Positions 1 to 64,000 of a DNA stretch of 64,000 nucleotides are shown here, one piece after another (positions within the stretch are counted from its first letter, which is position 1; the number at the start of each line of letters is the position of its first letter). A model generated the notes under the pieces. The model was not told the DNA's origin and did not search any database. It saw only the letters and a list, made by a program, of their open reading frames with translations. Made by a program: the position numbers and the translations under genes. The stretch is from the NCBI GenBank assembly GCA_021234155.1, contig JAJEKV010000002.1, positions 40,475,841 to 40,539,840 on the forward strand. The letters run 5' to 3'. Source of the stretch: Isoetes taiwanensis. Taxonomy: Eukaryota > Streptophyta > Lycopodiopsida > Isoetales > Isoetaceae.

Positions 1-362
1 CTTTCCTTTGCCAATCGATTCATGGGAGGCATCAGCCATAAGCATAAGATTATGCTACACATTTTCCACACCTAATTCTAACTGCTTAGATGGATTTTCA
101 AGGAAGGTACTATTGTCGAAGAGAGCATGATCATCACTCTGAATTGGCTGCTGCATGGACCTCACAAGGCAATCATCCACCTCCATCAAGGCCCGCCCTC
201 ATCGATCAGTATGCCCAGAGCATAGCAACTGCCTAGCTATCATCTTCAGCATCCTAAATTTTGAAAAAACAATGTCTAAAACATACCTGTATTCGTGTTG
301 CTTCCGGCTGCAGAGGAGTGATCAGGAGACGCCATCACCAAAACCACATGATATCAGCGCAA

Positions 363-403
363 ACATCCTCTTATCAGCAATTGGCAGCAGAAATTAGAAA
401 CAA
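363..403 (+). repeat. 41-bp direct repeat, left member
   Basis: This segment beginning ACATCCTCTTAT recurs at 5267-5307 with only four C/T or A/G differences. The right member sits exactly at the junction where the LINE is cut and the leader resumes. The pair may have served as homology for unequal crossing-over when the array formed. Equivalent pairs occur in the other units. Confidence 0.8.
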
Positions 404-602
404 GCTGCCTTCCGACACGACATAGCAGATCAGGGATAAAATCAGATGCCCACACGACATGCCTTCACAGTGAGCTAAAAAATGAACCACTATATTTAAC
501 CAATATCATATTATCTAAAAACCATGATATATATGGCTTTCTATGCATGAATCTATTTGATAGAATAGAATAGAATAGAATTTTTAGCGTGTCCACGGAG
601 GA

Positions 603-712
603 TAGAATAGAATAGAATAGAATAGAATAGAATAGAATAGAATAGAATAGAATAGAATAGAATAGAATAGAATAGAATAGAATAGAATAGAATAGAATAG
701 AATAGAATAGAA
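603..712 (+). repeat. (TAGAA)n microsatellite, 22 repeats
   Basis: This is an uninterrupted pentanucleotide array, preceded at 560-580 by a short four-repeat block and a 22-nt spacer. The array is 110 nt here, 90 nt in unit 2 and 65 nt in unit 3. On the minus strand it can be read as an endless F-Y-S-I-L peptide, which is an artefact of composition and not a gene. Confidence 0.97.
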
Positions 713-864
713 GAAAACCACATGCCATAGTGGTTTATCGATATATATAATGTTTTGTTATATTGTTTTTTATGTTGATTGTAGTGGTTTATTAAAATAG
801 TCGGTTTTTTATATAGTTTCATGCGACTATAGTGGTTCATCACAACTAGTAATGGTTTGTTAAA

Positions 865-2294
865 ACCATAGCTACCCGGAACGGGAACTGGAACGGGAAC
901 TTGGACCCAAATTTGGGAACTAAACGGAACGGATGGGAACGGAACGTCCAACTTTTTTAATTTTTAAAAGTGAAAATGGTTTTGGAGTTCCCTTTGCATA
1001 TAGATTATCATAGAACACTTAGAACGTAAAAAATGTGAAATACATAGTGATGGGTTAAAGTAATAGGTAAAACCATTCTTTAACCATAGAACACTTAGAA
1101 CAGAAAAATGTGAAATACATAGTGATGGGTTAAAAGTAATAGGTAAAACCATTCTTTAACGTTCATCAAGAGTTTGGTTCTCTTTCTCTTTCCTAATCTC
1201 AGATATGTTTACACATCATAATGGCCAACTTGTGTATATTGATGCTCATAATGTTGTGAGATTTGTGACTAAAATGAGAACATGCTAGACAATCACTATA
1301 AATAGTTGTTATTGCAAAAAGAGCATATAGTTCTATTATGAGCTTTCAAAGGCCATCAGAAGCTTTCCAAGTTCTCTCGATATTTAGGATATATTTCTAA
1401 GCATAAATCGTCCTATTTTTTTTCCCTTTATTGTAAGATCATTCTGCTGATTCTTTCATGCCATACTTTGGCATCATTTAGAATTCTTGATCTTGTGAGC
1501 ATCCAAACATTCAGATAAAAGGGACAGGAAAAGACATGATTGCGTTGTATTGTTCCCTTAATCTGGTTATCATGTATTTGATCTACATATGATCACGGTA
1601 TTTCTCTGAGTAGGATAAAAGCAAACAAATGACATGACCAGAAAGGTTTACATATCACTTACTTACAAATCTATTCTTACAAGTTTGCATCAAAAAGCTT
1701 ACAAGTTTTATGCTTTCCTCTCAAAGATTTCGATGGCACAGAGGGCATGCTCTAGTAGTCTCCATTGCTCCAGCCGAATAGAGAGCCGGCTCACGCAGCA
1801 GAGGTCGAAAGGGCAGAGGTCAAAGCCGAAGCCTCGCAGCAGTAGGTGTTTTTCGATTCGAGAGTGAGAGATAAAAGAATGAGGAGTACTCTCGGATTGC
1901 TAAAATGAATTTACCTTCCGAGTTCAGAGTTTGATAGCTGGGCAACAGGCTCCTCTAGTCCAAAAGATACAGTACGCTCCTTCAACACTTTAGTAGCAGT
2001 AGTCCCAATCCGACATCAGACCACAGATCCGACACCAAGCCGTCAAAAGCCACGAACAAGGGGAAAAAATAGCTCTTTTTTTAGTATTTCGACACTTTTT
2101 TTGTTGTTTCTTTGTAAATTTAATGCTAAAAAAAATTTGCTACCGGGAAATCAAGTTCCCATTTATGGGAACTTCGTCCGAAACTTAGTTCCCGGTAGCA
2201 CATGTAGTGGGAACTTGGCTAGGAGTTCCGGAACTCGACCCACAGAGTTGGGAACGGGAACCAAGTTCGTAACTTGGTTCTCGGTAGCTATGGT
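865..2294. mobile_element. 1.43-kb TIR element (unit 1)
   Basis: The element begins ACCATAGCTACC and ends with its complement GGTAGCTATGGT. Subterminal GGGAAC-rich repeats face each other across the element. The flanks are TTAAA on the left and TAAAA on the right, consistent with a short TAA-type duplication as in PIF/Harbinger MITEs. Inside is a tandem duplication of about 75 bp (1010-1160) built around ACCATTCTTTAAC. No transposase is visible, so it is non-autonomous. The family assignment is inference. Confidence 0.65.
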
Positions 2295-3969
2295 TAAAAC
2301 CGCTCTGTGAATTGTGACATGGTTTGAAGGCTACTTTTGAAATCACTAGATAAAGAATGCATAACTTGCAAGATGAGTGGCAACACTAAATGTACAAGTA
2401 GATAGCTCGTGGTAGGTGGTTAACATAAATTATATTCGTTAGTTTCTACCAAAAGAAGAAGATGGAATTTCACTTATGCACTAATGAAGGGAGAAATACC
2501 CACACACAGTTTGAAAACTATTCATGGTGCTAGTGTTGACCTTCAACCTGGCTTAAGAGTCAAACGGAAGAAGCCAACTTGAAACTACGCTCAAGTTGGA
2601 GGTAGAATCTCTAGATCACTTAAGGTGACAAGTCTATAGAAGAAAAAACCACTGGAAAGCTCAAAAGAGCAGTTGTTCATACCTTTCCCATTTCTGGAAA
2701 ATGGTAGCAATACTCAAGTCAAAGTGCTTTGCAAAGGTTGTCAAAGTGCACAAGTGCCAATAGTTGCAAGGAGCAATGGCAACCTGTCAAAAGTGGATTT
2801 GCAATGAAGGATATTGTACTACAGAATTGTTTATAATGGCAAAATGCTAGAAATCATATCAGAGATAATTTTTTGAGACTTGATAGGCAATTTTCATTGA
2901 TGTAAGGATAAGCAGGCCATAATAATACTATGTTGAGGATTATCAATACCTCATACACAACAAAGGTCATTCAAAAATTCATATATAGTATTATAAGAAC
3001 ATAAGTTTCAGCCAGATTTTTGCAAATCGAATCGAGGAATGCACATGAGCTTCGAGAATTCTTTAACACATGTTCAGCGTGTATCAATGTTGAATTTGAG
3101 CGTGTCTGGGCCTTAAAAAACTTATGTAGATATTTCCCATGTATATATTTTTCATATTGATGGTTCCAGAATATTAGATCTTAAATTTAGGCTTGTTGGG
3201 TAGATAATGCACGGGAATCCAAGAATAGATAGGTTACATAGCTCATGGCATCAATTGTGGCATGATTCGAGCCGATATTCAGAGTTTTAGGGTCCATAGC
3301 AGTTTTTTCAAGTAGAGGCCCGAGTACTCGTATGTATTTTTCGCGTATACTCCCATCGTATATGTGTATAATTTTTTTTTTTGCAATGGTCATGATGGTT
3401 AATGGTTCTTAAGGGCCAAAAATAACTCCTTTAATGATTTAAACTCTCAGAGCCGATTCACGTGCACGATGGCATCCCTTACCATCATGTAAAAAGGCAA
3501 GCCCTTTTACACGCACCATCATCTGCCATCGCCAAAAAGCACAGGGCAAAACAGGGCCCCTCTCCAGTGATAATTGCATGTCAACCCAGCCTTAGGACTA
3601 TGGTGGATATGCCCAAGACTATAATTCTTGACTAGGGCAATTTTGTGAGGCACCTTGGGACCATGGTAGAACCACTTGGGCATATAAAATCGGGCATGAG
3701 GTAATGCAAACTTGTAATATGAAGCAATGGTCATGGGGCCTCTTCAAAGCCATAGTAATAATACAAGGGTAGTATGGTGATGGTGTAAAAATATAAACCC
3801 ATATCAAGGGACAATGGTGAAAAAAAGGAACATGGGTGTTTGAGCAAAAAGCAAAAGTGTGGCACAATATGAAAAGTCATCGGGCATGAACTTAAAATAG
3901 TTAAAAGGGACACGTAGGAAAAAATAAGCAAATGTGCAAGATGTATCTTGAGTTGAAAAGTCATCGGGC
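2295..3969. other. Unit spacer, no recognised gene
   Basis: This is AT-rich spacer between the TIR element and the LINE, repeated at 8264-9932 and 14209-15885. Several minus-strand ORFs of 60-140 codons (3187-4150) are preserved in all units, but they resemble no family I know. They are expected to persist simply because the copies are young. I see no promoter, splice or domain signal strong enough to call a gene. Confidence 0.5.
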
Positions 3970-5268
3970 AAGCATTTCCTTGATTCCTAAGGTTAAGTAG
4001 CCTTCTACCATTAATGATTGGAGGCCTATCTCCTTGTTGTCCTCTGTGTACAAGATTATTGCGAAAAGCCCTGGCACCCTGGCAGAGAAGTTGAAGCCGG
4101 TGTTGACTTCTTCCATAGTAAGGTGCAGTCTGGGTTTTTGGGAGGAACATTTTGACTAATGGTGCCGCAGCTTATGAGGGCGCCAGGAGAACAGGTCAAG
4201 GCATTGCCTATCTTAAGCTTGACTTTGCCAAAGCTACGATAGTGTCCGTTGGGGAGTTCTTGTCCGCCATGATGTTAGTGTTGGGCCGTGGTCCACGCTT
4301 TTACTGAGAGCGATCATGAAGTCGCATAGGTCGGCCACGGGCTACGGTTAGTGCGCCAGGTGAACCCCTCCGCCTTTTTCTCCTTAGGCGCAGGGGGTGC
4401 GTCGGGGGTGCCCTTTGGCGCCTTTTTTGTTTACGATTGTATGAGGCAATTGTCTCGCTTGTTTTGGGTCGCATGAAGGAGGGGGTGGTGGATGGGCTTC
4501 GGATGCGGGGATGGTAGCCGCCAGATTATTAACTAGATTCCACGATGACACTTTCCTCTTCTTGGTGGCGTAAGAGAGGAATCTTGCGGAATGTGAAGGG
4601 TTTGCTGGATACTTTTCTCCTTGGCCTCGGGCATTCTTCTGAATTGGGGTAAATGCTCCGCATTATGGGCCCAGTGACTCGCCTCCCCCCTTGTTTGGCT
4701 CTATTCCCTTGGAAGGTGCTTCGGTGTAATGTGTGTACTAAGTCGTTGGGTATTCCCTTTGGAGGGGATGTTTCTATGGGGAGGGTGTGGGATGAGATTT
4801 TGCGGGGGTTACGTAGAAACACCTCAATTGGTGGAAGGGTAGCAAGTTGTCCATGGCGGTAGGATCACTATTGCCAAGTCAAGATTGCTTGTAGCACTCA
4901 TGTGTATCAAAGACATCTGCGATGTTAGCTCATGAGGGTAAGATACGTGCTTTGGATAAGATTGTTCAAATTTTGTGTGGGGGGGGATGATGAAGGGGGT
5001 TGTTAAAGTGGCTTGGTGGAAGTGTCTCCGCCCTGGAGGAGGATGGGGGCTTGGCCATTCGGATTTGGCGCCGCATAGTAAGGTGTTGGTCTCCAAGTTT
5101 GTTTGGAGCACCGTATGCGTGATGGAGCATCTTCTCGTGATGCGCAATCGCGTTGTTCTGATCTCTTCGCCATTGTGTGGCGTTTGGGAAGCCGTCTGTG
5201 CATGTGGAGTTGCCCTGGGCACTGTTGTATGGTCTCCGGCCTTCCCCACATGCATCCCCTTTTCTCAC
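3970..5268 (+). mobile_element. LINE reverse transcriptase fragment (unit 1)
   Basis: This is a non-LTR retrotransposon ORF2 piece in several frames. Recognisable blocks are N-D-W-R-P-I-S-L-L near 4015 (RT motif 0/1), K-L-D-F-A-K-A near 4220 (motif A region), a decayed R-x-G-C-P block near 4400 and D-D-T-F-L near 4540 (motif C). A downstream L-G-I-P-F-G-G ... M-A-G-R block near 4745-4870 is typical of plant L1-type LINEs. The 5' endonuclease part is absent, and the 3' end is cut at 5268 by the tandem-duplication junction. The reading frame is broken many times, with damage concentrated at CHG-like sites. Confidence 0.85.
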
Positions 5269-5307
5269 ATCCTCTTATTAGCAATTGGCAGTAGAAATTG
5301 GAAACAA
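5267..5307 (+). repeat. 41-bp direct repeat, right member at duplication junction
   Basis: This is the partner of 363-403. It starts at the point where units 1 and 2 leave the LINE sequence (CTTTTCTCAC, then ATCCTCTTAT). The matching junction in unit 2 is at about 11214. Confidence 0.8.
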
Positions 5308-6582
5308 TTTCCCTTATAGGTATTTCCATTGTAGCCGACCATCTTAGTTGACTTTGCAAAAATAAATCATCAGGACAGTCCGCTCATCATCCGCTATAGA
5401 ATTTCTTCAAGCTGAGTTGAACGGTTTAAAATGGTCTAGACGATCATTCATACCATTGTTATAAGGTAAGGTGGCGGGACAAGATTCCCAGTTTAGCTGC
5501 GATCGACAGAGCCGGGAGCAGCTAACTGGGAGTCTTGGACCAGTTAGCTTACCCTAATAATACCATAATTGAGTCGTCGTCGTTTGCATTTCTCCGTTTG
5601 CTTCTTGGCTCGAGCTTCTGGCTATGGTGTGTCGTAGCTCTCCGCCTTTTGAGGATCTTCGAAACGCAATCGCCATCGAAACCCCATGAAACGGATCACG
5701 GAACCGCCATAGCCGGATCTGTCCGGTCGCCACTGAGACCCCATCGCCGGATCTGGAACCGCCATAGCCAGATCTATCCGATTGCTTTAGGGCACTTTTG
5801 TGCAAAAATCCACCAGCTCTATAGGTCATCGAGAATCTGTGCTCATGATTGTTATTCTGTGACGTTCTTCCTGCCTCTCCCTTTGTTTCTTTTCCTTCTC
5901 TTCCTTTCTTAAATTTGTTTCTCCCAATCCTTCTGCCTTTTCAACTCATCATTGACATTCTGTTCAACAATCAAAACAGTCGGAGGTTTCTTGGACCTCC
6001 CTTTCTTCTTTCCTTTGCCAATCGATTCATGGGAGGCATCAGCCATAAGCATAAGATTATGCTACACATTTTCCACACCTAATTCTAACTGCTTAGATGG
6101 ATTTTCAAGGAAGGTACTATTGTCGAAGAGAGCATGATCATCACTCTGAATTGGCTGCTGCATGGACCTCACAAGGCAAAGCATCATCGCCTCAAGAGGC
6201 TGCCCTCGTCATCCATTTGTATGCCCGAGCATAGCAAAGCGCCTAGCTATCATCTTCAGCATCCTAAATTTTGAAAAAACAAGGTCTAAAACATACCTGT
6301 ATTCGTGTTGCTTCCGGCTGCAGAGGAGTGATCAGGAGACGCCATCACCAAAACCACATGATATCAGCGCAAACATCCTCTTATCAGCAATTGGCAGCAG
6401 AAACTAGAAACAAGCTGCCTTCCGACACGACATAGCAGATCAGGGATAAAATCAGATGCCCACACGACATGCCTTCACAGTGAGCTAAAAAATGAACCAC
6501 TATATTTAACCAATATCATATTATCTAAAAACCTATTTGATAGAATAGAATAGAATAGAATTTTTAGCGTGTCCACGGAGGA

Positions 6583-6672
6583 TAGAATAGAATAGAATAG
6601 AATAGAATAGAATAGAATAGAATAGAATAGAATAGAATAGAATAGAATAGAATAGAATAGAATAGAATAGAA
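6583..6672 (+). repeat. (TAGAA)n microsatellite, 18 repeats
   Basis: This is the unit 2 counterpart of 603-712, shorter by four repeats. Confidence 0.97.
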
Positions 6673-6824
6673 GAAAACCACATGCCATAGTGGTTTATCG
6701 ATATATATAATGTTTTGTTATATTGTTTTTTATGTTGATTGTAGTGGTTTATTAAAATAGTCGGTTTTTTATATAGTTTCATGCGACTATAGTGGTTCAT
6801 CACAACTAGTAATGGTTTGTTAAA

Positions 6825-8263
6825 ACCATAGCTACCCGGAACGGGAACTGGAACGGGAACTTGGACCCAAATTTGGGAACGGAAACGGGAACGGATGGGA
6901 ACGGGAACGTCCAACTTTCGAATTTTTTAAAAGTGAAAATGGTTTTGGAGTTCCCTTTGCATATAGATTATCATAGAACACTTAGAACAGAAAAATGTGA
7001 AATGCATAGTGATGGGTTAAAGTAATAGGTAAAACCATTCTTTAACCATAGAACACTTAGAACAGAAAAATGTGAAATACATAGTGATGGGTTAAAAGTA
7101 ATAGGTAAAACCATTCTTTAACGTTCATCAAGAGTTTGGTTCTCTTTCTCTTTCCTAATCTCAGATATGTTTACACATCATAATGGCCAACTTGTGTATA
7201 TTGATGCTCATAATGTTGTGAGATTTGTGACTAAAATGAGAACATGCTAGACAATCACTATAAATAGTTGTTATTGCAAAAGAGCATATAGTTCTATTAT
7301 GAGCTTTCAAAGGCCATTCAGAAGCTTTCCAAGTTCTCTCGATATTTAGGATATATTTCTAAGCATAAATCGTCCTATTTTTTTTCCCTTTATTGTAAGA
7401 TCATTCAGCTGATTCTTTCATGCCATACTTTGGCATCATTTAGAATTCTTGATCTTGTGAGCATCCAAACATTCGGATAAAAGGGACGGGGAAAAGACAT
7501 GATTGCGTTGTATTGTTCCCTTAATCCCGGTTATCATGTATTTGATCTACATATGATCACGGTATTTCTCACGAGTAGGATAAAAGCAAACAAATGACAT
7601 GACCAGAAAGGTTTACATATCACTTACTTACAAATCTATTCTTACAAGTTTGCATCAAAAAGCTTACAAGTTTTATGCTTTCCTCTCAAAGATTTCGATG
7701 GCAATGGGAGAGGGCGGGGCTCTAGTAGTCTCCATTGCTCGGCCCGGATATGAGCCGGCTCTGCAGTGAGAGGTCGTGCTTGAGAGGTCAAAGCCGAAGC
7801 CTGCTTGCAGCAGAGGTGTTTCGTCGAGAGTGAGAGATAAAAGAATGAGGAGTACTCTCTGGATTGCTAAAATGAATTTACCTTCCGAGTTCAGAGTTTG
7901 ATAGCTGGGCAACAGGCTCCTCTAGTCCAAAAGATATAGTACGCTCCTTCAACACTTTAGTAGCAGTAGTCCCAATCCGACATCAGGCCACAGATCCGAC
8001 ACCAAGCCGTCAAAAGCCACGAACAAGGGGAAAAAATAGCTCTTTTTTTAGTATTTCGACACTTTTTTTGTTGTTTCTTTGTAAATTTAATGCTAAAAAA
8101 AATTTGCTACCGGGAAATCAAGTTCCCATTTATGGGAACTTAAATTAAAACTTAGTTCCCGGTAGCACATGTAGTGGGAACTTGGCTAGGAGTTCCCGGA
8201 ACTCTGGACCCTGGAGTTGGGAACAGGAACCAAGTTCAGAACTTGGTTCTCGGTAGCTATGGT
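6825..8263. mobile_element. 1.43-kb TIR element (unit 2)
   Basis: This copy has the same ends and flanks as the unit 1 element. It was duplicated together with the 6-kb unit rather than inserted anew, because the flanking sequence is shared as well. Confidence 0.65.
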
Positions 8264-9932
8264 TAAAACCGCTCTGTGAATTGTGACATGGTTTGAAGGC
8301 TACTTTTGAAATCACTAGATAAAGAATGCATAACTTGCAAGATGAGTGGCAACACTAAATGTACAAGTAGATAGCTCGTGGTAGGTGGTTAACATAAATT
8401 ATATTCGTTAGTTTCTACCAAAAGAAGAAGATGGAATTTCACTTATGCACTAATGAAGGGAGAAATACCCACACACAGTTTGAAAACTATTCATGGTGCT
8501 AGTGTTGACCTTCAACCTGGCTTAAGAGTCAAACGGAAGAAGCCAACTTGAAACTATGCTCAAGTTGGAGGTAGAATCTCTAGATCACTTAAGGTGACAA
8601 GTCTATAGAAGAAAAAACCACTGGAAAGCTCAAAAGAGCAGTTGTTCATACCTTTCCCATTTGGAAAATGGTAGCAATACTCAAGTCAAAGTGCTTTGCA
8701 AAGGTTGTCAAAGTGCACAAGTGCCAATAGTTGCAAGGAGCAATGGCAACCTGTCAAAAGTGGATTTGCAATGAAGGATATTGTACTACAGAATTGTTTA
8801 TAATGGCAAAATGCTAGAAATCATATCAGAGATAATTTTTTGAGACTTGATAGGCAATTTTCATTGATGTAAGGATAAGCAGGCCATAATAATACTATGT
8901 TGAGGATTATCAATACCTCATGCACAACAAAGGTCATTCAAAAATTCATATATAGTATTATAAGAACATAAGTTTCAGCTAGATTTTTGCAAATCGAATC
9001 GAGGAATGCACATGAGCGAGAATTCTTTAACACATGTTCGTGTATCAATGTTGAATTTGAGCGTATAATACGGGCCTTAAAAACTTATGTAGATATTTCC
9101 CATGTATATATTTTTCATATTGATGGTTCCAGAATATTAGATCTTAAATTTAGGCTTGTTGGGTAGATAATGCACGGGAATCCAAGAATAGATAGGTTAC
9201 ATAGCTCATGGCATCAATTGTGGCATGATTCGAGCCGATATTCTGAGTTTTAGGGTCCATAGCAGTTTTTTCAAGTAGAGGCCCGAGTACTCGTATGTAT
9301 TTTTCGCGTATACTCCCATCGTATATGTGTATAATTTTTTTTTTTGCAATGGTCATGATGGTTAATGGTTCTTAAGGGCCAAAAATAACTCCTTTAATGA
9401 TTTAAACTCTCAGAGCCGATTCACGTGCACGATGGCATCCCTTACCATCATGTAAAAAGGCAAGCCCTTTTACACGCACCATCATCTGCCATCGCCAAAA
9501 AGCACAGGGCAAAACAGGGCCCCTCTCCAGTGATAATTGCATGTCAACCCAGCCTTAGGACTATGGTGGATATGCCCAAGACTATAATTCTTGACTAGGG
9601 CAATTTTGTGAGGCACCTTGGGACCATGGTAGAACCACTTGGGCATATAAAATCGGGCATGAGGTAATGCAAACTTGTAATATGAAGCAATGGTCATGGG
9701 GCCTCTTCAAAGCCATAGTAATAATACAAGGGTAGTATGGTGATGGTGTAAAAATATAAACCCATATCAAGGGACAATGGTGAAAAAAAGGAACATGGGT
9801 GTTTGAGCAAAAAGCAAAAGTGTGGCACAATATGAAAAGTCATCGGGCATGAACTTAAAATAGTTAAAAGGGACACGTAGGAAAAAATAAGCAAATGTGC
9901 AAGATGTATCTTGAGTTGAAAAGTCATCGGGC

Positions 9933-11215
9933 AAGCATTTCCTTGATTCCTAAGGTTAAGTAGCCTTCTACCATTAATGATTGGAGGCCTATCTCCTTGT
10001 TGTCCTCTGTGTACAAGATTATTGCGAAAGCCCTGGCACCCTGGCAAGGAAGTTGAAGCCGGTGTTGACTTCTTCCATAGTAAGGTGCAGTCTGGGTTTT
10101 TGGGAGGAACATTTTGACTAATGGTGCGCGCTTATGAGGCGCCGAGGAGAAGCGAGTCAAAGGCATTGCCTATCTTAAGCTTGACTTTGCCAAAGCTTAC
10201 GATAGTGTCTGTTGGGAGTTCTTGTCTGCCATGATGTTAGTGTTGGGCTGTGGTCCACGCTTTTCTGAGACGATCATGAAGTCGCATAGGTAGGCCGCAG
10301 GCTACGGTGGTGCGCCGGGGTGAACCCTCAGCCTTTTTTCTCCTTAGGGCGGAGGGTGCGTCGGGGGGTGCCCTTTGGCGCCGTTTTTGTTTCACGATTG
10401 TGGCGGAGGCCTTGTCTCTCGATTGTTTTTGGCTGCGGTGAAGGAGGGGTGGTGGATGGGCGGATGCGGGATGGTAGCGGCCAGATTATTAACGGTTCGC
10501 CCGATGACACTTTCCTCTTCTTGGTGGCGTAAGAGAGGAATCTGCGGAATGTGAAGGGTTTCTTGGATACTTTCTCCTTGGCCTCGGGCATTCTTGAATT
10601 GGGGTAAATACTTTCGCATTATGGGCCCGGTGACTCGCCTCCCCCTTGTTTGACTCTATTCCTTGGAAGGTGCTTCGGTAATGTGTGTACTAAGGCTGTT
10701 GGGTATTCCCTTTGGAGGATGTTTCTATGGGGAGGGTGTGGGATGAGATTTTGCGGGGGTTTCGTAAAACACCTCAATTGGTGGAAGGGTAGCAAGTTGT
10801 CCATGGCGGGTAGAATCACTATTGCCAAGTCGATTACTTTGTAGCACTCATGTGTATACAAGCATCTGCGATGTTAGCTCATGAGGGTAAGATGTGCTTT
10901 GGATAAGATTGTTGAAATTTTGTGTGGGGCGGGGATGATGAAGGGGGCGGTTGTTAAAGTGGCTTGGTGGAAGTGTCTCAGCCCTCGGGAGGATGGGGGC
11001 TTTGCCATTACGGATTTGGCTGCATAGTAAGGTGTTGGTCTCCAAGTTTGTTTGGAGCACTTTGCGCAGGATGGAGCATCTTTCGTGATCGCGGCTTTGT
11101 TATTCTGATCTCTTCGCCATTGTGTGGCGTTTGGGAAGCCCGTCGTGCATGTGGAGTTGCCACGGGCCTTTGTTGTATGGTCTCGGCCTTCCCCACATGC
11201 ATCCCCTTTTCTCAC
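9933..11215 (+). mobile_element. LINE reverse transcriptase fragment (unit 2)
   Basis: This is the same LINE segment as in unit 1. Readable blocks are the D-F-A-K-A-Y-D-S-V motif near 10180-10220, a decayed D-D-T-F-L-F-L motif near 10503 and N-W-W-K-G-S-K-L-S-M-A-G-R near 10780. It ends at the same LINE position as copy 1, joined to the leader segment. It is not functional as read. Confidence 0.85.
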
Positions 11216-12559
11216 ATCCTCTTATTAGCAATTGGCAGTAGAAATTGGAAACAATTTCCCTTATAGGTATTTCCATTGTAGCCGACCATCTTAGTTGACT
11301 TTGCAAAAATAAATCATCGGAGACCGGTCCAGCTCATCATCCGCTATAGAATTTCTTCAATTTGAGTTGAGCGGTTTAAAATGGTCTAGACGGTCATTCA
11401 TACCATTGTTATAAGGTAAGGTGCGGGACAAGATTCCCGGTTTAGGCTGCGATCGACAGAGCGGGGGAGCGACTAAGCGGGAGTCTTGGACCGATTCTTT
11501 TACCCTAATAATACCATAATTGAGTCGCCGTCGTTTGCATTTCTCCGTTTGCTTCTTGGCTCGAGCCGGCTATGGTGTGCGTAGCTCTCCGGCCTTGCGG
11601 GATCGAAACTTAATCGCCATACTGAAACCCCATCGACGGATCTGGAACCGCCATAGCCGGATCTGTCCGGTCGCCCACTGAGACCCCATCGCCGGATCTG
11701 GAACCGCCATAGCGGATCTATCCGATTGCTTTAGGGCACTTTTTGTGCAAAAATCCACCAGACTCTATAGGTCATCGAGAATCGTGCTCATGATTGTTAT
11801 TACGTGGCGTTCTTCGCCTCTCCCTTTGTTTCTTTTCCTTCTCTTCCTTTCTTAGTTTGTTTCTCCCAATCCATACGCCTTTTCAACTCATCATTGACAT
11901 TACGTTTCAACAATCAAAACAGTCGGAGGTTTCTTGGACCTCCCTTTCTTCTTTCCTTTGCCAATCGATTCATGGGAGGCATCAGCCATAAGCATAAGAT
12001 TATGCTACACATTTTCCACACCTAATTCTTTGCTTAGATGGATTTTCAAGGAAGGTACTATTGTCGAAGAGAGCATGATCATCACTCACAATTGGGCTCT
12101 TTGCATGGACCTCACAAAAGCTGACATCATTGCTCTTGAAGGCTGCCCCTCGTCATCATTGTATGCCCGAGCATAGCAAGCTGCCTAGCTATCATCTTGA
12201 CATCCTAAATTTTGAAAAACAAGGTCTAAAACATACGTATTAGGTGTTGCTTCCGGCTGCAGAGGAGTGATCAGGAGACGCCATCACCAAAACCACATGA
12301 TATCAGAGCAAACATCCTCTTATCGGCCAATTGGCGCCAGAAATTAGAAACAAGGCGCCTTCCGGAGCCGACATAGCGCGGATCGGGGATAAAATCGGAT
12401 GCCCACACGACGACATGCCTTCCGCGGTGAGCTAAAAAATGAACCACTATATTTAACCAATATCATATTATCTAAAAACCATGATATATATGGCTTTCTA
12501 TGCATGAATCTATTTGATAGAATAGAATAGAATAGAATTTTTAGCGTGTCCACGGAGGA

Positions 12560-12624
12560 TAGAATAGAATAGAATAGAATAGAATAGAATAGAATAGAAT
12601 AGAATAGAATAGAATAGAATAGAA
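12560..12624 (+). repeat. (TAGAA)n microsatellite, 13 repeats
   Basis: This is the unit 3 counterpart and the shortest of the three arrays. The length series 22, 18, 13 is the clearest real divergence between units. Confidence 0.97.
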
Positions 12625-12776
12625 GAAAACCACATGCCATAGTGGTTTATCGATATATATAATGTTTTGTTATATTGTTTTTTATGTTGATTGTAGTGGT
12701 TTATTAAAATAGTCGGTTTTTTATATAGTTTCATGCGACTATAGTGGTTCATCACAACTAGTAATGGTTTGTTAAA

Positions 12777-14208
12777 ACCATAGCTACCCGGAACGGGAAC
12801 TGGAACGGGAACTTGGACCCAAATTTGGGAACGGAAACGGGAACGGATGGGAACGGGAACGTCCAACTTTCGAATTTTTTAAAAGTGAAAATGGTTTTGG
12901 AGTTCCCTTTGCATATAGATTATCATAGAACACTTAGAACAGAAAAATGTGAAATACATAGTGATGGGTTAAAGTAATAGGTAAAACCATTCTTTAACCA
13001 TAGAACACTTAGAACAGAAAAATGTGAAATACATAGTGATGGGTTAAAAGTAATAGGTAAAACCATTCTTTAACGTTCATCAAGAGTTTGGTTCTCTTTC
13101 TCTTTCCTAATCTCAGATATGTTTACACATCATAATGGCCAACTTGTGTATATTGATGCTCATAATGTTGTGAGATTTGTGACTAAAATGAGAACATGCT
13201 AGACAATCACTATAAATAGTTGTTATTGCAAAAGAGCATATAGTTCTATTATGAGCTTTCAAAGGCCATTCAGAAGCTTTCCAAGTTCTCTCGATATTTA
13301 GGATATATTTCTAAGCATAAATCGTCCTATTTTTTTTCCCTTTATTGTAAGATCATTCTGCTGATTCTTTCATGCCATACTTTGGCATCATTTAGAATTC
13401 TTGATCTTGTGAGCATCCAAACATTCAGATAAAAGGGACAGGAAAAGACATGATTGCGTTGTATTGTTCCCTTAATCTGGTTATCATGTATTTGATCTAC
13501 ATATGATCACGGTATTTCTCTGAGTAGGATAAAAGCAAACAAATGACATGACCAGAAAGGTTTACATATCACTTACTTACAAATCTATTCTTACAAGTTT
13601 GCATCAAAAAGCTTACAAGTTTTATGCTTTCCTCTCAAAGATTTCGATGGCACAGAGGGCAGGCTCTAGTAGTCTCCATTGCTCCGCCCGGATAACAGAG
13701 CCCGACTCTGCAGAGGAGGTCGAAAGAGAGGTCAAAGCCGAAACTCTGCAGCAGAGGTGTTTCGTTCGAGAGTGAGAGATAAAAGAATGAGGAGTACTCT
13801 CTGGATTGCTAAAATGAATTTACCTTAGAAGTTGAGTTTGATAGGCGGGCAACAGGCTCCTCTAGTCCAAAAAGATACGATGCAGCTCCTTCAACACTTT
13901 AGTAGCGGTAGTCCCAATCCGACATCGGGCCCGATCAGATCCGACACCAAGCCGTCAAAAGCCACGAACAAGGGGAAAAAATAGCTCTTTTTTTAGTATT
14001 TCGACACTTTTTTTGTTGTTTCTTTGTAAATTTAATGCTAAAAAAAATTTGCTACCGGGAAATCAAGTTCCCATTTATGGGAACTTCGTCCGAAACTTAG
14101 TTCCCGGTAGCACATGTAGTGGGAACTTGGCTAGGAGTTCCCGGAACTCTGGACCCTGGAGTTGGGAACAGGAACCAAGTTCAGAACTTGGTTCTCGGTA
14201 GCTATGGT
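12777..14208. mobile_element. 1.43-kb TIR element (unit 3)
   Basis: This is the third copy, with the same ACCATAGC ends and TAA-type flanks. Confidence 0.65.
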
Positions 14209-15885
14209 TAAAACCGCTCTGTGAATTGTGACATGGTTTGAAGGCTACTTTTGAAATCACTAGATAAAGAATGCATAACTTGCAAGATGAGTGGCAACAC
14301 TAAATGTACAAGTAGATAGCTCGTGGTAGGTGGTTAACATAAATTATATTCGTTAGTTTCTACCAAAAGAAGAAGATGGAATTTCACTTATGCACTAATG
14401 AAGGGAGAAATACCCACACACAGTTTGAAAACTATTCATGGTGCTAGTGTTGACCTTCAACCTGGCTTAAGAGTCAAACGGAAGAAGCCAACTTGAAACT
14501 ATGCTCAAGTTGGAGGTAGAATCTCTAGATCACTTAAGGTGACAAGTCTATAGAAGAAAAAACCACTGGAAAGCTCAAAAGAGCAGTTGTTCATGCCTTT
14601 CCCATTTCTGGAAAATGGTAGCAATACTCAAGTCAAAGTGCTTTGCAAAGGTTGTCAAAGTGCACAAGTGCCAATAGTTGCAAGGAGCAATGGCAACCTG
14701 TCAAAAGTGGATTTGCAATGAAGGATATTGTACTACAGAATTGTTTATAATGGCAAAATGCTAGAAATCATATCAGAGATAATTTTTTGAGACTTGATAG
14801 GCAATTTTCATTGATGTAAGGATAAGCAGGCCATAATAATACTATGTTGAGGATTATCAATACCTCATACACAACAAAGGTCATTCAAAAATTCATATAT
14901 AGTATTATAAGAACATAAGTTTCAGCCAGATTTTTGCAAATCGAATCGAGGAATGCACATGAGCTTCGAGAATTCTTTAACACATGTTCAGCGTGTATCA
15001 ATGTTGAATTTGAGCGTGTCTGGGCCTTAAAAAACTTATGTAGATATTTCCCATGTATATATTTTTCATATTGATGGTTCCAGAATATTAGATCTTAAAT
15101 TTAGGCTTGTTGGGTAGATAATGCACGGGAATCCAAGAATAGATAGGTTACATAGCTCATGGCATCAATTGCGGCATGATTCGAGCCGATATTCAGAGTT
15201 TTAGGGTCCATAGGAGTTTTTTCAAGTAGAGGCCCGAGTACTCGTATGTATTTTTCGCGTATACTCCCATCGTATATGTGTATAATTTTTTTTTTTTTCA
15301 ATGGTCATGATGGTTAATGGTTCTTAAGGGCCAAAAATAACTCCTTTAATGATTTAAACTCTCAGAGCCGATTCACGTGCACGATGGCATCCCTTACCAT
15401 CATGTAAAAAGGCAAGCCCTTTTACACGCACCATCATCTGCCATCGCCAAAAAGCACAGGGCAAAACAGGGCCCCTCTCCAGTGATAATTGCATGTCAAC
15501 CCAGCCTTAGGACTATGGTGGATATGCCCAAGACTATAATTCTTGACTAGGGCAATTTTGTGAGGCACCTTGGGACCATGGTAGAACCACTTGGGCATAT
15601 AAAATCGGGCATGAGGTAATGCAAACTTGTAATATGAAGCAATGGTCATGGGGCCTCTTCAAAGCCATAGTAATAATACAAGGGTAGTATGGTGATGGTG
15701 TAAAAATATAAACCCATATCAAGGGACAATGGTGAAAAAAAGGAACATGGGTGTTTGAGCAAAAAGCAAAAGTGTGGCACAATATGAAAAGTCATCGGGC
15801 ATGAACTTAAAATAGTTAAAAGGGACACGTAGGAAAAAATAAGCAAATGTGCAAGGTGTATCTTGAGTTGAAAAGTCATCGGGCA

Positions 15886-17569
15886 AGCATTTCCTTGATT
15901 CCTAAGGTTAAGCAGCCTTCTACCATTAATGATTGGAGGCCTATCTCCTTGTTGTCCTCTGTGTACAAGATTATTGCGAAAGCCCTGGCACCCTGGCAGA
16001 GAAGTTGAAGCCGGTGTTGACTTCTTCCATAGTAAGGTGCAGTCTGGGTTTTTGGGAGGAACATTTTGACTAATGGTGCCGCAGCTTATGAGGGCGCCAG
16101 GAGAACAGGTCAAGGCATTGCCTATTTTAAGCTTGACTTTGCCAAAGCTTACGATAGTGTCTGTTGGGAGTTCTTGTCTGCCATGATGTTAGTGTTGGGC
16201 TGTGGTCCACGCTTTCTGAGAGCGATCATGAAGTCGCATAGGTCGGCCACGGGCTACGGTGGTGCGCCAGGGTGAACCTTCCGCCTTTTTCTCCTTAGGC
16301 AGAGGGGTGCGTCAGGGGTGCCCTTTGGTGCCGTTTTTGTTTACGATTGTGGCGGAGGCACTGTCTCAGTTGTTTTTGGCTGCAGTGAAGGAGGGGGTGG
16401 TGGATGCGCTTCGGATGCAGGATGGTAGCCAGCAGATTATTAACTAGTTCGCCGATGACACTTTCCTCTTCTTGGTGGCGTAAGAGAGGAATCACTTGGA
16501 ATGTGAAGGGTTTCTTTGGATACTTTCTCCTTGGCCTCGGGCATTCTTTGAATTGGGGTAAATGCTCCGCATTATGGGCCCGGTGACTCCGCCTCCCCTT
16601 GTTTGGCTCTATTCCCTTGGAAGGTGCTTCCGGGTAATGTGTGTACTAAGTCATTTGGGTATTCCCTTTGGAGGGATGTTTCTATTGGGAGGGTGTGGGA
16701 TGAGATTTTATGGGGGTTACGTAAAACACCTCAATTGGTGGAAGGGTAGCAAGTTGTCCATGGCGGGTAGGATCACTATTGCCAAGTCAAGACTTTGTAG
16801 CACTCATGTGTATATCTGACATCTGCGATGTTAGCTCATGAGGGTAAGATCTGTGCTTTGGATAAGATTGTTGAAATTTTGTGTGGGGGGGGGGATGATG
16901 AAGGGGGTTGTTAAAGTGGCTTGGTGGAAGTGTCTCCGCCCTCGGGAGGATGGGGGCTTGGCCATTCGGATTTGGTGCTGCATAGTAAGGTGTTGGTCTC
17001 CAAGTTTGTTTGGAGCAATGCGGGGATGGAGCATCTTTCGTGATGCGGACTGTTGTTATTCTGATCTCTTCGCCATTGTGTGGCGTTTGGGAAGCCGATC
17101 GTGCATGTGGAGTTGCCCAGGCACTTTGTTGTATGGTCTCGGCCTTCCCCACATGCATCCCCTTTTCTCACGGGGGTGTTTCGGGCTTGGGATCATGTGC
17201 GTGTGCTCTTCCAGCTAGATTATGCCTCAGTTTATCACCACTCTTCTCCTTTCTTGTGGGTTCCTCTACCCCCTGCGCACTTGCCCTTGGCTGCCACTGT
17301 GCATGCTCGGATGCAGGCCTGTTGGAGGCGAGCTGCTGTGCTCACATTGGAGGATTGGTATTGGGGTGGTCAGCTAGCTTCGTGGGAGTTCTTTCGAGCT
17401 CGCTTTCGCCTGAGGGGCAGTGACCAGGCTATCTGGGAACAAGTGGCGGGGAGTATTCCACTACACATATCTATAGTCCCTCAGGATGATGTGGTGGTGC
17501 AGGCTTGGAAGGTTCATCCGGATGTTGTGTCTTCTTGTTTTGTGCGGTCTTGTTACCGGGTGCTGGTTA
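15886..17569 (+). mobile_element. LINE reverse transcriptase, best copy, 5' part of a split LINE
   Basis: This is the best preserved of the three LINE segments. It shows L-D-F-A-K-A-Y-D-S-V-C-W-E-F-L (16130-16175, RT motif A), R-G-V-R-Q-G-C-P (about 16300, motif B region), F-A-D-D-T-F-L-F-L (16448-16474, catalytic motif C) and L-N-W-W-K-G-S-K-L-S-M-A-G-R (about 16730-16775). Beyond the tandem breakpoint (17171) a 200-codon open frame (17080-17685) continues the C-terminal, tryptophan-rich part, with W-R-R-A-A-V-L-T-L-E-D-W and W-E-F-F-R-A-R-F-R-L. At 17569 it is interrupted by the 13.2-kb DNA transposon, and the LINE resumes at 30734. The 5' end (endonuclease) is missing, as in many truncated LINE insertions. 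Confidence 0.88.
17564..17569 (+). repeat. Target-site duplication, left (TGGTTA)
   Basis: TGGTTA lies directly before the left terminal inverted repeat and recurs at 30734-30739 directly after the right one. The surrounding sequence on both sides is LINE. Confidence 0.85.
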
Positions 17570-17600
17570 ACCATCATTCAATTAAATTGGGATTATGTCT
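17570..17600 (+). repeat. Left terminal inverted repeat, 31 bp
   Basis: It begins ACCATCATTCAATTAAATTG and matches the complement of 30703-30733 over 31 of 31 bases, after which the two ends diverge. The same sequence begins the copy at 62890. Confidence 0.92.
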
Positions 17601-18146
17601 TAATTTTGGGATAAATTTTATATTGCACTTTTTTAGTAACTTTGTTAAATTCACTTTTTTAGTAACTTTGTTGCCCTTAGACTAGAATAGACGTTAACAT
17701 ATAATCACACACGAGAATATAAACTCACACCTTAACTTCAAATTATAAAATCATATATCATGGAACTCAAGTAGTACACAACTTTTATTAACTGTAGAAA
17801 AGATACATAGTAATTGTTTTTCATTTTTCCACTAGCATCCCCAAGGATATGAGAACCTTATTCCTTACATCCTGAGGTATTGTAACTCTCATTTGTTTTA
17901 CTAGGAATAGTTTTGGAGTCCACGAAAGTACAATACGGTTTCAACGTCTAGCCAAAGATCGGGATCACTTGGATTTCTCCTCCACCTCTTTGTCCAACAA
18001 TCTGAATATCTTTCTTTATCGGTGACATTACTCAACTGATGTCTTTGGACACCACCATTCCACAGCAAGCACCTTATTGAAGTTAACATCACCTTCTTCT
18101 TTGCAAATATCCGAGATAGTTCATCCCAACCACTTTGGATAGGTCT
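17601..18146. other. Subterminal region of the transposon
   Basis: This AT-rich stretch lies between the left TIR and the DUF7869 stop. It holds a short local repeat of TTTAGTAACTTTG (17630-17675) and a 63-codon minus ORF (17901-18092) that would lie after the transposase stop. It recurs almost unchanged at 62921-63440. Subterminal repeats of this kind often bind transposase, but no binding site is demonstrated here. Confidence 0.45.
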
Positions 18147-20809
18147 CTAGATCTCTTTGGTTTTACTACTACAAATTGGTGGCACTCCACGTCGATTAGA
18201 AGGTTCATAATAATCCATGCCTAGATATTTTGGCCTATCCTTCTTAGGACCAACATAGTGTTTATCGATTGAGGAGGAGCATATGCCTTCACAATGCTAC
18301 TAATGGTACCATCATCTTCGTCGGCACCCACTAATGTTTTCCACTTACTTTTAGGGAACCACCCTTCTTTTCAGCTCTTCCGAGGATATGTCTACCTCAT
18401 CCAACAAGTTGATCACCTTCTTCCAATAATCTATCAATGCACGATTAGTCTCATATCGAATTAGTTTGCCAATGCTTGATGTAGTCATTGATGCCATCCT
18501 TAGTCAATCCCAATTGCTTGACTTCTTGGTTGGTTTTAGAGCTTTTGGTTGACCTGGAGGTATCATAGGCTTGCCATTTGCATCCCTCGTGCCAAATTTC
18601 TGCCCCACCTCTCCACTTCTCCCTCTCGAAGGTCTCATTTTTCCATTGCATGATTGGAATCCCTTCTCTCACCCAAAAAGTGAATTGAAGAGGTCTAGTA
18701 TGACCTTCCATGTCGAGAGCATAACCATCCACAAAACTCTTCCAATCAGGCACTTCTTCTATGATAGATCCTATAGGAGATGGATTTGTACATCCATGAA
18801 ATATTTCCAATGCTTTGGGAAAGTTGGTAAGCTGTCTGCTGTCTCAATACATGACTATATTTTCCAAACAATGCATCCACATCCTCATGAGTATGTGGGG
18901 CATTAGGAACCCCAAATTGACTCTTTCAAAAATACCCACAGCTGTTAAGTAGGATAGGAAAGAAAACATCCACCTGTTCTTATTTTGACCAGCACAATTA
19001 TCTAGTTGCAAGAGGAGCTTTCTGGGCAGATCTCGAGGTTTAGCACGAGATGTTGAAGCTCCAACATGTTCATTAGGTCCATTCCTCCTAAATCTTGCCT
19101 TGCTAAACTTTTCAATACTATTAGGGGTTCCATCCAACAATGCACTATGTAGTGCACGGCTAGTGTGTAGGATCCCTGTGAGGTTACCATTGTAACCCTT
19201 CTCATAGTTTCTTAAACACCTCATGATACTCCCAATATGAAAATCTGGACCATCACTCCACAACTCTAAACTGAAATGGCCATAATAGGTCTGAGCCTGC
19301 CCATGCAATATTGCCCCAGTCATTGAAATCTGCAAAGGATATGATCTTCCACATGACTTAGGAATGTACTTGAATTGTGGAAGACAAGTCTTCTGTTGGT
19401 CCATTTTATCATGTATAATACATAGATAGTTATTAGGTTCCATTGCAGATAAGGTCCTCCACATCCAATAAGTTGATCTACATGATAGTTGATCTGTCAT
19501 ATGGTCCTTCATATGTTCCCTTATCTTTGCCCTTAGACTTGGTTGCACAGTCTTATCTAGTGTCTCCTTCAACTTAGCACATAAATTGCACTTGGCAAAG
19601 TTGTTTGAAGTTGCTATGGTCACATGCTTGAAATGCTTATTCCATAGCCTACTAAAACTGGAAATTTTGGGATATAGAGGCCCACTTAAGTTCATGAAGC
19701 AATGCATTTATTTCCTCTAATATGCTCTTCCGGGTACAATGGGATGGCAATCTCTTTTCAACAATAACTCTACCATTTCATCCTTCTTACTCTTATGTGG
19801 CATGTTTTTACGCATTGAAATCCACATATCTTTCAAATATTTCCTTTGCAGCTATAGTTCTTGAGGTAGGCCTTACCAGGCCAGTGTTTCCATGCAATGC
19901 AATTTTACTACCATTTTCATGTCTCTTTTGCCAGTTGTGCCAAGAAGAGGTTGGAATTCCATGTATAGCCATCCATGCTTTTGAACATATCCACTTTCCA
20001 TTCAATGGGAATCTTTTCTTCTTTGATCTTTCATCCTGAATTGCATAGCCAAATATGGTTCACATGAAATTCCTCCTGCTATCACACTTATGTTCCTGAT
20101 ATGTAGCTCTTGCTCCCACCAACTCCTCTATTGTGAACATTCTAACACAAGAAAAACAACAACATTCACCTCCTCTAACCTTCATCATAGCTTCAGGAGA
20201 ACAATCATAATCTGACTTGCATCTTTTGGTGGGATAATGTTTGAAAGTTGGAAGTGGCCTCTTGCTGCTTGTGTGAACATTGTTGACAATGGTTCTACAT
20301 CTAAAGGAAACGTGTAGTTCCCCTCCGGTTGAATCGTCCCTAGGCCATGCAACAATAGTTGGAACCTCTAGTTGCTTCACACAAGCTAGGCATTCTTGTT
20401 TGCCCGAACCCTTTTCCTTCCAATTGTCATATAATTTTGAGATTGCCACACCTAACTTTGTCCTCCCTAATCTTTCATCATTCCTTTGCATTGATAGGAT
20501 CTCGCTAGAACAATAATCCCTTCTCCCTCTTTGCCTCTCATTTGCATGCATGCGGGATCTTGACCTTTTTGTTTTTCCAATCGACCCGAGTATAAAGGAC
20601 AATTTCCTTTCCTTTGCCATCATCCTTTTCATTTGAGGTCTTTTCCTTTCCTTTGCCATCATCAACATCATTCGGAGTCTTTTCCTTTCCTTTGCCATCA
20701 TCAACATCATTTGAGGTATTTTCCTTTCCTTGGACATCATGTTCATTAGTTGGGAATTTCTCCTTGCCTTGATTAGCATCATTGGGGTTTTTTTTTTAGC
20801 ATTTTGCAT
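18147..20809 (-). CDS. DUF7869 transposase-like protein
   Basis: This is the probable transposase of the 13.2-kb element, about 885 codons from the Met at 20809 to a stop at 18147. From the N-terminus it shows four basic repeats around M-M-A-K-E-R-K (20580-20760), then C-L-A-C and G-E-C-C-C-F-S-C cysteine pairs (20.1-20.4 kb). Next come an H-G-N-T-G block (about 19870), a zinc-finger-like C-N-L-C ... H-M-K-D-H (19.5-19.6 kb), an acidic site I-I-H-D-K-M-D-Q (about 19420), Q-L-D-N-C-A-G-Q-N-K-N-R (about 18990) and H-T-H-E-D-V-D-A-L-F (about 18880). The last three blocks match the order of conserved acidic motifs in DUF7869 proteins. A frame change lies just before H-T-H-E-D, and others follow between 18.45 and 18.15 kb. 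The copy at 63.6-63.8 kb reads through one of the latter, so these are either recent damage or sequencing error. DUF7869 has no proven activity that I can cite; the transposase role is inferred from its position between the TIRs. Confidence 0.75.
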
Positions 20810-20979
20810 GCCATTGACCTAGAATGCATAAGAATATATAGTAAGTTAGCATATCCAAATAACCTCTAACTAACATGTTCATAAATGAAAGCCTCATATG
20901 TTCTATTTATATAATGGGATTCCCCAAGTTATTTTCCTCAACATTATATAAAAATAAAACCCTCTACTTGTAACCTTCA

Positions 20980-21240
20980 AACTTGTATCCTATAATAACC
21001 TTAGAAACAACTTTTAAGGTTATTATAGGTTTTTGATTTTAAGGTTAAGAAGTTTATTATAGGTTAGAAAATTTAAGGTTGGAAAGTTATTGTAGGTTAA
21101 AAGTTTTAAGGTTAGAAGTCTAATTCATGAACTTTTAAACTTATAACTTAACTATTAACTTAAAACTATTTTAAAAACTTATAAGTCATAACTTTTAAAC
21201 TTAATAACCCTTAAAACAATTGTCCTTAAAACAATTAACC
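20980..21240. repeat. AAGGTTA / ACTTTTAA short-repeat tract
   Basis: This is a degenerate run of TTTTAAGGTTA-like words followed by their complement (AACTTTTAAAC), giving a loose fold-back of about 250 bp upstream of the DUF7869 gene. It would lie in that gene's 5' leader or promoter. I see no clear TATA box. Confidence 0.55.
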
Positions 21241-21339
21241 CTTGTAATAAATTTTTAGCGGAAGTTATAATGGCTGGTGATGAAAATTTAAAAAGCGGTT
21301 ATTATTTCAAGTTAGCCTTCCTTTTCAAACTTTTCTCTC

Positions 21340-21925
21340 ACACTTTCGAACATTAGCTTACGCTTCCAATTTCGGCATTCCAGGCGCTTCTGCTTCCAAT
21401 TTCGGCATTCCAGGCGCTTCTCCTTTCTCGGCTTCTATCGCTTCGGCATCATCAATCTACCTTCAATCTATCTTCTACGCTTTACGGGCATCAATCTATC
21501 GCTTGCATGACCTAAGGAATCAATCTATCCGCTTTGCATGACCTAAGGAATCGTCAATCTATCTTTCGGCTTCAATCGCTTAGAGCTTTTATCCGTTTTC
21601 TAGCTTTCGAGCTTTTATTTGTTTTATCTGTTTTCGAGCTTTTGGGTTTTCGGCTTCTATCCGCTTCTAGGCTTCTATACGCATCAATCTCGACTTCTAT
21701 CGCTTCTCGACTTCTATCCGCATCAATCTCGACTTCTATCTGCTTCTCGGCTTCTATCTGCTTTAGGGTTTTGGCTCAAAGGTTTTTTCGGCTCAAAGGT
21801 TTGTAGGCTCTATACAATGTCTCTGGTTTTTTTGGTTTTTTGGCTCTCTACAATCTCTCGACTTTGAATAACTTTGGTTTTTGTGTTAAAGCTTCTCGGC
21901 TTCTCGTTTAGAAGGCTCAATTCTC
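21340..21925 (+). repeat. CTTCTAT-CGCTTCTCGA degenerate tandem array
   Basis: This is a pyrimidine-rich array of 18-40-bp words such as CTTCTATCCGCATCAATCTC, including two near-perfect 33-bp copies at 21363-21425. ORFs across it (21534-21867) only reflect the repeat. It lies between the divergent transposase and cargo genes, so it may separate the two transcription units. Confidence 0.7.
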
Positions 21926-22084
21926 GGGTACTGAACACAAGTAGGTTAGTATTTCCTGTTATATACATAAAGTAGTTATTTTACATAAAGCAGTTCCTCA
22001 TAGGATTGGTTCTGTGATCTGGCCTATATGATCTGCTCTTATTCTATTTCAATAGGTCTTCCTCTATCTGTTCTAAGCCATGAT

Positions 22085-22275
22085 CTAAAATAATGAAGTA
22101 AATAATGATCTATGATCTATCGCTCTATGATCTTGCTCTATGATCTATGAGCTATGATCTATGATCTATACGCTCTATGATCTATACGCTCTATGATCTA
22201 TGATCTATCTGCTCTATGATCTATCTGCTCTATGATCTATGATCTATGACCTATCTATGATCTATGATCTATAAT
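22085..22275 (+). repeat. CTATGATCTATGATCT tandem array
   Basis: This array of a 7-8-bp word (CTATGAT) is interspersed with ATACGCT and ATCTGCT variants, which may be one word read differently at a CHG site. It is non-coding. Confidence 0.85.
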
Positions 22276-22323
22276 GTATTCAACGATTATGCATTCTGTT
22301 AGAATAATATGTTAGAATGGGAG

Positions 22324-23067
22324 AAATCGTGCTTGGCGCATTTCTATTTTTGGTTTCCGATTTTCCATTAGGTTAATCAAAGTCGCCCGCCGCGTTTTAG
22401 TTTCTATACAAATCGCGCCCGGTGGCGTGTAAAATAGATCCGTGAAAAAACATAGCAAAAGCGCGCTGGCGTTTTGAATTATGTATGTTGAGAATCGTTT
22501 TATGGGGAGAGTAATATATCATTTGCTAATGACTTAATTTTCTCTCGTTCTAGTGCCATGGATTTTCCTTATGCATGGACACTAGCTGATCTACGACTTT
22601 GGATGGTTCTAGTTCAAATACACTTCCACGGGCGACCATCAACTCTCGGACCCCGTACAAGATATTACTTGAGTGTGCTGTTCAAAACGTTCAAAGAGAG
22701 TTGGAGAATCCAATAGACAGTCTGTATCAGGGGCCATGGGTACACTTCCATCGCATCTATGGACATATCAGAATCCTCATGCTCTTAGTAAGGCTCATGC
22801 CAACAAATAAGTACGAGGATTTGCTTTATAGTATCAAGGATCGATACAACACTCTGGTTTGGAGACTCGACATCCGCAGGGAAGATGAGGATCCTGTCAT
22901 ATCAGGGTGGTTCAGGTGGGACTTTTTGCGGGATTGGGCCGATGAAGTGGGGCTATGTGACATATTGTAGAGATAGAAAGAATTCGCGCCTGGCGCATTT
23001 TTGCAGAAGAAGAAATGTACATACACTTTTTTGGAATATGAATACAAACTCGCGCCTGGCGCAATTT
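22324..23067. repeat. Palindrome family A, cluster of five
   Basis: Copies at about 22324-22343, 22411-22432, 22455-22475, 22981-23001 and 23047-23067 share the core CGCGCC-TGG-CGC flanked by AAAT/ATTT-like arms. They flank the small ORF at 22599-22970 on both sides. The same motif recurs at 25.9-26.3, 29.1 and 30.4 kb, and I saw it nowhere outside the transposon. Confidence 0.75.
22599..22970 (+). CDS. Unrecognised 123-residue cargo protein
   Basis: This is an uninterrupted ORF with well-mixed codons. It is bracketed by family A palindromes and ends shortly before AT-rich spacer. The product looks helical and mildly charged, with L-Y-Q-G-P-W-V-H-F-H-R-I, a hydrophobic I-L-M-L-L-V-R-L-M run, and a C-terminal R-R-E-D-E-D-P ... 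W-F-R-W-D-F-L-R-D-W. I do not recognise a family. A different start at 22559 opens another frame but soon stops, so the Met at 22599 is preferred. A short ORF at 30111-30314 has a similar R-D-L-E-D-P ending and may be a relative. It could also be an exon of a larger gene. Confidence 0.45.
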   Translation: MDGSSSNTLPRATINSRTPYKILLECAVQNVQRELENPIDSLYQGPWVHFHRIYGHIRILMLLVRLMPTNKYEDLLYSIKDRYNTLVWRLDIRREDEDPVISGWFRWDFLRDWADEVGLCDIL

Positions 23068-23308
23068 TGCACTATATTTTTATGTCATTTAGTTTATTAT
23101 GTTTTTTTATATGCAATGTCGAAAACATTGAATCCTTTGATGCCCTCCAGCCAGTATGACCAACCCCAAGAAACTACATATTTTCATTAATGTGTAGTTT
23201 CATGGGGTTGATATGACTGGCTAAAGAACATCAAAGAATCCAAAATTCACAACATCACGCAGATGTTATGATATATTCATTTTTTTTTGAATATCCAAAT
23301 ATACATAC

Positions 23309-23523
23309 CTTTTTCAGACGGTCTTTTGGCCATGCTACAAATGTGCCCACGCTTTCACCAACTGTATCGCCACCGGGATGTCTTCTTGGAAGAGCCTCAT
23401 CTTCGTAATTGCAGTTTATAATGGAAATCTTACAGAAACTGTTTCCAAGAGGAACACCATGACACATGGAACTTGGATTCAGATCTTCGATTTTACATAA
23501 GCCTACTCGGCGCTTCAAGTTTG
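23309..23523 (-). CDS. DUF8039-like exon of a minus-strand gene
   Basis: The exon is bounded by a consensus acceptor (TTTTAACAG at 23524) and donor (AAAAAG-GTATGT at 23303-23309). It encodes about 70 residues reading ... M-C-H-G-V-P-L-G-N-S-F-C-K-I-S ... T-V-G-E-S-V-G-T-F-V-A-W-P-K-D-R-L. The pattern of G-V-P-L-G, a variable stretch, then G-x-x-V-A-W-P resembles DUF8039 domains, which in plants often occur in transposon-encoded proteins. Upstream and downstream exons are not convincing. The match is from memory of the family pattern and needs a profile search. Confidence 0.45.
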
Positions 23524-24043
23524 CTGTTAAAAGATAGCATTCTTCTCAGAATAGCGATGAAGAACCAGAATGCATTGGAAAAAATAGAGGACGAAAAATA
23601 GAGAACAAGAGAATGCATTCGGAATGGAATCACACTCACCATAGCTCAGCAGACATCGAATGGGATTGAAGGCGGCTCGATCGAATAGGATTGAAGGCGT
23701 TGTAGACGGATCTTGGGGCCTCACGATAGTAGGAATGATCTTGGGCCTGAAAGTAGGAATGATCTTGGGGCCACGATAGTAGGTGGCCGATTAGGTGGTA
23801 GTAGATTGCCACATATCGTTTCTTGAAATTAATAATTAATTGTTCTTGAAATTGCACTAAAAAAAAAAAAACACAATTTAAATTTGTAAATGAGCCGGCG
23901 GACGGTTAATTAAAGGCGATATAAATTTAAAAGGGCCTTAATTTGAATTTCTGATTTTGTAAATCGGCGGCCAAGATTATGAACGCATACATATAAGTTT
24001 AAACCAAAATCCCAGTCTTATATTATCCGCGACTTGCAGTTCT

Positions 24044-24160
24044 ATGGCGTCTAGAGGATCGCCGCGTAGGCTGGTAGAGGTGGGCGACGACTCAAAGCAC
24101 AAATCCCATGCACGGAGGCTGCTGAACAAGCGAAAAGCACAAATCAACAACAAGCCTCGG
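24044..24160 (+). CDS. First exon, basic N-terminus of a plus-strand cargo gene
   Basis: An ATG at 24044 opens exactly 39 codons, reading M-A-S-R-G-S-P-R-R-L and rich in K and R, and ends at CCTCGG-GTAATT, a plausible donor in phase 0. A TATA-like CATATAAG lies about 50 bp upstream (23990). It points toward the DGQHR-like exons at 25.0-26.6 kb, but the intervening exon or exons (24.6-24.95 kb) are not clearly resolved. It may instead start a separate gene. Confidence 0.4.
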
Positions 24161-25049
24161 GTAATTGATCTGTTTTTGTTCTGAATTGATTTACGTGTCC
24201 CTTTTTTTGTTAGGTTTTAGGATGTTTTTACGTAATAATATAGTTATTATCCAATAAGAAGCATGTGTCCTCTAATGTTTGAGTTCATATGTCCAAAAAA
24301 ATGTATGGAAACAAATGCTTAATGTGTACATGTTGGTTTCTCTTTTAATCTTTGTATGTCTTTGCTTGAAGCTTGTATACTTAGCTGAACAATATTCAGT
24401 AGCTAGTTGTGTTTTTATAGTTAGTTGTGTCCCTCGATGAAGATTCAACTCTTTAAGTTGCATTTTTATAGTTAGTTGTGTCCCGAGCATTTTGATTCGG
24501 ACCAAAAACGCCCTGGCCTTGATTTAATTAGGCATTACATTAGTTTCTTTATCTTCGGGTCACTTCTAAAAGCAGCATGCCAGCGTATTTATTGCATTTT
24601 GATTTGGGAAAAACGCTTTGGCCCCTGACCCTAATAAACTAAATGAACTTGTCGTGTATTCATTTTCAAATCGCCAAGCGCAAGCGTTTTGTTGCATATG
24701 TGTCGGTAAACATTTATTTGAGCATAAAAAGATTAACCCATGTCTTTGTAATTTCACGGGGATCACAAAAGACAATCAAAAGAGGGAGGACCAAGCAAGG
24801 CGAGACCTCTGAGCCCGAGAAAAAAGCAAAGGACGAAAGAAGATGTTCTTTATTATGGACTGCGGCATGTATTGGCGTTAGAAGATACATCGGAATAATA
24901 AAGGCTCAGGTAGAACCTCCATGTCGTAAGAAGATCTTATAGAAATCGAGAATGGTATGTGGAGATATTCAAAACCGGTGGGAAGACGGACCTCATATTC
25001 ATGTCAAGGTTAAGAGAGACCGATCAAATGAAGAAGCGGGGAATTCTTA

Positions 25050-25885
25050 TTACATGTGAAGTGCGGGACGATTCTTTACATTGCATTGCTAGTTGAAGTG
25101 GGCCAAAAACATAAGAAAAGCCTAAAGAAGATCAATCGATGCGGTCGCGAAGCTCTTTAAGAAACTGCTTTAAGATCAGACGACATGGCCGATAACCTCT
25201 TCAAATTTGGCTGGACAGTTGGCGAGCCATTGACTCCTAGAAGAATATGCGAGGGGCTTACAGCTGTTCGACGAGCCATTAGCACGAGGCCCTCGGGCAG
25301 TGTCTACTTACAGGCAGTGAAGGACAAGGAAGAAGCTAGCTCTAGAAGCAGGGAAACTACAGAAGTGACAGCAGGCCTTACAAGTGACGATGACAAGGCC
25401 AGGCAGTTGGAGGCAATGAGCAAACTGAAGAAATATGCCGACAAGTATCCACTGGGCCTCAGCTTCACACATCCAGTCAACGTGGACAGGCTTTTCAGGT
25501 CCACTAAAGCTATTTATATCAGCAGAAGGTATGACAAGCAGCACTCCTTGGAGATATTAAACAGCATGATCGAAAATCCAGGGCAGGTGCCAATGCCTGC
25601 AGATGTAGTGCCTTACGATACCAGAACAAAAAAGGTAATCATCTGGAGCAAGCTGGAGGACTTCATCGAGAACCCAGACATACATTTTATGATAATAGAT
25701 GGCCAGCATTCAATAGAGGCCCAGAAGATTCTCATCAAGAAGGCACAGCATACTGGGAATCAGTTGTTCTATAAGCTGTATTCTGTCAGAAACTGCCGGT
25801 TCCTGAGCGGGTCAACAACACCTGCCGAACTAGCCGAAATAAGCGCACTCCTAAATGACATGGGAAAAACTTTCTTATACAAAAG
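25050..25885 (+). CDS. DGQHR/ParB-like protein, main exon
   Basis: The open frame 25185-25885 encodes about 233 residues, with coding similarity extending upstream to about 25050 in another frame. Near residue 175 is F-M-I-I-D-G-Q-H-S-I-E-A-Q-K-I-L, the hallmark D-G-Q-H loop of DGQHR and ParB/sulfiredoxin-fold domains, known from bacterial DndB-type proteins and ParB-like nucleases. The upstream L-S-F-T-H-P-V-N-V-D-R-L and the P-M-P-A-D-V-V-P-Y stretch fit the usual pattern of listed positions before the loop. The exon ends at AAAAG-GTAATT with two bases of a split codon. The next exon (26304) restores the frame exactly. Its biochemical role in plants is unknown to me. Confidence 0.65.
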
Positions 25886-26303
25886 GTAATTCTCTTCCCA
25901 CATTTTTATTTTTCGTATTACCAAATCGCGCCAAGCGCGATTTCATAGTAGAAGGCAATTCGCGCCAGGCGCGATTTGCCTTCTCTAAATAGCAAAGGGT
26001 TCCTGGGATGGTAGACGTTTCCCGTCAAATAAGCAAATCGCGCCTGGCGCGGTTTTATATTAGAATACAAGTTGAGCCACGCGCGATTTCCCTAGCCTGA
26101 GGAGACATGGCTGTCCTTGAAGATAGCCGTTTCTTCTCAAAGTAGGCAACGTTGCTGGGCTTAATTTGTATTCTAATATGAAATCGCCAGCGCCGATTTG
26201 CTTATAATGACTAGAACCATCTACTATTTCAAAAACCCTTTGCTATTTAGAAGGCAAAATCGGCGCTGGCGATTTCTAATATGAAATCGCTGGCGTATTA
26301 GAG
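25886..26303 (+). other. Intron containing a long fold-back with palindromes
   Basis: This 418-bp GT-AG intron is almost entirely an imperfect inverted repeat. The arm at about 25945-26070 pairs with about 26160-26275, including shared AAATAGCAAAGGGT and TAGAATACAA words, around a 90-nt loop. Family A palindromes sit at 25923, 25958, 26035, 26074, 26181, 26258 and 26284. Splicing in silico gives a matching phase: a two-base remainder plus one base makes Ser, followed by Y-Q-V-L-H-N-Q-L. Confidence 0.7.
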
Positions 26304-26610
26304 TTATCAAGTACTTCATAACCAGCTTGGTGAGGAAGATCAAATTGTATGCGAGTGGTACATGAATGGCACGTTCTCTCGGGGGCTATCTTTGTTTGGA
26401 ATGAAACCTATATCCGTGGTTGGAAATAAGGACATGGTTGAAACCATTCAGTCATACTTGGATCCGCTTCATGAGCATTTCAAGGGGAGGAAGACAAATG
26501 GAAGCGATAAAGGCGGCGAGGCGAGGGAGACAAACGGCCGACGGAGGCGAGGATGTCGAAGGATTGGACCGAATCTTGCCGAAAACATTATTGAAAGCCC
26601 CGAGATTGAG
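26304..26610 (+). CDS. DGQHR/ParB-like protein, downstream exon
   Basis: This exon continues the frame of the preceding one after one base and encodes 102 codons, including E-E-D-Q-I-V-C-E-W-Y-M-N-G-T-F and P-L-H-E-H-F-K-G, then a basic tail. It ends in ATTGAG-GTGAGT, a consensus donor, in phase 0. The next acceptor (TTCCAG at 26785) also gives an open frame of about 70 codons, R-F-R-V-T-R-R-M, to a stop near 27010. The basic tail suggests nucleic-acid binding or nuclear location; this is inference. Confidence 0.6.
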
Positions 26611-26635
26611 GTGAGTTTATTTTGCTCTAGCGGTG

Positions 26636-26712
26636 TTTCGACTTCGCGAAGTCGAGAAAACTCGTTCCTTTCAATACCTTTTCTTGTCATTCTCGACTCC
26701 GCGAGTCGAGAA
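26636..26712. repeat. Palindrome family B, two copies in an intron
   Basis: Two palindromes of the form TTTCTCGACT-(n)-AGTCGAGAAA lie at 26636-26659 and 26691-26712 within the intron 26611-26785. They are each followed by CTCGTTCCTT, so a roughly 55-bp segment is tandemly repeated. Confidence 0.8.
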
Positions 26713-26785
26713 TACTCGTTCCTTCGACGGTTGTCATCATTTTGGAATTCGAGCTCAACTCCAAATCATTGTCAATGGATTCCAG

Positions 26786-27000
26786 CGGTTCCGCGTCACG
26801 AGGAGAATGCGAATGAAAATCGAGCAAGACAACGCTCCACGGCCGAAAAAAGAACACGAAAAGTTAATGATCCCGCATTTGGATCCCGATGAACCGAAAT
26901 ATGGTGAGCCAAACTCAAGCGGGATCGGCTGGTCCCACCAAGCTTGTAATATTTGGCGTCAATGGGTATTAGGCTGCGGTATACCCGCGACAAAAGCGTC
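26786..27000 (+). CDS. Exon after the family-B intron, start of a phosphatase-like segment
   Basis: In the phase carried from the previous exon it reads R-F-R-V-T-R-R-M ... G-W-S-H-Q-A-C-N-I-W and stops just after 27000. In another frame the stretch 26930-26965 reads P-T-K-L-V-I-F-G-V-N-G, which lines up with motif I (V-F-D-L-N-G-V-L) of the phosphatase fragments at 29.2 and 54.8 kb. Either the two frames belong to one gene with a base error, or the splice site used differs. Confidence 0.4.
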
Positions 27001-27606
27001 CCGAGATTAACACCTCGCAGATCCGGTGAAAGCAGAGCATAAAATAGTGTATCCGAGGCCCGAGCTAAGGAAATTATTGAATGGTGCGCACGGGATTGAA
27101 GTGGCTATATGGTCTTGTATGGCAAAGAAAAATATTGTCAATGTTCTTGGTGTTCTCGGCATTTCAGTTTTGAAGTTCAAGTTCGTTTGGGGAAGCGAAA
27201 GGGTCGAAAGCATGTGAAGGATCTCGATCCAGCCATCACAAAAGGGAAGCCTATAATGGTGAAAAATTTGGGCGGTGTTTATGAGCAATTCGAGGGACTT
27301 TGGCAAACACAACCGCTGATCATAGGCGACTCCGCCTACAAGTGCTATCATAGCAGTAGAAAAATACAATCATTGCTAAGCCATATCGACCTGAAGAATA
27401 TGAGAGCGAGATAGGTGGTTGTCGCCGGACTCATCCGTCTTGGCGGAATCCCTCTTTGCCATTCTTGTCGCCCGATGTGCTTACGAACTATCCAGAGCCT
27501 CACGGAACCCGATCCGAGGAAAAGCAAGCCGATCATGAAAGCTATGGGCGACAAATACTTTGGTGAACAAGAAGAGTTTTTGCTTTCGGATAGTCAAATT
27601 GTGTGA
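26925..27606 (+). pseudogene. NIF/FCP1-type HAD phosphatase-like, copy 1
   Basis: Blocks in order match the NIF (CTD small phosphatase) fold of the HAD superfamily. They are motif I as K-L-V-I-F-G-V-N-G (Gly where the nucleophile Asp is expected), then Y-P-R-P-E-L-R-K-L-L-N and V-A-I-W-S-C-M-A-K-K-N-I (27.05-27.13 kb). There follow F-V-W-G-S, K-P-I-M-V-K-N-L-G-G-V-Y and P-L-I-I-G-D-S-A-Y-K-C-Y (about 27.24-27.35 kb), and a C-terminal P-Y-R-P-E-E-Y. Such enzymes dephosphorylate Ser, as in the RNA polymerase II CTD. At least two frame changes separate the blocks. Whether they are real or sequencing errors cannot be told here. Confidence 0.65.
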
Positions 27607-27678
27607 ATATTGTAATCGAACTTTAACACATGTATTGACCATTTTGTAATGAATATACTTGTATATTGAGTTTTCGAT

Positions 27679-27929
27679 GCCTTTCTCGACTCACGAGTCG
27701 AGAAAGGCATGCTTGTCGTGTTGATGATATGCTTGTACAATCTATTATGATAATGCTTGTACATTGGGTTTCTGGGACTTTCATTTCGCGAGTCGAGAAA
27801 GGCATACTAGTTGTCTCGGTGACAAAAGCATTTGTATGCTTCCGTGTGTGATTGGATGCAACCATATTCTAATGAGAATGGTTGTACTTTGACTTTTATG
27901 GGCCTTTCTCGACTCGCGAGTCGAGAAAG
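27679..27929. repeat. Palindrome family B, spaced cluster
   Basis: A near-perfect palindrome at 27679-27708 (GCCTTTCTCGACTC arms, 2-nt centre), a half copy at 27786-27803 and a perfect 26-bp palindrome at 27904-27929 (CTTTCTCGACTCG and its complement) are spaced about 107-118 bp apart. Each is surrounded by similar TTGTA...ATGCTTGTAC sequence. They lie just 3' of phosphatase copy 1, where they could form transcript hairpins. Confidence 0.82.
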
Positions 27930-28019
27930 ACACTACTTCGGACGTCATTGGATGCAGTTGTATGGAATGAATGTTCTCCGTTGTAATTTGATTTCAAGCG
28001 TTCTTTTTGACTAATGACA

Positions 28020-28500
28020 CCGTAATTGTTAATCATACTCTCCTTGCTCCGGGTGGTTCGAGGCGCAGATCCGACACCGGCCACAGTCCCTTCGGGCATC
28101 ACAGACCGCTCGCTCCGACACGGATCCGCTCAAAGGCGGAAGAAATACCGTTAAAGCACGAGATCCAGGTCACGCTACACTCTTGCCCGGCCTTTGGGAC
28201 AAAGGTTGCTCATGAGTGAGAGGTTGCTCGCTACACCACAGGAATAAAAAACGGCGAAGAACAAAGAAAGTCGGGGAAGCTCAAGGCATATTGCAAGCAT
28301 TGCATAACATCCCCGGAGGTTGGGGAAGGAGCATATTCGATGAAAGGCGGGGGGAGAGTGGAGAAGTCCGGGTGGACAGTCGGCGGTAGCTCGAGGCACC
28401 TCCCGTGAGGCATTCCACACTCTTGAGGTTGCCCCAAGGCTTCTGAGGCGGCATGAAGAAGCGCCACAAGTTAATCCCCTAAGGTGGACCACCTACCAAG
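28020..28500 (+). other. Possible coding remnant with a C-x2-C motif
   Basis: Segments read R-S-K-A-E-E-I-P-L-K-H-E-I and K-L-K-A-Y-C-K-H-C-I-T-S in neighbouring frames. The C-x2-C after a basic stretch is reminiscent of a BED-type zinc finger, but the histidine half is not seen. Frames are broken and no start is evident. It may be host or cargo gene debris. Confidence 0.25.
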
Positions 28501-28830
28501 ATGATGTTTGTAGTGACAAGAAGACCGCCATGGTCTCTGCGTCCAGATGTAAAATACATTGTATACATTCAATTTATTAATAAAAATTCTTTTTCAACTA
28601 CATCTTTGGTTTCAAACTTTAATGAATTTCCTTTGTTTTGGTTGCATTGTTTTTGTTCTCGACTTCGCGAACACGGGAAAAGCTCAGTACGGCTTCGGTT
28701 GAGTTTTATTCAAAAATTCGAATTAAGGATAGTTTTGAATTCGGGGTGCTACTTTTATGTAAATGCTTAGGGGTTCAAAAAAAAAATGGGAATGGAATGA
28801 GTCCCACTTTAATTAAATCGACTTAATATT
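28500..28830 (+). repeat. Shared 3' segment, copy 1
   Basis: This roughly 330-bp segment recurs at 50835-51128 in the 3.9-kb element. Shared words include TTTAATGAATTTCCTTTGTT, TTGTTCTCGACTTCGC and the closing TCCCACTTTAATTAAATCGA. Both copies follow a short coding tail ending ...A-x-x-M-V-S. It looks like the 3' end of a mobile unit or gene captured by both transposons. Confidence 0.65.
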
Positions 28831-29215
28831 GATGATGAAGCGGACTCCAAATCGATAACACTAGCGAGGTTAAGCGTAAAGAGTAATGAACTATCAAGCG
28901 TAGTTCACTGCTTTGTCTGAGATCTCAAGCCCGATGTGGTTGGTGCTTCTAGCGGACGAGGAGGCAAGTCGGAATAAAGATGCAAGGGATGAAAGAGAAC
29001 GGGGAATGATGAAGGCGAAAGGTATCGTGACAATATTCCTTTTTTGATATCCATGCATTTTTCAAACTAGAAGCTTATAGAAATCGGCCTGGCGATTTGG
29101 AGTTTCCTAGAGCATACTTTTGAATTATGTTGACATGCATCATTCATGAAATCGGCGCCGGGCGGCGTTTTTTTTCCATTTCTTTTTATCTCATCGTTAT
29201 TGTTCTCCCTTACGA
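28831..29215. other. Spacer with two family A palindromes
   Basis: Palindromes lie at 29081-29098 and 29148-29170 in AT-rich sequence between the shared 3' segment and phosphatase copy 2. A short reading stretch D-A-R-D-E-R-E-R-G-M-M-K near 28980 may be an exon of the following gene, but is too short to call. Confidence 0.4.
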
Positions 29216-29217
29216 AA

Positions 29218-29890
29218 TGATTTGGCTTCCCCAAAAGTCTTGGTCTTTGATTTGAATGGTGTGCTATGTAGAGCGTTACCTAAAGCAACGTTTGAAAAGT
29301 CATGGTATGCGCCAACAACCATTTGAGACATTACCAAATATGTTTTTACCGCCCTTATCGAAGGAGATGTTGGACCGGGCCTTGATCTGTTTTCGATTTG
29401 TGCAATTTGGTCATCCATGGAGCATAGAAATATACATGATGTTTTGAAAGTAGTGCCTGAGCTAAATAGAAATTGGGCGTCCATCACGGGATCAAAGCAA
29501 ATGTGCTTCATTCACAAACCCTAAAGAACCGAGCGGGTAAAAGATATTTGTGAAATGCTTGCGCAACATGATGGATGCCCTAGGTGTTGAGGATAAGGAA
29601 GGCATAATCATTGTGGATGATGGCGGCTCTAAAGTGTTGCTTCAATCAGTCCGCGGTCATTGAATCCGCCATCCTATCATCCTCAAGATTTTGACAAAGA
29701 TGACTTCTGCCCCGCTTTGTTAGTGTCTGCGAGGAAATAGCCGAGGAAAAAGCGGTCGAAGAGATACACACACTATACCCACACCTTGATGGACAGGGGA
29801 AATTGATGGGGAACTTGAGAAAATCGTCCTAGAAAGGGAACTTTTTGATATATATGTATACTGGGAAATACACTTTCCAAAAAGTTTTGA
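29218..29890 (+). pseudogene. NIF/FCP1-type HAD phosphatase-like, copy 2
   Basis: Motif I reads K-V-L-V-F-D-L-N-G-V-L-C at about 29240, followed by D-L-F-S-I-C-A-I-W-S-S-M-E-H-R-N, the counterpart of the W-T-S block of NIF phosphatases. Next come N-W-A-S-I-T-G-S-K-Q-M-C, G-I-I-I-V-D-D-G-G-S-K-V-L-L (about 29610, motif III/IV region), and a tail H-P-I-I-L-K-I ... L-Y-P-H-L-D-G-Q-G-K-L. Canonical family members have D-x-D in motif I; here it is D-x-N, so catalysis as a phosphatase is uncertain. A few stops and frame changes interrupt it. It shares block order with copy 1 but is clearly diverged, so it is not a recent tandem duplicate. Confidence 0.65.
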
Positions 29891-29899
29891 ATATGAAAT

Positions 29900-30110
29900 A
29901 TACTTTATAACGAAGGTTTTGAATATATATTGTGTTCTTTTTATCGGCATTATTGGTTACGTAATGCATTATTATTTTTTATATTATGTGTATGCGGTTT
30001 GTTATACTTGCAATAATTTGTAGGTATATCATCAATAATTTTGGTGTGTATAAATAGGTATGCATGAAATAGCCCTGAATAAACCCCGGTCTCGCCTTCT
30101 CCTTGTTATT
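29900..30110. other. AT-rich spacer
   Basis: I see no gene, only TATAT-rich sequence between phosphatase copy 2 and the small ORF at 30111. Confidence 0.4.
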
Positions 30111-30314
30111 ATGGCACATTCTATTACGCGCAAGATGAACCATGCGGACCTCTGCCGTGCGCGAAACTAGAAATAGAACTTGAGGGACTGGCTTGATGTC
30201 GTTGCTATGAATCGTCGCTTCTATCACGATCCCTTTGATGTTGTAATCCATCTTATATGGAATCGAGCATGGTTTGTTCATGATCGGCGGGATCTCGAGG
30301 ACCCGCTGCGGCGC
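30111..30314 (+). CDS. Short unrecognised ORF with H-P-F-D and R-R-D-L-E-D-P
   Basis: From an ATG-like start the frame reads A-H-S-I-T-R-K-M-N-H ... L-R-D-W-L-D-V-V-A-M-N-R-R-F-Y-H-D-P-F-D and ends W-F-V-H-D-R-R-D-L-E-D-P-L. It contains two in-frame stops near 30170. Its ending loosely resembles that of the 22599-22970 protein (R-R-E-D-E-D-P). I do not recognise a family. It may be a decayed exon. A family A palindrome follows at 30379-30399. Confidence 0.3.
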
Positions 30315-30378
30315 TGAGGACGATGAATCGATTAGTTTTGTAGTTTATGTTCTATTGTAATCGTTATTTATGCCAAAC

Positions 30379-30399
30379 AAATCGGCGCGCCAGCGATTT
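30379..30399. repeat. Palindrome family A, last copy before the right end
   Basis: AAATCGGCGCGCCAGCGATTTG lies 300 bp inside the right TIR in otherwise AT-rich subterminal DNA (30400-30702), where I see no gene. Confidence 0.7.
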
Positions 30400-30702
30400 G
30401 AACCTGAAAAAATCTCTGTTTTGTAGCAACTTGCTTGTTGTTATTTACTCGTAAAGCATTACAATTTCATTGTTTAGATTTCGTTGTCGTCCGTGAATGT
30501 GCGAATTAATAGGCAATTTCTGTTTTTTTCAGCTGCCTACATTACGTCATAATATGGGTCATTTGCATCGAATATTTGAATGCCTTTGCATTTTCACATA
30601 AAATGCATATTCCCGACCGAAAATGAACCGCGATTGCAAAAGTGTGGTTAATTCAATATAATGGTCAATAAAATGCTTATGGTAGCGATTTTGGAATAGA
30701 AT

Positions 30703-30733
30703 AGACATAATCCCAATTTAATTGAATGATGGT
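30703..30733 (-). repeat. Right terminal inverted repeat, 31 bp
   Basis: It is an exact complement of 17570-17600 and is followed at once by the TSD TGGTTA (30734-30739). Confidence 0.92.
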
Positions 30734-31321
30734 TGGTTATTCATGACACTCGCCCCTCCCGGCAAGTGGTCTGCGACTTCAGGGTTTCGATGGCATTTCG
30801 GTTTGGGCGTGGACATGTAGCTCACTTCCCCACCGAAGGTTAGGGTGCTACGTGGCGGTGGTGGTGCACCTGCCGTATCGGGGAGTGCATGCTCTTATGA
30901 GTCGGTTTAGGCGGGTGTGAGCCCTCTCGCCCTTGTTGTGGCCTTCATGGAGGCGTGGAGCATTGTGCGGTTTTATGCCCTCACTTGCGGGGCTGATTTA
31001 GGCGGCGGTTGTGGATCTTTCGGGGATTGACGACTGCTGACCTCTCGATTCCTCGACTTCGGTACAAAGCTATTTCAAAGCTTTACGGTGTTCAGGGATT
31101 AGTCGGCGGAAGTTTGCCATTTGGCGGGACTTCTTGGGTGTTGTAGATGGTGATGGTGGGTTTATGCAAGGCCGGTAGAGTTGTAGTTTTTTGTGAGTTT
31201 GTTGTGGAGTGTCGAGGTATTGTTGTCTCTTTGGGGCGGTTCTCCTTCCTCCTCACTTGCTTTGTAACATTACCATTCTTTTAATATATTGATGACATAG
31301 TTCTTCAAAAAAAAAAAAAAC
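30734..31321 (+). mobile_element. LINE 3' end, continuation of 15886-17569
   Basis: The LINE sequence resumes after the transposon. It carries the C-terminal coding tail (for example S-R-R-K-F-A-I-W-R-D-F-L-G in the related copies), a 3' stretch TTTAATATATTGATGACATAG and a poly(A) run at 31307-31320. About 145 bp in the middle, present in the next two copies, is missing here. Confidence 0.8.
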
Positions 31322-31539
31322 TTCAAAAAGGGCATATGAGGCAAAATAGGCATAATGAAAGGGCAAATAGGAAAATGGCTAGGCTAAAAAGATGCAAGGA
31401 TGGGTAAGTGGCAAAATGAGCATAGTGGAATAAAACTAAGGCCAAGAACCATATAGCATGGGATCTTCAAACTCTAACTTCAAACTTCAAATGAGTGTCT
31501 TCCAATCTTCTTAGCAGAAACTTCTAGAACATGCCTTTG
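31322..31539. other. LINE 3' flank, later duplicated
   Basis: This AT-rich flank contains GGCATATGAGGCAAAATAGG and similar words. It is part of the repeated segment that recurs after each poly(A) run. Confidence 0.6.
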
Positions 31540-32234
31540 CCTCATGACACTCGCCCCTTTCGGCAAGTGGTCTCTGCTGACTTCGGGTTCTCGATGGCGC
31601 TCGGTTTGGGCGTGGACATGTAGCTCACTTCCCCCAAGAAGGTTAGGGTGCTACGTGGCGGTGGTGCCATTTGTATCGGGAGTGCATGCTCTTATGAGTC
31701 GTTTAGGCGGGTGTGAGCCCTCTACGCCCTTGTTGTGGCCTTCATCGTGAGGCTGTGGAGCATTATGCGGTTTTATGCCCTCACTTGCGGTTTTGGGATT
31801 GGGTCGGGGCTACGTTTGGTGAGATTGACTAGCCCGGCCGATTCTTCGCTTCATGTGTATCGGTGATTGGCGCTCTTGCGGCGACAAAGCCTACATCGTG
31901 TGTGGCTTGGTTGGTGTGGCTGATTTGGAAGCGGCGGTTGTGGATCTTCGGGGGATTCAGCGACTGCGGCCTCTCTCGATTCCTCGACTTCGGTACAAGC
32001 TATTTCAAAGCTTTCGGTGTTCCCGGGATTAGTCGGCGGAAGTTTGCCATTTGGCGGGACTTCTTGGGTGTTGTAGATGGTGATGGTCGGTTTGTATGCA
32101 GTGATAGAGTTGTAGTTTTTGTGAGTTTGTTGTGGAGTGTCGAGGGTATCGTTGTCTCTTTGGGGCGGTTCTCCTTCCTCCTCACTTGCTTTGTAACATT
32201 ACCATTATTTTAATATATTGATGACATAGTTCTT

Positions 32235-32268
<34 letters not shown>

Positions 32269-32485
32269 AAAAAAAGGGCATATGAGGCAAAATAGGCATA
32301 ATGAAAGGGCAAATAGGAAAATGGCTAGGCTAAAAAGATGCAAGGATGGGTAAGTGGCAAAAATGAGCATAGTGGAATAAAACTAAGGCCAAGAACCATA
32401 TAGCATGGGATCTTCAAACTCTAACTTCAAACTTCAAATGAGTGTCTTCAATCTTCTTAAGCAGAAACTTCTAGAACATGCCTTT
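31540..32485 (+). repeat. Tandem LINE-3'-end repeat, copy 2
   Basis: The unit starts CATGACACTCGCCCC and runs through the LINE C-terminal tail, poly(A) (about 29 A at 32237-32265) and the same AT-rich flank, ending TAGAACATGCC. The readable tail includes L-V-W-L-I-W-K-R-R-L-W-I and F-A-I-W-R-D-F-L-G-V-V-D-G-D. As the non-LINE flank is repeated too, this is segmental duplication, not a new insertion. Confidence 0.88.
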
Positions 32486-33425
32486 GCCTCATGACACTCG
32501 CCCCCGCCGGCAAGTGGTCTCTGCGACTTAGGGTTCTCGATGGCTTCGGTTTGGGCGTGGACATGTAGCTCACTTCCAGAAGGTTAGGGTGCCATTGGCG
32601 GTGGTGCACCGCTATATCGGGAGTGCATGCTCTTATGAGTCGGTTTAGGCGGGTGTGAGCCCTCTCACGCCTTTGTTGTGGCCTTCATCATTGAGGCGTG
32701 GAGCATTATGCGGTTTTATGCCCTCACTTGCGGGGCTGCACGGGATTGGGTCGGGGCTCTGTTTGGTGAGATTGACTAGCCGGCGATTCTTTGCTTCATG
32801 TGTATCTGGTGATTGGCAGCTCTTGCGGCGGCAAAACTACATCGTGTGTGGCTTGGTTGGTGTGGCTGATTTGAAGCGGCGGCGGTTGTGGATCTTCGAG
32901 GGGATTGGTGACTGCGGCCTCTCGATTCCTCGACTTCGGTACAAGCTATTTCAAAGCTTTCTCTTGTTCGGGATTAGTCGGCGGAAGTTTGCCATTTGGC
33001 GGGACTTCTTAGGTGTTGTAGATGGTGATGGTGGGTTTTATGCAGCCCGGTAGAGTTGTAGTTTTTTTGTGAGTTTGTTGTGGAGTGTCGAGGTATCGTT
33101 GTCTCTTTGGGGCAGTTCTCCTTCCTCCTCACTTGCTTTGTAACATTACCATTCTTTTAATATATTGATGACATAGTTCTTCAAAAAAAAAAAAAAAAAA
33201 AATAAAAAAAGGGAATATGAGGCAAAATAGGCATAATAAAAGGGCAAATAGGAAAATGGCTAGGCTAAAAAGATGCAAGGATGGGTAAGTGGCAAAAATG
33301 AGCATAGTGGAATAAAACTAAGGCCAAGAACCATATACCATGGGATCTTCCAAACTCTAACTTCCAAACTTCAAATGAGTGTCTTCCAATCTTCTTAACC
33401 GAGAAACTTCTAGAACATGCCTTTG
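32486..33425 (+). repeat. Tandem LINE-3'-end repeat, copy 3
   Basis: This is the third copy of the same unit. Its poly(A) is about 19 nt with an internal T (33184-33210). It ends at TAGAACATGCCTTTG, where unique sequence begins. Confidence 0.88.
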
Positions 33426-33703
33426 ACCAAATGTTTGACCATGAATATAGTACCTCTCATGAAGTCTGATCCTGAATGCGTTGTGTTGACCTTGAAGACA
33501 AGTCTTCTTTGACTTTCACGTCCATATTGCCTACCAAACTCTTCCAAACTTTGACCTAGTCTCCTGTGATGATTGACCTACTCTTAAAGAATAGATAAAC
33601 AATTAGTATGTTGCCCTTTGGGGGCAACAACTAGTATGGAGGATGTGCATTGAATGATTCAGGCGGATCTCTCTTTCATGAAATATGACGATTATAAGTA
33701 GCA
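33426..33703. other. Spacer with a small palindrome
   Basis: I see no gene. A short palindrome GTTGCCCTTTGGGGGCAAC sits at 33610-33628 between direct repeats of TAGTATG. Confidence 0.4.
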
Positions 33704-34267
33704 AAAATTTTACAAACGCCCCTCTATTGTTGTATATTTGTCAAAATGCCTCTGTATTTATGATATTTATCAAAATGCCCCTATTTTCTAAACTCTCCTG
33801 GTTAAATCCGCTCAAACTCAGGTGGACTGATTTTACTGGTAGCCAACACCTGCAGAGTTTGTAACCTAAGTGACAGATTATTTCAGGCAATACCTCACAT
33901 AAATTCTGATTCTAAGCCATCCAAATTCTCAGAATCCACTAGTTGTTATTCCAATTCTTCTGTCTTGCCTAGCTTTGAGCAATTAACTGCAAGCATATTG
34001 CATTTTAGGAGATAATGGACGTGCAAGTGAAAAAGAGGGATGGATCAAAGATTTAGAGCCCAGAAACAATGTGCAGAAGAACAGCAAGGCTAAAAAATAA
34101 CATCATAAAAAAAATTCGCAACCCAATTCCCCTATCAATCTCATTACTTGCTCACAATTTGGCCCAAACATAGATCCCCTATCAATCTCATATACCTAAT
34201 TTTTACCATCCTTCAAATTTCTGAAAAACCAATTCTTTCATGGTTTGTCATAGGTCACCTCCAACAA

Positions 34268-34344
34268 CTAAACCAGCATGCAAATCGAGCAATCAAACCA
34301 GCATGCACATGGAGCAATCAAACCAGCATGCAAATTGGCAGACT
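34268..34344 (+). repeat. 28-bp tandem repeat x3
   Basis: This is three copies of AACCAGCATGCA-(n)-GAGCAATC inside the MITE-like element. Confidence 0.7.
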
Positions 34345-34491
34345 GGAGCAAAAGACAACAACATCTGGGTGTCAAAATATTGACAAAATCTTTGTTCAAC
34401 TTTATAGAAAATTTCCATTGTTCCATCGTCAAAATAGAGCAGTCATACTCCCCTCGCCTAGTTGAGAACTTAATTTAGCTGCTCTTTCCAA

Positions 34492-34514
34492 AAGGAAGGA
34501 AGGAAGGAAGGAAG
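34492..34514 (+). repeat. (AAGG)n microsatellite
   Basis: This is about five and a half repeats of AAGG. Confidence 0.85.
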
Positions 34515-34652
34515 TTTATTTTAACAGACAATGAGTTAGTTTCTAGCATAAACTGGAGGTTCATTGGTTTCCTAGTCTCTTCCTAAAAAATACCATATAT
34601 ACGGGGGCATTTTGGTTAATATGCAAAAAAATCTGGGGGCATTTTAAAATTT

Positions 34653-35052
34653 CCTTTATAGGTATTTCTATTGTAGCCAACCATCGAGTTGACTTTGCAA
34701 AAATAAATCACCGGGATAGTCCACTCATCATCTGTTATAGAATTTCATCAAAATTTGAGTTGGCGGTTTAAAGTGGTCTAGGCGGTCATGCATACCATTG
34801 TTATAAGATAAGCTATTTTGGGACAAGATTCAGTTTAGGTTTAACCGTGGCCGGGAGCAACTAGCAGGAATCTTGGACCGGTTCTTCCTACAACGACACC
34901 ATAATTGAGGAGTCATTTTTTTGTGTTTTCTTTTTTCTTCTTGGCTCGAGCTCGGCTATGGCGTCGGTAGCTCTCGACCTTGCAAAGATCGAAAGCGCCA
35001 TCGCCCACCGAAACCTCATCATGGGATCTGGAACCGCCATAGCGGATCTGTC
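34653..35052 (+). repeat. Diverged copy of the 6-kb unit leader, left part
   Basis: This matches 5309-5730 (TATAGGTATTTC ... GGCTCGAGC ... GGAACCGCCATAGC) at lower identity than the tandem units show to each other. It continues at 35716 after a TIR element inserted in it, so it marks an older dispersed copy. Confidence 0.75.
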
Positions 35053-35715
35053 CATGGAATAAATTACTAATCCTATATTTTTAGTGTAGCCAAAATAGGT
35101 TTAGCTAAACTACCTTCAAATTGGGGCTAGAAGTTTCTAACACTTGGCTAAACTAAATGGTTTTCTCCATCACGGTTTCTTACTTTTTGGCTAAACTTTC
35201 ACAAAATGGAAAGGCAAATATTAGCCATCAGCTATAGTAATTTAAAAAATCCAAGCATTTTGGCAAAAGACATTGAATTTATTGTAAATACATAAATCAA
35301 GACACAAACATACATGAACATCAAAAACCTAAAAACAAAGGGACTACATTGTTCCTTTTCCTCTAATCTTCAACTTTGTACTTGGAACAAGAAAGAAAGT
35401 GGAAAAAAAAAAAAAAAAATATAAACCCTATTTGAAATTTCTTAAAGTTACATACATTAGTGTTGAATTTGGGACTAATCTATCCATTTTTCCAAGCCCA
35501 CTCTATCTTAAGTTTAGCTAATCGATGTCACGATGGATATATGCGGGCGTAAAGGTTTGTCTATTCAACCTAAAAACTCAATTGGGTGGCAAAAAAAATT
35601 AGACTAAAATTTTATTTTATTTTGGGCATTTTTCCATTTTTCGTTAGCCGTTTTCCTTGGTGAAACTACTACAAAATAGCCATTTGGCTAACCTTAGCCG
35701 TTATTTTATTCGATG
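35053..35715. mobile_element. Short TIR element, 0.66 kb, relative of 47488-51412
   Basis: It starts CATGGAATAAATTACTAATC and ends TTTATTC-GATG. Its left ~305 bp matches 47488-47795 and its right ~290 bp matches 51128-51412, so it is an internally deleted, non-autonomous derivative. It interrupts the leader copy at GATCTGTC. The target duplication is unclear in the current sequence. Confidence 0.75.
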
Positions 35716-35825
35716 GATGCAATACGGTCACTTACGGTTTGCTTTTGTGCAAAATCCACAGGCTCTACAGGTCATCGAGAATCTATGCTCCCAATTGTTA
35801 TTCTGTGATATTGGCATAGGACAGG
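35716..35825 (+). repeat. Diverged copy of the 6-kb unit leader, right part
   Basis: TTTTGTGCAAAATCCAC ... GGTCATCGAGAATCT matches 5791-5865, resuming the copy begun at 34653. Confidence 0.7.
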
Positions 35826-37467
35826 TGTCAACATGAGATTACACCACCGACAAAAAGGATGACCCAATTATAGTATTGAAAAGGTTTATAAAAGTTGTAA
35901 GTATCTTGTTTTCGATATTTATTTTATTTGAATCTTCAAGTGGTTCTACGAAAAGTGAGATATGAGCACATGTTGCAAAAAGAAAGTTTAACTAAGGCTT
36001 TTTTCTAGTATAAACAAGGTGCTGCGCACGGAGGGTTGCCCTACGGTGGCCCGAGAATGTGTTTTCATGTTTCTTGTTGTCGTTTCGTTTTCATGGTTCT
36101 TGTTGGGTCATTTTCTTAAAGCATGAGTTTTGTTTATGAAGCTTTGAAGATCAATTTATAGAACTTAGGGAGAAAAGAATAATACTTCAAACTAATTTAC
36201 ATAATTGATACTGTGCAACGAATAACTCTATGATTTCTGGTGCTTGAGATATAGAGCAGACACGGTGAACAAAGTGTTGCATTATGATTTAAGATACATA
36301 AAAGCAAGTTAAGATAAATTTAGGCGTTGACATTGTTATTAGTTTTTACGCGACATTCTTGCATTTCACCTCACTTTCTTGAATTTTACCTCACAATGAC
36401 AACCTTATTGGCTATTTAGTTGATCTTGTTAGCATATGTCGAATTAACTTTCGTAAATTTATCAAACAAACCTGGCACAAAGTGCACAAGCAAAATTGTG
36501 AGACATGCATGAAAAGCAGTAAATGCAAACCCTCTACAATTGTTAACATAACAAACAAACAATACTTCCAACACAAATGCTATACATTGCATCATTTATC
36601 AAAGGATAATATTCCCTCAATACTGAGATAGAGTTTCTCCCATTAAGTAGGAGGGACGTGTTAAAGTAAGACAACATAGTAGGGATGTCTAAAAATAAAA
36701 ATTGAATAAAGGCTGTTTGAGTTTCTTATGTCCTTTCTTATGCCAAAAGCCTTGAGCATATGGTCTTAGCTCTGGTGTAAGCGTTGATTATTCTGGCCGG
36801 GTCAAGAGACTCTGTAGTAGTTTCATCACATGTGATAATAACATGAGTGCAAAGAGAAGCTTGCAGACACTTGGCATGATGATGAAAATTAGCAAGGAAT
36901 CTTAACTAGCAATAGGGCAAACATTTGGCATGATGATGAAAATTAGCAAAAATTCTTGACTAGCAGCAGGGCAGGCTTGAGGCAAAAAGTTGGGGAAGAT
37001 AGATTTGGATAATGCGAATAGTCAGTAATAAGGAAAAGATAGATGCGTATAGCGTGAATAATCAGTAATAAGGTGCTTCTTGAGTAATAAGGTGCTTCTA
37101 GACGCTTCTTAGATCTAAATAAACATGAAAATACATTGTATGAAAATACATTGTATGTTTCTTTGCTATTATTATGTTCATGATATTAATACAAATATAT
37201 GAGTTATATGATCTAAATTGACCAACCTTTAATATTCTTTAGCATGGCTTGGGAAGTTTATAACCATTTTAGGCTATGTTGTGTTTTTTATTCGAATGGT
37301 TGTATGGTTTGTAAGGAGGGACGGCAGTTCCATGAACTTAAACCCTACAAAGAAATTAACATTGATCTATTGTTGTACCAATAAAACTACTGATATCAAC
37401 TTAAATTTGAATAGGAGGCAATATGTTCATCCATGAGGGACTTCATCAATAGTTGGGATTATCACTT

Positions 37468-37493
37468 ATAAGATAAGATAAGATAAGATAAGA
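37468..37493 (+). repeat. (GATAA)n microsatellite
   Basis: This is five consecutive AAGAT/GATAA repeats. Confidence 0.85.
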
Positions 37494-40400
37494 AAAAATT
37501 ATCAAGGAGAGATCCATTTTTGTTGCCTTTTGCCATTTGAGCCCGACATTCTAAAAGGTTCCTCATGTATATCGGTTGAGAGAACCATGAGATAGCCAAT
37601 TAAAGCTCCCCTCTAGAGTTGTCTTTACTTGGTCCTCGACATCTACTTCTAGCATCTACTTCTAGTGATGGCTACATCAAGACAGACTAGAATAATATCT
37701 CTTGAGAACAGTATCCTTTGGCAGGATCGTTTCCTCTGTGAATTCTGCTAAATTCTTAGCTTACATCGAAATGCGAATATCATTTATAAGCATCCACTTC
37801 TAATTAACAACCTTTATTAGCCCGTCATATTTTGTAAAGGCAAACTAAGCGTACAAATGCATTCAAGCGCAAGCGGTACATGCAATCTTGATCCCAGCGA
37901 AAATTTTAGTGGCCCGGTGAATCATTTTGGCCACTAATTACGGAGTTCAAGCAAAAATCGACCCGGCCGACTTAAGTAGGATGCCTTACTTACGGACTAC
38001 CTCTGATTAGCCATTTGGTGGCACTTTATTGCCCTATTGCGACATTAGAATGGCCAATTAGATGTTTGCTAATTGGAGTGGTATCGACTTTGGGGCCAAT
38101 TTAGTTCCAAGTGAGAAATAGATATGCTTATGGAATGGCTATTTAGGCCACTTGGCCAAATCCTGTAATGCCTTAAGTTCGCCAAATCTTCACTCATTAA
38201 GAGACCCCCTCATAAATTAGGTCACTTATGGAGGCCAACATTATTAGAAATTTTTATTCCTAAATGTATCTACCAACTAAGAATAATCCCGTTGTTTTGG
38301 AAAATCAAATATCGAAGCATTTTTCAATCCTTTTTATGAAGACTCCGGCATCCGATTTCTGATTCTCCCTACCAGCAATCTGTGCATTATTGAAATACAT
38401 GAGGTATATATTCAAATTCATACAACATGTAACTTAAACACATATATATAGGGTAGCGACTTCTTTGTATTTGGGCAACTAGCTCTATATTTAATAAGAA
38501 TCTAGCTAAAAATTGCCATTTGAGCTACATGTTATTAGATATTTGATTCAAAAATCGCCAATTAGGTTGCAACCACATTAGAAAAAAATAGGAAAAATGG
38601 CCAGTTCAGGCTACACTTTTGGGGGCATATTTTATAAGGAATGGCCAATTCATTATACTTATACAAAATTATAGGTCCCATAAAATTTTCCCTGACTGAT
38701 CCATGCAAATTAACAACCATCCAGGGCTGCCATACGCTTATAATGCAAGATGATCAGATTACTCTTTAGCACAAATGATAGTGACAATCACGCACTTCTT
38801 TTAGAGCCTAAATCCCAGTTTCAGAGCTACCATGGGTTGCATATAAGGAATCTAGAATCAAAATACAATAATACAATAGCAAAGGCTTGAACTTACATCC
38901 ATTTTGAACTTACCAGATTTTTGAGAATGGCTATAGTATTCAACCTCAGGCCTGCATAACATCCAGGCATGCAAGTTAGATAGGCATAGAAAGAGAGCCA
39001 TAACTTATGCAAGAAAACTCTGTTTCTCAAGCATGAGCATGCATTGGAAAGCTCAAAGCATAATTTTTGAAAGTTGCTAAGTACATATTTTCAAATTCAT
39101 TATGTAAACATGTCAAATAAACCAGAACTTTTCTAAATCCAAAGCCTTCTTTATTAGGAATGTTGCGCATACTCAGCAAAATAATGACTCATTGTAGCTT
39201 AAATTGGAACTTCAAACACAGAGGAAAACTTCCAGGCCTGAGATTTGCTTGGCTTTGGCCTTGCCCATCACCTCTAGCCCGGACTGAAAAAAAAGGAACC
39301 ACTGGTACATGTGCTGCGAGGATTGAGCTGTTCTTTCCAAAAAAGAAGACTTGATTTTGTGCCAAATCAGTGTCTACAAACTCAACATGGTCATACCTCG
39401 TAATGTTGGTCTCTAAGCTTGTAATGTTGATCTCTGAATTTGCTATGTTCATCTCTGACTTGTAATTCTGCAGTGGCACATGACTTCATACATATTTCGG
39501 GCTCCTAAGCATGAACAAACAAAAGTAAGCATTCAAGAAGAGAAAAATCTACCTTAATGTTTTCCATGCTATAATAATAACAAAATCACTTACTATCGGC
39601 CAAAAGTATCGGACTATAGCTCTTTCTCAAACCATCTATATACATGCACGAACAAATTTCCCCCTTTATGCGGTGTTGCAACTCTTCATCTTGGCAACAA
39701 TCACGGATGAGGGTAATGTCTGTAGGGTTTCACATAAGCTCCAAGCCACACACGAACATGACACTATTCGAGAAGGCGGGGCATCCGGTGACGGTAAGGC
39801 TAGTTCAAGCTGCCAAATCGAGATTCAAGAAGGGCAAAAAATCTATACCTCTTTGTCCACCCACCGGGTTTTCTGTCACTACAAATTTACCATGACTTGA
39901 AGATGTTGAAGCCCGGGAATTAAAATCAAACCCTCTTGCATTCAATCCACGGTTTTCAAACCCAAATGCTTAGCCACTTAGGGTACAAAGTAAAATGGAA
40001 ATCAAAGTGTTGCTCAAATAGCCGCCAAATAATGAAGCATACAAATCTAGTAATGACGAGAAGAATAGCAAATTCGGGTTGCAAATAAAAATCCCTAGAG
40101 CTTGCTTGCAATTGATCCATGCTCAAAATTCATAAGCATCTTTCTTACACGGGCTCATAAACACCACAGGGAATCAAGTAAGCCAGGGGGGGCGGCTCTC
40201 GAGTTATTTCCATTTTGCCAACATAAATCAACCCTCGTAGATGCGAGAAAAGCGGTATGAATTTAAATATATGCTATGATGAATTGTTTGGAGCAGAGTT
40301 TTAAATCAAATTACTGAGGGCATGTAGAACAAAGGGCGATTTGAGAAGCTACCCGATGCTCGAGCGAAAAAAGCGGATTTGGCTCTGCACCCAACAACCA

Positions 40401-40753
40401 TAGAGTGGATTTGCCGCAGTCTTGGAATTCCAAAATAGAGTCATGCAACCTAAAAACGAAATTGAGCCAGTTTGCTTGGCCATGCAAGTGCGATGAGAAC
40501 CAAGCGAGAGTGCGTTGGAGAATCCAAAGGCCGTCACCAAGCATCACCATGGCTCGATCCTTGCAGCTGCGGACATAAATTACGAGCGAGAAAATCTTGG
40601 ATCATATTGGAGCTGCGGTTACCGGTCGAACATCCTTGATCCCAAGCATTTAATAGGTGCATTTTTCGGGGGAACAAAGGGTTTTAGCGGTCATCAACAT
40701 ATCGCGAGTATATTCCGGCATATACTCGGTATATCCCTAAACCACATAAGCGA

Positions 40754-40811
40754 GGGTTTGCCCCTAGGGAGCAACCCAATAAACGAGGGTTTGCCCCCCT
40801 AGGGGCAACCC
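40754..40811 (+). repeat. Two tandem palindromic repeats (GGTTTGCCCC...GGGGCAACCC)
   Basis: Two adjacent ~33-bp copies of CGAGGGTTTGCCCC-(CTAGGG)-GCAACCCAA each form a short hairpin. A similar hairpin sits at 33610. Their role is unknown. Confidence 0.7.
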
Positions 40812-41470
40812 AAAAAGTTAATTTTGGTGAAATAAAATCGTAAGGCATTACATTTCTTTGGCCCACCCTTTTTTTCCATATATCCATACCACAAGATGAT
40901 TTTTAGGGCATCAAACAAACTGTTAATTTTACGGAAAAAGAATTTTTCAGATCAGTTTTTCTCTCCAGGTTTCCAGGTTTTTATTTTGTGTTGCTCATAA
41001 GATGCCGCTCTTCCCTTGTATGCCGCATTGTGGATTTTTTATCGATATGGCTTATTAGAGGCTTCAGTGGCTGTTTGTTGAAGCAATCTACATATTCTGG
41101 TATGGTAAGTTCCGTTGCATAGACTGGTAAGTCCATTGCACAAGTCACTTTAATATCATATTTTTTGCTGTTATTCTCAGGGTTAGATTGTGTTATTCAT
41201 GAACAATTCAGGTAAGAGGGAAGCGGCAATGGAGATAAGCATTTTCATCTTCATTCCATCATTTTTACAGTGATTTCAGCCATGCTTGGAGCGATATCCG
41301 ACTTATAAAAGCGGTTTTATCCTTTGTACAATGCGAGCAATCAATGAAAGTGGATTCCCTCTTGAGGAGCATTTGAAGTCTGAAGGTGGACATGGAACTT
41401 AGTATACTAGGCTGGTAAGTTCCTCTTGCATTTTACATGATTAATACAAACATATGCATAACTCTAGATT

Positions 41471-42215
41471 ATGTATTGGGGTGAGAGGGCTTCCAAACCG
41501 GAAAAGGGGTCCCCCTTTCATTCCCCAACAAAATGGAAATTGGGTCGTAACAACCTAAGATTCCTCCCCCTTGCGTGCTGCATGCTTGGGCCCATGGTAG
41601 ACCACTTTCAGTATTGAACCTTGAATGTGCACGTGGGGCGTTCGAGACACCCGGCATAAATGGGTAGAAGCGACTACTCATAAACATCTAGGCAGTTTTG
41701 CCCGGTTGGTTAAGGGCATGTCGGTTAGGAGCCTTCTGGTTGGTATCGGGCGTGTTGGATCTTGGGGTGTTGACATTGATTTACAGATAATAGGTTGGAT
41801 CCTTAGCTATTTGTATTATATTTGAGACATTTGAATCATCTAATGCTCCAGTAAATCTATAACGACTCATAAGGACATGGATTAAATTTTAGAAGGTGAG
41901 ACTGTAATGATCCTGGCCACTTGATGGGCCAGTATACATACTCATGTGTGTATATACATGCTTGACATGCATGCAAGATAGAACATGCATGGAAGATGGA
42001 CCATGCATGCATGCATGCACGTGAAACATATAAGCAAGAGTTTTTAGAGAGTTTAACGGGGATTAGAGTGAAGGTTTTTGCAAGAGTTTGCAAAGCAAGA
42101 AAGCAGAGGAGACATCGAGGAGGCAAAACCTTCAAGATCATGTCATGGACTGCATCAATCATCTTTTTCTTTGGGGAGAGGTTTGCCATGGATTCAATTG
42201 CTTGCTAGTAATTCT
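41471..42215 (+). mobile_element. LTR-retroelement fossil, LTR plus start of internal region (copy A)
   Basis: A repeat of about 270 bp ends just before TTGGTATCGGG, which resembles a primer-binding site of the initiator-Met type (TGGTATC...). It is followed by internal sequence down to about 42215. The same arrangement occurs inverted at 51500-52240 and, shortened, at 45800-46380. No gag or pol domain is visible, so it is a non-autonomous or decayed member. It is broken, and divergence between copies suggests it is not recent. Confidence 0.5.
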
Positions 42216-42333
42216 AAATGGAGTAGAACATGATAGATTGACCTCCAATATGGCTTATGAGTAGAAGACTTTGCTTGAACAAGTAAAGGATATTCGAGCA
42301 TGAAGAGCTTGGCAGCATAATCAAGTAGTAAGA

Positions 42334-42537
42334 ACATGCAACTACTATCATATCTCAATATCTAGCATTTCCAACTTAAAATCCATATAGTCTAAAGATC
42401 CTGGCGCATGTAACTCTTGCCGGTGATTGTAAACCCAAGTTGCATCTTGGTGCCAATAATACAATTAACTCCTTAGCCTTAGTATTATTAACCTTGTATT
42501 CCATAACTTCTTAGTTAAAGTAAATTCAACCACTACA
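42334..42537 (+). repeat. Direct repeat pair, left copy
   Basis: AACATGCAACTACTATCATA ... AATTCAACCACTA recurs at 44174-44385 with small indels mainly near CAG/CTG sites, and its first 60 bp recur again at 45718. The copies are 1840 bp apart. The sequence between (42540-44170) is AT-rich with no recognised gene. Confidence 0.75.
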
Positions 42538-42539
42538 CC

Positions 42540-44173
42540 TAGGAGTTGACCCTCATGGCAGCTTCGGGATCTTATCTAAACTTTACTAGATCTAGATTGG
42601 TGAAGAATTTAATCTTAGATAGATAATTGAAAATGATTTTCTTTATGTATATAACTAATATCCAACCATTGTAATATAGTTTGAAAAGAAATACACCCGT
42701 TGTTCAACATCAAAACTAGGATTGATTCTAGAATACTCCAAACTCGCCCACGATCCCGGCTACCTTGTTGTCGCTAAGCTTGACCACTACTTGCTAATCA
42801 GCGCACAATGCACTCAAGGGGGTTAGTCCTCGTGACTAAAGTGGGGATTCCATGGCTGCCTCTGCATACATAGAACATCTTGCAATCTTGGATAACAAAT
42901 ATAACAACTCAAAGACATAAGAACCTATGGTGCAACGCTAGACTATGACAATAAAAAAACATCATGAACATCAAGAGAAAAGAACATAACCAGAGTACCA
43001 AACCATCATAAACAAACTCTGGGACAATGGGTAGCTCAGCCAGCCTACATACAGATCCTGTTAGCAGCATGTTGCCCAACCAGCTTACATTCCAAGCCCT
43101 GTAGCGAGTGGTGGGGTGAACCTCATATGTGCATACCCTCTCAGCCCACATCTGGCATTGGAGGACCTCTTACCATGGGAGTTCACAAGAGTTGAGTGAC
43201 GTAGCAATCTCGGCCAGGGAGAACTAGCGCCCGGTGTCCTGAAAGCACAAATATAGAAAATAGAACATGATCATGCGGAACAACCCAGCCCACGAACACG
43301 GAAGTCCAGAGCAGGAGGATCAAATACATATGAGAATACCAAGGACAACAGTGAGACAATGTAAAGACCATGACATGTGTGTTCCTTAGACATAGACTAA
43401 ACATGTCCCCAGACCTTGCCCTTGCCAAGGTTGACCGTACAACCTTACCATGTCAAAGTTGAAGATATTTTATTAGGAATTTCTTTTAGATCTTGAAATG
43501 GTCTATGAATACCTATTATCTATTCACTTGAGATTCAAATTTCAAGATTGCACAACAATGCAATAAACCATTATCTATATCAATGCTCTAGTAAAGTAAT
43601 TTTTATTGGTCATTCAAATGCTAAATGCTGTATTCAATCATTCATCTTAGATTTATAAAGATCGATCCAGCATTCTAGCCGGACCGACCTGATACTCCCT
43701 TGCCGTTCTGAGCTTTCCAAATTCAAACTTCCTCTTGCCTCCATTTTATTTGATCCATGTTTGACCTAGGATTAATGCTAAATAAAATGGATGGCTCAAT
43801 AACGAATTTTCCTCCTTCCTCACTATAGGTTAATGTCACTATGGTTTAACCATTGACCATTAACCTTGTCTTAAATTTAATAATTCAATAATAATCGGAT
43901 GTTCATTCTCACTTAAACTCAAGTGTATGCTATAAGCCCCAAATATTACATGATCATTTTCTTTTCAAGTAGCAATTTAAATAAAACCCAATAACATCCA
44001 ACATCGATGTAGCTTACTCAAACAAGCTGCTATAAGATTAGGTCTTGAGAACTACCCCTTATCAATGTGGCTAAATTACCACCTTAACAATAATATATTT
44101 CTATTAAGAACACTTAGCTATGACTTTAAAATATTCATAATGAAAGCTCGCTTACCTTAGATAAGGGATTTAA
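42540..44173. other. AT-rich spacer between direct repeats
   Basis: This stretch has short ORFs only (about 80 codons at 42909-43151 and 43183-43428, minus strand), with no family resemblance. Confidence 0.35.
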
Positions 44174-44385
44174 ACATGCAACTACTATCATATCTCAATA
44201 TCTAGCATTTCCAACTTAAAAATCCATATAGTCTAAAGACCACAACTGCATGTAACTCTTGCTGACTGATCGTAAACCCAAGCTGCATCTTCAGGTGCCA
44301 ATAATACAATTAACTCCTTAGCCTTAGTGTTATTAACCTTGTATTCCATAACTTCTTAGTTAAAAGTAAATTCAACCACTAAAAC
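44174..44385 (+). repeat. Direct repeat pair, right copy
   Basis: This is the partner of 42334-42537. Its 3' part forms one arm of the fold-back at 44329-44502. Confidence 0.75.
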
Positions 44386-44502
44386 AAATGCATGTTCTTA
44401 CTACTTGATTAAGAACATGCATGCATCAAGTAGTAAGAACATGCATTTGTTTTGGTGGTTGGTTCACCAACTAGAAGTTATGGAAACTATAAGGTTAATA
44501 AC
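44329..44502. repeat. Fold-back with 29-bp perfect core arms
   Basis: The arms 44381-44409 and 44425-44453 are exact complements (AAAACAAATGCATGTTCTTA...) around a 15-nt loop. Imperfect pairing extends outward to GTTATTAACCTT at 44329-44340 and AAGGTTAATAAC at 44491-44502. No coding or TIR context explains it. Confidence 0.85.
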
Positions 44503-44644
44503 TTAAAACTAAATTATTACTTTTCTGTTCTGACTCGGCTCGATACATCGATCAATCTTCACTATGGATTTTTAGAAGTTTTGCTAGAGAATATGAAAAT
44601 GGTAATACGAAATATCCCCATAACTTAGCTAAGACTTTAAAATA

Positions 44645-45215
44645 TTCATAATGTAAATCGATTCGGCGCGGAATCGCCATTCTGCTCAAGGCGAGCATGC
44701 ATGCATTGCATCGTCGCGTACATGCATCGCATGCGTTTTTAGGCCGTTCTTGGTTTGGCGTTTGCTACTTATTGCGGAGTTCTTTATCAATGTTTCATCG
44801 GCTTCCTCTTTTCTCGGTGATTACCTTATTCTCTTTGAATTGTTTTCGAGGCGGGGAGGGCTTCTTCACGCTGGTTTTGGCCCAGGCGTTGCTTTCTGCT
44901 TTGTCCTTTCGGCCTTTAGCCTTCATCGTGACCTTCGTCCTCGATCCTAGTTTGTTAAAGAAAGTCCTTTGGTATTGGCGGGTGCTTTGTTGGTTTCAAA
45001 GTCGCGGTGCAAGAATGCGTCGATTCGGCGTGGCGAATCGCCATTCTTGCTCAAGGCAACATCATCACATACATGCGTCGCATGCATGCATCGCATCGCG
45101 TTTTGGACCGTTCGCCCGGGTTGGGCGTTTGCTACTTATTGCGGAGTTCTTCATCAGCGTTTCATCGGCTTCCTCTTCTCTCGGCGGTATCTTATTCTCT
45201 TTGAACCCACCCTCT
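44645..45215 (+). repeat. ~370-bp offset duplication with GATTCGGCG and ATGCATCGC words
   Basis: The segments 44655-44845 and 45020-45205 share TTTGCTACTTATTGCGGAGT and GTTTCATCGGCTTCCTCTT. A 202-codon ORF (44697-45305) crosses both copies, but its product only repeats the duplicated phrases and has no known domain, so I do not call it a gene. The sequence that follows to 45600 has no recognised gene. Confidence 0.6.
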
Positions 45216-45799
45216 CCCCCTTCTTTGTTTTTTTATATTTTGTACAAGTTACATTTTATCATGTTTTCCACCCGATTGGGTGATGCTTTTCCACCCATTG
45301 GGTGATGCTATTCTTTGGTATGTTTCTCGTTTGTTGTGTTGGTGATGTGCGGTGCAGGTTGGCGGCGCCATCCGTTTTGACTTCTCCATCGCGGGGGTTT
45401 TGGGGCGATTCTATGCCTTCACGTTTGTCTAAGCCCCTTCTTTGAGAGGCTTATCACTAGGGTTTTTCTCGAAAACCCGAAAAGTTTTTTTAATCCGGTG
45501 ATAAGCTTCGGCGGTACATCAACCACTCATCTATTAGCATTGTATTTGTTTTGGGGTCCAAATGATATAATTGGATTTTCCCTTTATTTTTAGGTGGGTA
45601 GTTCGCATGTAATGCGGCTATCCCTTATCCCTCATTAGCCAGAAATCGGTGAGATGAATGAGAAGCCTATCGCGATTGCAAGAATGAAAGCTCACTTTCC
45701 TTAGATAAAGGGATTTAAACATGCAACTACTCTCATATCTCAATATCTAGAATTTCCAACTTAAAAATCCATAGTCAGATACGCGACAAAATCCCATCC

Positions 45800-46975
45800 G
45801 AGAAAGAAAAAGAGTCCATGGCGTGATTTCTAAGGTTTAAGCCTCATCGGTGTCTCCTCTACTTTCTTGCTTTGCAAACTCTTGCAAAACCTTCCGTCTC
45901 AATCTCCTTTGAGCTCTTCAAAAACTCTTGCTTATCTCGGCTCTCCATGCTACATGCATGTTCCATCTTCCATGCATGTTCTATCTTGGATGCATGTTCC
46001 ATCTTGCATGCATGTCAAACATGCATATATGCACGATGCGTTAATCTTGGCCCATCAACGGCGGGGATCGTTACGATTCTTTGTAACATTCTTAATCGAC
46101 ATGCCCTTAACCAAGTGGGCAAAACCGTCTAGGCGTTTATGGTAGTCGCTTCTACCCATTTATGCGTGTGTCGGGGCGCCCCGGGGCACATTCAAGGATC
46201 GAATACCGGTGGTCTACCCATGGGCTCGTTGCGGTCTCTCCCACTGGGAACTATGCTGGTCCTCGAGCATCCAAGAACTATACCATGTCACAATTACCAA
46301 GTCTTTGCAAATTACCCATGCATATAGGCACCCATGGAACTCGAACTTCGAGACACGCTCGATACCAATTATAGCGGGCCCATGGTGAGCCATTTCAGTA
46401 TTCGATCCTTGAATGTGCATTAGGCGTTCGAGGTTTAGGCATAAATGGGTGAAGCGACTACTCATAAGCGTCTAGGCGGTTTTACTTTCTCAAGCTATAG
46501 CGTTCCTAGCCGACATGTCCTTAACCAAGCTGGGCAAAACCGTCTAGCGTTTATGAGTAGTGGCTTCTACCCATTTATGTCGATTGTCACAAAGGAGGCA
46601 TGCAGGTACATTCAAGGATTGAATGCTTTCGGCGGTCTACCATGGGCGGATTCACGGTCTCTCCCACTAGAACTATGCTTTCGTCCTCGAGCATCCAAGG
46701 CTATATCATGTCACGATTACTAAGTCTTTGCAAATTACCCATGCATATAGGCACCCATGGAGACTTCGAACTTCGAGACCTTCTTTGATACCAAGCTAGC
46801 GGGACCCATGGTAGGCCATTTCAGTATTCGATCCTTGATATGTGCACGTGGGCGTTCGAGAGACACCGACATAAATGGGTAGAAGCGAGGTACTCATAAG
46901 CGTCTAGATGATTTTGCCCGGTTGGTTAAGGGCATGTCGGTCGAGAACATTCTGGTCAAACTTCGTCAGCAAAAC
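45800..46975 (-). mobile_element. LTR-retroelement fossil pieces (copy C)
   Basis: 45800-46080 matches the internal part of copies A and B (TTTCTTGCTTTGCAAACTCT, ATGCATGTTCCATCTT). LTR-like blocks follow at about 46090-46375, 46380-46560, 46560-46800 and 46800-46970, each with ACCCATTTATG, CATTCAAGGAT and CATGTCACGATTAC-like words. It appears as a nest of partial LTRs in both orientations. It is broken and incomplete. Confidence 0.5.
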
Positions 46976-47480
46976 ATAGACATCACAAGAACCCGGGTGT
47001 AAGACTTACCCCCACACGGAAATACTTTGCTCCTTCTCCTGGTTCAATTCGATCAATCGGTGCAAAGCGCACCCTCCACAACAAAAAGGCTACTTTCCCA
47101 TGAAAAACTCCTTCCCAAGAAATCGAGGAATAATATTGTTGCGCTTATATAGTCTAACAATGACCTTGCATGCATGCACACTTTGCATGCATGCGGACAC
47201 GTGCATGCATGTATTCCTAGCGTATAATCATTTATTTCACCATCGACCATTCTTAGGCCCAAATCAGCCTTCTCCATGCAATTTCGACCTAATTTATATC
47301 ACTTTACTTGGATTTACCTTCTACTTTTCCATGCTCATACGATTGCAAATGAAGCTTATCATACGCACATAATCTTATCTTGCAAACCCGACTAGTATAT
47401 TACAACAATCACATGAATAATTCCTTGAAAAGTCAAGAAGATCGGCCTCACGTATCTAGCCTCTAACATAACATGATGCA
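46976..47480. other. Spacer with TGCATGCA-rich stretch
   Basis: I see no gene. 47165-47215 contains repeated GCATGCATGC words like those in the LTR internal regions. Confidence 0.4.
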
Positions 47481-47766
47481 AATCAAGCATGGAATAAATT
47501 ACTAATCCTATATTTTTTAGTGTAGCCAAAATAGGTTTAGCTAAACCTTCAAATTGGGGCTAGAAGTTTCTAACACTTGGCTAAACTAAATGGTTTTTTC
47601 ACCATCCCGGTTTCTTACTTTTGGCTAAACATTCACAAAATGGAAAGGCAAATATTAGCCATCAGCTATAGTAATTTAAAAAAATCCAAGCATTTTGGCA
47701 AAGAACATTGAATTTATTGTAAATACATAAATCAAGACACAAACATACATGAACATGTTCAAAAAC

Positions 47767-48450
47767 CTAAAAAACAAAGGGACTACATTGTTTCCTTTTC
47801 CTCACAGCTCTTCGGGCGATTCTTGAGGCCAACTCCGGTGGCGTTGATGATTTTTCTCGGTTACCAATAGGGTTCATGTTAGCGCTTCGAGTCATGGCGG
47901 CTTTGGTCCCAAGCGTCGGATTAGCCATAGCTTTAGAAGCTACGCTTGGCATAACAATACGCTGAAAAAACCCGCCCGGCGCCGAGGGAAGCGGGGAGTT
48001 CTTTTTGTATGCAACCACAGAACACTTCTTGATCCGGTAATGCTATCTGGCGTGCTAAAAGAAGGATTCTGGCACTAACCTCTGACATAAAGCGGTATCG
48101 AGAAATCTGGCGAGTCAAAGGCGATAAAGGTTAACAAGATCACGAGCGCCAAGGCCTTAAAATCAATGGAAAATCTACTCGGCAAGGGGATTTAGCGGTG
48201 TGTCGAGAGGAACAACTGCGAGGGGAGCCATATCTGTTGAGATTCACTCTTTGTTTTGCGAGAATCTGCCATGGATTGGCGGGCTTTGGGAGCTTTTGTT
48301 GGATGCATCGGGTTGTGGATGCTTGCGGATATGGCGGATGTCCAGATGCGAGGGAAGGATGGGGAGCTTGTTATAATGTAAAGTGAACTTCGAGAAAATT
48401 CTTGCCCTAGAATCGTAGTCATGCTTCAGCCCAATTACAAGCTTCACTGC
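47767..48450 (-). other. Unrecognised coding-like segments in the 3.9-kb element
   Basis: Minus-strand ORFs of 60-83 codons read, for example, M-A-D-S-R-K-T-K-S-E-S, R-I-L-L-L-A-R-Q-I-A-L-P and P-E-L-A-S-R-I-A-R-R-A-V-R-K-R-K. Possible GT-AG borders lie between them. I recognise no family. They may be exons of a captured host gene or decayed transposase. Confidence 0.3.
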
Positions 48451-48719
48451 TATGTCGCGAGAATCTACAATTAAAATATCTTACGAGATCTTTACTCAAT
48501 TGATCTGCTGCGAGAAGTGAGAGAATCCGTCATATTAGTCATTGTTCTATCTCCATCTCCTTCGCCGCCATATTCATCCGCCTTAGCATTTGGGTGCCAA
48601 ATCTTTCGCCCGCCTTAGCATTTGGATTCATCGCCCGCGACTTTTGGGTGCTTGGCAGTTTTTAGTCTCGATTTTGTGTGACTTCCGCCCCACTAGTCGA
48701 AATATAATTGTTCTTTTTA

Positions 48720-48805
48720 TATATATATTTTTTTTAATTAATTATAATAATGTTAATTATATTTATTAATTATATTGATTATTATAATTATATTGATTAT
48801 AATTA
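48720..48805. repeat. AT-rich TTAATTATA tract
   Basis: This is a low-complexity run of AATTATATT words. Confidence 0.7.
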
Positions 48806-48810
48806 CTAAA

Positions 48811-49090
48811 GGTTGCCCATTTCCCATCTTTGCCCCCTTTGCCCTTTCTCTCTCTCCTTCCCATTAAGCCCCTTTGCCCATCCTCCTCCCCTTTCTTTGC
48901 CCCTCCCGGTTGCCTCTTGCCCATCTTCCTTCCCTTCTCCAGTTGCCCTCTCCCATCCTCCTCCCCTCTCAGGTTGCCTCTTTCCCATCCCCAATTGCCT
49001 CTTGCCATCCTCCTCCTCCCCTCTCTACTTGCCTCTTGCCACCCCTCAGGCCCCCTTCAAACCTTCTCACCATCTCCCCTTCTTTTCTCG
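48811..49090 (+). repeat. Pyrimidine-rich minisatellite (TTGCCTCTTGCCCATCCTCC)
   Basis: This degenerate 28-36-bp repeat is made almost wholly of C and T on the plus strand. Overlapping proline/serine-rich ORFs in three frames are a product of the composition. Confidence 0.8.
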
Positions 49091-49639
49091 GTTTGTTGTT
49101 TGTAAATATTATTGTTGTTTTATTAAGACACAATTCTATTCAAGTAGTCTACTCAAAAAAAAAATGAGTATGAGTCCCATTTTGGTCAGAGTCCCAAAAT
49201 TGAGGAATTTGTCCCACTTTAATTAAATACGACTTAGGGTTTATTTTTTTTTTTTCTTTTTCCACTTTCTTTCTTGAAGAATCCTTGAGGAAGAGCTTCA
49301 AGCCAGGAGGCTTCAAGAATAGGAAGGTCCTCATGAATCAATAGGAAGAGATGAAGTAGCTTGAGATGTTTTTTGTTATGCCTTCATGCAAGGTTTCATA
49401 GTCGGAATAAAAAAGCCATCCTCATCCTATCGCCATAGCCGGTTACGCCATAGCGAAGAACAAAACGCCATAGCCGCTTTGAAGAACAAAACGCCATAGC
49501 GTTGATGGGTATCCACGATGGCGGGACTCAAAACCGTCCCAAAGGTATGTACCAAATTGCTATGTACTAAATTTCAAATTTTAAGTATATGCGGGGGAAA
49601 AAGCGGGGTAAAAAAGCGGGGAGGGTCCATTTTTTCCAT

Positions 49640-50065
49640 AGGAAATACATGTTGAGGGGCATTTTTCATAAAAATGCATAGAATATTGTGGTTATTGGAA
49701 AATACATAATATTAGGATATTGTGATTGCTTATTAAAAATATATAGTAATACATGGAGAGGGCATTTTTTCATAAAAATGCATAGAATATTGTGCTTGTT
49801 GGAAAATACATAATATAGGATATTGTGCTTATTGAAAAATATATAGTAATATATGGGAGGGCATTTTTCATAAAAAAAATGCATAGAATATTGTGGTTGT
49901 TGGAAAATGCATAATATAGGATATTGTGCTTATTGAAAAATATATAGTAATATATGGAAGGGGCATTTTTCATAAAAAAATGCATAGAATATTGTGGTTA
50001 TTGGAAAATACATAATATAGGATATTGTGCTTATTGAAAATATATAAGTACATAGTGTCCCATTT
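49640..50065 (+). repeat. ~104-bp tandem repeat x4
   Basis: The unit holds GGCATTTTTCATAAAAATGC, AGAATATTGTGGTTATTGGA and ATTGAAAAATATATAGTAAT. Units begin at about 49656, 49760, 49861 and 49964. GCATTTTTCATAAAAATGC is itself a hairpin, so each unit carries one. Confidence 0.9.
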
Positions 50066-50197
50066 GGAAAATCTATATTTGAAATAAGCTATGGGTAAAC
50101 ATTGATATATTATAAAAGGGGCGGGGATATATCATCGTAGGCAAGCTGCATTTCTTGAACCTCGGCTGTGTTTTCCACCCAGAGTGCGCCTTTCTTT

Positions 50198-50593
50198 CCT
50201 TGAGTCGAGAAAGGTCCGGGGCTCTGCGTTTCGACCTCGAACTTCTTTTTTCACTTTGAGCTTCCTTTCTCAACCCCCAAAGCTGCGTTTTTTACTCTCG
50301 GATGCTTTTCTCGACCCACGAGTCGAGAAAGGCCCATAAAAATCTTCTTGAAAAAAACTTTTTTTTTTTCCTGGTTGAAAAAAAGGAAAAAAAATTTTTT
50401 ACTTCCCCTACGTTTCTCGACTTCGCGAGTCGAGAAAGAATAGAGGGAGCCTTGAGGGTCTTTCGATTTCTTGAGTCGAAGAAAAAAAAAAATTTTGCCT
50501 ACTTAGAAAAGAAGAATTTTTTTTTTTCTTGTTTTGTTTTTGGGCTCTAAGCTACATCGGAGGGGCCTTTTCGACTGGCTTGGTCGAGAAAGG
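50198..50593. repeat. Palindrome family B cluster in the 3.9-kb element
   Basis: Copies or half copies lie at 50198-50214, 50305-50332, 50412-50438, 50461-50484 and 50567-50593, spaced close to 105 bp. All are built on CTTTCTCGACT and its complement, as in the 13.2-kb element at 26.6-27.9 kb. Confidence 0.85.
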
Positions 50594-50689
50594 ATCCTCC
50601 CATTCTTGAAATGGCCCTTAGAAGCTGGTTGTTTTCTTATTTGTATTGTCTGTAGCATCACTTGCACTAACGATTTTGCCTTTCCGATT

Positions 50690-50880
50690 TTCAAATCATC
50701 GAGCAGAAGGACATGATCGGGGAACCATCTCGGGCTAAGCGTGTTGATTTCTATTCTCTTCAAGTTGCTCTTGTGGCTTGGAGCGCCTCGGACCTTGCTA
50801 CGCATGTTGTTCCCGGTGGGTGGTGCGTGTGCGAAGATGATGTAATATTTGTGTCGGCCCAGACCATCATGGTATCTTGA
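50690..50880 (+). other. Short coding tail before the shared 3' segment
   Basis: One frame reads E-P-S-R-A-K-R-V-D-F-Y-S-L-Q-V-A-L-V-A-W then C-V-C-E-D-D-V-I-F-V-S-A-Q-T-I-M-V-S and a stop. The equivalent tail before 28560 reads D-D-V-C-S-D-K-K-T-A-M-V-S. This conserved ending suggests the last exon of one gene family, but no domain is recognised. Confidence 0.4.
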
Positions 50881-51128
50881 CCATTGTAAACTTTGGTTTC
50901 AATCTAGAACTTTGGTTTCAATCTTTAATGAATTTCCTTTGTTTGAGGTTGCATTGTTCTTGTTCTCGACTTCGCTAACCGGGGGAAAAGCTGGAGGAAA
51001 GCTTGATGCGAGTTCTAGACAAAAATCAATTTAAGGATAGTTTTGGTCGGGGTGCTCCTTTTCATGTAAATTAACGGGGTTAGAAAAAATGGGAATGGAA
51101 TGAGTCCCACTTTAATTAAATCGACTTC
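50835..51128 (+). repeat. Shared 3' segment, copy 2
   Basis: This matches 28500-28830 and ends with the same TCCCACTTTAATTAAATCGA. A shorter relative of the end alone lies at 49155-49232. Confidence 0.65.
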
Positions 51129-51499
51129 CCTATTTGAAATTTCTTAAAGTTACATATATTGGTGTTGAATTTCGGACTAATCTATCCATTTTCCAAGCCC
51201 ACTCTATCTTAAGTTTAGCTAATCGATGTCACGATGGATATACGGAGGTAAAGGTTTGGCTATTCAACCTAAAATTCACTTGGGTGGCAAAACAATTAGA
51301 CTAAAATTTTCTTTTTTTTTGGGCATTTTTCCATTTACTTTAGCCATTTTCCTTGGTGAAACTACTACAAAATAGCCATTTGGCTAACCTTAGCCGTTAT
51401 TTTTATTCCATGAATCAAGCTTTTCCTCAACTCAAGAACATATGCAACTTTAGCTATGGCAACATTTGAAACATCAGTTGAATCACGGCAAAACCCCCA

Positions 51500-52240
51500 C
51501 GAAAAAAAAAGATGATTGATCAGTCCATGACATGATCTTACGAGGTTTTGTCTCCTCGATGTCTCCTCTGCTTTCTTGCTTTGCAAACTCTTGCAAAAAC
51601 CTTCCTCCAATCTCCATTAAGCTCTCTAAAAACTCTTGCTTATATGCTCTCAATCTTTGCATGCATGCATGCATGTTCCATGTTCCATGTTCCATGTTCC
51701 ATGCATGTTCTATCTTGCATGCATATTCTATCTTGCATGCATGTCAAGCATATATGCACATGAGTATGTATCTTGGCCAATCAAGTAGCGGGATGGTTAC
51801 GATCTCACCTTCTAAAATTTAACCCATGTCCTTATAGGCGTTATGGATTTCTTGAAGCATTAAATGATTCAAATGTCTCAAATATAATACAACTTTAACT
51901 CAAATCAAAACTTCACCTTAGAAGTATAAGCGCTATCCATCTTCTTTGAACATACCATGAGAAGAACCCTTACCTCAAGTTGATCTATAATCCACCATTT
52001 CAATAGCTAAAGATCTAACTTTGTTATCACGTAAATCAATGTCAACACCCCAAGATCCAACAGCTCTCGATACCAGCTGTAGCGTTCTAACCGACATGCT
52101 CTTAACCAAGCTGGGCAAAACTTTCTAGACATTTATGAGTAGTGCTTCTACCCATTTTATGGGTGTCTCGGGGGGGCATACAGGCACATTCAAGGTTGAA
52201 TACTCGAGAGGTCTACCATGGGCCGTTACATGCTCGAGCT
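51500..52240 (-). mobile_element. LTR-retroelement fossil, inverted copy (copy B)
   Basis: Read on the minus strand it holds an LTR-like block (about 52078-52240), a primer-binding-like TGGTATCGAGAGC (52066-52076) and internal sequence to about 51500, in the same order as copy A. It is broken, with no gag or pol. It lies opposite in orientation to copy A about 10 kb away. Confidence 0.5.
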
Positions 52241-52740
52241 CGGGTGGGCTGATTGAAGCATCGAGGGGCATTCTTTGGCGCCCTCCTTCTTCTTGTAGAT
52301 TGGAAGGCTTTTTTTTTTTGTGGCGGTCGATTCGAGGGTTTTGGCGGTGTTTGGCGAGTTTTGGAGCTTGAAACATGACATGTTTTTGCGGTGGATGTTT
52401 TCGCGGTGCAGGACTCTTTGTAGCTTTGATTTGGGTTCGGCAGCGAGGGCTTGAGCAAGCGAGGGGTTCAATAGGGTTTAAGATCGGGGGAAATAGGCGT
52501 AGAAACAAAGCATCAAGCAAGCATAGTTATGTTCGATGCATCGATTGTCTGTCGCGGGTTGTTAAAAATATCCCTTTTGTTAAAACAGCATTAATAAAAA
52601 TAGAAAATTTAAAAGGGGCTCAACTCATGAATCGAGCAATTTGGTAGTGCGGTCGAATAGCAGAACAATGGTTTAATACCAACTACAAAGAGGTTTTATA
52701 AGCCATATAATCGTAACAAAATTTCGACCCAAATACAAAG
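52241..52740. other. No supported gene
   Basis: ORFs on both strands (for example minus 52125-52520 and plus 52375-52647) overlap LTR-derived or G-rich sequence and show no recognisable domain. Confidence 0.35.
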
Positions 52741-52799
52741 ATATATATAAGCCAGAAATGGCATTTGGCCGACGAAGCGAAGACAAAAGCGAGAGAAAC

Positions 52800-53978
52800 T
52801 TCGTCATGGTGAATGAAAGATTATCTGAAAGCGCCTTGGGGTTTTACACTACATGTGGGGTTTTAAGGTTACTCTTCCAGCATTTACACCAAATATCATA
52901 GATTGCTTGTCCAGAAGCGAGGGGCATTAATATATAAAGCTGGGTAGAGAGAATGGCGATTCATCATACTAGTGCTTACAAAATGGAGGAATTGCTTGGA
53001 CAAAGAAGCTGAACAAGGGAAAGATAAAATGGCAATCAAAGGGAGCATCTTCAAGAGAAAGTTGGTACACCAACGAAAAATCTACAAGAATTGTCACAAC
53101 AAGAAGTAAGAAAGCTAACCGGCCCTTGCTTTTGCGCTTGAAATTGCACTAGATCAATACTTGCACTGAGGAACACAAAGTAAATCAACTGCATTTGTTT
53201 CGCGGCAATGCCAAAGATACCACAACAATAGACAAGTAAAACGCAGAGGCGATATTGTAGCACATGTTAGAAAATCAAATGAAGGCAAAGCCAAAGGTGG
53301 CACCATCAAAATGAGATTAGTGCATGTGATGAAAACATAAAACCTTTTAGAGAATGCAAGACAGAGATTGGAAAATCGGGCTTTACTTATCACAAAGAAC
53401 TGGAAGCAGTAGGAAGTGAGCTGAAAGGGAATGAGAAGGCCTCTGAATTACAGAAAATGATGTTGGAAGAGGCTGAGAACAGTTTAAGACAGGCCACAAA
53501 TGATTTGGCTACAAAACAGGAGGAGTTCAAGCTTAATCCAAACCGCGGAGTTGGAGGCAGAAATTAAAGATTTGGAGCAGATCGTCTGATGAAAACTTGG
53601 CACAGTGAACAAGGTACAAAAAGCAATGAACCCTACATCCGCAATGAGCGTGAAATGTAAACTCAAACTTGAGGAGGAGTTAAAAGTTCTCAAGAAGAAA
53701 CGTAGACTTCTGCAATTCTACATAAACAATTTAGGAAGTTTTAAAAATGGATACTCCCAACATTTAGCATCTCTACTATTATACGAGATAAGTTGTTAGT
53801 GGAAGATCCATTTTATACATGTTCAGCATGTGGTCTGGAATTCACTAAAGCTTATAGGTTAAGTTTAGCACTGAATTGCCAACATGAGTATCATATAGCT
53901 TGTTGTTCATTGTTGAGAGGAGGACAATGTATTCATGGTTGCCCTAGAAAGGTGCCGAGGGTGTATTTGAGGAGCTAG
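52800..53978 (+). pseudogene. Coiled-coil protein with a C-terminal RING-like cysteine cluster
   Basis: In-frame pieces include E-L-K-G-N-E-K-A-S-E-L-Q-K-M-M-L-E-E-A-E-N (53405-53470) and L-E-A-E-I-K-D-L-E-Q (about 53550), plus E-E-E-L-K-V-L-K-K-K-R-R-L-L-Q-F-Y-I (53665-53730). All are heptad-rich. The last segment (53793-53978) reads D-P-F-Y-T-C-S-A-C-G-L-E-F then N-C-Q-H-E-Y-H-I-A-C-C and G-C-P-R-K-V-P-R-V, a C-x2-C ... C-x-H-x2-H-x2-C ... C-P pattern like RING zinc-binding domains, which often act as ubiquitin ligases. It is only a partial RING. Frames change several times and at least one GT-AG intron is likely. A NIF-type phosphatase fragment follows downstream. Confidence 0.5.
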
Positions 53979-54009
53979 TTTTTTGGCCATGTTGCGTGTG
54001 CTTCAAATA

Positions 54010-54580
54010 GTACACCAAAAAAGGATGTGTTAATCCGCCCCGCATTGAGGTCTCACCCTTCGTGGTTCAAAGAAGGACAATGGTGCCATTTGAAGATGCA
54101 CAACACCCTCAAGAAGTCCTATAGGAGTACAAATTAATCAGGATCGACGGAATGCAAACAGCGAACCACCACCACCCCAAGAAGCTGTCCAAGAAGCTAT
54201 AGAGGATGCTATAAACACAAAGACCAGCTTGTAAACACAAGACCGCCAGAACAAAAGACAAAAAAACAATGATCTGACATTGTACACCCTGGCACCTAAG
54301 GAAGTTGAGGGAGTAATCCATCTGATGAGGGCAACTTGGGTGAATATTTGCCAAAAGGAAAGGGCGTAAGAACAAAGAGGGGTAAAATCGAGGATAGCAA
54401 AGAAGTTGTTCAGCTACAAGAAAGAGAACAAGAAGTAGCTATGCAAAAGATGCGTGAAGCGCCTCAATCATGACACCACACCTATCGGCGTGTGTCTCAA
54501 GAAAATGCGTAATCGCCCCTCAAGCTCGTGAGCTTGGTCTTCAAAAGTGATTGTTGCCCTTAATAAACCCGGAGGGTCGC
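54010..54580. other. Probable exon debris between RING-like and phosphatase segments
   Basis: Short frames such as R-G-K-I-E-D-S-K-E-V-V-Q-L-Q-E-R-E-Q-E (54385-54440) look coiled-coil, and G-E-Y-L-P-K-G-K-G-R-K-N-K (about 54340) looks basic. No gene can be delimited. Confidence 0.3.
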
Positions 54581-54837
54581 TAGGATATTGTCGGGCGCCC
54601 AAAATAGTTGCTTAAAAACATTGAATATTATTGATTTTCTTTTTGTTGCATTCATTGTAGGATTACCACTTGATTCTGTTAGGTCAGAGAATCCTGCTGT
54701 TGATACAGAAAGGTTTCCACCATTCAACCCATTTTTCATTTTCATCTTCATCTTCATCTATTTATTCATGTAGTAATTCTGCTGTGTAGGTATTCAGGAT
54801 GTTCCAAACGCAACTAAATATTGATTTGGCAAAGAAA

Positions 54838-55330
54838 AAGATAAACTCATTGTCTTGGATTTAAATGGTGTGTTGGTAAAAACATATGGTGCAAATGAAC
54901 ACATACGCTTGGAAGCTAGATTGACAATGACATACACTAAGCGTAAAAGAAAGGATATTCGCACTGCATGTTGTTCTTCTTGAAGACTTTGTTACGTATG
55001 TTGTGTTGGTATGTGGTCATCAATGCAACTCTCTAATGTGGAAGATGTGCCGCAAGTACTATGTCCAGATTTGAGGGATGGATTTCAATTTGTATGGGGA
55101 CAGAAAAAATGTGTGCGCACTTTCCACCACCAATTCTAACAAACCTTGGCCGTCCAACATGATGAAGCCACTTTGGAAAAATATATGAGTCATACCCAAG
55201 ATTCAAAGGTAAGACTTTGCTTCTTGATGATTCATTATAAAAGACTTACCTTAGCACCCCTGAAATTTCCAAGCGGCACCGCATTCAAGATGGATGTCTA
55301 TGATGAAGTGCTAACAAAGAAGTGCTAACC
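54838..55330 (+). pseudogene. NIF/FCP1-type HAD phosphatase-like, copy 3
   Basis: The segment starts D-K-L-I-V-L-D-L-N-G-V-L-V-K-T-Y (motif I, D-x-N form) and continues through a block of basic residues (T-K-R-K-R-K-D-I-R) to F-V-W-G-Q-K-K-C-V near 55095. A decayed D-D-S-L-Y-K-like block follows near 55220 and a tail ends near 55330. The order agrees with copies 1 and 2 and with NIF phosphatases. Frame changes separate the blocks. It lies outside the recognised transposon borders, downstream of the coiled-coil/RING-like segments, and may have been their neighbour in an ancestral cargo set. Confidence 0.6.
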
Positions 55331-56245
55331 ACTTTTGAACCCCAAAAGTACCTACACCGGGTAAAAACTGGTACTTTCGTTTATTCTTTCCATTAAAATC
55401 AATCAAAAAATTTTTGAATTGAGGGGTCAAGATGACAATCTATAGTACTAAAGGATAACAATACTATTAGAGGCTAAAAATAAATAAATTAACTCTCAAA
55501 CTTATTGTATGATTTATGCAAGTTCCCAAGCTTGGCTTTGGTAAGACTAGTTTTCAAGAAAAAGTACTTTAGATGGTACACCCTAGCATGCTTTTACCCA
55601 AAGACTCACCCCAAAGATAGAAGGAGGAAGACTGGAGAAAAATGAAGTTATGGTGAAGAACACACACAGATACAAGCCTTGTCAAGATGATAGAAAGATT
55701 ATGAAGCTATGCTTGGAAAGACTTTTAAAACATTGGTCAAGGTTTGTGAAGGAGGAATTGAGAAGGTTTATGGTGATGACGATTGTCATTCTCCATGATT
55801 ATTATCATCTTTGTCATTTATTTAAAGAATCGCGACTTTTCATGTGCATCTTTATCTTAATTTAAGAATATTTTTGCTATATTGTTTATGTAGTTCAATG
55901 CATATTGTTTATATCTACTTCATTGTTGACCGCAAGGGATGCTTAAAACTTATCAAGTGCTTAAAAAATTGCCCTCGCAAGTGCTAGTCCGGTATGAGTC
56001 TTAATGGCGATAACGCTTTATTGTCATGCAAAGCTGACGCTTACTTTATGTAGTTGCTTAACACCAGCGAAGTGTTAATGTCATCATGTGCTTATCGGCA
56101 TGCATTTAAGGTGCTTATTTATTGTTAAGCTATATAACCGCTTTTAAATGCTAGTCAAGCTTATTGCATAAGTGCTCGTGGTGTTCCAAAGGCTTACTCA
56201 ATCGGGCAATCGCTGAAACCGATTAAAATGCTTAGTGTTTGAAAC
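55331..56245. other. Spacer with AAGTGCTTA-type words
   Basis: An ORF of 71 codons (55650-55865) has no recognised family. From 55930 to 56240 the words GTGCTTA, AAGTGCT and GCTTA recur irregularly on both strands, as in a decayed repeat. I see no RNA gene. Confidence 0.35.
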
Positions 56246-56249
56246 TAAT

Positions 56250-56870
56250 TAAAGAGCTAGAGCACCGCTACATTCAAGCGTAATCGAATGGACCGTAGAC
56301 AGAATTTGAACTTCATAAATTTGATAGAAAAAAATAACATTTGATAGAGAAACAAAAACTTTGATAGAGAGACAACAAAAAGTTTGATAGAAACAAGATT
56401 TTTTATAAAAAAAAGTCCCTCGTGCCGCTGTACACATGTTATAAACAAAATTTTTACAAAAATCGGCCCTCGTGCCGTCTTCTTCTTAAACAAATGTGTC
56501 TTCAAAATCGGTGTCTTCAAGGGGGTCTTCAGGGTGTCTTCTTCGGGGGGTGTCTTCTTCATCTTCATCTCTCGAGGGATTCCGCGAGATGTTCATTCTC
56601 CATCCGCAACAAATGAAAATGAAAAATTAAACAAATGAAAATGAAAAATTGATTACGTAAAACAAATGAAACATGCATACCTTCAAGGACCGCTCGAACT
56701 CCTCCAAGTCGGCCGCTTGCCTTCAATTTCGCCTTCCTCTTTCTTCTTTTTTGCTGGATTCTTCTCGACTCGCTCTTCTTCTTCTCGATTCCCCTATCCA
56801 TCCTTTTTGCAATGGTAGCAAAGGACATATTCCTCAAGGAAATTAGGCCGATTTCATTTTCCTCGATTCC
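56250..56870 (-). other. Minus-strand exons of an unrecognised gene
   Basis: The first segment (56680-56840) reads F-A-T-I-A-K-R-M-D-R-G-I-E-K-K-K and a very basic stretch, and ends at a consensus donor (CTTGAAG-GTATGC at 56676-56683). The next segment encodes an acidic D-E-D-E-E-D-T-P run built on a GAAGACAC minisatellite (56500-56575). Further on, 56330-56400 repeats TTTGATAGA. The basic-then-acidic layout is reminiscent of chromatin-associated proteins, but no domain supports this. Confidence 0.3.
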
Positions 56871-57590
56871 TCATAGGAATCAAGAATCGAATCGAATCAA
56901 GAATCCTCTTCAAATTGAGAGGCAGTAGAGGGGAGGTGAGAGGAGGCAAAGCAGAGGAGGCAAGTACTTCGTGCAAAGGTGGAAGAGGGAGGGAACACCT
57001 CTTCGACGCTTAGTAAGCCTCTGAGGTGACCTCCTCGCTTTTCTCGAGCCTCGCTCATGCCTGAGGAATTGGGAAACGCGGATTGCTTTTGAGTGTAGAG
57101 GAATTGGGAAAGTGCGGGCGGGAAATGGGCTGAGCTGCGAGCTTGAGAAGAGCTTTCACGCTTAGGGCTTCAAACGCTTTGGAAATCCCGCGGCTTAGGC
57201 CGCCGCTGTAAAACCACACCGTAAAAATTCATTGCAAAGCTTAAATATTTCGAATTGACACATGTCACATCGAGGAAATGCCTTGACAATATAATTTTGC
57301 CAAGAATGTTGGGATAGTGATGGTACCAAAATAAATAATTGAATCTTATTCCAATGTCACAAATCTACATTCTTATAAAACAACAATTCAATCTTTTATT
57401 TCGAAGTACGTGTCCATGCACATCACCCTTGTGCATCCTCACTATTATTAATATATATAAAATGTGTACTTACGTGCTTAGGGGTGCTGGAACAACAAAT
57501 CACTTGAAAAAGAATAACATCAATTTGGTTAAGTGTCAAAGAATTACAATGTTATTGGGAGATCGCCATAATTTTTTCATGGATCTCCTG
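56871..57590. other. Spacer without a recognised gene
   Basis: I see G-rich then AT-rich sequence and a 99-codon ORF (57339-57638) without family resemblance. Confidence 0.3.
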
Positions 57591-58179
57591 AAATTATGTA
57601 CATGTCTCAGCCTTTTTATTTTTCCATATCAATTTTAGGATATCTTACCACATGGCTGCACACGGAGGCTTCTGGTTGTTTAGTGAGCAACATGTACTTG
57701 AAATTACCCAAGAATTGATAATACAATCCACTTAAGATAACCTCATGCACTCCAAAATTTTTGCCCCCATCCATCTTTTTGTATGAATCTTCAAGTGTGC
57801 ATTTGTTCTTGGCACTTGAGGATGTAGAAGTCTACACCCCTCCGAATTGTCTACCCTCCGATTCACCGCAAAATTGTCACCTACCTCTACCAAATTATCG
57901 GGATCCATTCATTGGCTTGTTCAAGAGTCTCCTTTTTTTCTCTCAACTCCCGTTTTAAGTCAGCTTACCTCCCACTTTCCAAATTCCACTGTATTGATGC
58001 AGAGTCCCATTTATGATCCATGCAAAACAAGCGTAAACATGATAGGCATCTATGAGCAAGCCTCGTTTGGTCTACTCCCCGGCCGACAGGATACGCTGAA
58101 TCTTCTTTGTGCCTTTAAGTGTTTCAATTTCATATTCTTCCATGTTTGCCACAACAAAGAGGTTCAATTTCCCAAAATT
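57591..58179. other. Possible 3' part of the minus-strand gene
   Basis: AT-rich with weak coding features on the minus strand (for example H-N-K-E-V-type words near 58150 on the plus strand are shadows). No firm call is possible. Confidence 0.25.
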
Positions 58180-60381
58180 ATCTTTTGATCTCATCCGCTT
58201 CATCAACCGGTAGATGTTGAAATATGTACACGTAAATTTTTACAATATCTTTAGCATGCCTCGCCTTGCACACCATTGGGTTTGAGTTGTTCCTACTTAG
58301 CAGCCTTTTGATAACAAAGATCTCGCGACCATCATGTTCACCTTTACCATGAGCAAGCAAAGTAGTTCCACACTATTTCCTTTGTCATTCATTGTGAAGT
58401 AATCGGCTTAAGGAAAAAAAAAGGTTTTCCCTCGACTTGAATTGTGATGAGCAGCCATCACTCCAAACCCAATGCTTCTCATACTCTATTTCCTTTTAAG
58501 CCATGCAACATGCTTTTGTAGGCGTTGTTCCACAAATAATGAGTCATGCACTTTATCATCAAAATGTAAAAGTGAGTCTCTTTTATGATCTTCCTACCAT
58601 TGTTGAGTCTATTCCTGATCTGCCTCCAATCTTCTGTTTTTTTTTTCTTCTTTGACGTCTTCTTTCTTCGTCCCAAGACAGAACAGAATATCAAAGACTT
58701 TGTCATGTCTATATGTTATGTGAACAAGTATAGAAACTTGGTCAGATGCCGCTGCATTGTTCCGGGCTCATTCCGGATCTTGATGCTGTAATTTTCTCTG
58801 AAAGTCAATAACGTATACAATTGTATTTCCCGGAAATGATGACACACACCGCTTAAAACCGATTGGTTCGCAATGTGCTATGTAATTGTGTGGAACAAAA
58901 TCTGATATTACCTTCTTTTCACATCCTCTTGAAACTCTTTGGGACTTCCCTCTCAGACTAATCTCAAGACAGGTTTGTACCCTCAAAGCCTTCTTGGGTC
59001 CCCCGAATTCTCCATCCCGTCCATGTTGCTTTTCAAATGTCTTCCAAGTAACTAGTGATGAACCCATGCCATCCATTTCCCCGTGGACATTTTCTAATTC
59101 TATCCAACCCACATTTTTACACGCCAACATCAAAGCGCTTATGATCAAACCACTCTCATCATCACCTTTGTCGCACCACTTGTCTCCATAAATCACCGGT
59201 GCACTTGATTGTATGCCCTTGGTCGCACATTCTCGGGCCGGGCCCACAAATCTCACAAAGGGCAGCTGTAATTGTCATGAACTCCACCCGATTTTCTCAG
59301 TTGCCTAACTCGCGATGATGTATTCCTCCAAATTCAAGCGGTAGATGCAACAAAGATGTATGCCTCACATCCTCCTTACAAACCTCGGTTTCAACCTCTC
59401 AAAAGTCCTCAGAATGCAATTTTTGATATGAGGATTCTCCTCTCTAAACCCGAGGTAGAATTGCAAATCAAGAAAATCGCAGGAATGCCAAATAAATGCT
59501 ACATATAATGAACCCTACAATATAGGATGAATACTTACTTGGCTGACTTCAAGAAGGTGAATTGGATGTTCCATCTTTTATTCCCTCGCTCTCTCCTCGA
59601 TACATACCTCCTCACGCCTTTTCTGTATGGAGAAACTCTTTGTATTTTCGCCAGTCTTAACTTGATAACAAAATTTCTATTGTAATCTCCAATATACATC
59701 CATCCGCTTCTCCTCCCCAACATTGAGCAAGGTCCTTCCCTTTGTTAGCTTTGCACCCTTCTTTGAAAAAGCATTTGCAAATTGTTTTTCCTGATGCCGA
59801 AAGCAATTTGACGACCGCTTGATTCAATGGGTTTGACACCATTTGTACCTCTGGTCCGCCATTATCGGGGTGGACTTCCTTTGCAATCTAAGCATGTCAT
59901 GATTCCTCTCAAACTTATGTTCTTGCATTGTTTCCTTCAAATTTTTCACCATTTGCTCGGCCATAGTAACCTGCTTAGATTTCTTTTTAGAAGCAATTGG
60001 TAAATCCCTTGCTGTCTCCAAAGAAGACTCCGTCAAGGATAATGCCTTTGTCATTATCATCAACATTTGTACTAATTTTGGTTGAATACTTCCTCGCTTT
60101 CTCCCTGAAATTCTCTTATTCTCATGGTCAATGGGCCCTTTCACTTTCTTATTCTCCTTTGAAGGCTTGATCTTAGAAGGGGAAATTCTTCTTCATTGCT
60201 ACCTTTTTTGCATACACCTCCGGCTTAATCTCTCCCTTCCTTGCATCAATGGCTCAGAATTGAACTGTGGAGAGAATTCAGTTTCATCTATCCCAGATTT
60301 CTGTATTGCAAAATTGGTGGAGGGCAAATTGCTTGAATTTGCTTGCTCGTGCAATTTTTGAAACAATTGTCCCTCCATTTT
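58180..60381 (-). CDS. Multi-exon minus-strand gene, unrecognised
   Basis: A Met at 60381 opens M-E-G-Q-L-F-Q-K-L-H-E-Q-A-N-S-S. The frame is nearly continuous, with a few shifts, through a basic, coiled-coil-prone region (N-L-K-E-T-M-Q-E-H-K-F-E-R-N, about 59920) to about 59560. A further exon starts after an acceptor (GACAATTACAG at about 59268) and encodes 160 residues with G-D-K-W-C-D-K-G-D-D-E-S-G-L-I and D-F-V-P-H-N-Y-I-A-H-C-E-P-I-G-F, ending near 58770. Smaller segments follow to 58180 (I-V-K-I-Y-V-Y-I-F-Q-H-L-P). I know no family with these motifs. It abuts a LINE at 60.4 kb and lies 2.5 kb from the second transposon copy, so it could be transposon cargo or a host gene. Confidence 0.45.
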
Positions 60382-60399
60382 GCTTTTGAATTAAGATAT

Positions 60400-62560
60400 G
60401 GTTAGCCCGCCATCCACTCTAATATGGCGGGCTACTTCGCATTCATGCAGCCCGCATCTCAAAACAAGCCTTTTCATGATTCTTCTCAAATTGCCATTTG
60501 ATCTCAAGGCCAATTAAGCATGTCAATTGATCATCACGCACCGCCGTGGTTTAAAACACGCCGATTTTAAGCACTTGTAAGCGCGCCCTACGCAGGATTT
60601 TCGCACCCGACCGATTTTGCACCCATGACGGTATCATATGCGCCTTTAAAATCTACAAAAGCAGCAATACAAGTCCTCGCCGCCATTCTGGCTTTGCCTC
60701 CATCAACACTCTAAAGTGAAGATATGGCGCCCGCCGTGGGAGTGAGCCGGGCTTAAAGCCCGCCTCGCCAATTGCCTCCGCGACCCCGCCCTCCCTCGCC
60801 CACTTAGTGAGTTTCTCATCTCCACCACCTCCAGAGCTTTGTAAACATCGAAGCACTATAATCATCCGGTAATTCGTTGCCATTCAGATACCCTTTATGA
60901 ACAGAACAACCTTACTAACCATCCACTCCCTCGGAGCCCCCTCCCCAAAGCCTCCTTTAATGATCACCGCCGTGTCCCCTACCACGATGGCTAATCCATT
61001 TCAAATCGGGCATGAGGTAATCCCCTTGAAATTTTTTGCCTTTGCCATTCGCCAGATGCTCGAGATCTCGCTAACATCCTCCCCGCATGAGCCGCAAAGA
61101 CAAACCACTGATGGACCCCGGTGATTAAAGGGGGTCATGGGTGTTAATCCCCAAAGTGCATCCATTGCCCACAATATTAAAAGTCACTGGGCGCTTAAAA
61201 TAGTTAAAACCTTACTAAAAAGCTTTTGGTCGCCATGAGCATGCTCGAACAAGCCCCTGAAGTTTCTGCCATGTATCTCCCCTTTTTGGCTTTTAGGAAG
61301 AGCTTTATAGTCTTGCGTGGTCTGGTGGGTCGCGAATTGTGGGATCTATGATCAAGCCGCAAATTGGCTCTTTTTAGAGCCTTTGAATCAGCATCAAAAC
61401 CACGCGGTTCTCGTGAAAATGCGCTTGTTGTTCTTCTTGAGGGGCCCTTCATTACAAAGGAAGCAAAAGAAGAAATCGCAGTAGCGCCTCACCGCCCATG
61501 CACACCCGCCTTTGCAAGGGGTGTAGAAGTTATCAAACCCCCTCGTGAACTCCTCGCACCAACAGAGATTCATACCGGCCCCTCGGCTCGATAAGCGGAT
61601 GTATGGTAATCCTCCACGCCTTTGGCGTCTCCACTATTGAGTGCTCCCAATTCGGGCCAGGACATAAAGTGGGTAGTGATCCATAAAGCCTCATCATCCC
61701 TCGCTTGTGCCAATGGAGAAGTGTGTAACCATGTCAAGTGTCGCCATCGAGCGAAGGTAATCCAACACACTAGCTCCCCTATCCCGCTTATCACCTCGGC
61801 GGCAACATTCCCCTCGAAAGTGTACAAATTACCATGTCAAAAACCCGGGCAGAAGCCGACCAGCCGCCAAATGGTCTAGCCACCATATCCCCGGAGTGCC
61901 GCGGTATGCCGTAATAGCGGGCGTCTCCCAAAGCCAAAGATAGCAGCATTAGCTTGCCGCCAAGTCACCGACCGCAATCGCTACGGCATTTGAAAGCATT
62001 GAAATCTTCCTAGGCAAAGCACCCCGCCCCTCGCCAGTTTATAGCGGTCTATGTCATCATACGCCTTTATATACCGCATCCGACATCCTCGTGTTCCGGC
62101 GATCATGTACCCGGTAGAACTTAGAGCCCGTGATGGGGAATGTAGCAGCTAGCAAGAAACAATGGGACATGACCATGCTCTAATACCATTACCCACATGT
62201 AGCTGCTAAATGCATCGACTTCGGTGGTGATCTTGCATGCCATATGCCCCCTAAAGTAGCAAGCAAGTTCCACCATACCCGTCCGCCATGGCGCCATTAG
62301 GCAAAGTGAGAAATGCCGATATCCTTGAATGTTCCGGGTAATCGATGCCCTTCATACTCCCATGTTCCCCGGGTAGAAAACGATGTCCATGTTCCGTCAA
62401 GGATCCATTATCTGCCACCGCCTTTCCGCCACGGAAGCCCCTACAATTTCGGGGAAACAAATGTGTAGATTACTTTCCCCTATGTGCCGCACGCGGCCCC
62501 ATCCATCAGTGCCTCGAGGACGCCGCTGAACATTTAGCATGTTTTTTTTTTAAGGAGAGG
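60400..62560 (-). mobile_element. Decayed LINE (endonuclease plus reverse transcriptase)
   Basis: On the minus strand, from high to low coordinates, there is an endonuclease-like stretch with L-A-S-C-Y-I-P-H-H-G (about 62140) and D-F-N-A-F (about 62005). An RT region follows with N-Y-R-M-I-I-V-L (about 60870), G-E-A-G-F-K-P-G (about 60760) and C-I-A-A-F-V-D-F-K-G-A-Y-D-T-V (60620-60670, RT motif A). The order EN then RT fits an APE-type LINE. It differs from the LINE in the 6-kb units. The frame is broken throughout and motif C is not seen, the sequence ending near 60400 next to another gene. Confidence 0.55.
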
Positions 62561-62889
62561 TTGATCATATTACTTGGGTAATCATCTTCATTTTTCATAA
62601 ATGAAATTACAAATTTATTATGGGGCAAGAGTGCCTTTTGTGCAAAACATAATTGACTTACATATCCCTATAATAAAAGCAATAATCGATGGGAATATTT
62701 GCATGCACTAACCATTTACTTAATCACAATTATTTACTTACTAATCACAAAGCATATCCACACAACACATAAAAGTTATAAGAACTTAGTTATTTTATGC
62801 ACAATCAACACATAACAACCAACACATAACAACCATTGACATTAATGTCTTAACACATAACTACCATTGACATTAATTAACATAACCAA
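62561..62889. other. AT-rich spacer with short tandem words
   Basis: Direct repeats of AACACATAACAACCA and ACCATTGACATTAAT lie at 62805-62890. No gene. Confidence 0.6.
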
Positions 62890-64000
62890 ACCATCATTCA
62901 ATTAAATTGGGATTATGTCTTAATTTTGGGATAAATTTTATATTGCACTTTTAGTAACTTTGTTAAATTCACTTTTAGTAACTTTGTTGCCCTTAGACTA
63001 GAATAGACGCTAACATATAATCACACACGGAATATAAACTCACACCTTAACTTCAAATTATAAAATCATATATCATGGAACTCAAGTAGTACACAACTTT
63101 TATTAACTATAGAAAAGATACATAGTAATTGTTTTTCATTTTTCCACTAGCATCCCCAAGGATATGAGAACCTTATTCCTTACATCCCCGGTATTGTAAC
63201 TCTCGCCGCTTTTACTAGGAATAGTTTTTGAGTCCACGAGTACAATACTTTTCAACGCCTAGCCAAAGATCGTGATCACTTGGATTTCTCCTCCACCTCT
63301 TTGTCCAACAATCAATATCTTTCTTTATCTGTGACATTACTCAACCGATGTACCGACACCACCATTCCACGCCAAGACCTTATTGAAGCAACATCACCTT
63401 CTTTCTTTGCAAATATCCGAGATAGTCCATCCCAACCACAATCGGATAGGTCTCTAGATCCGCCGGTTTTACTACTACAAATTGGTGGCACTCCACGTCA
63501 AGAGAAGGTTCATAATAATCCATGCCTAGATATTTTGGCCTATCCTTCTTAGGACCAACATAGTGTTTATCGATTGAGGAGGAGCATATGCCTTCACAAT
63601 GCTACTAATGGTACCATCATCTTCACAAAGACCACCAATGTTTTCCACTTACTTTTAGGGAACCACCCTTCTTTTCAGCTCTTTCCGAGGATGTGTCTAC
63701 CCCATCCAACAAGTTGATCACCTTCTTCCAATAATCTATCAATGCACGATTAGTCTCATCTGAATTAGTTTGCCAATGCTTGATGTAGTCATTGATGCCA
63801 TCCTTAGTCAATCCCAATTGCTTGACTTCTTCGGGCTGGTTTTAGAGCTTTGGTTGACCAGAGGTATCATAGGCTTGCCATTTGCATCCCCTCGTACAAA
63901 TTTCTCGCCCCCCACCTCTCCACCTCTCCTCCAAGGTCTCATTTTCCATTGCATGATTGAATCCCTTCTCTCACCCAAAAGTGAATTGAAGAGGTCTAGA
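62890..64000. mobile_element. Second copy of the 13.2-kb transposon, left end only
   Basis: This starts with the same ACCATCATTCAATT terminus and aligns with 17570-18690 throughout. It continues beyond the window. The left flank (CATAACCAA) differs from the LINE flank of the first copy, which shows a separate insertion. Confidence 0.9.
63440..64000 (-). CDS. DUF7869 transposase-like protein, C-terminal part of copy 2
   Basis: The minus-strand frame 63623-63817 reads G-L-T-K-D-G-I-N-D-Y-I-K-H-W-Q-T-N then R-A-L-I-D-Y-W-K-K-V-I-N-L-L-D-G-V and K-V-S-G-K-H-W-W. It runs without the break seen in the same place in copy 1 (18.35-18.5 kb). The catalytic region lies outside the window. It is useful for judging which differences in copy 1 are real. 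Confidence 0.65.

Follow-up and report, generated by a model that had tools for sequence, protein, structure and literature searches.

Evidence for a high-copy, multi-gene DNA transposon with a DUF7869 gene in the quillwort Isoetes taiwanensis

Known large transposons and the quillwort element

Plant DNA transposons usually consist of a transposase gene between two ends, and short deleted copies are in the majority. Large plant elements with terminal inverted repeats (TIRs) and a second protein are known as CACTA/EnSpm; they have CACTA ends and a 3-bp target-site duplication (TSD). The element described here, from the quillwort Isoetes taiwanensis, is likewise a large plant TIR element with one open reading frame (ORF) weakly like TNP1, but it has neither CACTA ends nor a 3-bp TSD, and its transposase gene belongs to DUF7869. 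It is unusual in that most plant DNA transposons carry little beyond their own transposase, whereas at least two extra genes are present in 8 of 10 other copies.

Accessory genes are described for the IS3EU transposons of rust fungi, namely, TET/JBP, common to several transposon lineages, and alpha-kinase; these elements have TIRs of >30 bp, 6-bp TSDs, and termini of the form TAYGG..CCRTA (excerpts of PMC12730594). The quillwort element resembles IS3EU as a TIR DNA transposon with TIRs longer than 30 bp and non-transposase genes; it differs in its 4-bp TSD, its AACC...GGTT ends in place of TA...TA-type ends, its DUF7869 transposase gene, and the identity of its accessory genes. The Dada superfamily comprises DDE elements of 4.7 to 11 kb, most with introns, that make 6- to 7-bp TSDs in small-RNA genes, and its U6 and U1 families are without TIRs (excerpts of PMC3706591). 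Both are long elements, but the quillwort element has perfect 32-bp TIRs and 4-bp TSDs, and no RNA family lies at its site in the window, i.e., the whole 64-kb stretch analyzed, where neither an Rfam family at gathering score nor a tRNA was found. Ginger1 and Ginger2 have TSDs of 4 to 5 bp (excerpts of PMC10045372), which the quillwort TSD length fits, but no match to their retroviral-type integrase domain was found in the scanned frames, which are broken.

Ends, target site, and copies

Inverted-repeat comparison placed the left TIR at 17569 to 17600 (plus strand, starting AACCATCATT...) and the right TIR at 30703 to 30734 (minus strand). The two 32-nt arms are 100% complementary and lie 13.1 kb apart, and the chance expectation for a terminal 30-mer with up to three mismatches was 0.00 in 100 shuffles. 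The element thus spans 17569 to 30734 (13,166 bp), and the perfect inverted termini of the preliminary description stand, although it gave them as 31 bp bounding 17570 to 30733. Comparison with complete copies identified the TSD as GGTT (17565 to 17568 and 30735 to 30738), 4 bp long. The 6-bp duplication first proposed consists of the 4-bp TSD plus two chance matches and was rejected, a 6-bp repeat being present in none of the five other complete copies.

A perfect 4-bp TSD flanks all six complete copies of this family (family 1). Among seven further two-ended copies, it is perfect in five, matches at three of four bases in one, and is mismatched in one, giving 11 perfect TSDs in 13 two-ended copies of 12.0 to 13.2 kb, with the right ends of the second batch sought only 11.95 to 13.3 kb from the left end. 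Inverted termini with a short target duplication, repeated across these 13 copies, assign the element to the TIR DNA transposons (class II). The nested piece inside the window element, together with the three nested inserts that split another copy (c1034), might suggest that the two TIRs belong to separate short elements, as the preliminary description had allowed, or that nested insertions at a single spot produced the 13-kb unit by accident; against the matching lengths and TSDs of the 13 copies, this explanation is extremely improbable.

The insertion had also been placed in a clean LINE on both sides, which was borne out only in part. The left flank has reverse transcriptase (RT)-like motifs, in keeping with that placement, but the ORF at 17065 to 17685 there gave no Pfam match, and three tandem units, of which the right flank is the first, share a part that begins 1 to 2 bp past the 6-bp duplication originally drawn. 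No uninterrupted target site was found within the 64-kb window.

The genome search suggested in the preliminary description, for the 31-bp terminus in inverted pairs, returned 1,378 exact termini in the host assembly (688 + 690), compared with 0 for the control. Among the first 100 termini listed of the 1,378, which include 25 adjacent inverted pairs, half of the termini have no exact partner adjoining, and copies with mutated ends are uncounted; 17 of these 25 pairs are 12 to 14 kb long, and none is 5 kb or shorter. A comparison of TSDs and gene content had been suggested as well; it bore out the many copies, but with a TSD of 4 bp rather than 6 bp, and of 10 others that were fetched, 8 contain both the DGQHR-like gene C and the NIF/FCP1-type phosphatase gene F. 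The prospect that other copies would lack the cargo was therefore not realized in these eight; the remaining two are c1034, split by its three inserts, and c1100. The latter matches only 17570 to 21017 in the 20 kb fetched, with no cargo seen there, and may be interrupted, truncated, or cargo-less.

The DUF7869 gene and the accessory genes

As the preliminary description had it, the left 3.2 kb contains a DUF7869 gene. It occupies 17901 to 20818 on the minus strand in broken frames (20818 to 20060, 20059 to 19808, 19707 to 18844, 18843 to 18451, and 18146 to 17901) and belongs to PF25273 (Pfam profile, E=2.8e-19; 69.9 bits against a curated cut-off of 26), an entry that gives no function; our literature search found no paper naming DUF7869. 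A relative, P0003 (459 aa), shows 79% identity across 38% of a 287-aa query and matches 19224 to 17839 by tblastn. The motifs IIHDKMDQ, LQLDNCAG, and GHTHEDID are conserved in relatives, and the predicted strand/helix order of the relative P0001 is like that of RNase H in a poor model (pLDDT 42), with which a PDB fold search gave no match below an E value of 0.51; a PDB sequence search with P0001 gave no match. From the D...D...E/D pattern and this predicted order, we infer that DUF7869 would be a DDE/D-type transposase. The gene is broken in all six complete family-1 copies whose frames were listed. Base-calling errors at methylated CHG sites seem to account for many of the frameshifts, a warning that transposable element genes in the I. 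taiwanensis assembly may look dead partly from such errors.

Of the roughly 10 kb to the right, described at first as cargo with DGQHR-like, phosphatase-like, and DUF8039-like ORFs, the first two were recovered, but no support was obtained for the third: the minus-strand ORF at 23255 to 23545 gives only a below-cut-off match to Transposase_23 (TNP1/EN/SPM; E=0.016); its DNA is conserved in other copies. ORF B (22558 to 22970, plus strand) encodes ~137 aa across one frame change, is uninterrupted in copy c1071a, and has no Pfam match and no known domain. The DGQHR-like exon of gene C is a 242-aa frame at 25161 to 25886 (plus strand), named from the motif FMIIDGQHSIEAQ alone; gene C has no Pfam or NCBIfam match, to a DGQHR/ParB-like domain or otherwise, and no homologue in a set of 5.8 billion proteins. 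Against the PDB by sequence, the DGQHR ORF gave a single chance-level match (E 0.76), and its structure prediction (pLDDT 37) contained nothing usable. A methyltransferase identity for the C-terminal part, suggested by a motif seen by eye only and with no Pfam match, was not adopted.

Substitutions in the DGQHR exon at codon positions 1, 2, and 3 amount to 15 to 19, 10 to 15, and 41 to 46%, respectively, in all four subfamily-B copies. With the window copy as the reference, 150-base windows of the DGQHR exon give p values down to 1.6e-6. With c1071a as the reference, windows in the C-terminal part of gene C reach 8.8e-9, but those in the exon are not significant (p 0.04 to 0.73), and the exon of c1084 and c1071a shows no codon-position bias, the frames there being broken and few differences exceeding likely sequencing error. 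Judged from these substitution patterns, gene C is biased across codon positions in the way expected under purifying selection; no such bias between subfamilies was seen in gene F or ORF B.

Gene F (29225 to 29829, plus strand) is native to the element and has broken frames in the window copy, where a frame-joined composite reaches 17.8 bits (E=0.0027), below the Pfam NIF cut-off of 21.8 bits; gene F of c1066 reaches 17.5 bits. Clean frames of c1084 and c1078 score 39.4 and 37.5 bits (E=6.3e-10 and 2.5e-9), which identifies the gene as NIF/FCP1 type.

The multi-gene content, the narrow length range with no short pairs among the termini listed, and the conserved accessory gene might also fit a virus-like or self-synthesizing element, Polinton-like or other, with the DUF7869 gene as its integrase. 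Stop-masked six-frame Pfam scans of 20700 to 30733, run in pieces and covering all but minus frames 2 and 3 of 27000 to 30733, found no polymerase (protein-primed polymerase included), capsid, packaging ATPase, or protease domain, weak evidence in frames so broken, and scans of viral contigs gave no match. Polintons/Mavericks make 6-bp TSDs (excerpts of PMC10045372), against 4 bp here, and on the whole a virus-like origin is very unlikely.

Nested segment, related elements, and possible roles

A foreign segment at 26300 to 28824 (plus strand) sits within gene C and is the right 2.5 kb of a nested element of a second family, with its right terminus at 28801 to 28824. None of the 10 further family-1 stretches that were fetched matches it, and 26302 to 26490, once considered a second exon of gene C, was rejected as family-2 sequence. 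Native sequence resumes at 28825 to 28890 (plus strand) with the acidic tail of gene C, and four uninterrupted copies read ...AATAAC|AATA... at this site. In the window copy, a family-2 element appears to have inserted into gene C, and the left part of that element was then lost together with part of gene C, so that no intact gene C would be made.

This segment, absent from the other stretches, and the cargo-free 20 kb of c1100 would be accommodated if a short DUF7869 transposon had taken up host gene fragments here, in the manner of Pack-TYPE elements, leaving the cargo as passenger DNA; FCP1-like phosphatases are, moreover, ordinary eukaryotic genes. The segment is, however, itself a transposon piece, genes C and F recur in 8 of the 10 others fetched, gene C has a purifying-type codon bias, and none of the 25 end pairs among the first 100 termini listed falls within 5 kb. 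Host gene fragments differing between copies and free of selection, as in Pack-TYPE elements, were not what was found, and such capture is quite unlikely. Local capture of the cargo was rejected except for 26300 to 28824, and the earlier view of the entire ~10 kb as passenger cargo gives way to one in which much of it recurs among copies and a nested second-family piece accounts for 2.5 kb.

Very probably, then, the feature is one member of a TIR DNA transposon family of I. taiwanensis that is high in copy number and carries several genes, conserved accessory genes among them, and the earlier reading of a large DUF7869-based TIR element with multi-gene content is upheld by the 13 two-ended copies and by genes C and F in 8 of 10 others. 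A seed-free vascular plant thereby shows more than 1,000 exact ends, sampled complete pairs mostly of 12 to 14 kb, and accessory genes, one with clear signs of selection; DUF7869 can now be linked with a particular element, its termini, and the length of its TSD.

Family 2 is represented by two copies of 10,989 and 12,108 bp with perfect 4-bp TSDs (ATAT and ATGG) and TIRs that differ from those of family 1. At the left end of both, DUF7869 relatives (46% to P0001) are encoded on the minus strand, and both also carry stretch D, a HAD-like, phosphatase-like stretch that lies at ~26919 to 27450 (plus strand) inside the foreign segment. Stretch D is related to gene F (tblastn of D against F of c1084, E=3.6e-8), and protein searches with it gave no match; it also occurs at 39 other places. 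Family 2's own gene C was seen weakly in one of the two copies (31% over 49 aa, E=0.001), the match being absent in a larger stretch, and an IDGQ motif was noted by eye. A third TIR element, I3, combines a different transposase-like gene with a NIF phosphatase, which has no PDB match by sequence at 0.001; hhalign of the DUF7869 transposase against the I3 transposase-like gene was not significant (E 0.19, probability 0.3%).

The transposase would cut at the AACC...GGTT ends and insert the element, mostly at NNTT, through cuts staggered by 4 bp. The accessory genes are probably of use to the element and not passengers that it captured. The tail of RNA polymerase II is the substrate of FCP1/SCP-type enzymes, and the phosphatase might act on transcription; gene C may act on the element's DNA or chromatin. 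A bolder and rather doubtful proposal is that these giant plant DNA transposons (DUF7869, 4-bp TSD) form a lineage of their own, new at the superfamily level, in which the accessory products, a DGQHR-like protein whose C terminus may be methyltransferase-like and an FCP1-type phosphatase, would be needed for spread, e.g., by countering silencing or driving transcription, so that internally deleted copies fail; the phosphatase gene would then occur both in DUF7869 elements and in those of another transposase lineage, like TET/JBP in fungi. Whether an element evades host silencing with the help of a phosphatase or DGQHR-like protein that it carries becomes testable.

A simple unequal-crossing-over model for the C1018 pair was rejected, the third element that it predicts being absent from the predicted place. 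At the far end of the window, a second copy in direct orientation begins with a third identical terminus at 62889/62890 and runs off the window (62889 to 64000, plus strand); the right end of this copy is 13,165 bp farther along, and its flanks are ACCA and GGTT.

Termini, target-site duplication and copy number

The element (17569-30734, 13,166 bp) is bounded by 32-nt arms at 17569-17600 and 30703-30734 that are 100% complementary in a repeat search of the window, in agreement with the perfect inverted termini of the preliminary description. Three matches to the terminal 30-mer lie in the window (expectation from 100 shuffles, 0.00), and the third, at 62890, is the start of a second copy. The assembly (1,658,258,908 bases, 1,110 contigs) was searched with the 141-bp left end, yielding 1,229 candidates; the best 40 are each at least 97% identical, and 10 of these were taken as 20-kb stretches. 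Both ends lie inside the stretch in five of the 10 copies, with lengths of 12,410, 12,134, 12,115, 12,053, and 12,196 bp. The 6-bp target-site duplication (TSD) initially assigned was not recovered, as the 6-bp flanks fully match in none of these five; a boundary shifted one base outward on each side gives a perfect 4-bp TSD in all six complete copies, the window included (GGTT, CTTT, TATT, ATTT, GCTT, and TGTA). In a second batch of 10 further copies, the right end was sought only 11.95 to 13.3 kb from the left end, and a short left stretch was also taken (the second window copy excepted). The right end was present in seven, of which five have perfect TSDs (AATT, TATT, TATT, CATT, and ATTT), the imperfect flanks being GATT/GATA in one copy and ACCA/GGTT in the second window copy. 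Altogether, perfect 4-bp TSDs are found in 11 of 13 two-ended copies, and the right end is absent from the DNA examined in 8 of 21 copies.

The exact 31-bp terminus occurs 688 and 690 times in the assembly, a count of exact matches outside which copies with changed ends fall; the reversed control gave 0. When the inverted-pair check suggested earlier was run on the assembly, the first 100 listed termini formed 25 adjacent inverted pairs, 17 of them spaced by 12 to 14 kb, 6 by 14 to 30 kb, 2 by more, and none by 5 kb or less; the remaining 50 termini have no adjacent inverted partner. The 14- to 30-kb pairs are likely interrupted copies; one family member, c1034, contains three nested inserts. 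Extrapolated from these pairs, and provided that the listed termini are representative, both exact ends would lie 12 to 14 kb apart in a few hundred copies.

Gene content and nested elements

The gene order from the left is DUF7869 (minus strand), ORF B (plus, 22558-22970), a TNP1-like ORF (minus; weak likeness, E = 0.016), gene C (plus), and F (plus). The DUF7869 gene lies in the left 3.2 kb, the position first proposed for it, on the minus strand, and the protein relative P0003 (JGI, 459 aa) is 79% identical to it over 38% of the query. Gene C bears a DGQHR motif (exon 25161-25886), and F (29225-29829) is, as judged from profile matches, a NIF/FCP1-type phosphatase. In c1084 and c1078, where the frames of F are clean, the NIF scores are 39.4 and 37.5 bits (cut-off, 21.8); c1066 with stops masked scores 17.5, and the window F joined across frameshifts scores 17.8. 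The C-terminal half of gene C, seen in copy c1071a (L015/L016, element positions 8700-10576), is absent from the window copy; by eye, one stretch of it resembles methyltransferase motif I, but no Pfam family matches it.

Loss of the cargo from other copies had been named as a test of the element; in tblastn searches the DGQHR-like exon and F are both kept in 8 of the 10 other copies examined, a count that leaves out an F match in c1034 because it sits in a nested element. Copy c1034, split by its three inserts, is one of the two outside the eight. No cargo was seen in the 20 kb of c1100, which aligns over 17570-21017 only; this copy is therefore interrupted, truncated, or devoid of cargo. The view that the whole ~10 kb is cargo fails for 26300-28824, a foreign segment to which none of the 10 other stretches has a match.

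A phosphatase-like part of this unmatched segment, D, occurs at no fewer than 39 other places, 40 of 1,059 candidates having been scored. Two of them, C26 and C211, belong to a second DUF7869 family. These two elements, of 10,989 and 12,108 bp, end in AAGTC...GACTT, lie between perfect 4-bp TSDs (ATAT and ATGG), and carry D and, at the left on the minus strand, a DUF7869 relative (46% to the protein P0001). D shows HAD-like motifs by eye and has no Pfam match; its relationship to F appears in a tblastn match to the c1084 copy of F (E = 3.6e-8). A separate gene C in family 2 is uncertain, the candidate (31% over 49 aa, E = 0.001) being found in one of the two copies and lost in a longer stretch; an IDGQ motif is visible by eye in both. 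The family-2 right end lies at 28801-28824, and all four family-1 copies compared read uninterrupted through ...GATAATAAC into AATA... at this site, in the acidic tail of gene C. We therefore infer that gene C of the window copy was the target of a family-2 insertion, and the two junctions suggest that the left part of the inserted element and part of gene C were subsequently lost. In the genome this right end occurs in exact form 16 and 10 times, a count that leaves out the C26 variant, and two of these ends lie within the window. The second of these, at 51104-51127, has ~230 bp of family-2 sequence upstream.

A third kind of element, I3, is nested in c1034 (7.4 kb, L028:940-8360), with 13-bp ends GGGTGTAAATTCT and a 4-bp TSD, TCTT. 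Its transposase-like gene is of a different type, in which WSDGCSSQFKS and SHGKGEHDGQGA were recognized by eye and which matches no Pfam family. Its open frames are long; one, unbroken over 394 aa, encodes a NIF phosphatase (53.2 bits, 3.6e-14), and another frame is RING-like (motif by eye). The window contains a decayed I3 relative at 52 to 62 kb (tblastn, 37% for the phosphatase and 34% for the transposase-like gene). Within its 52.8 to 60.4 kb, a RING-like stretch lies at about 53.8 kb, a NIF phosphatase at 54843-55300 (composite E = 0.003, below the cut-off), and the transposase-like gene at 60.4 to 57.6 kb on the minus strand. From one I3 copy and this relative, NIF-type phosphatases therefore occur here in transposons of at least two transposase types.

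Subfamilies and sequence quality

The six complete copies form two subfamilies, A (window, c1071a) and B (c1071b, c1066, c1052, and c1043). Between the window and all four B copies, the DGQHR exon is substituted at 15 to 19, 10 to 15, and 41 to 46% of codon positions 1, 2, and 3; c1068 (5/6/15) and c1078 (10/9/20) show the same direction, and c1084 (7/8/7) and c1071a (9/7/4) have no third-position excess. The C-terminal part of gene C gives 13 to 23, 14 to 20, and 36 to 40% against B, likewise a third-position excess of the kind expected under purifying selection. Tested by 150-base windows, this bias has p values down to 1.6e-6 in the DGQHR exon (reference, the window copy) and 8.8e-9 in the C-terminal part (reference, c1071a); with c1071a, whose frame is broken in the DGQHR exon, windows of that exon are not significant (p, 0.04 to 0.73). 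The putative intron shows no codon-position bias in the four copies aligning; since none of them is a B copy, it does not serve as a control for the pairs compared above. Neither ORF B nor F has such a bias between subfamilies, and selection is not demonstrated for either. In the transposase half, differences amount to only about 1 to 8% at any codon position, far below gene C; the halves of the element would therefore seem to have different histories, and an exchange of modules between subfamilies is suggested.

For the published Isoetes taiwanensis assembly, Nanopore R9.4.1 and Illumina reads were combined with optical mapping (PMC8566536). An open rbcL-type frame, which looks lycophyte-like, is present in the assembly searched here. 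Of the 64 trinucleotides, CTG and CAG show the strongest depletion in the window (0.52 and 0.56 of expectation), and they are unconserved in 32.5% of cases across nine repeat pairs in it, most classes lying at 5 to 16% and CpG-containing triplets being likewise poorly conserved (25 to 39%). CGG, CCG, and C-G are among the commonest replacements listed, rather than deamination products. Such a pattern is compatible with errors of base calling where CHG sites are methylated, and errors of this type would account for many broken reading frames; frameshifts in the element are thus not to be read as mutations.

Proposed mechanism, known elements and flanking repeats

DUF7869 would perform cut-and-paste transposition with a 4-bp stagger. 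Relatives of its core share three conserved acidic motifs, and the predicted strand/helix order resembles RNase H in a weak model, for which a fold search gave no match. The accessory genes most likely serve the element; from family names and motifs, F might act on transcription and gene C on DNA or chromatin. IS3EU and Dada are ruled out by TSD and ends. In the literature searched, outside which most subscription journals lie, no paper found names DUF7869, and searches for plant transposons that are giant or multi-gene, for gene capture, and for NIF in transposons turned up nothing alike. Transposons with conserved accessory genes are already known, because fungal DNA transposons carry them (TET/JBP; PMC12730594); the combination of transposase, TSD, and genes described here seems to be new.

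The second window copy (62889; L029, L048) is 93% identical over its 1.1 kb inside the window (62889-64000). Its ends are 13,165 bp apart, and the copy is followed by DNA collinear with 30735-33816. This collinearity and the unequal flanks point to a tandem segmental duplication or a recombinant with a breakpoint at the element's left end; simple unequal crossing-over predicts a third element, which was not found at the expected place. Three tandem 0.8- to 0.95-kb units of an A-tailed LINE-like tail occupy 30741-33425, with the start of the unit no more than a few bases away from the right TSD of the element. On the other side, a tandem array of roughly 6-kb units, 94 to 96% identical, spans 1-17171 and ends inside the LINE-like left flank.
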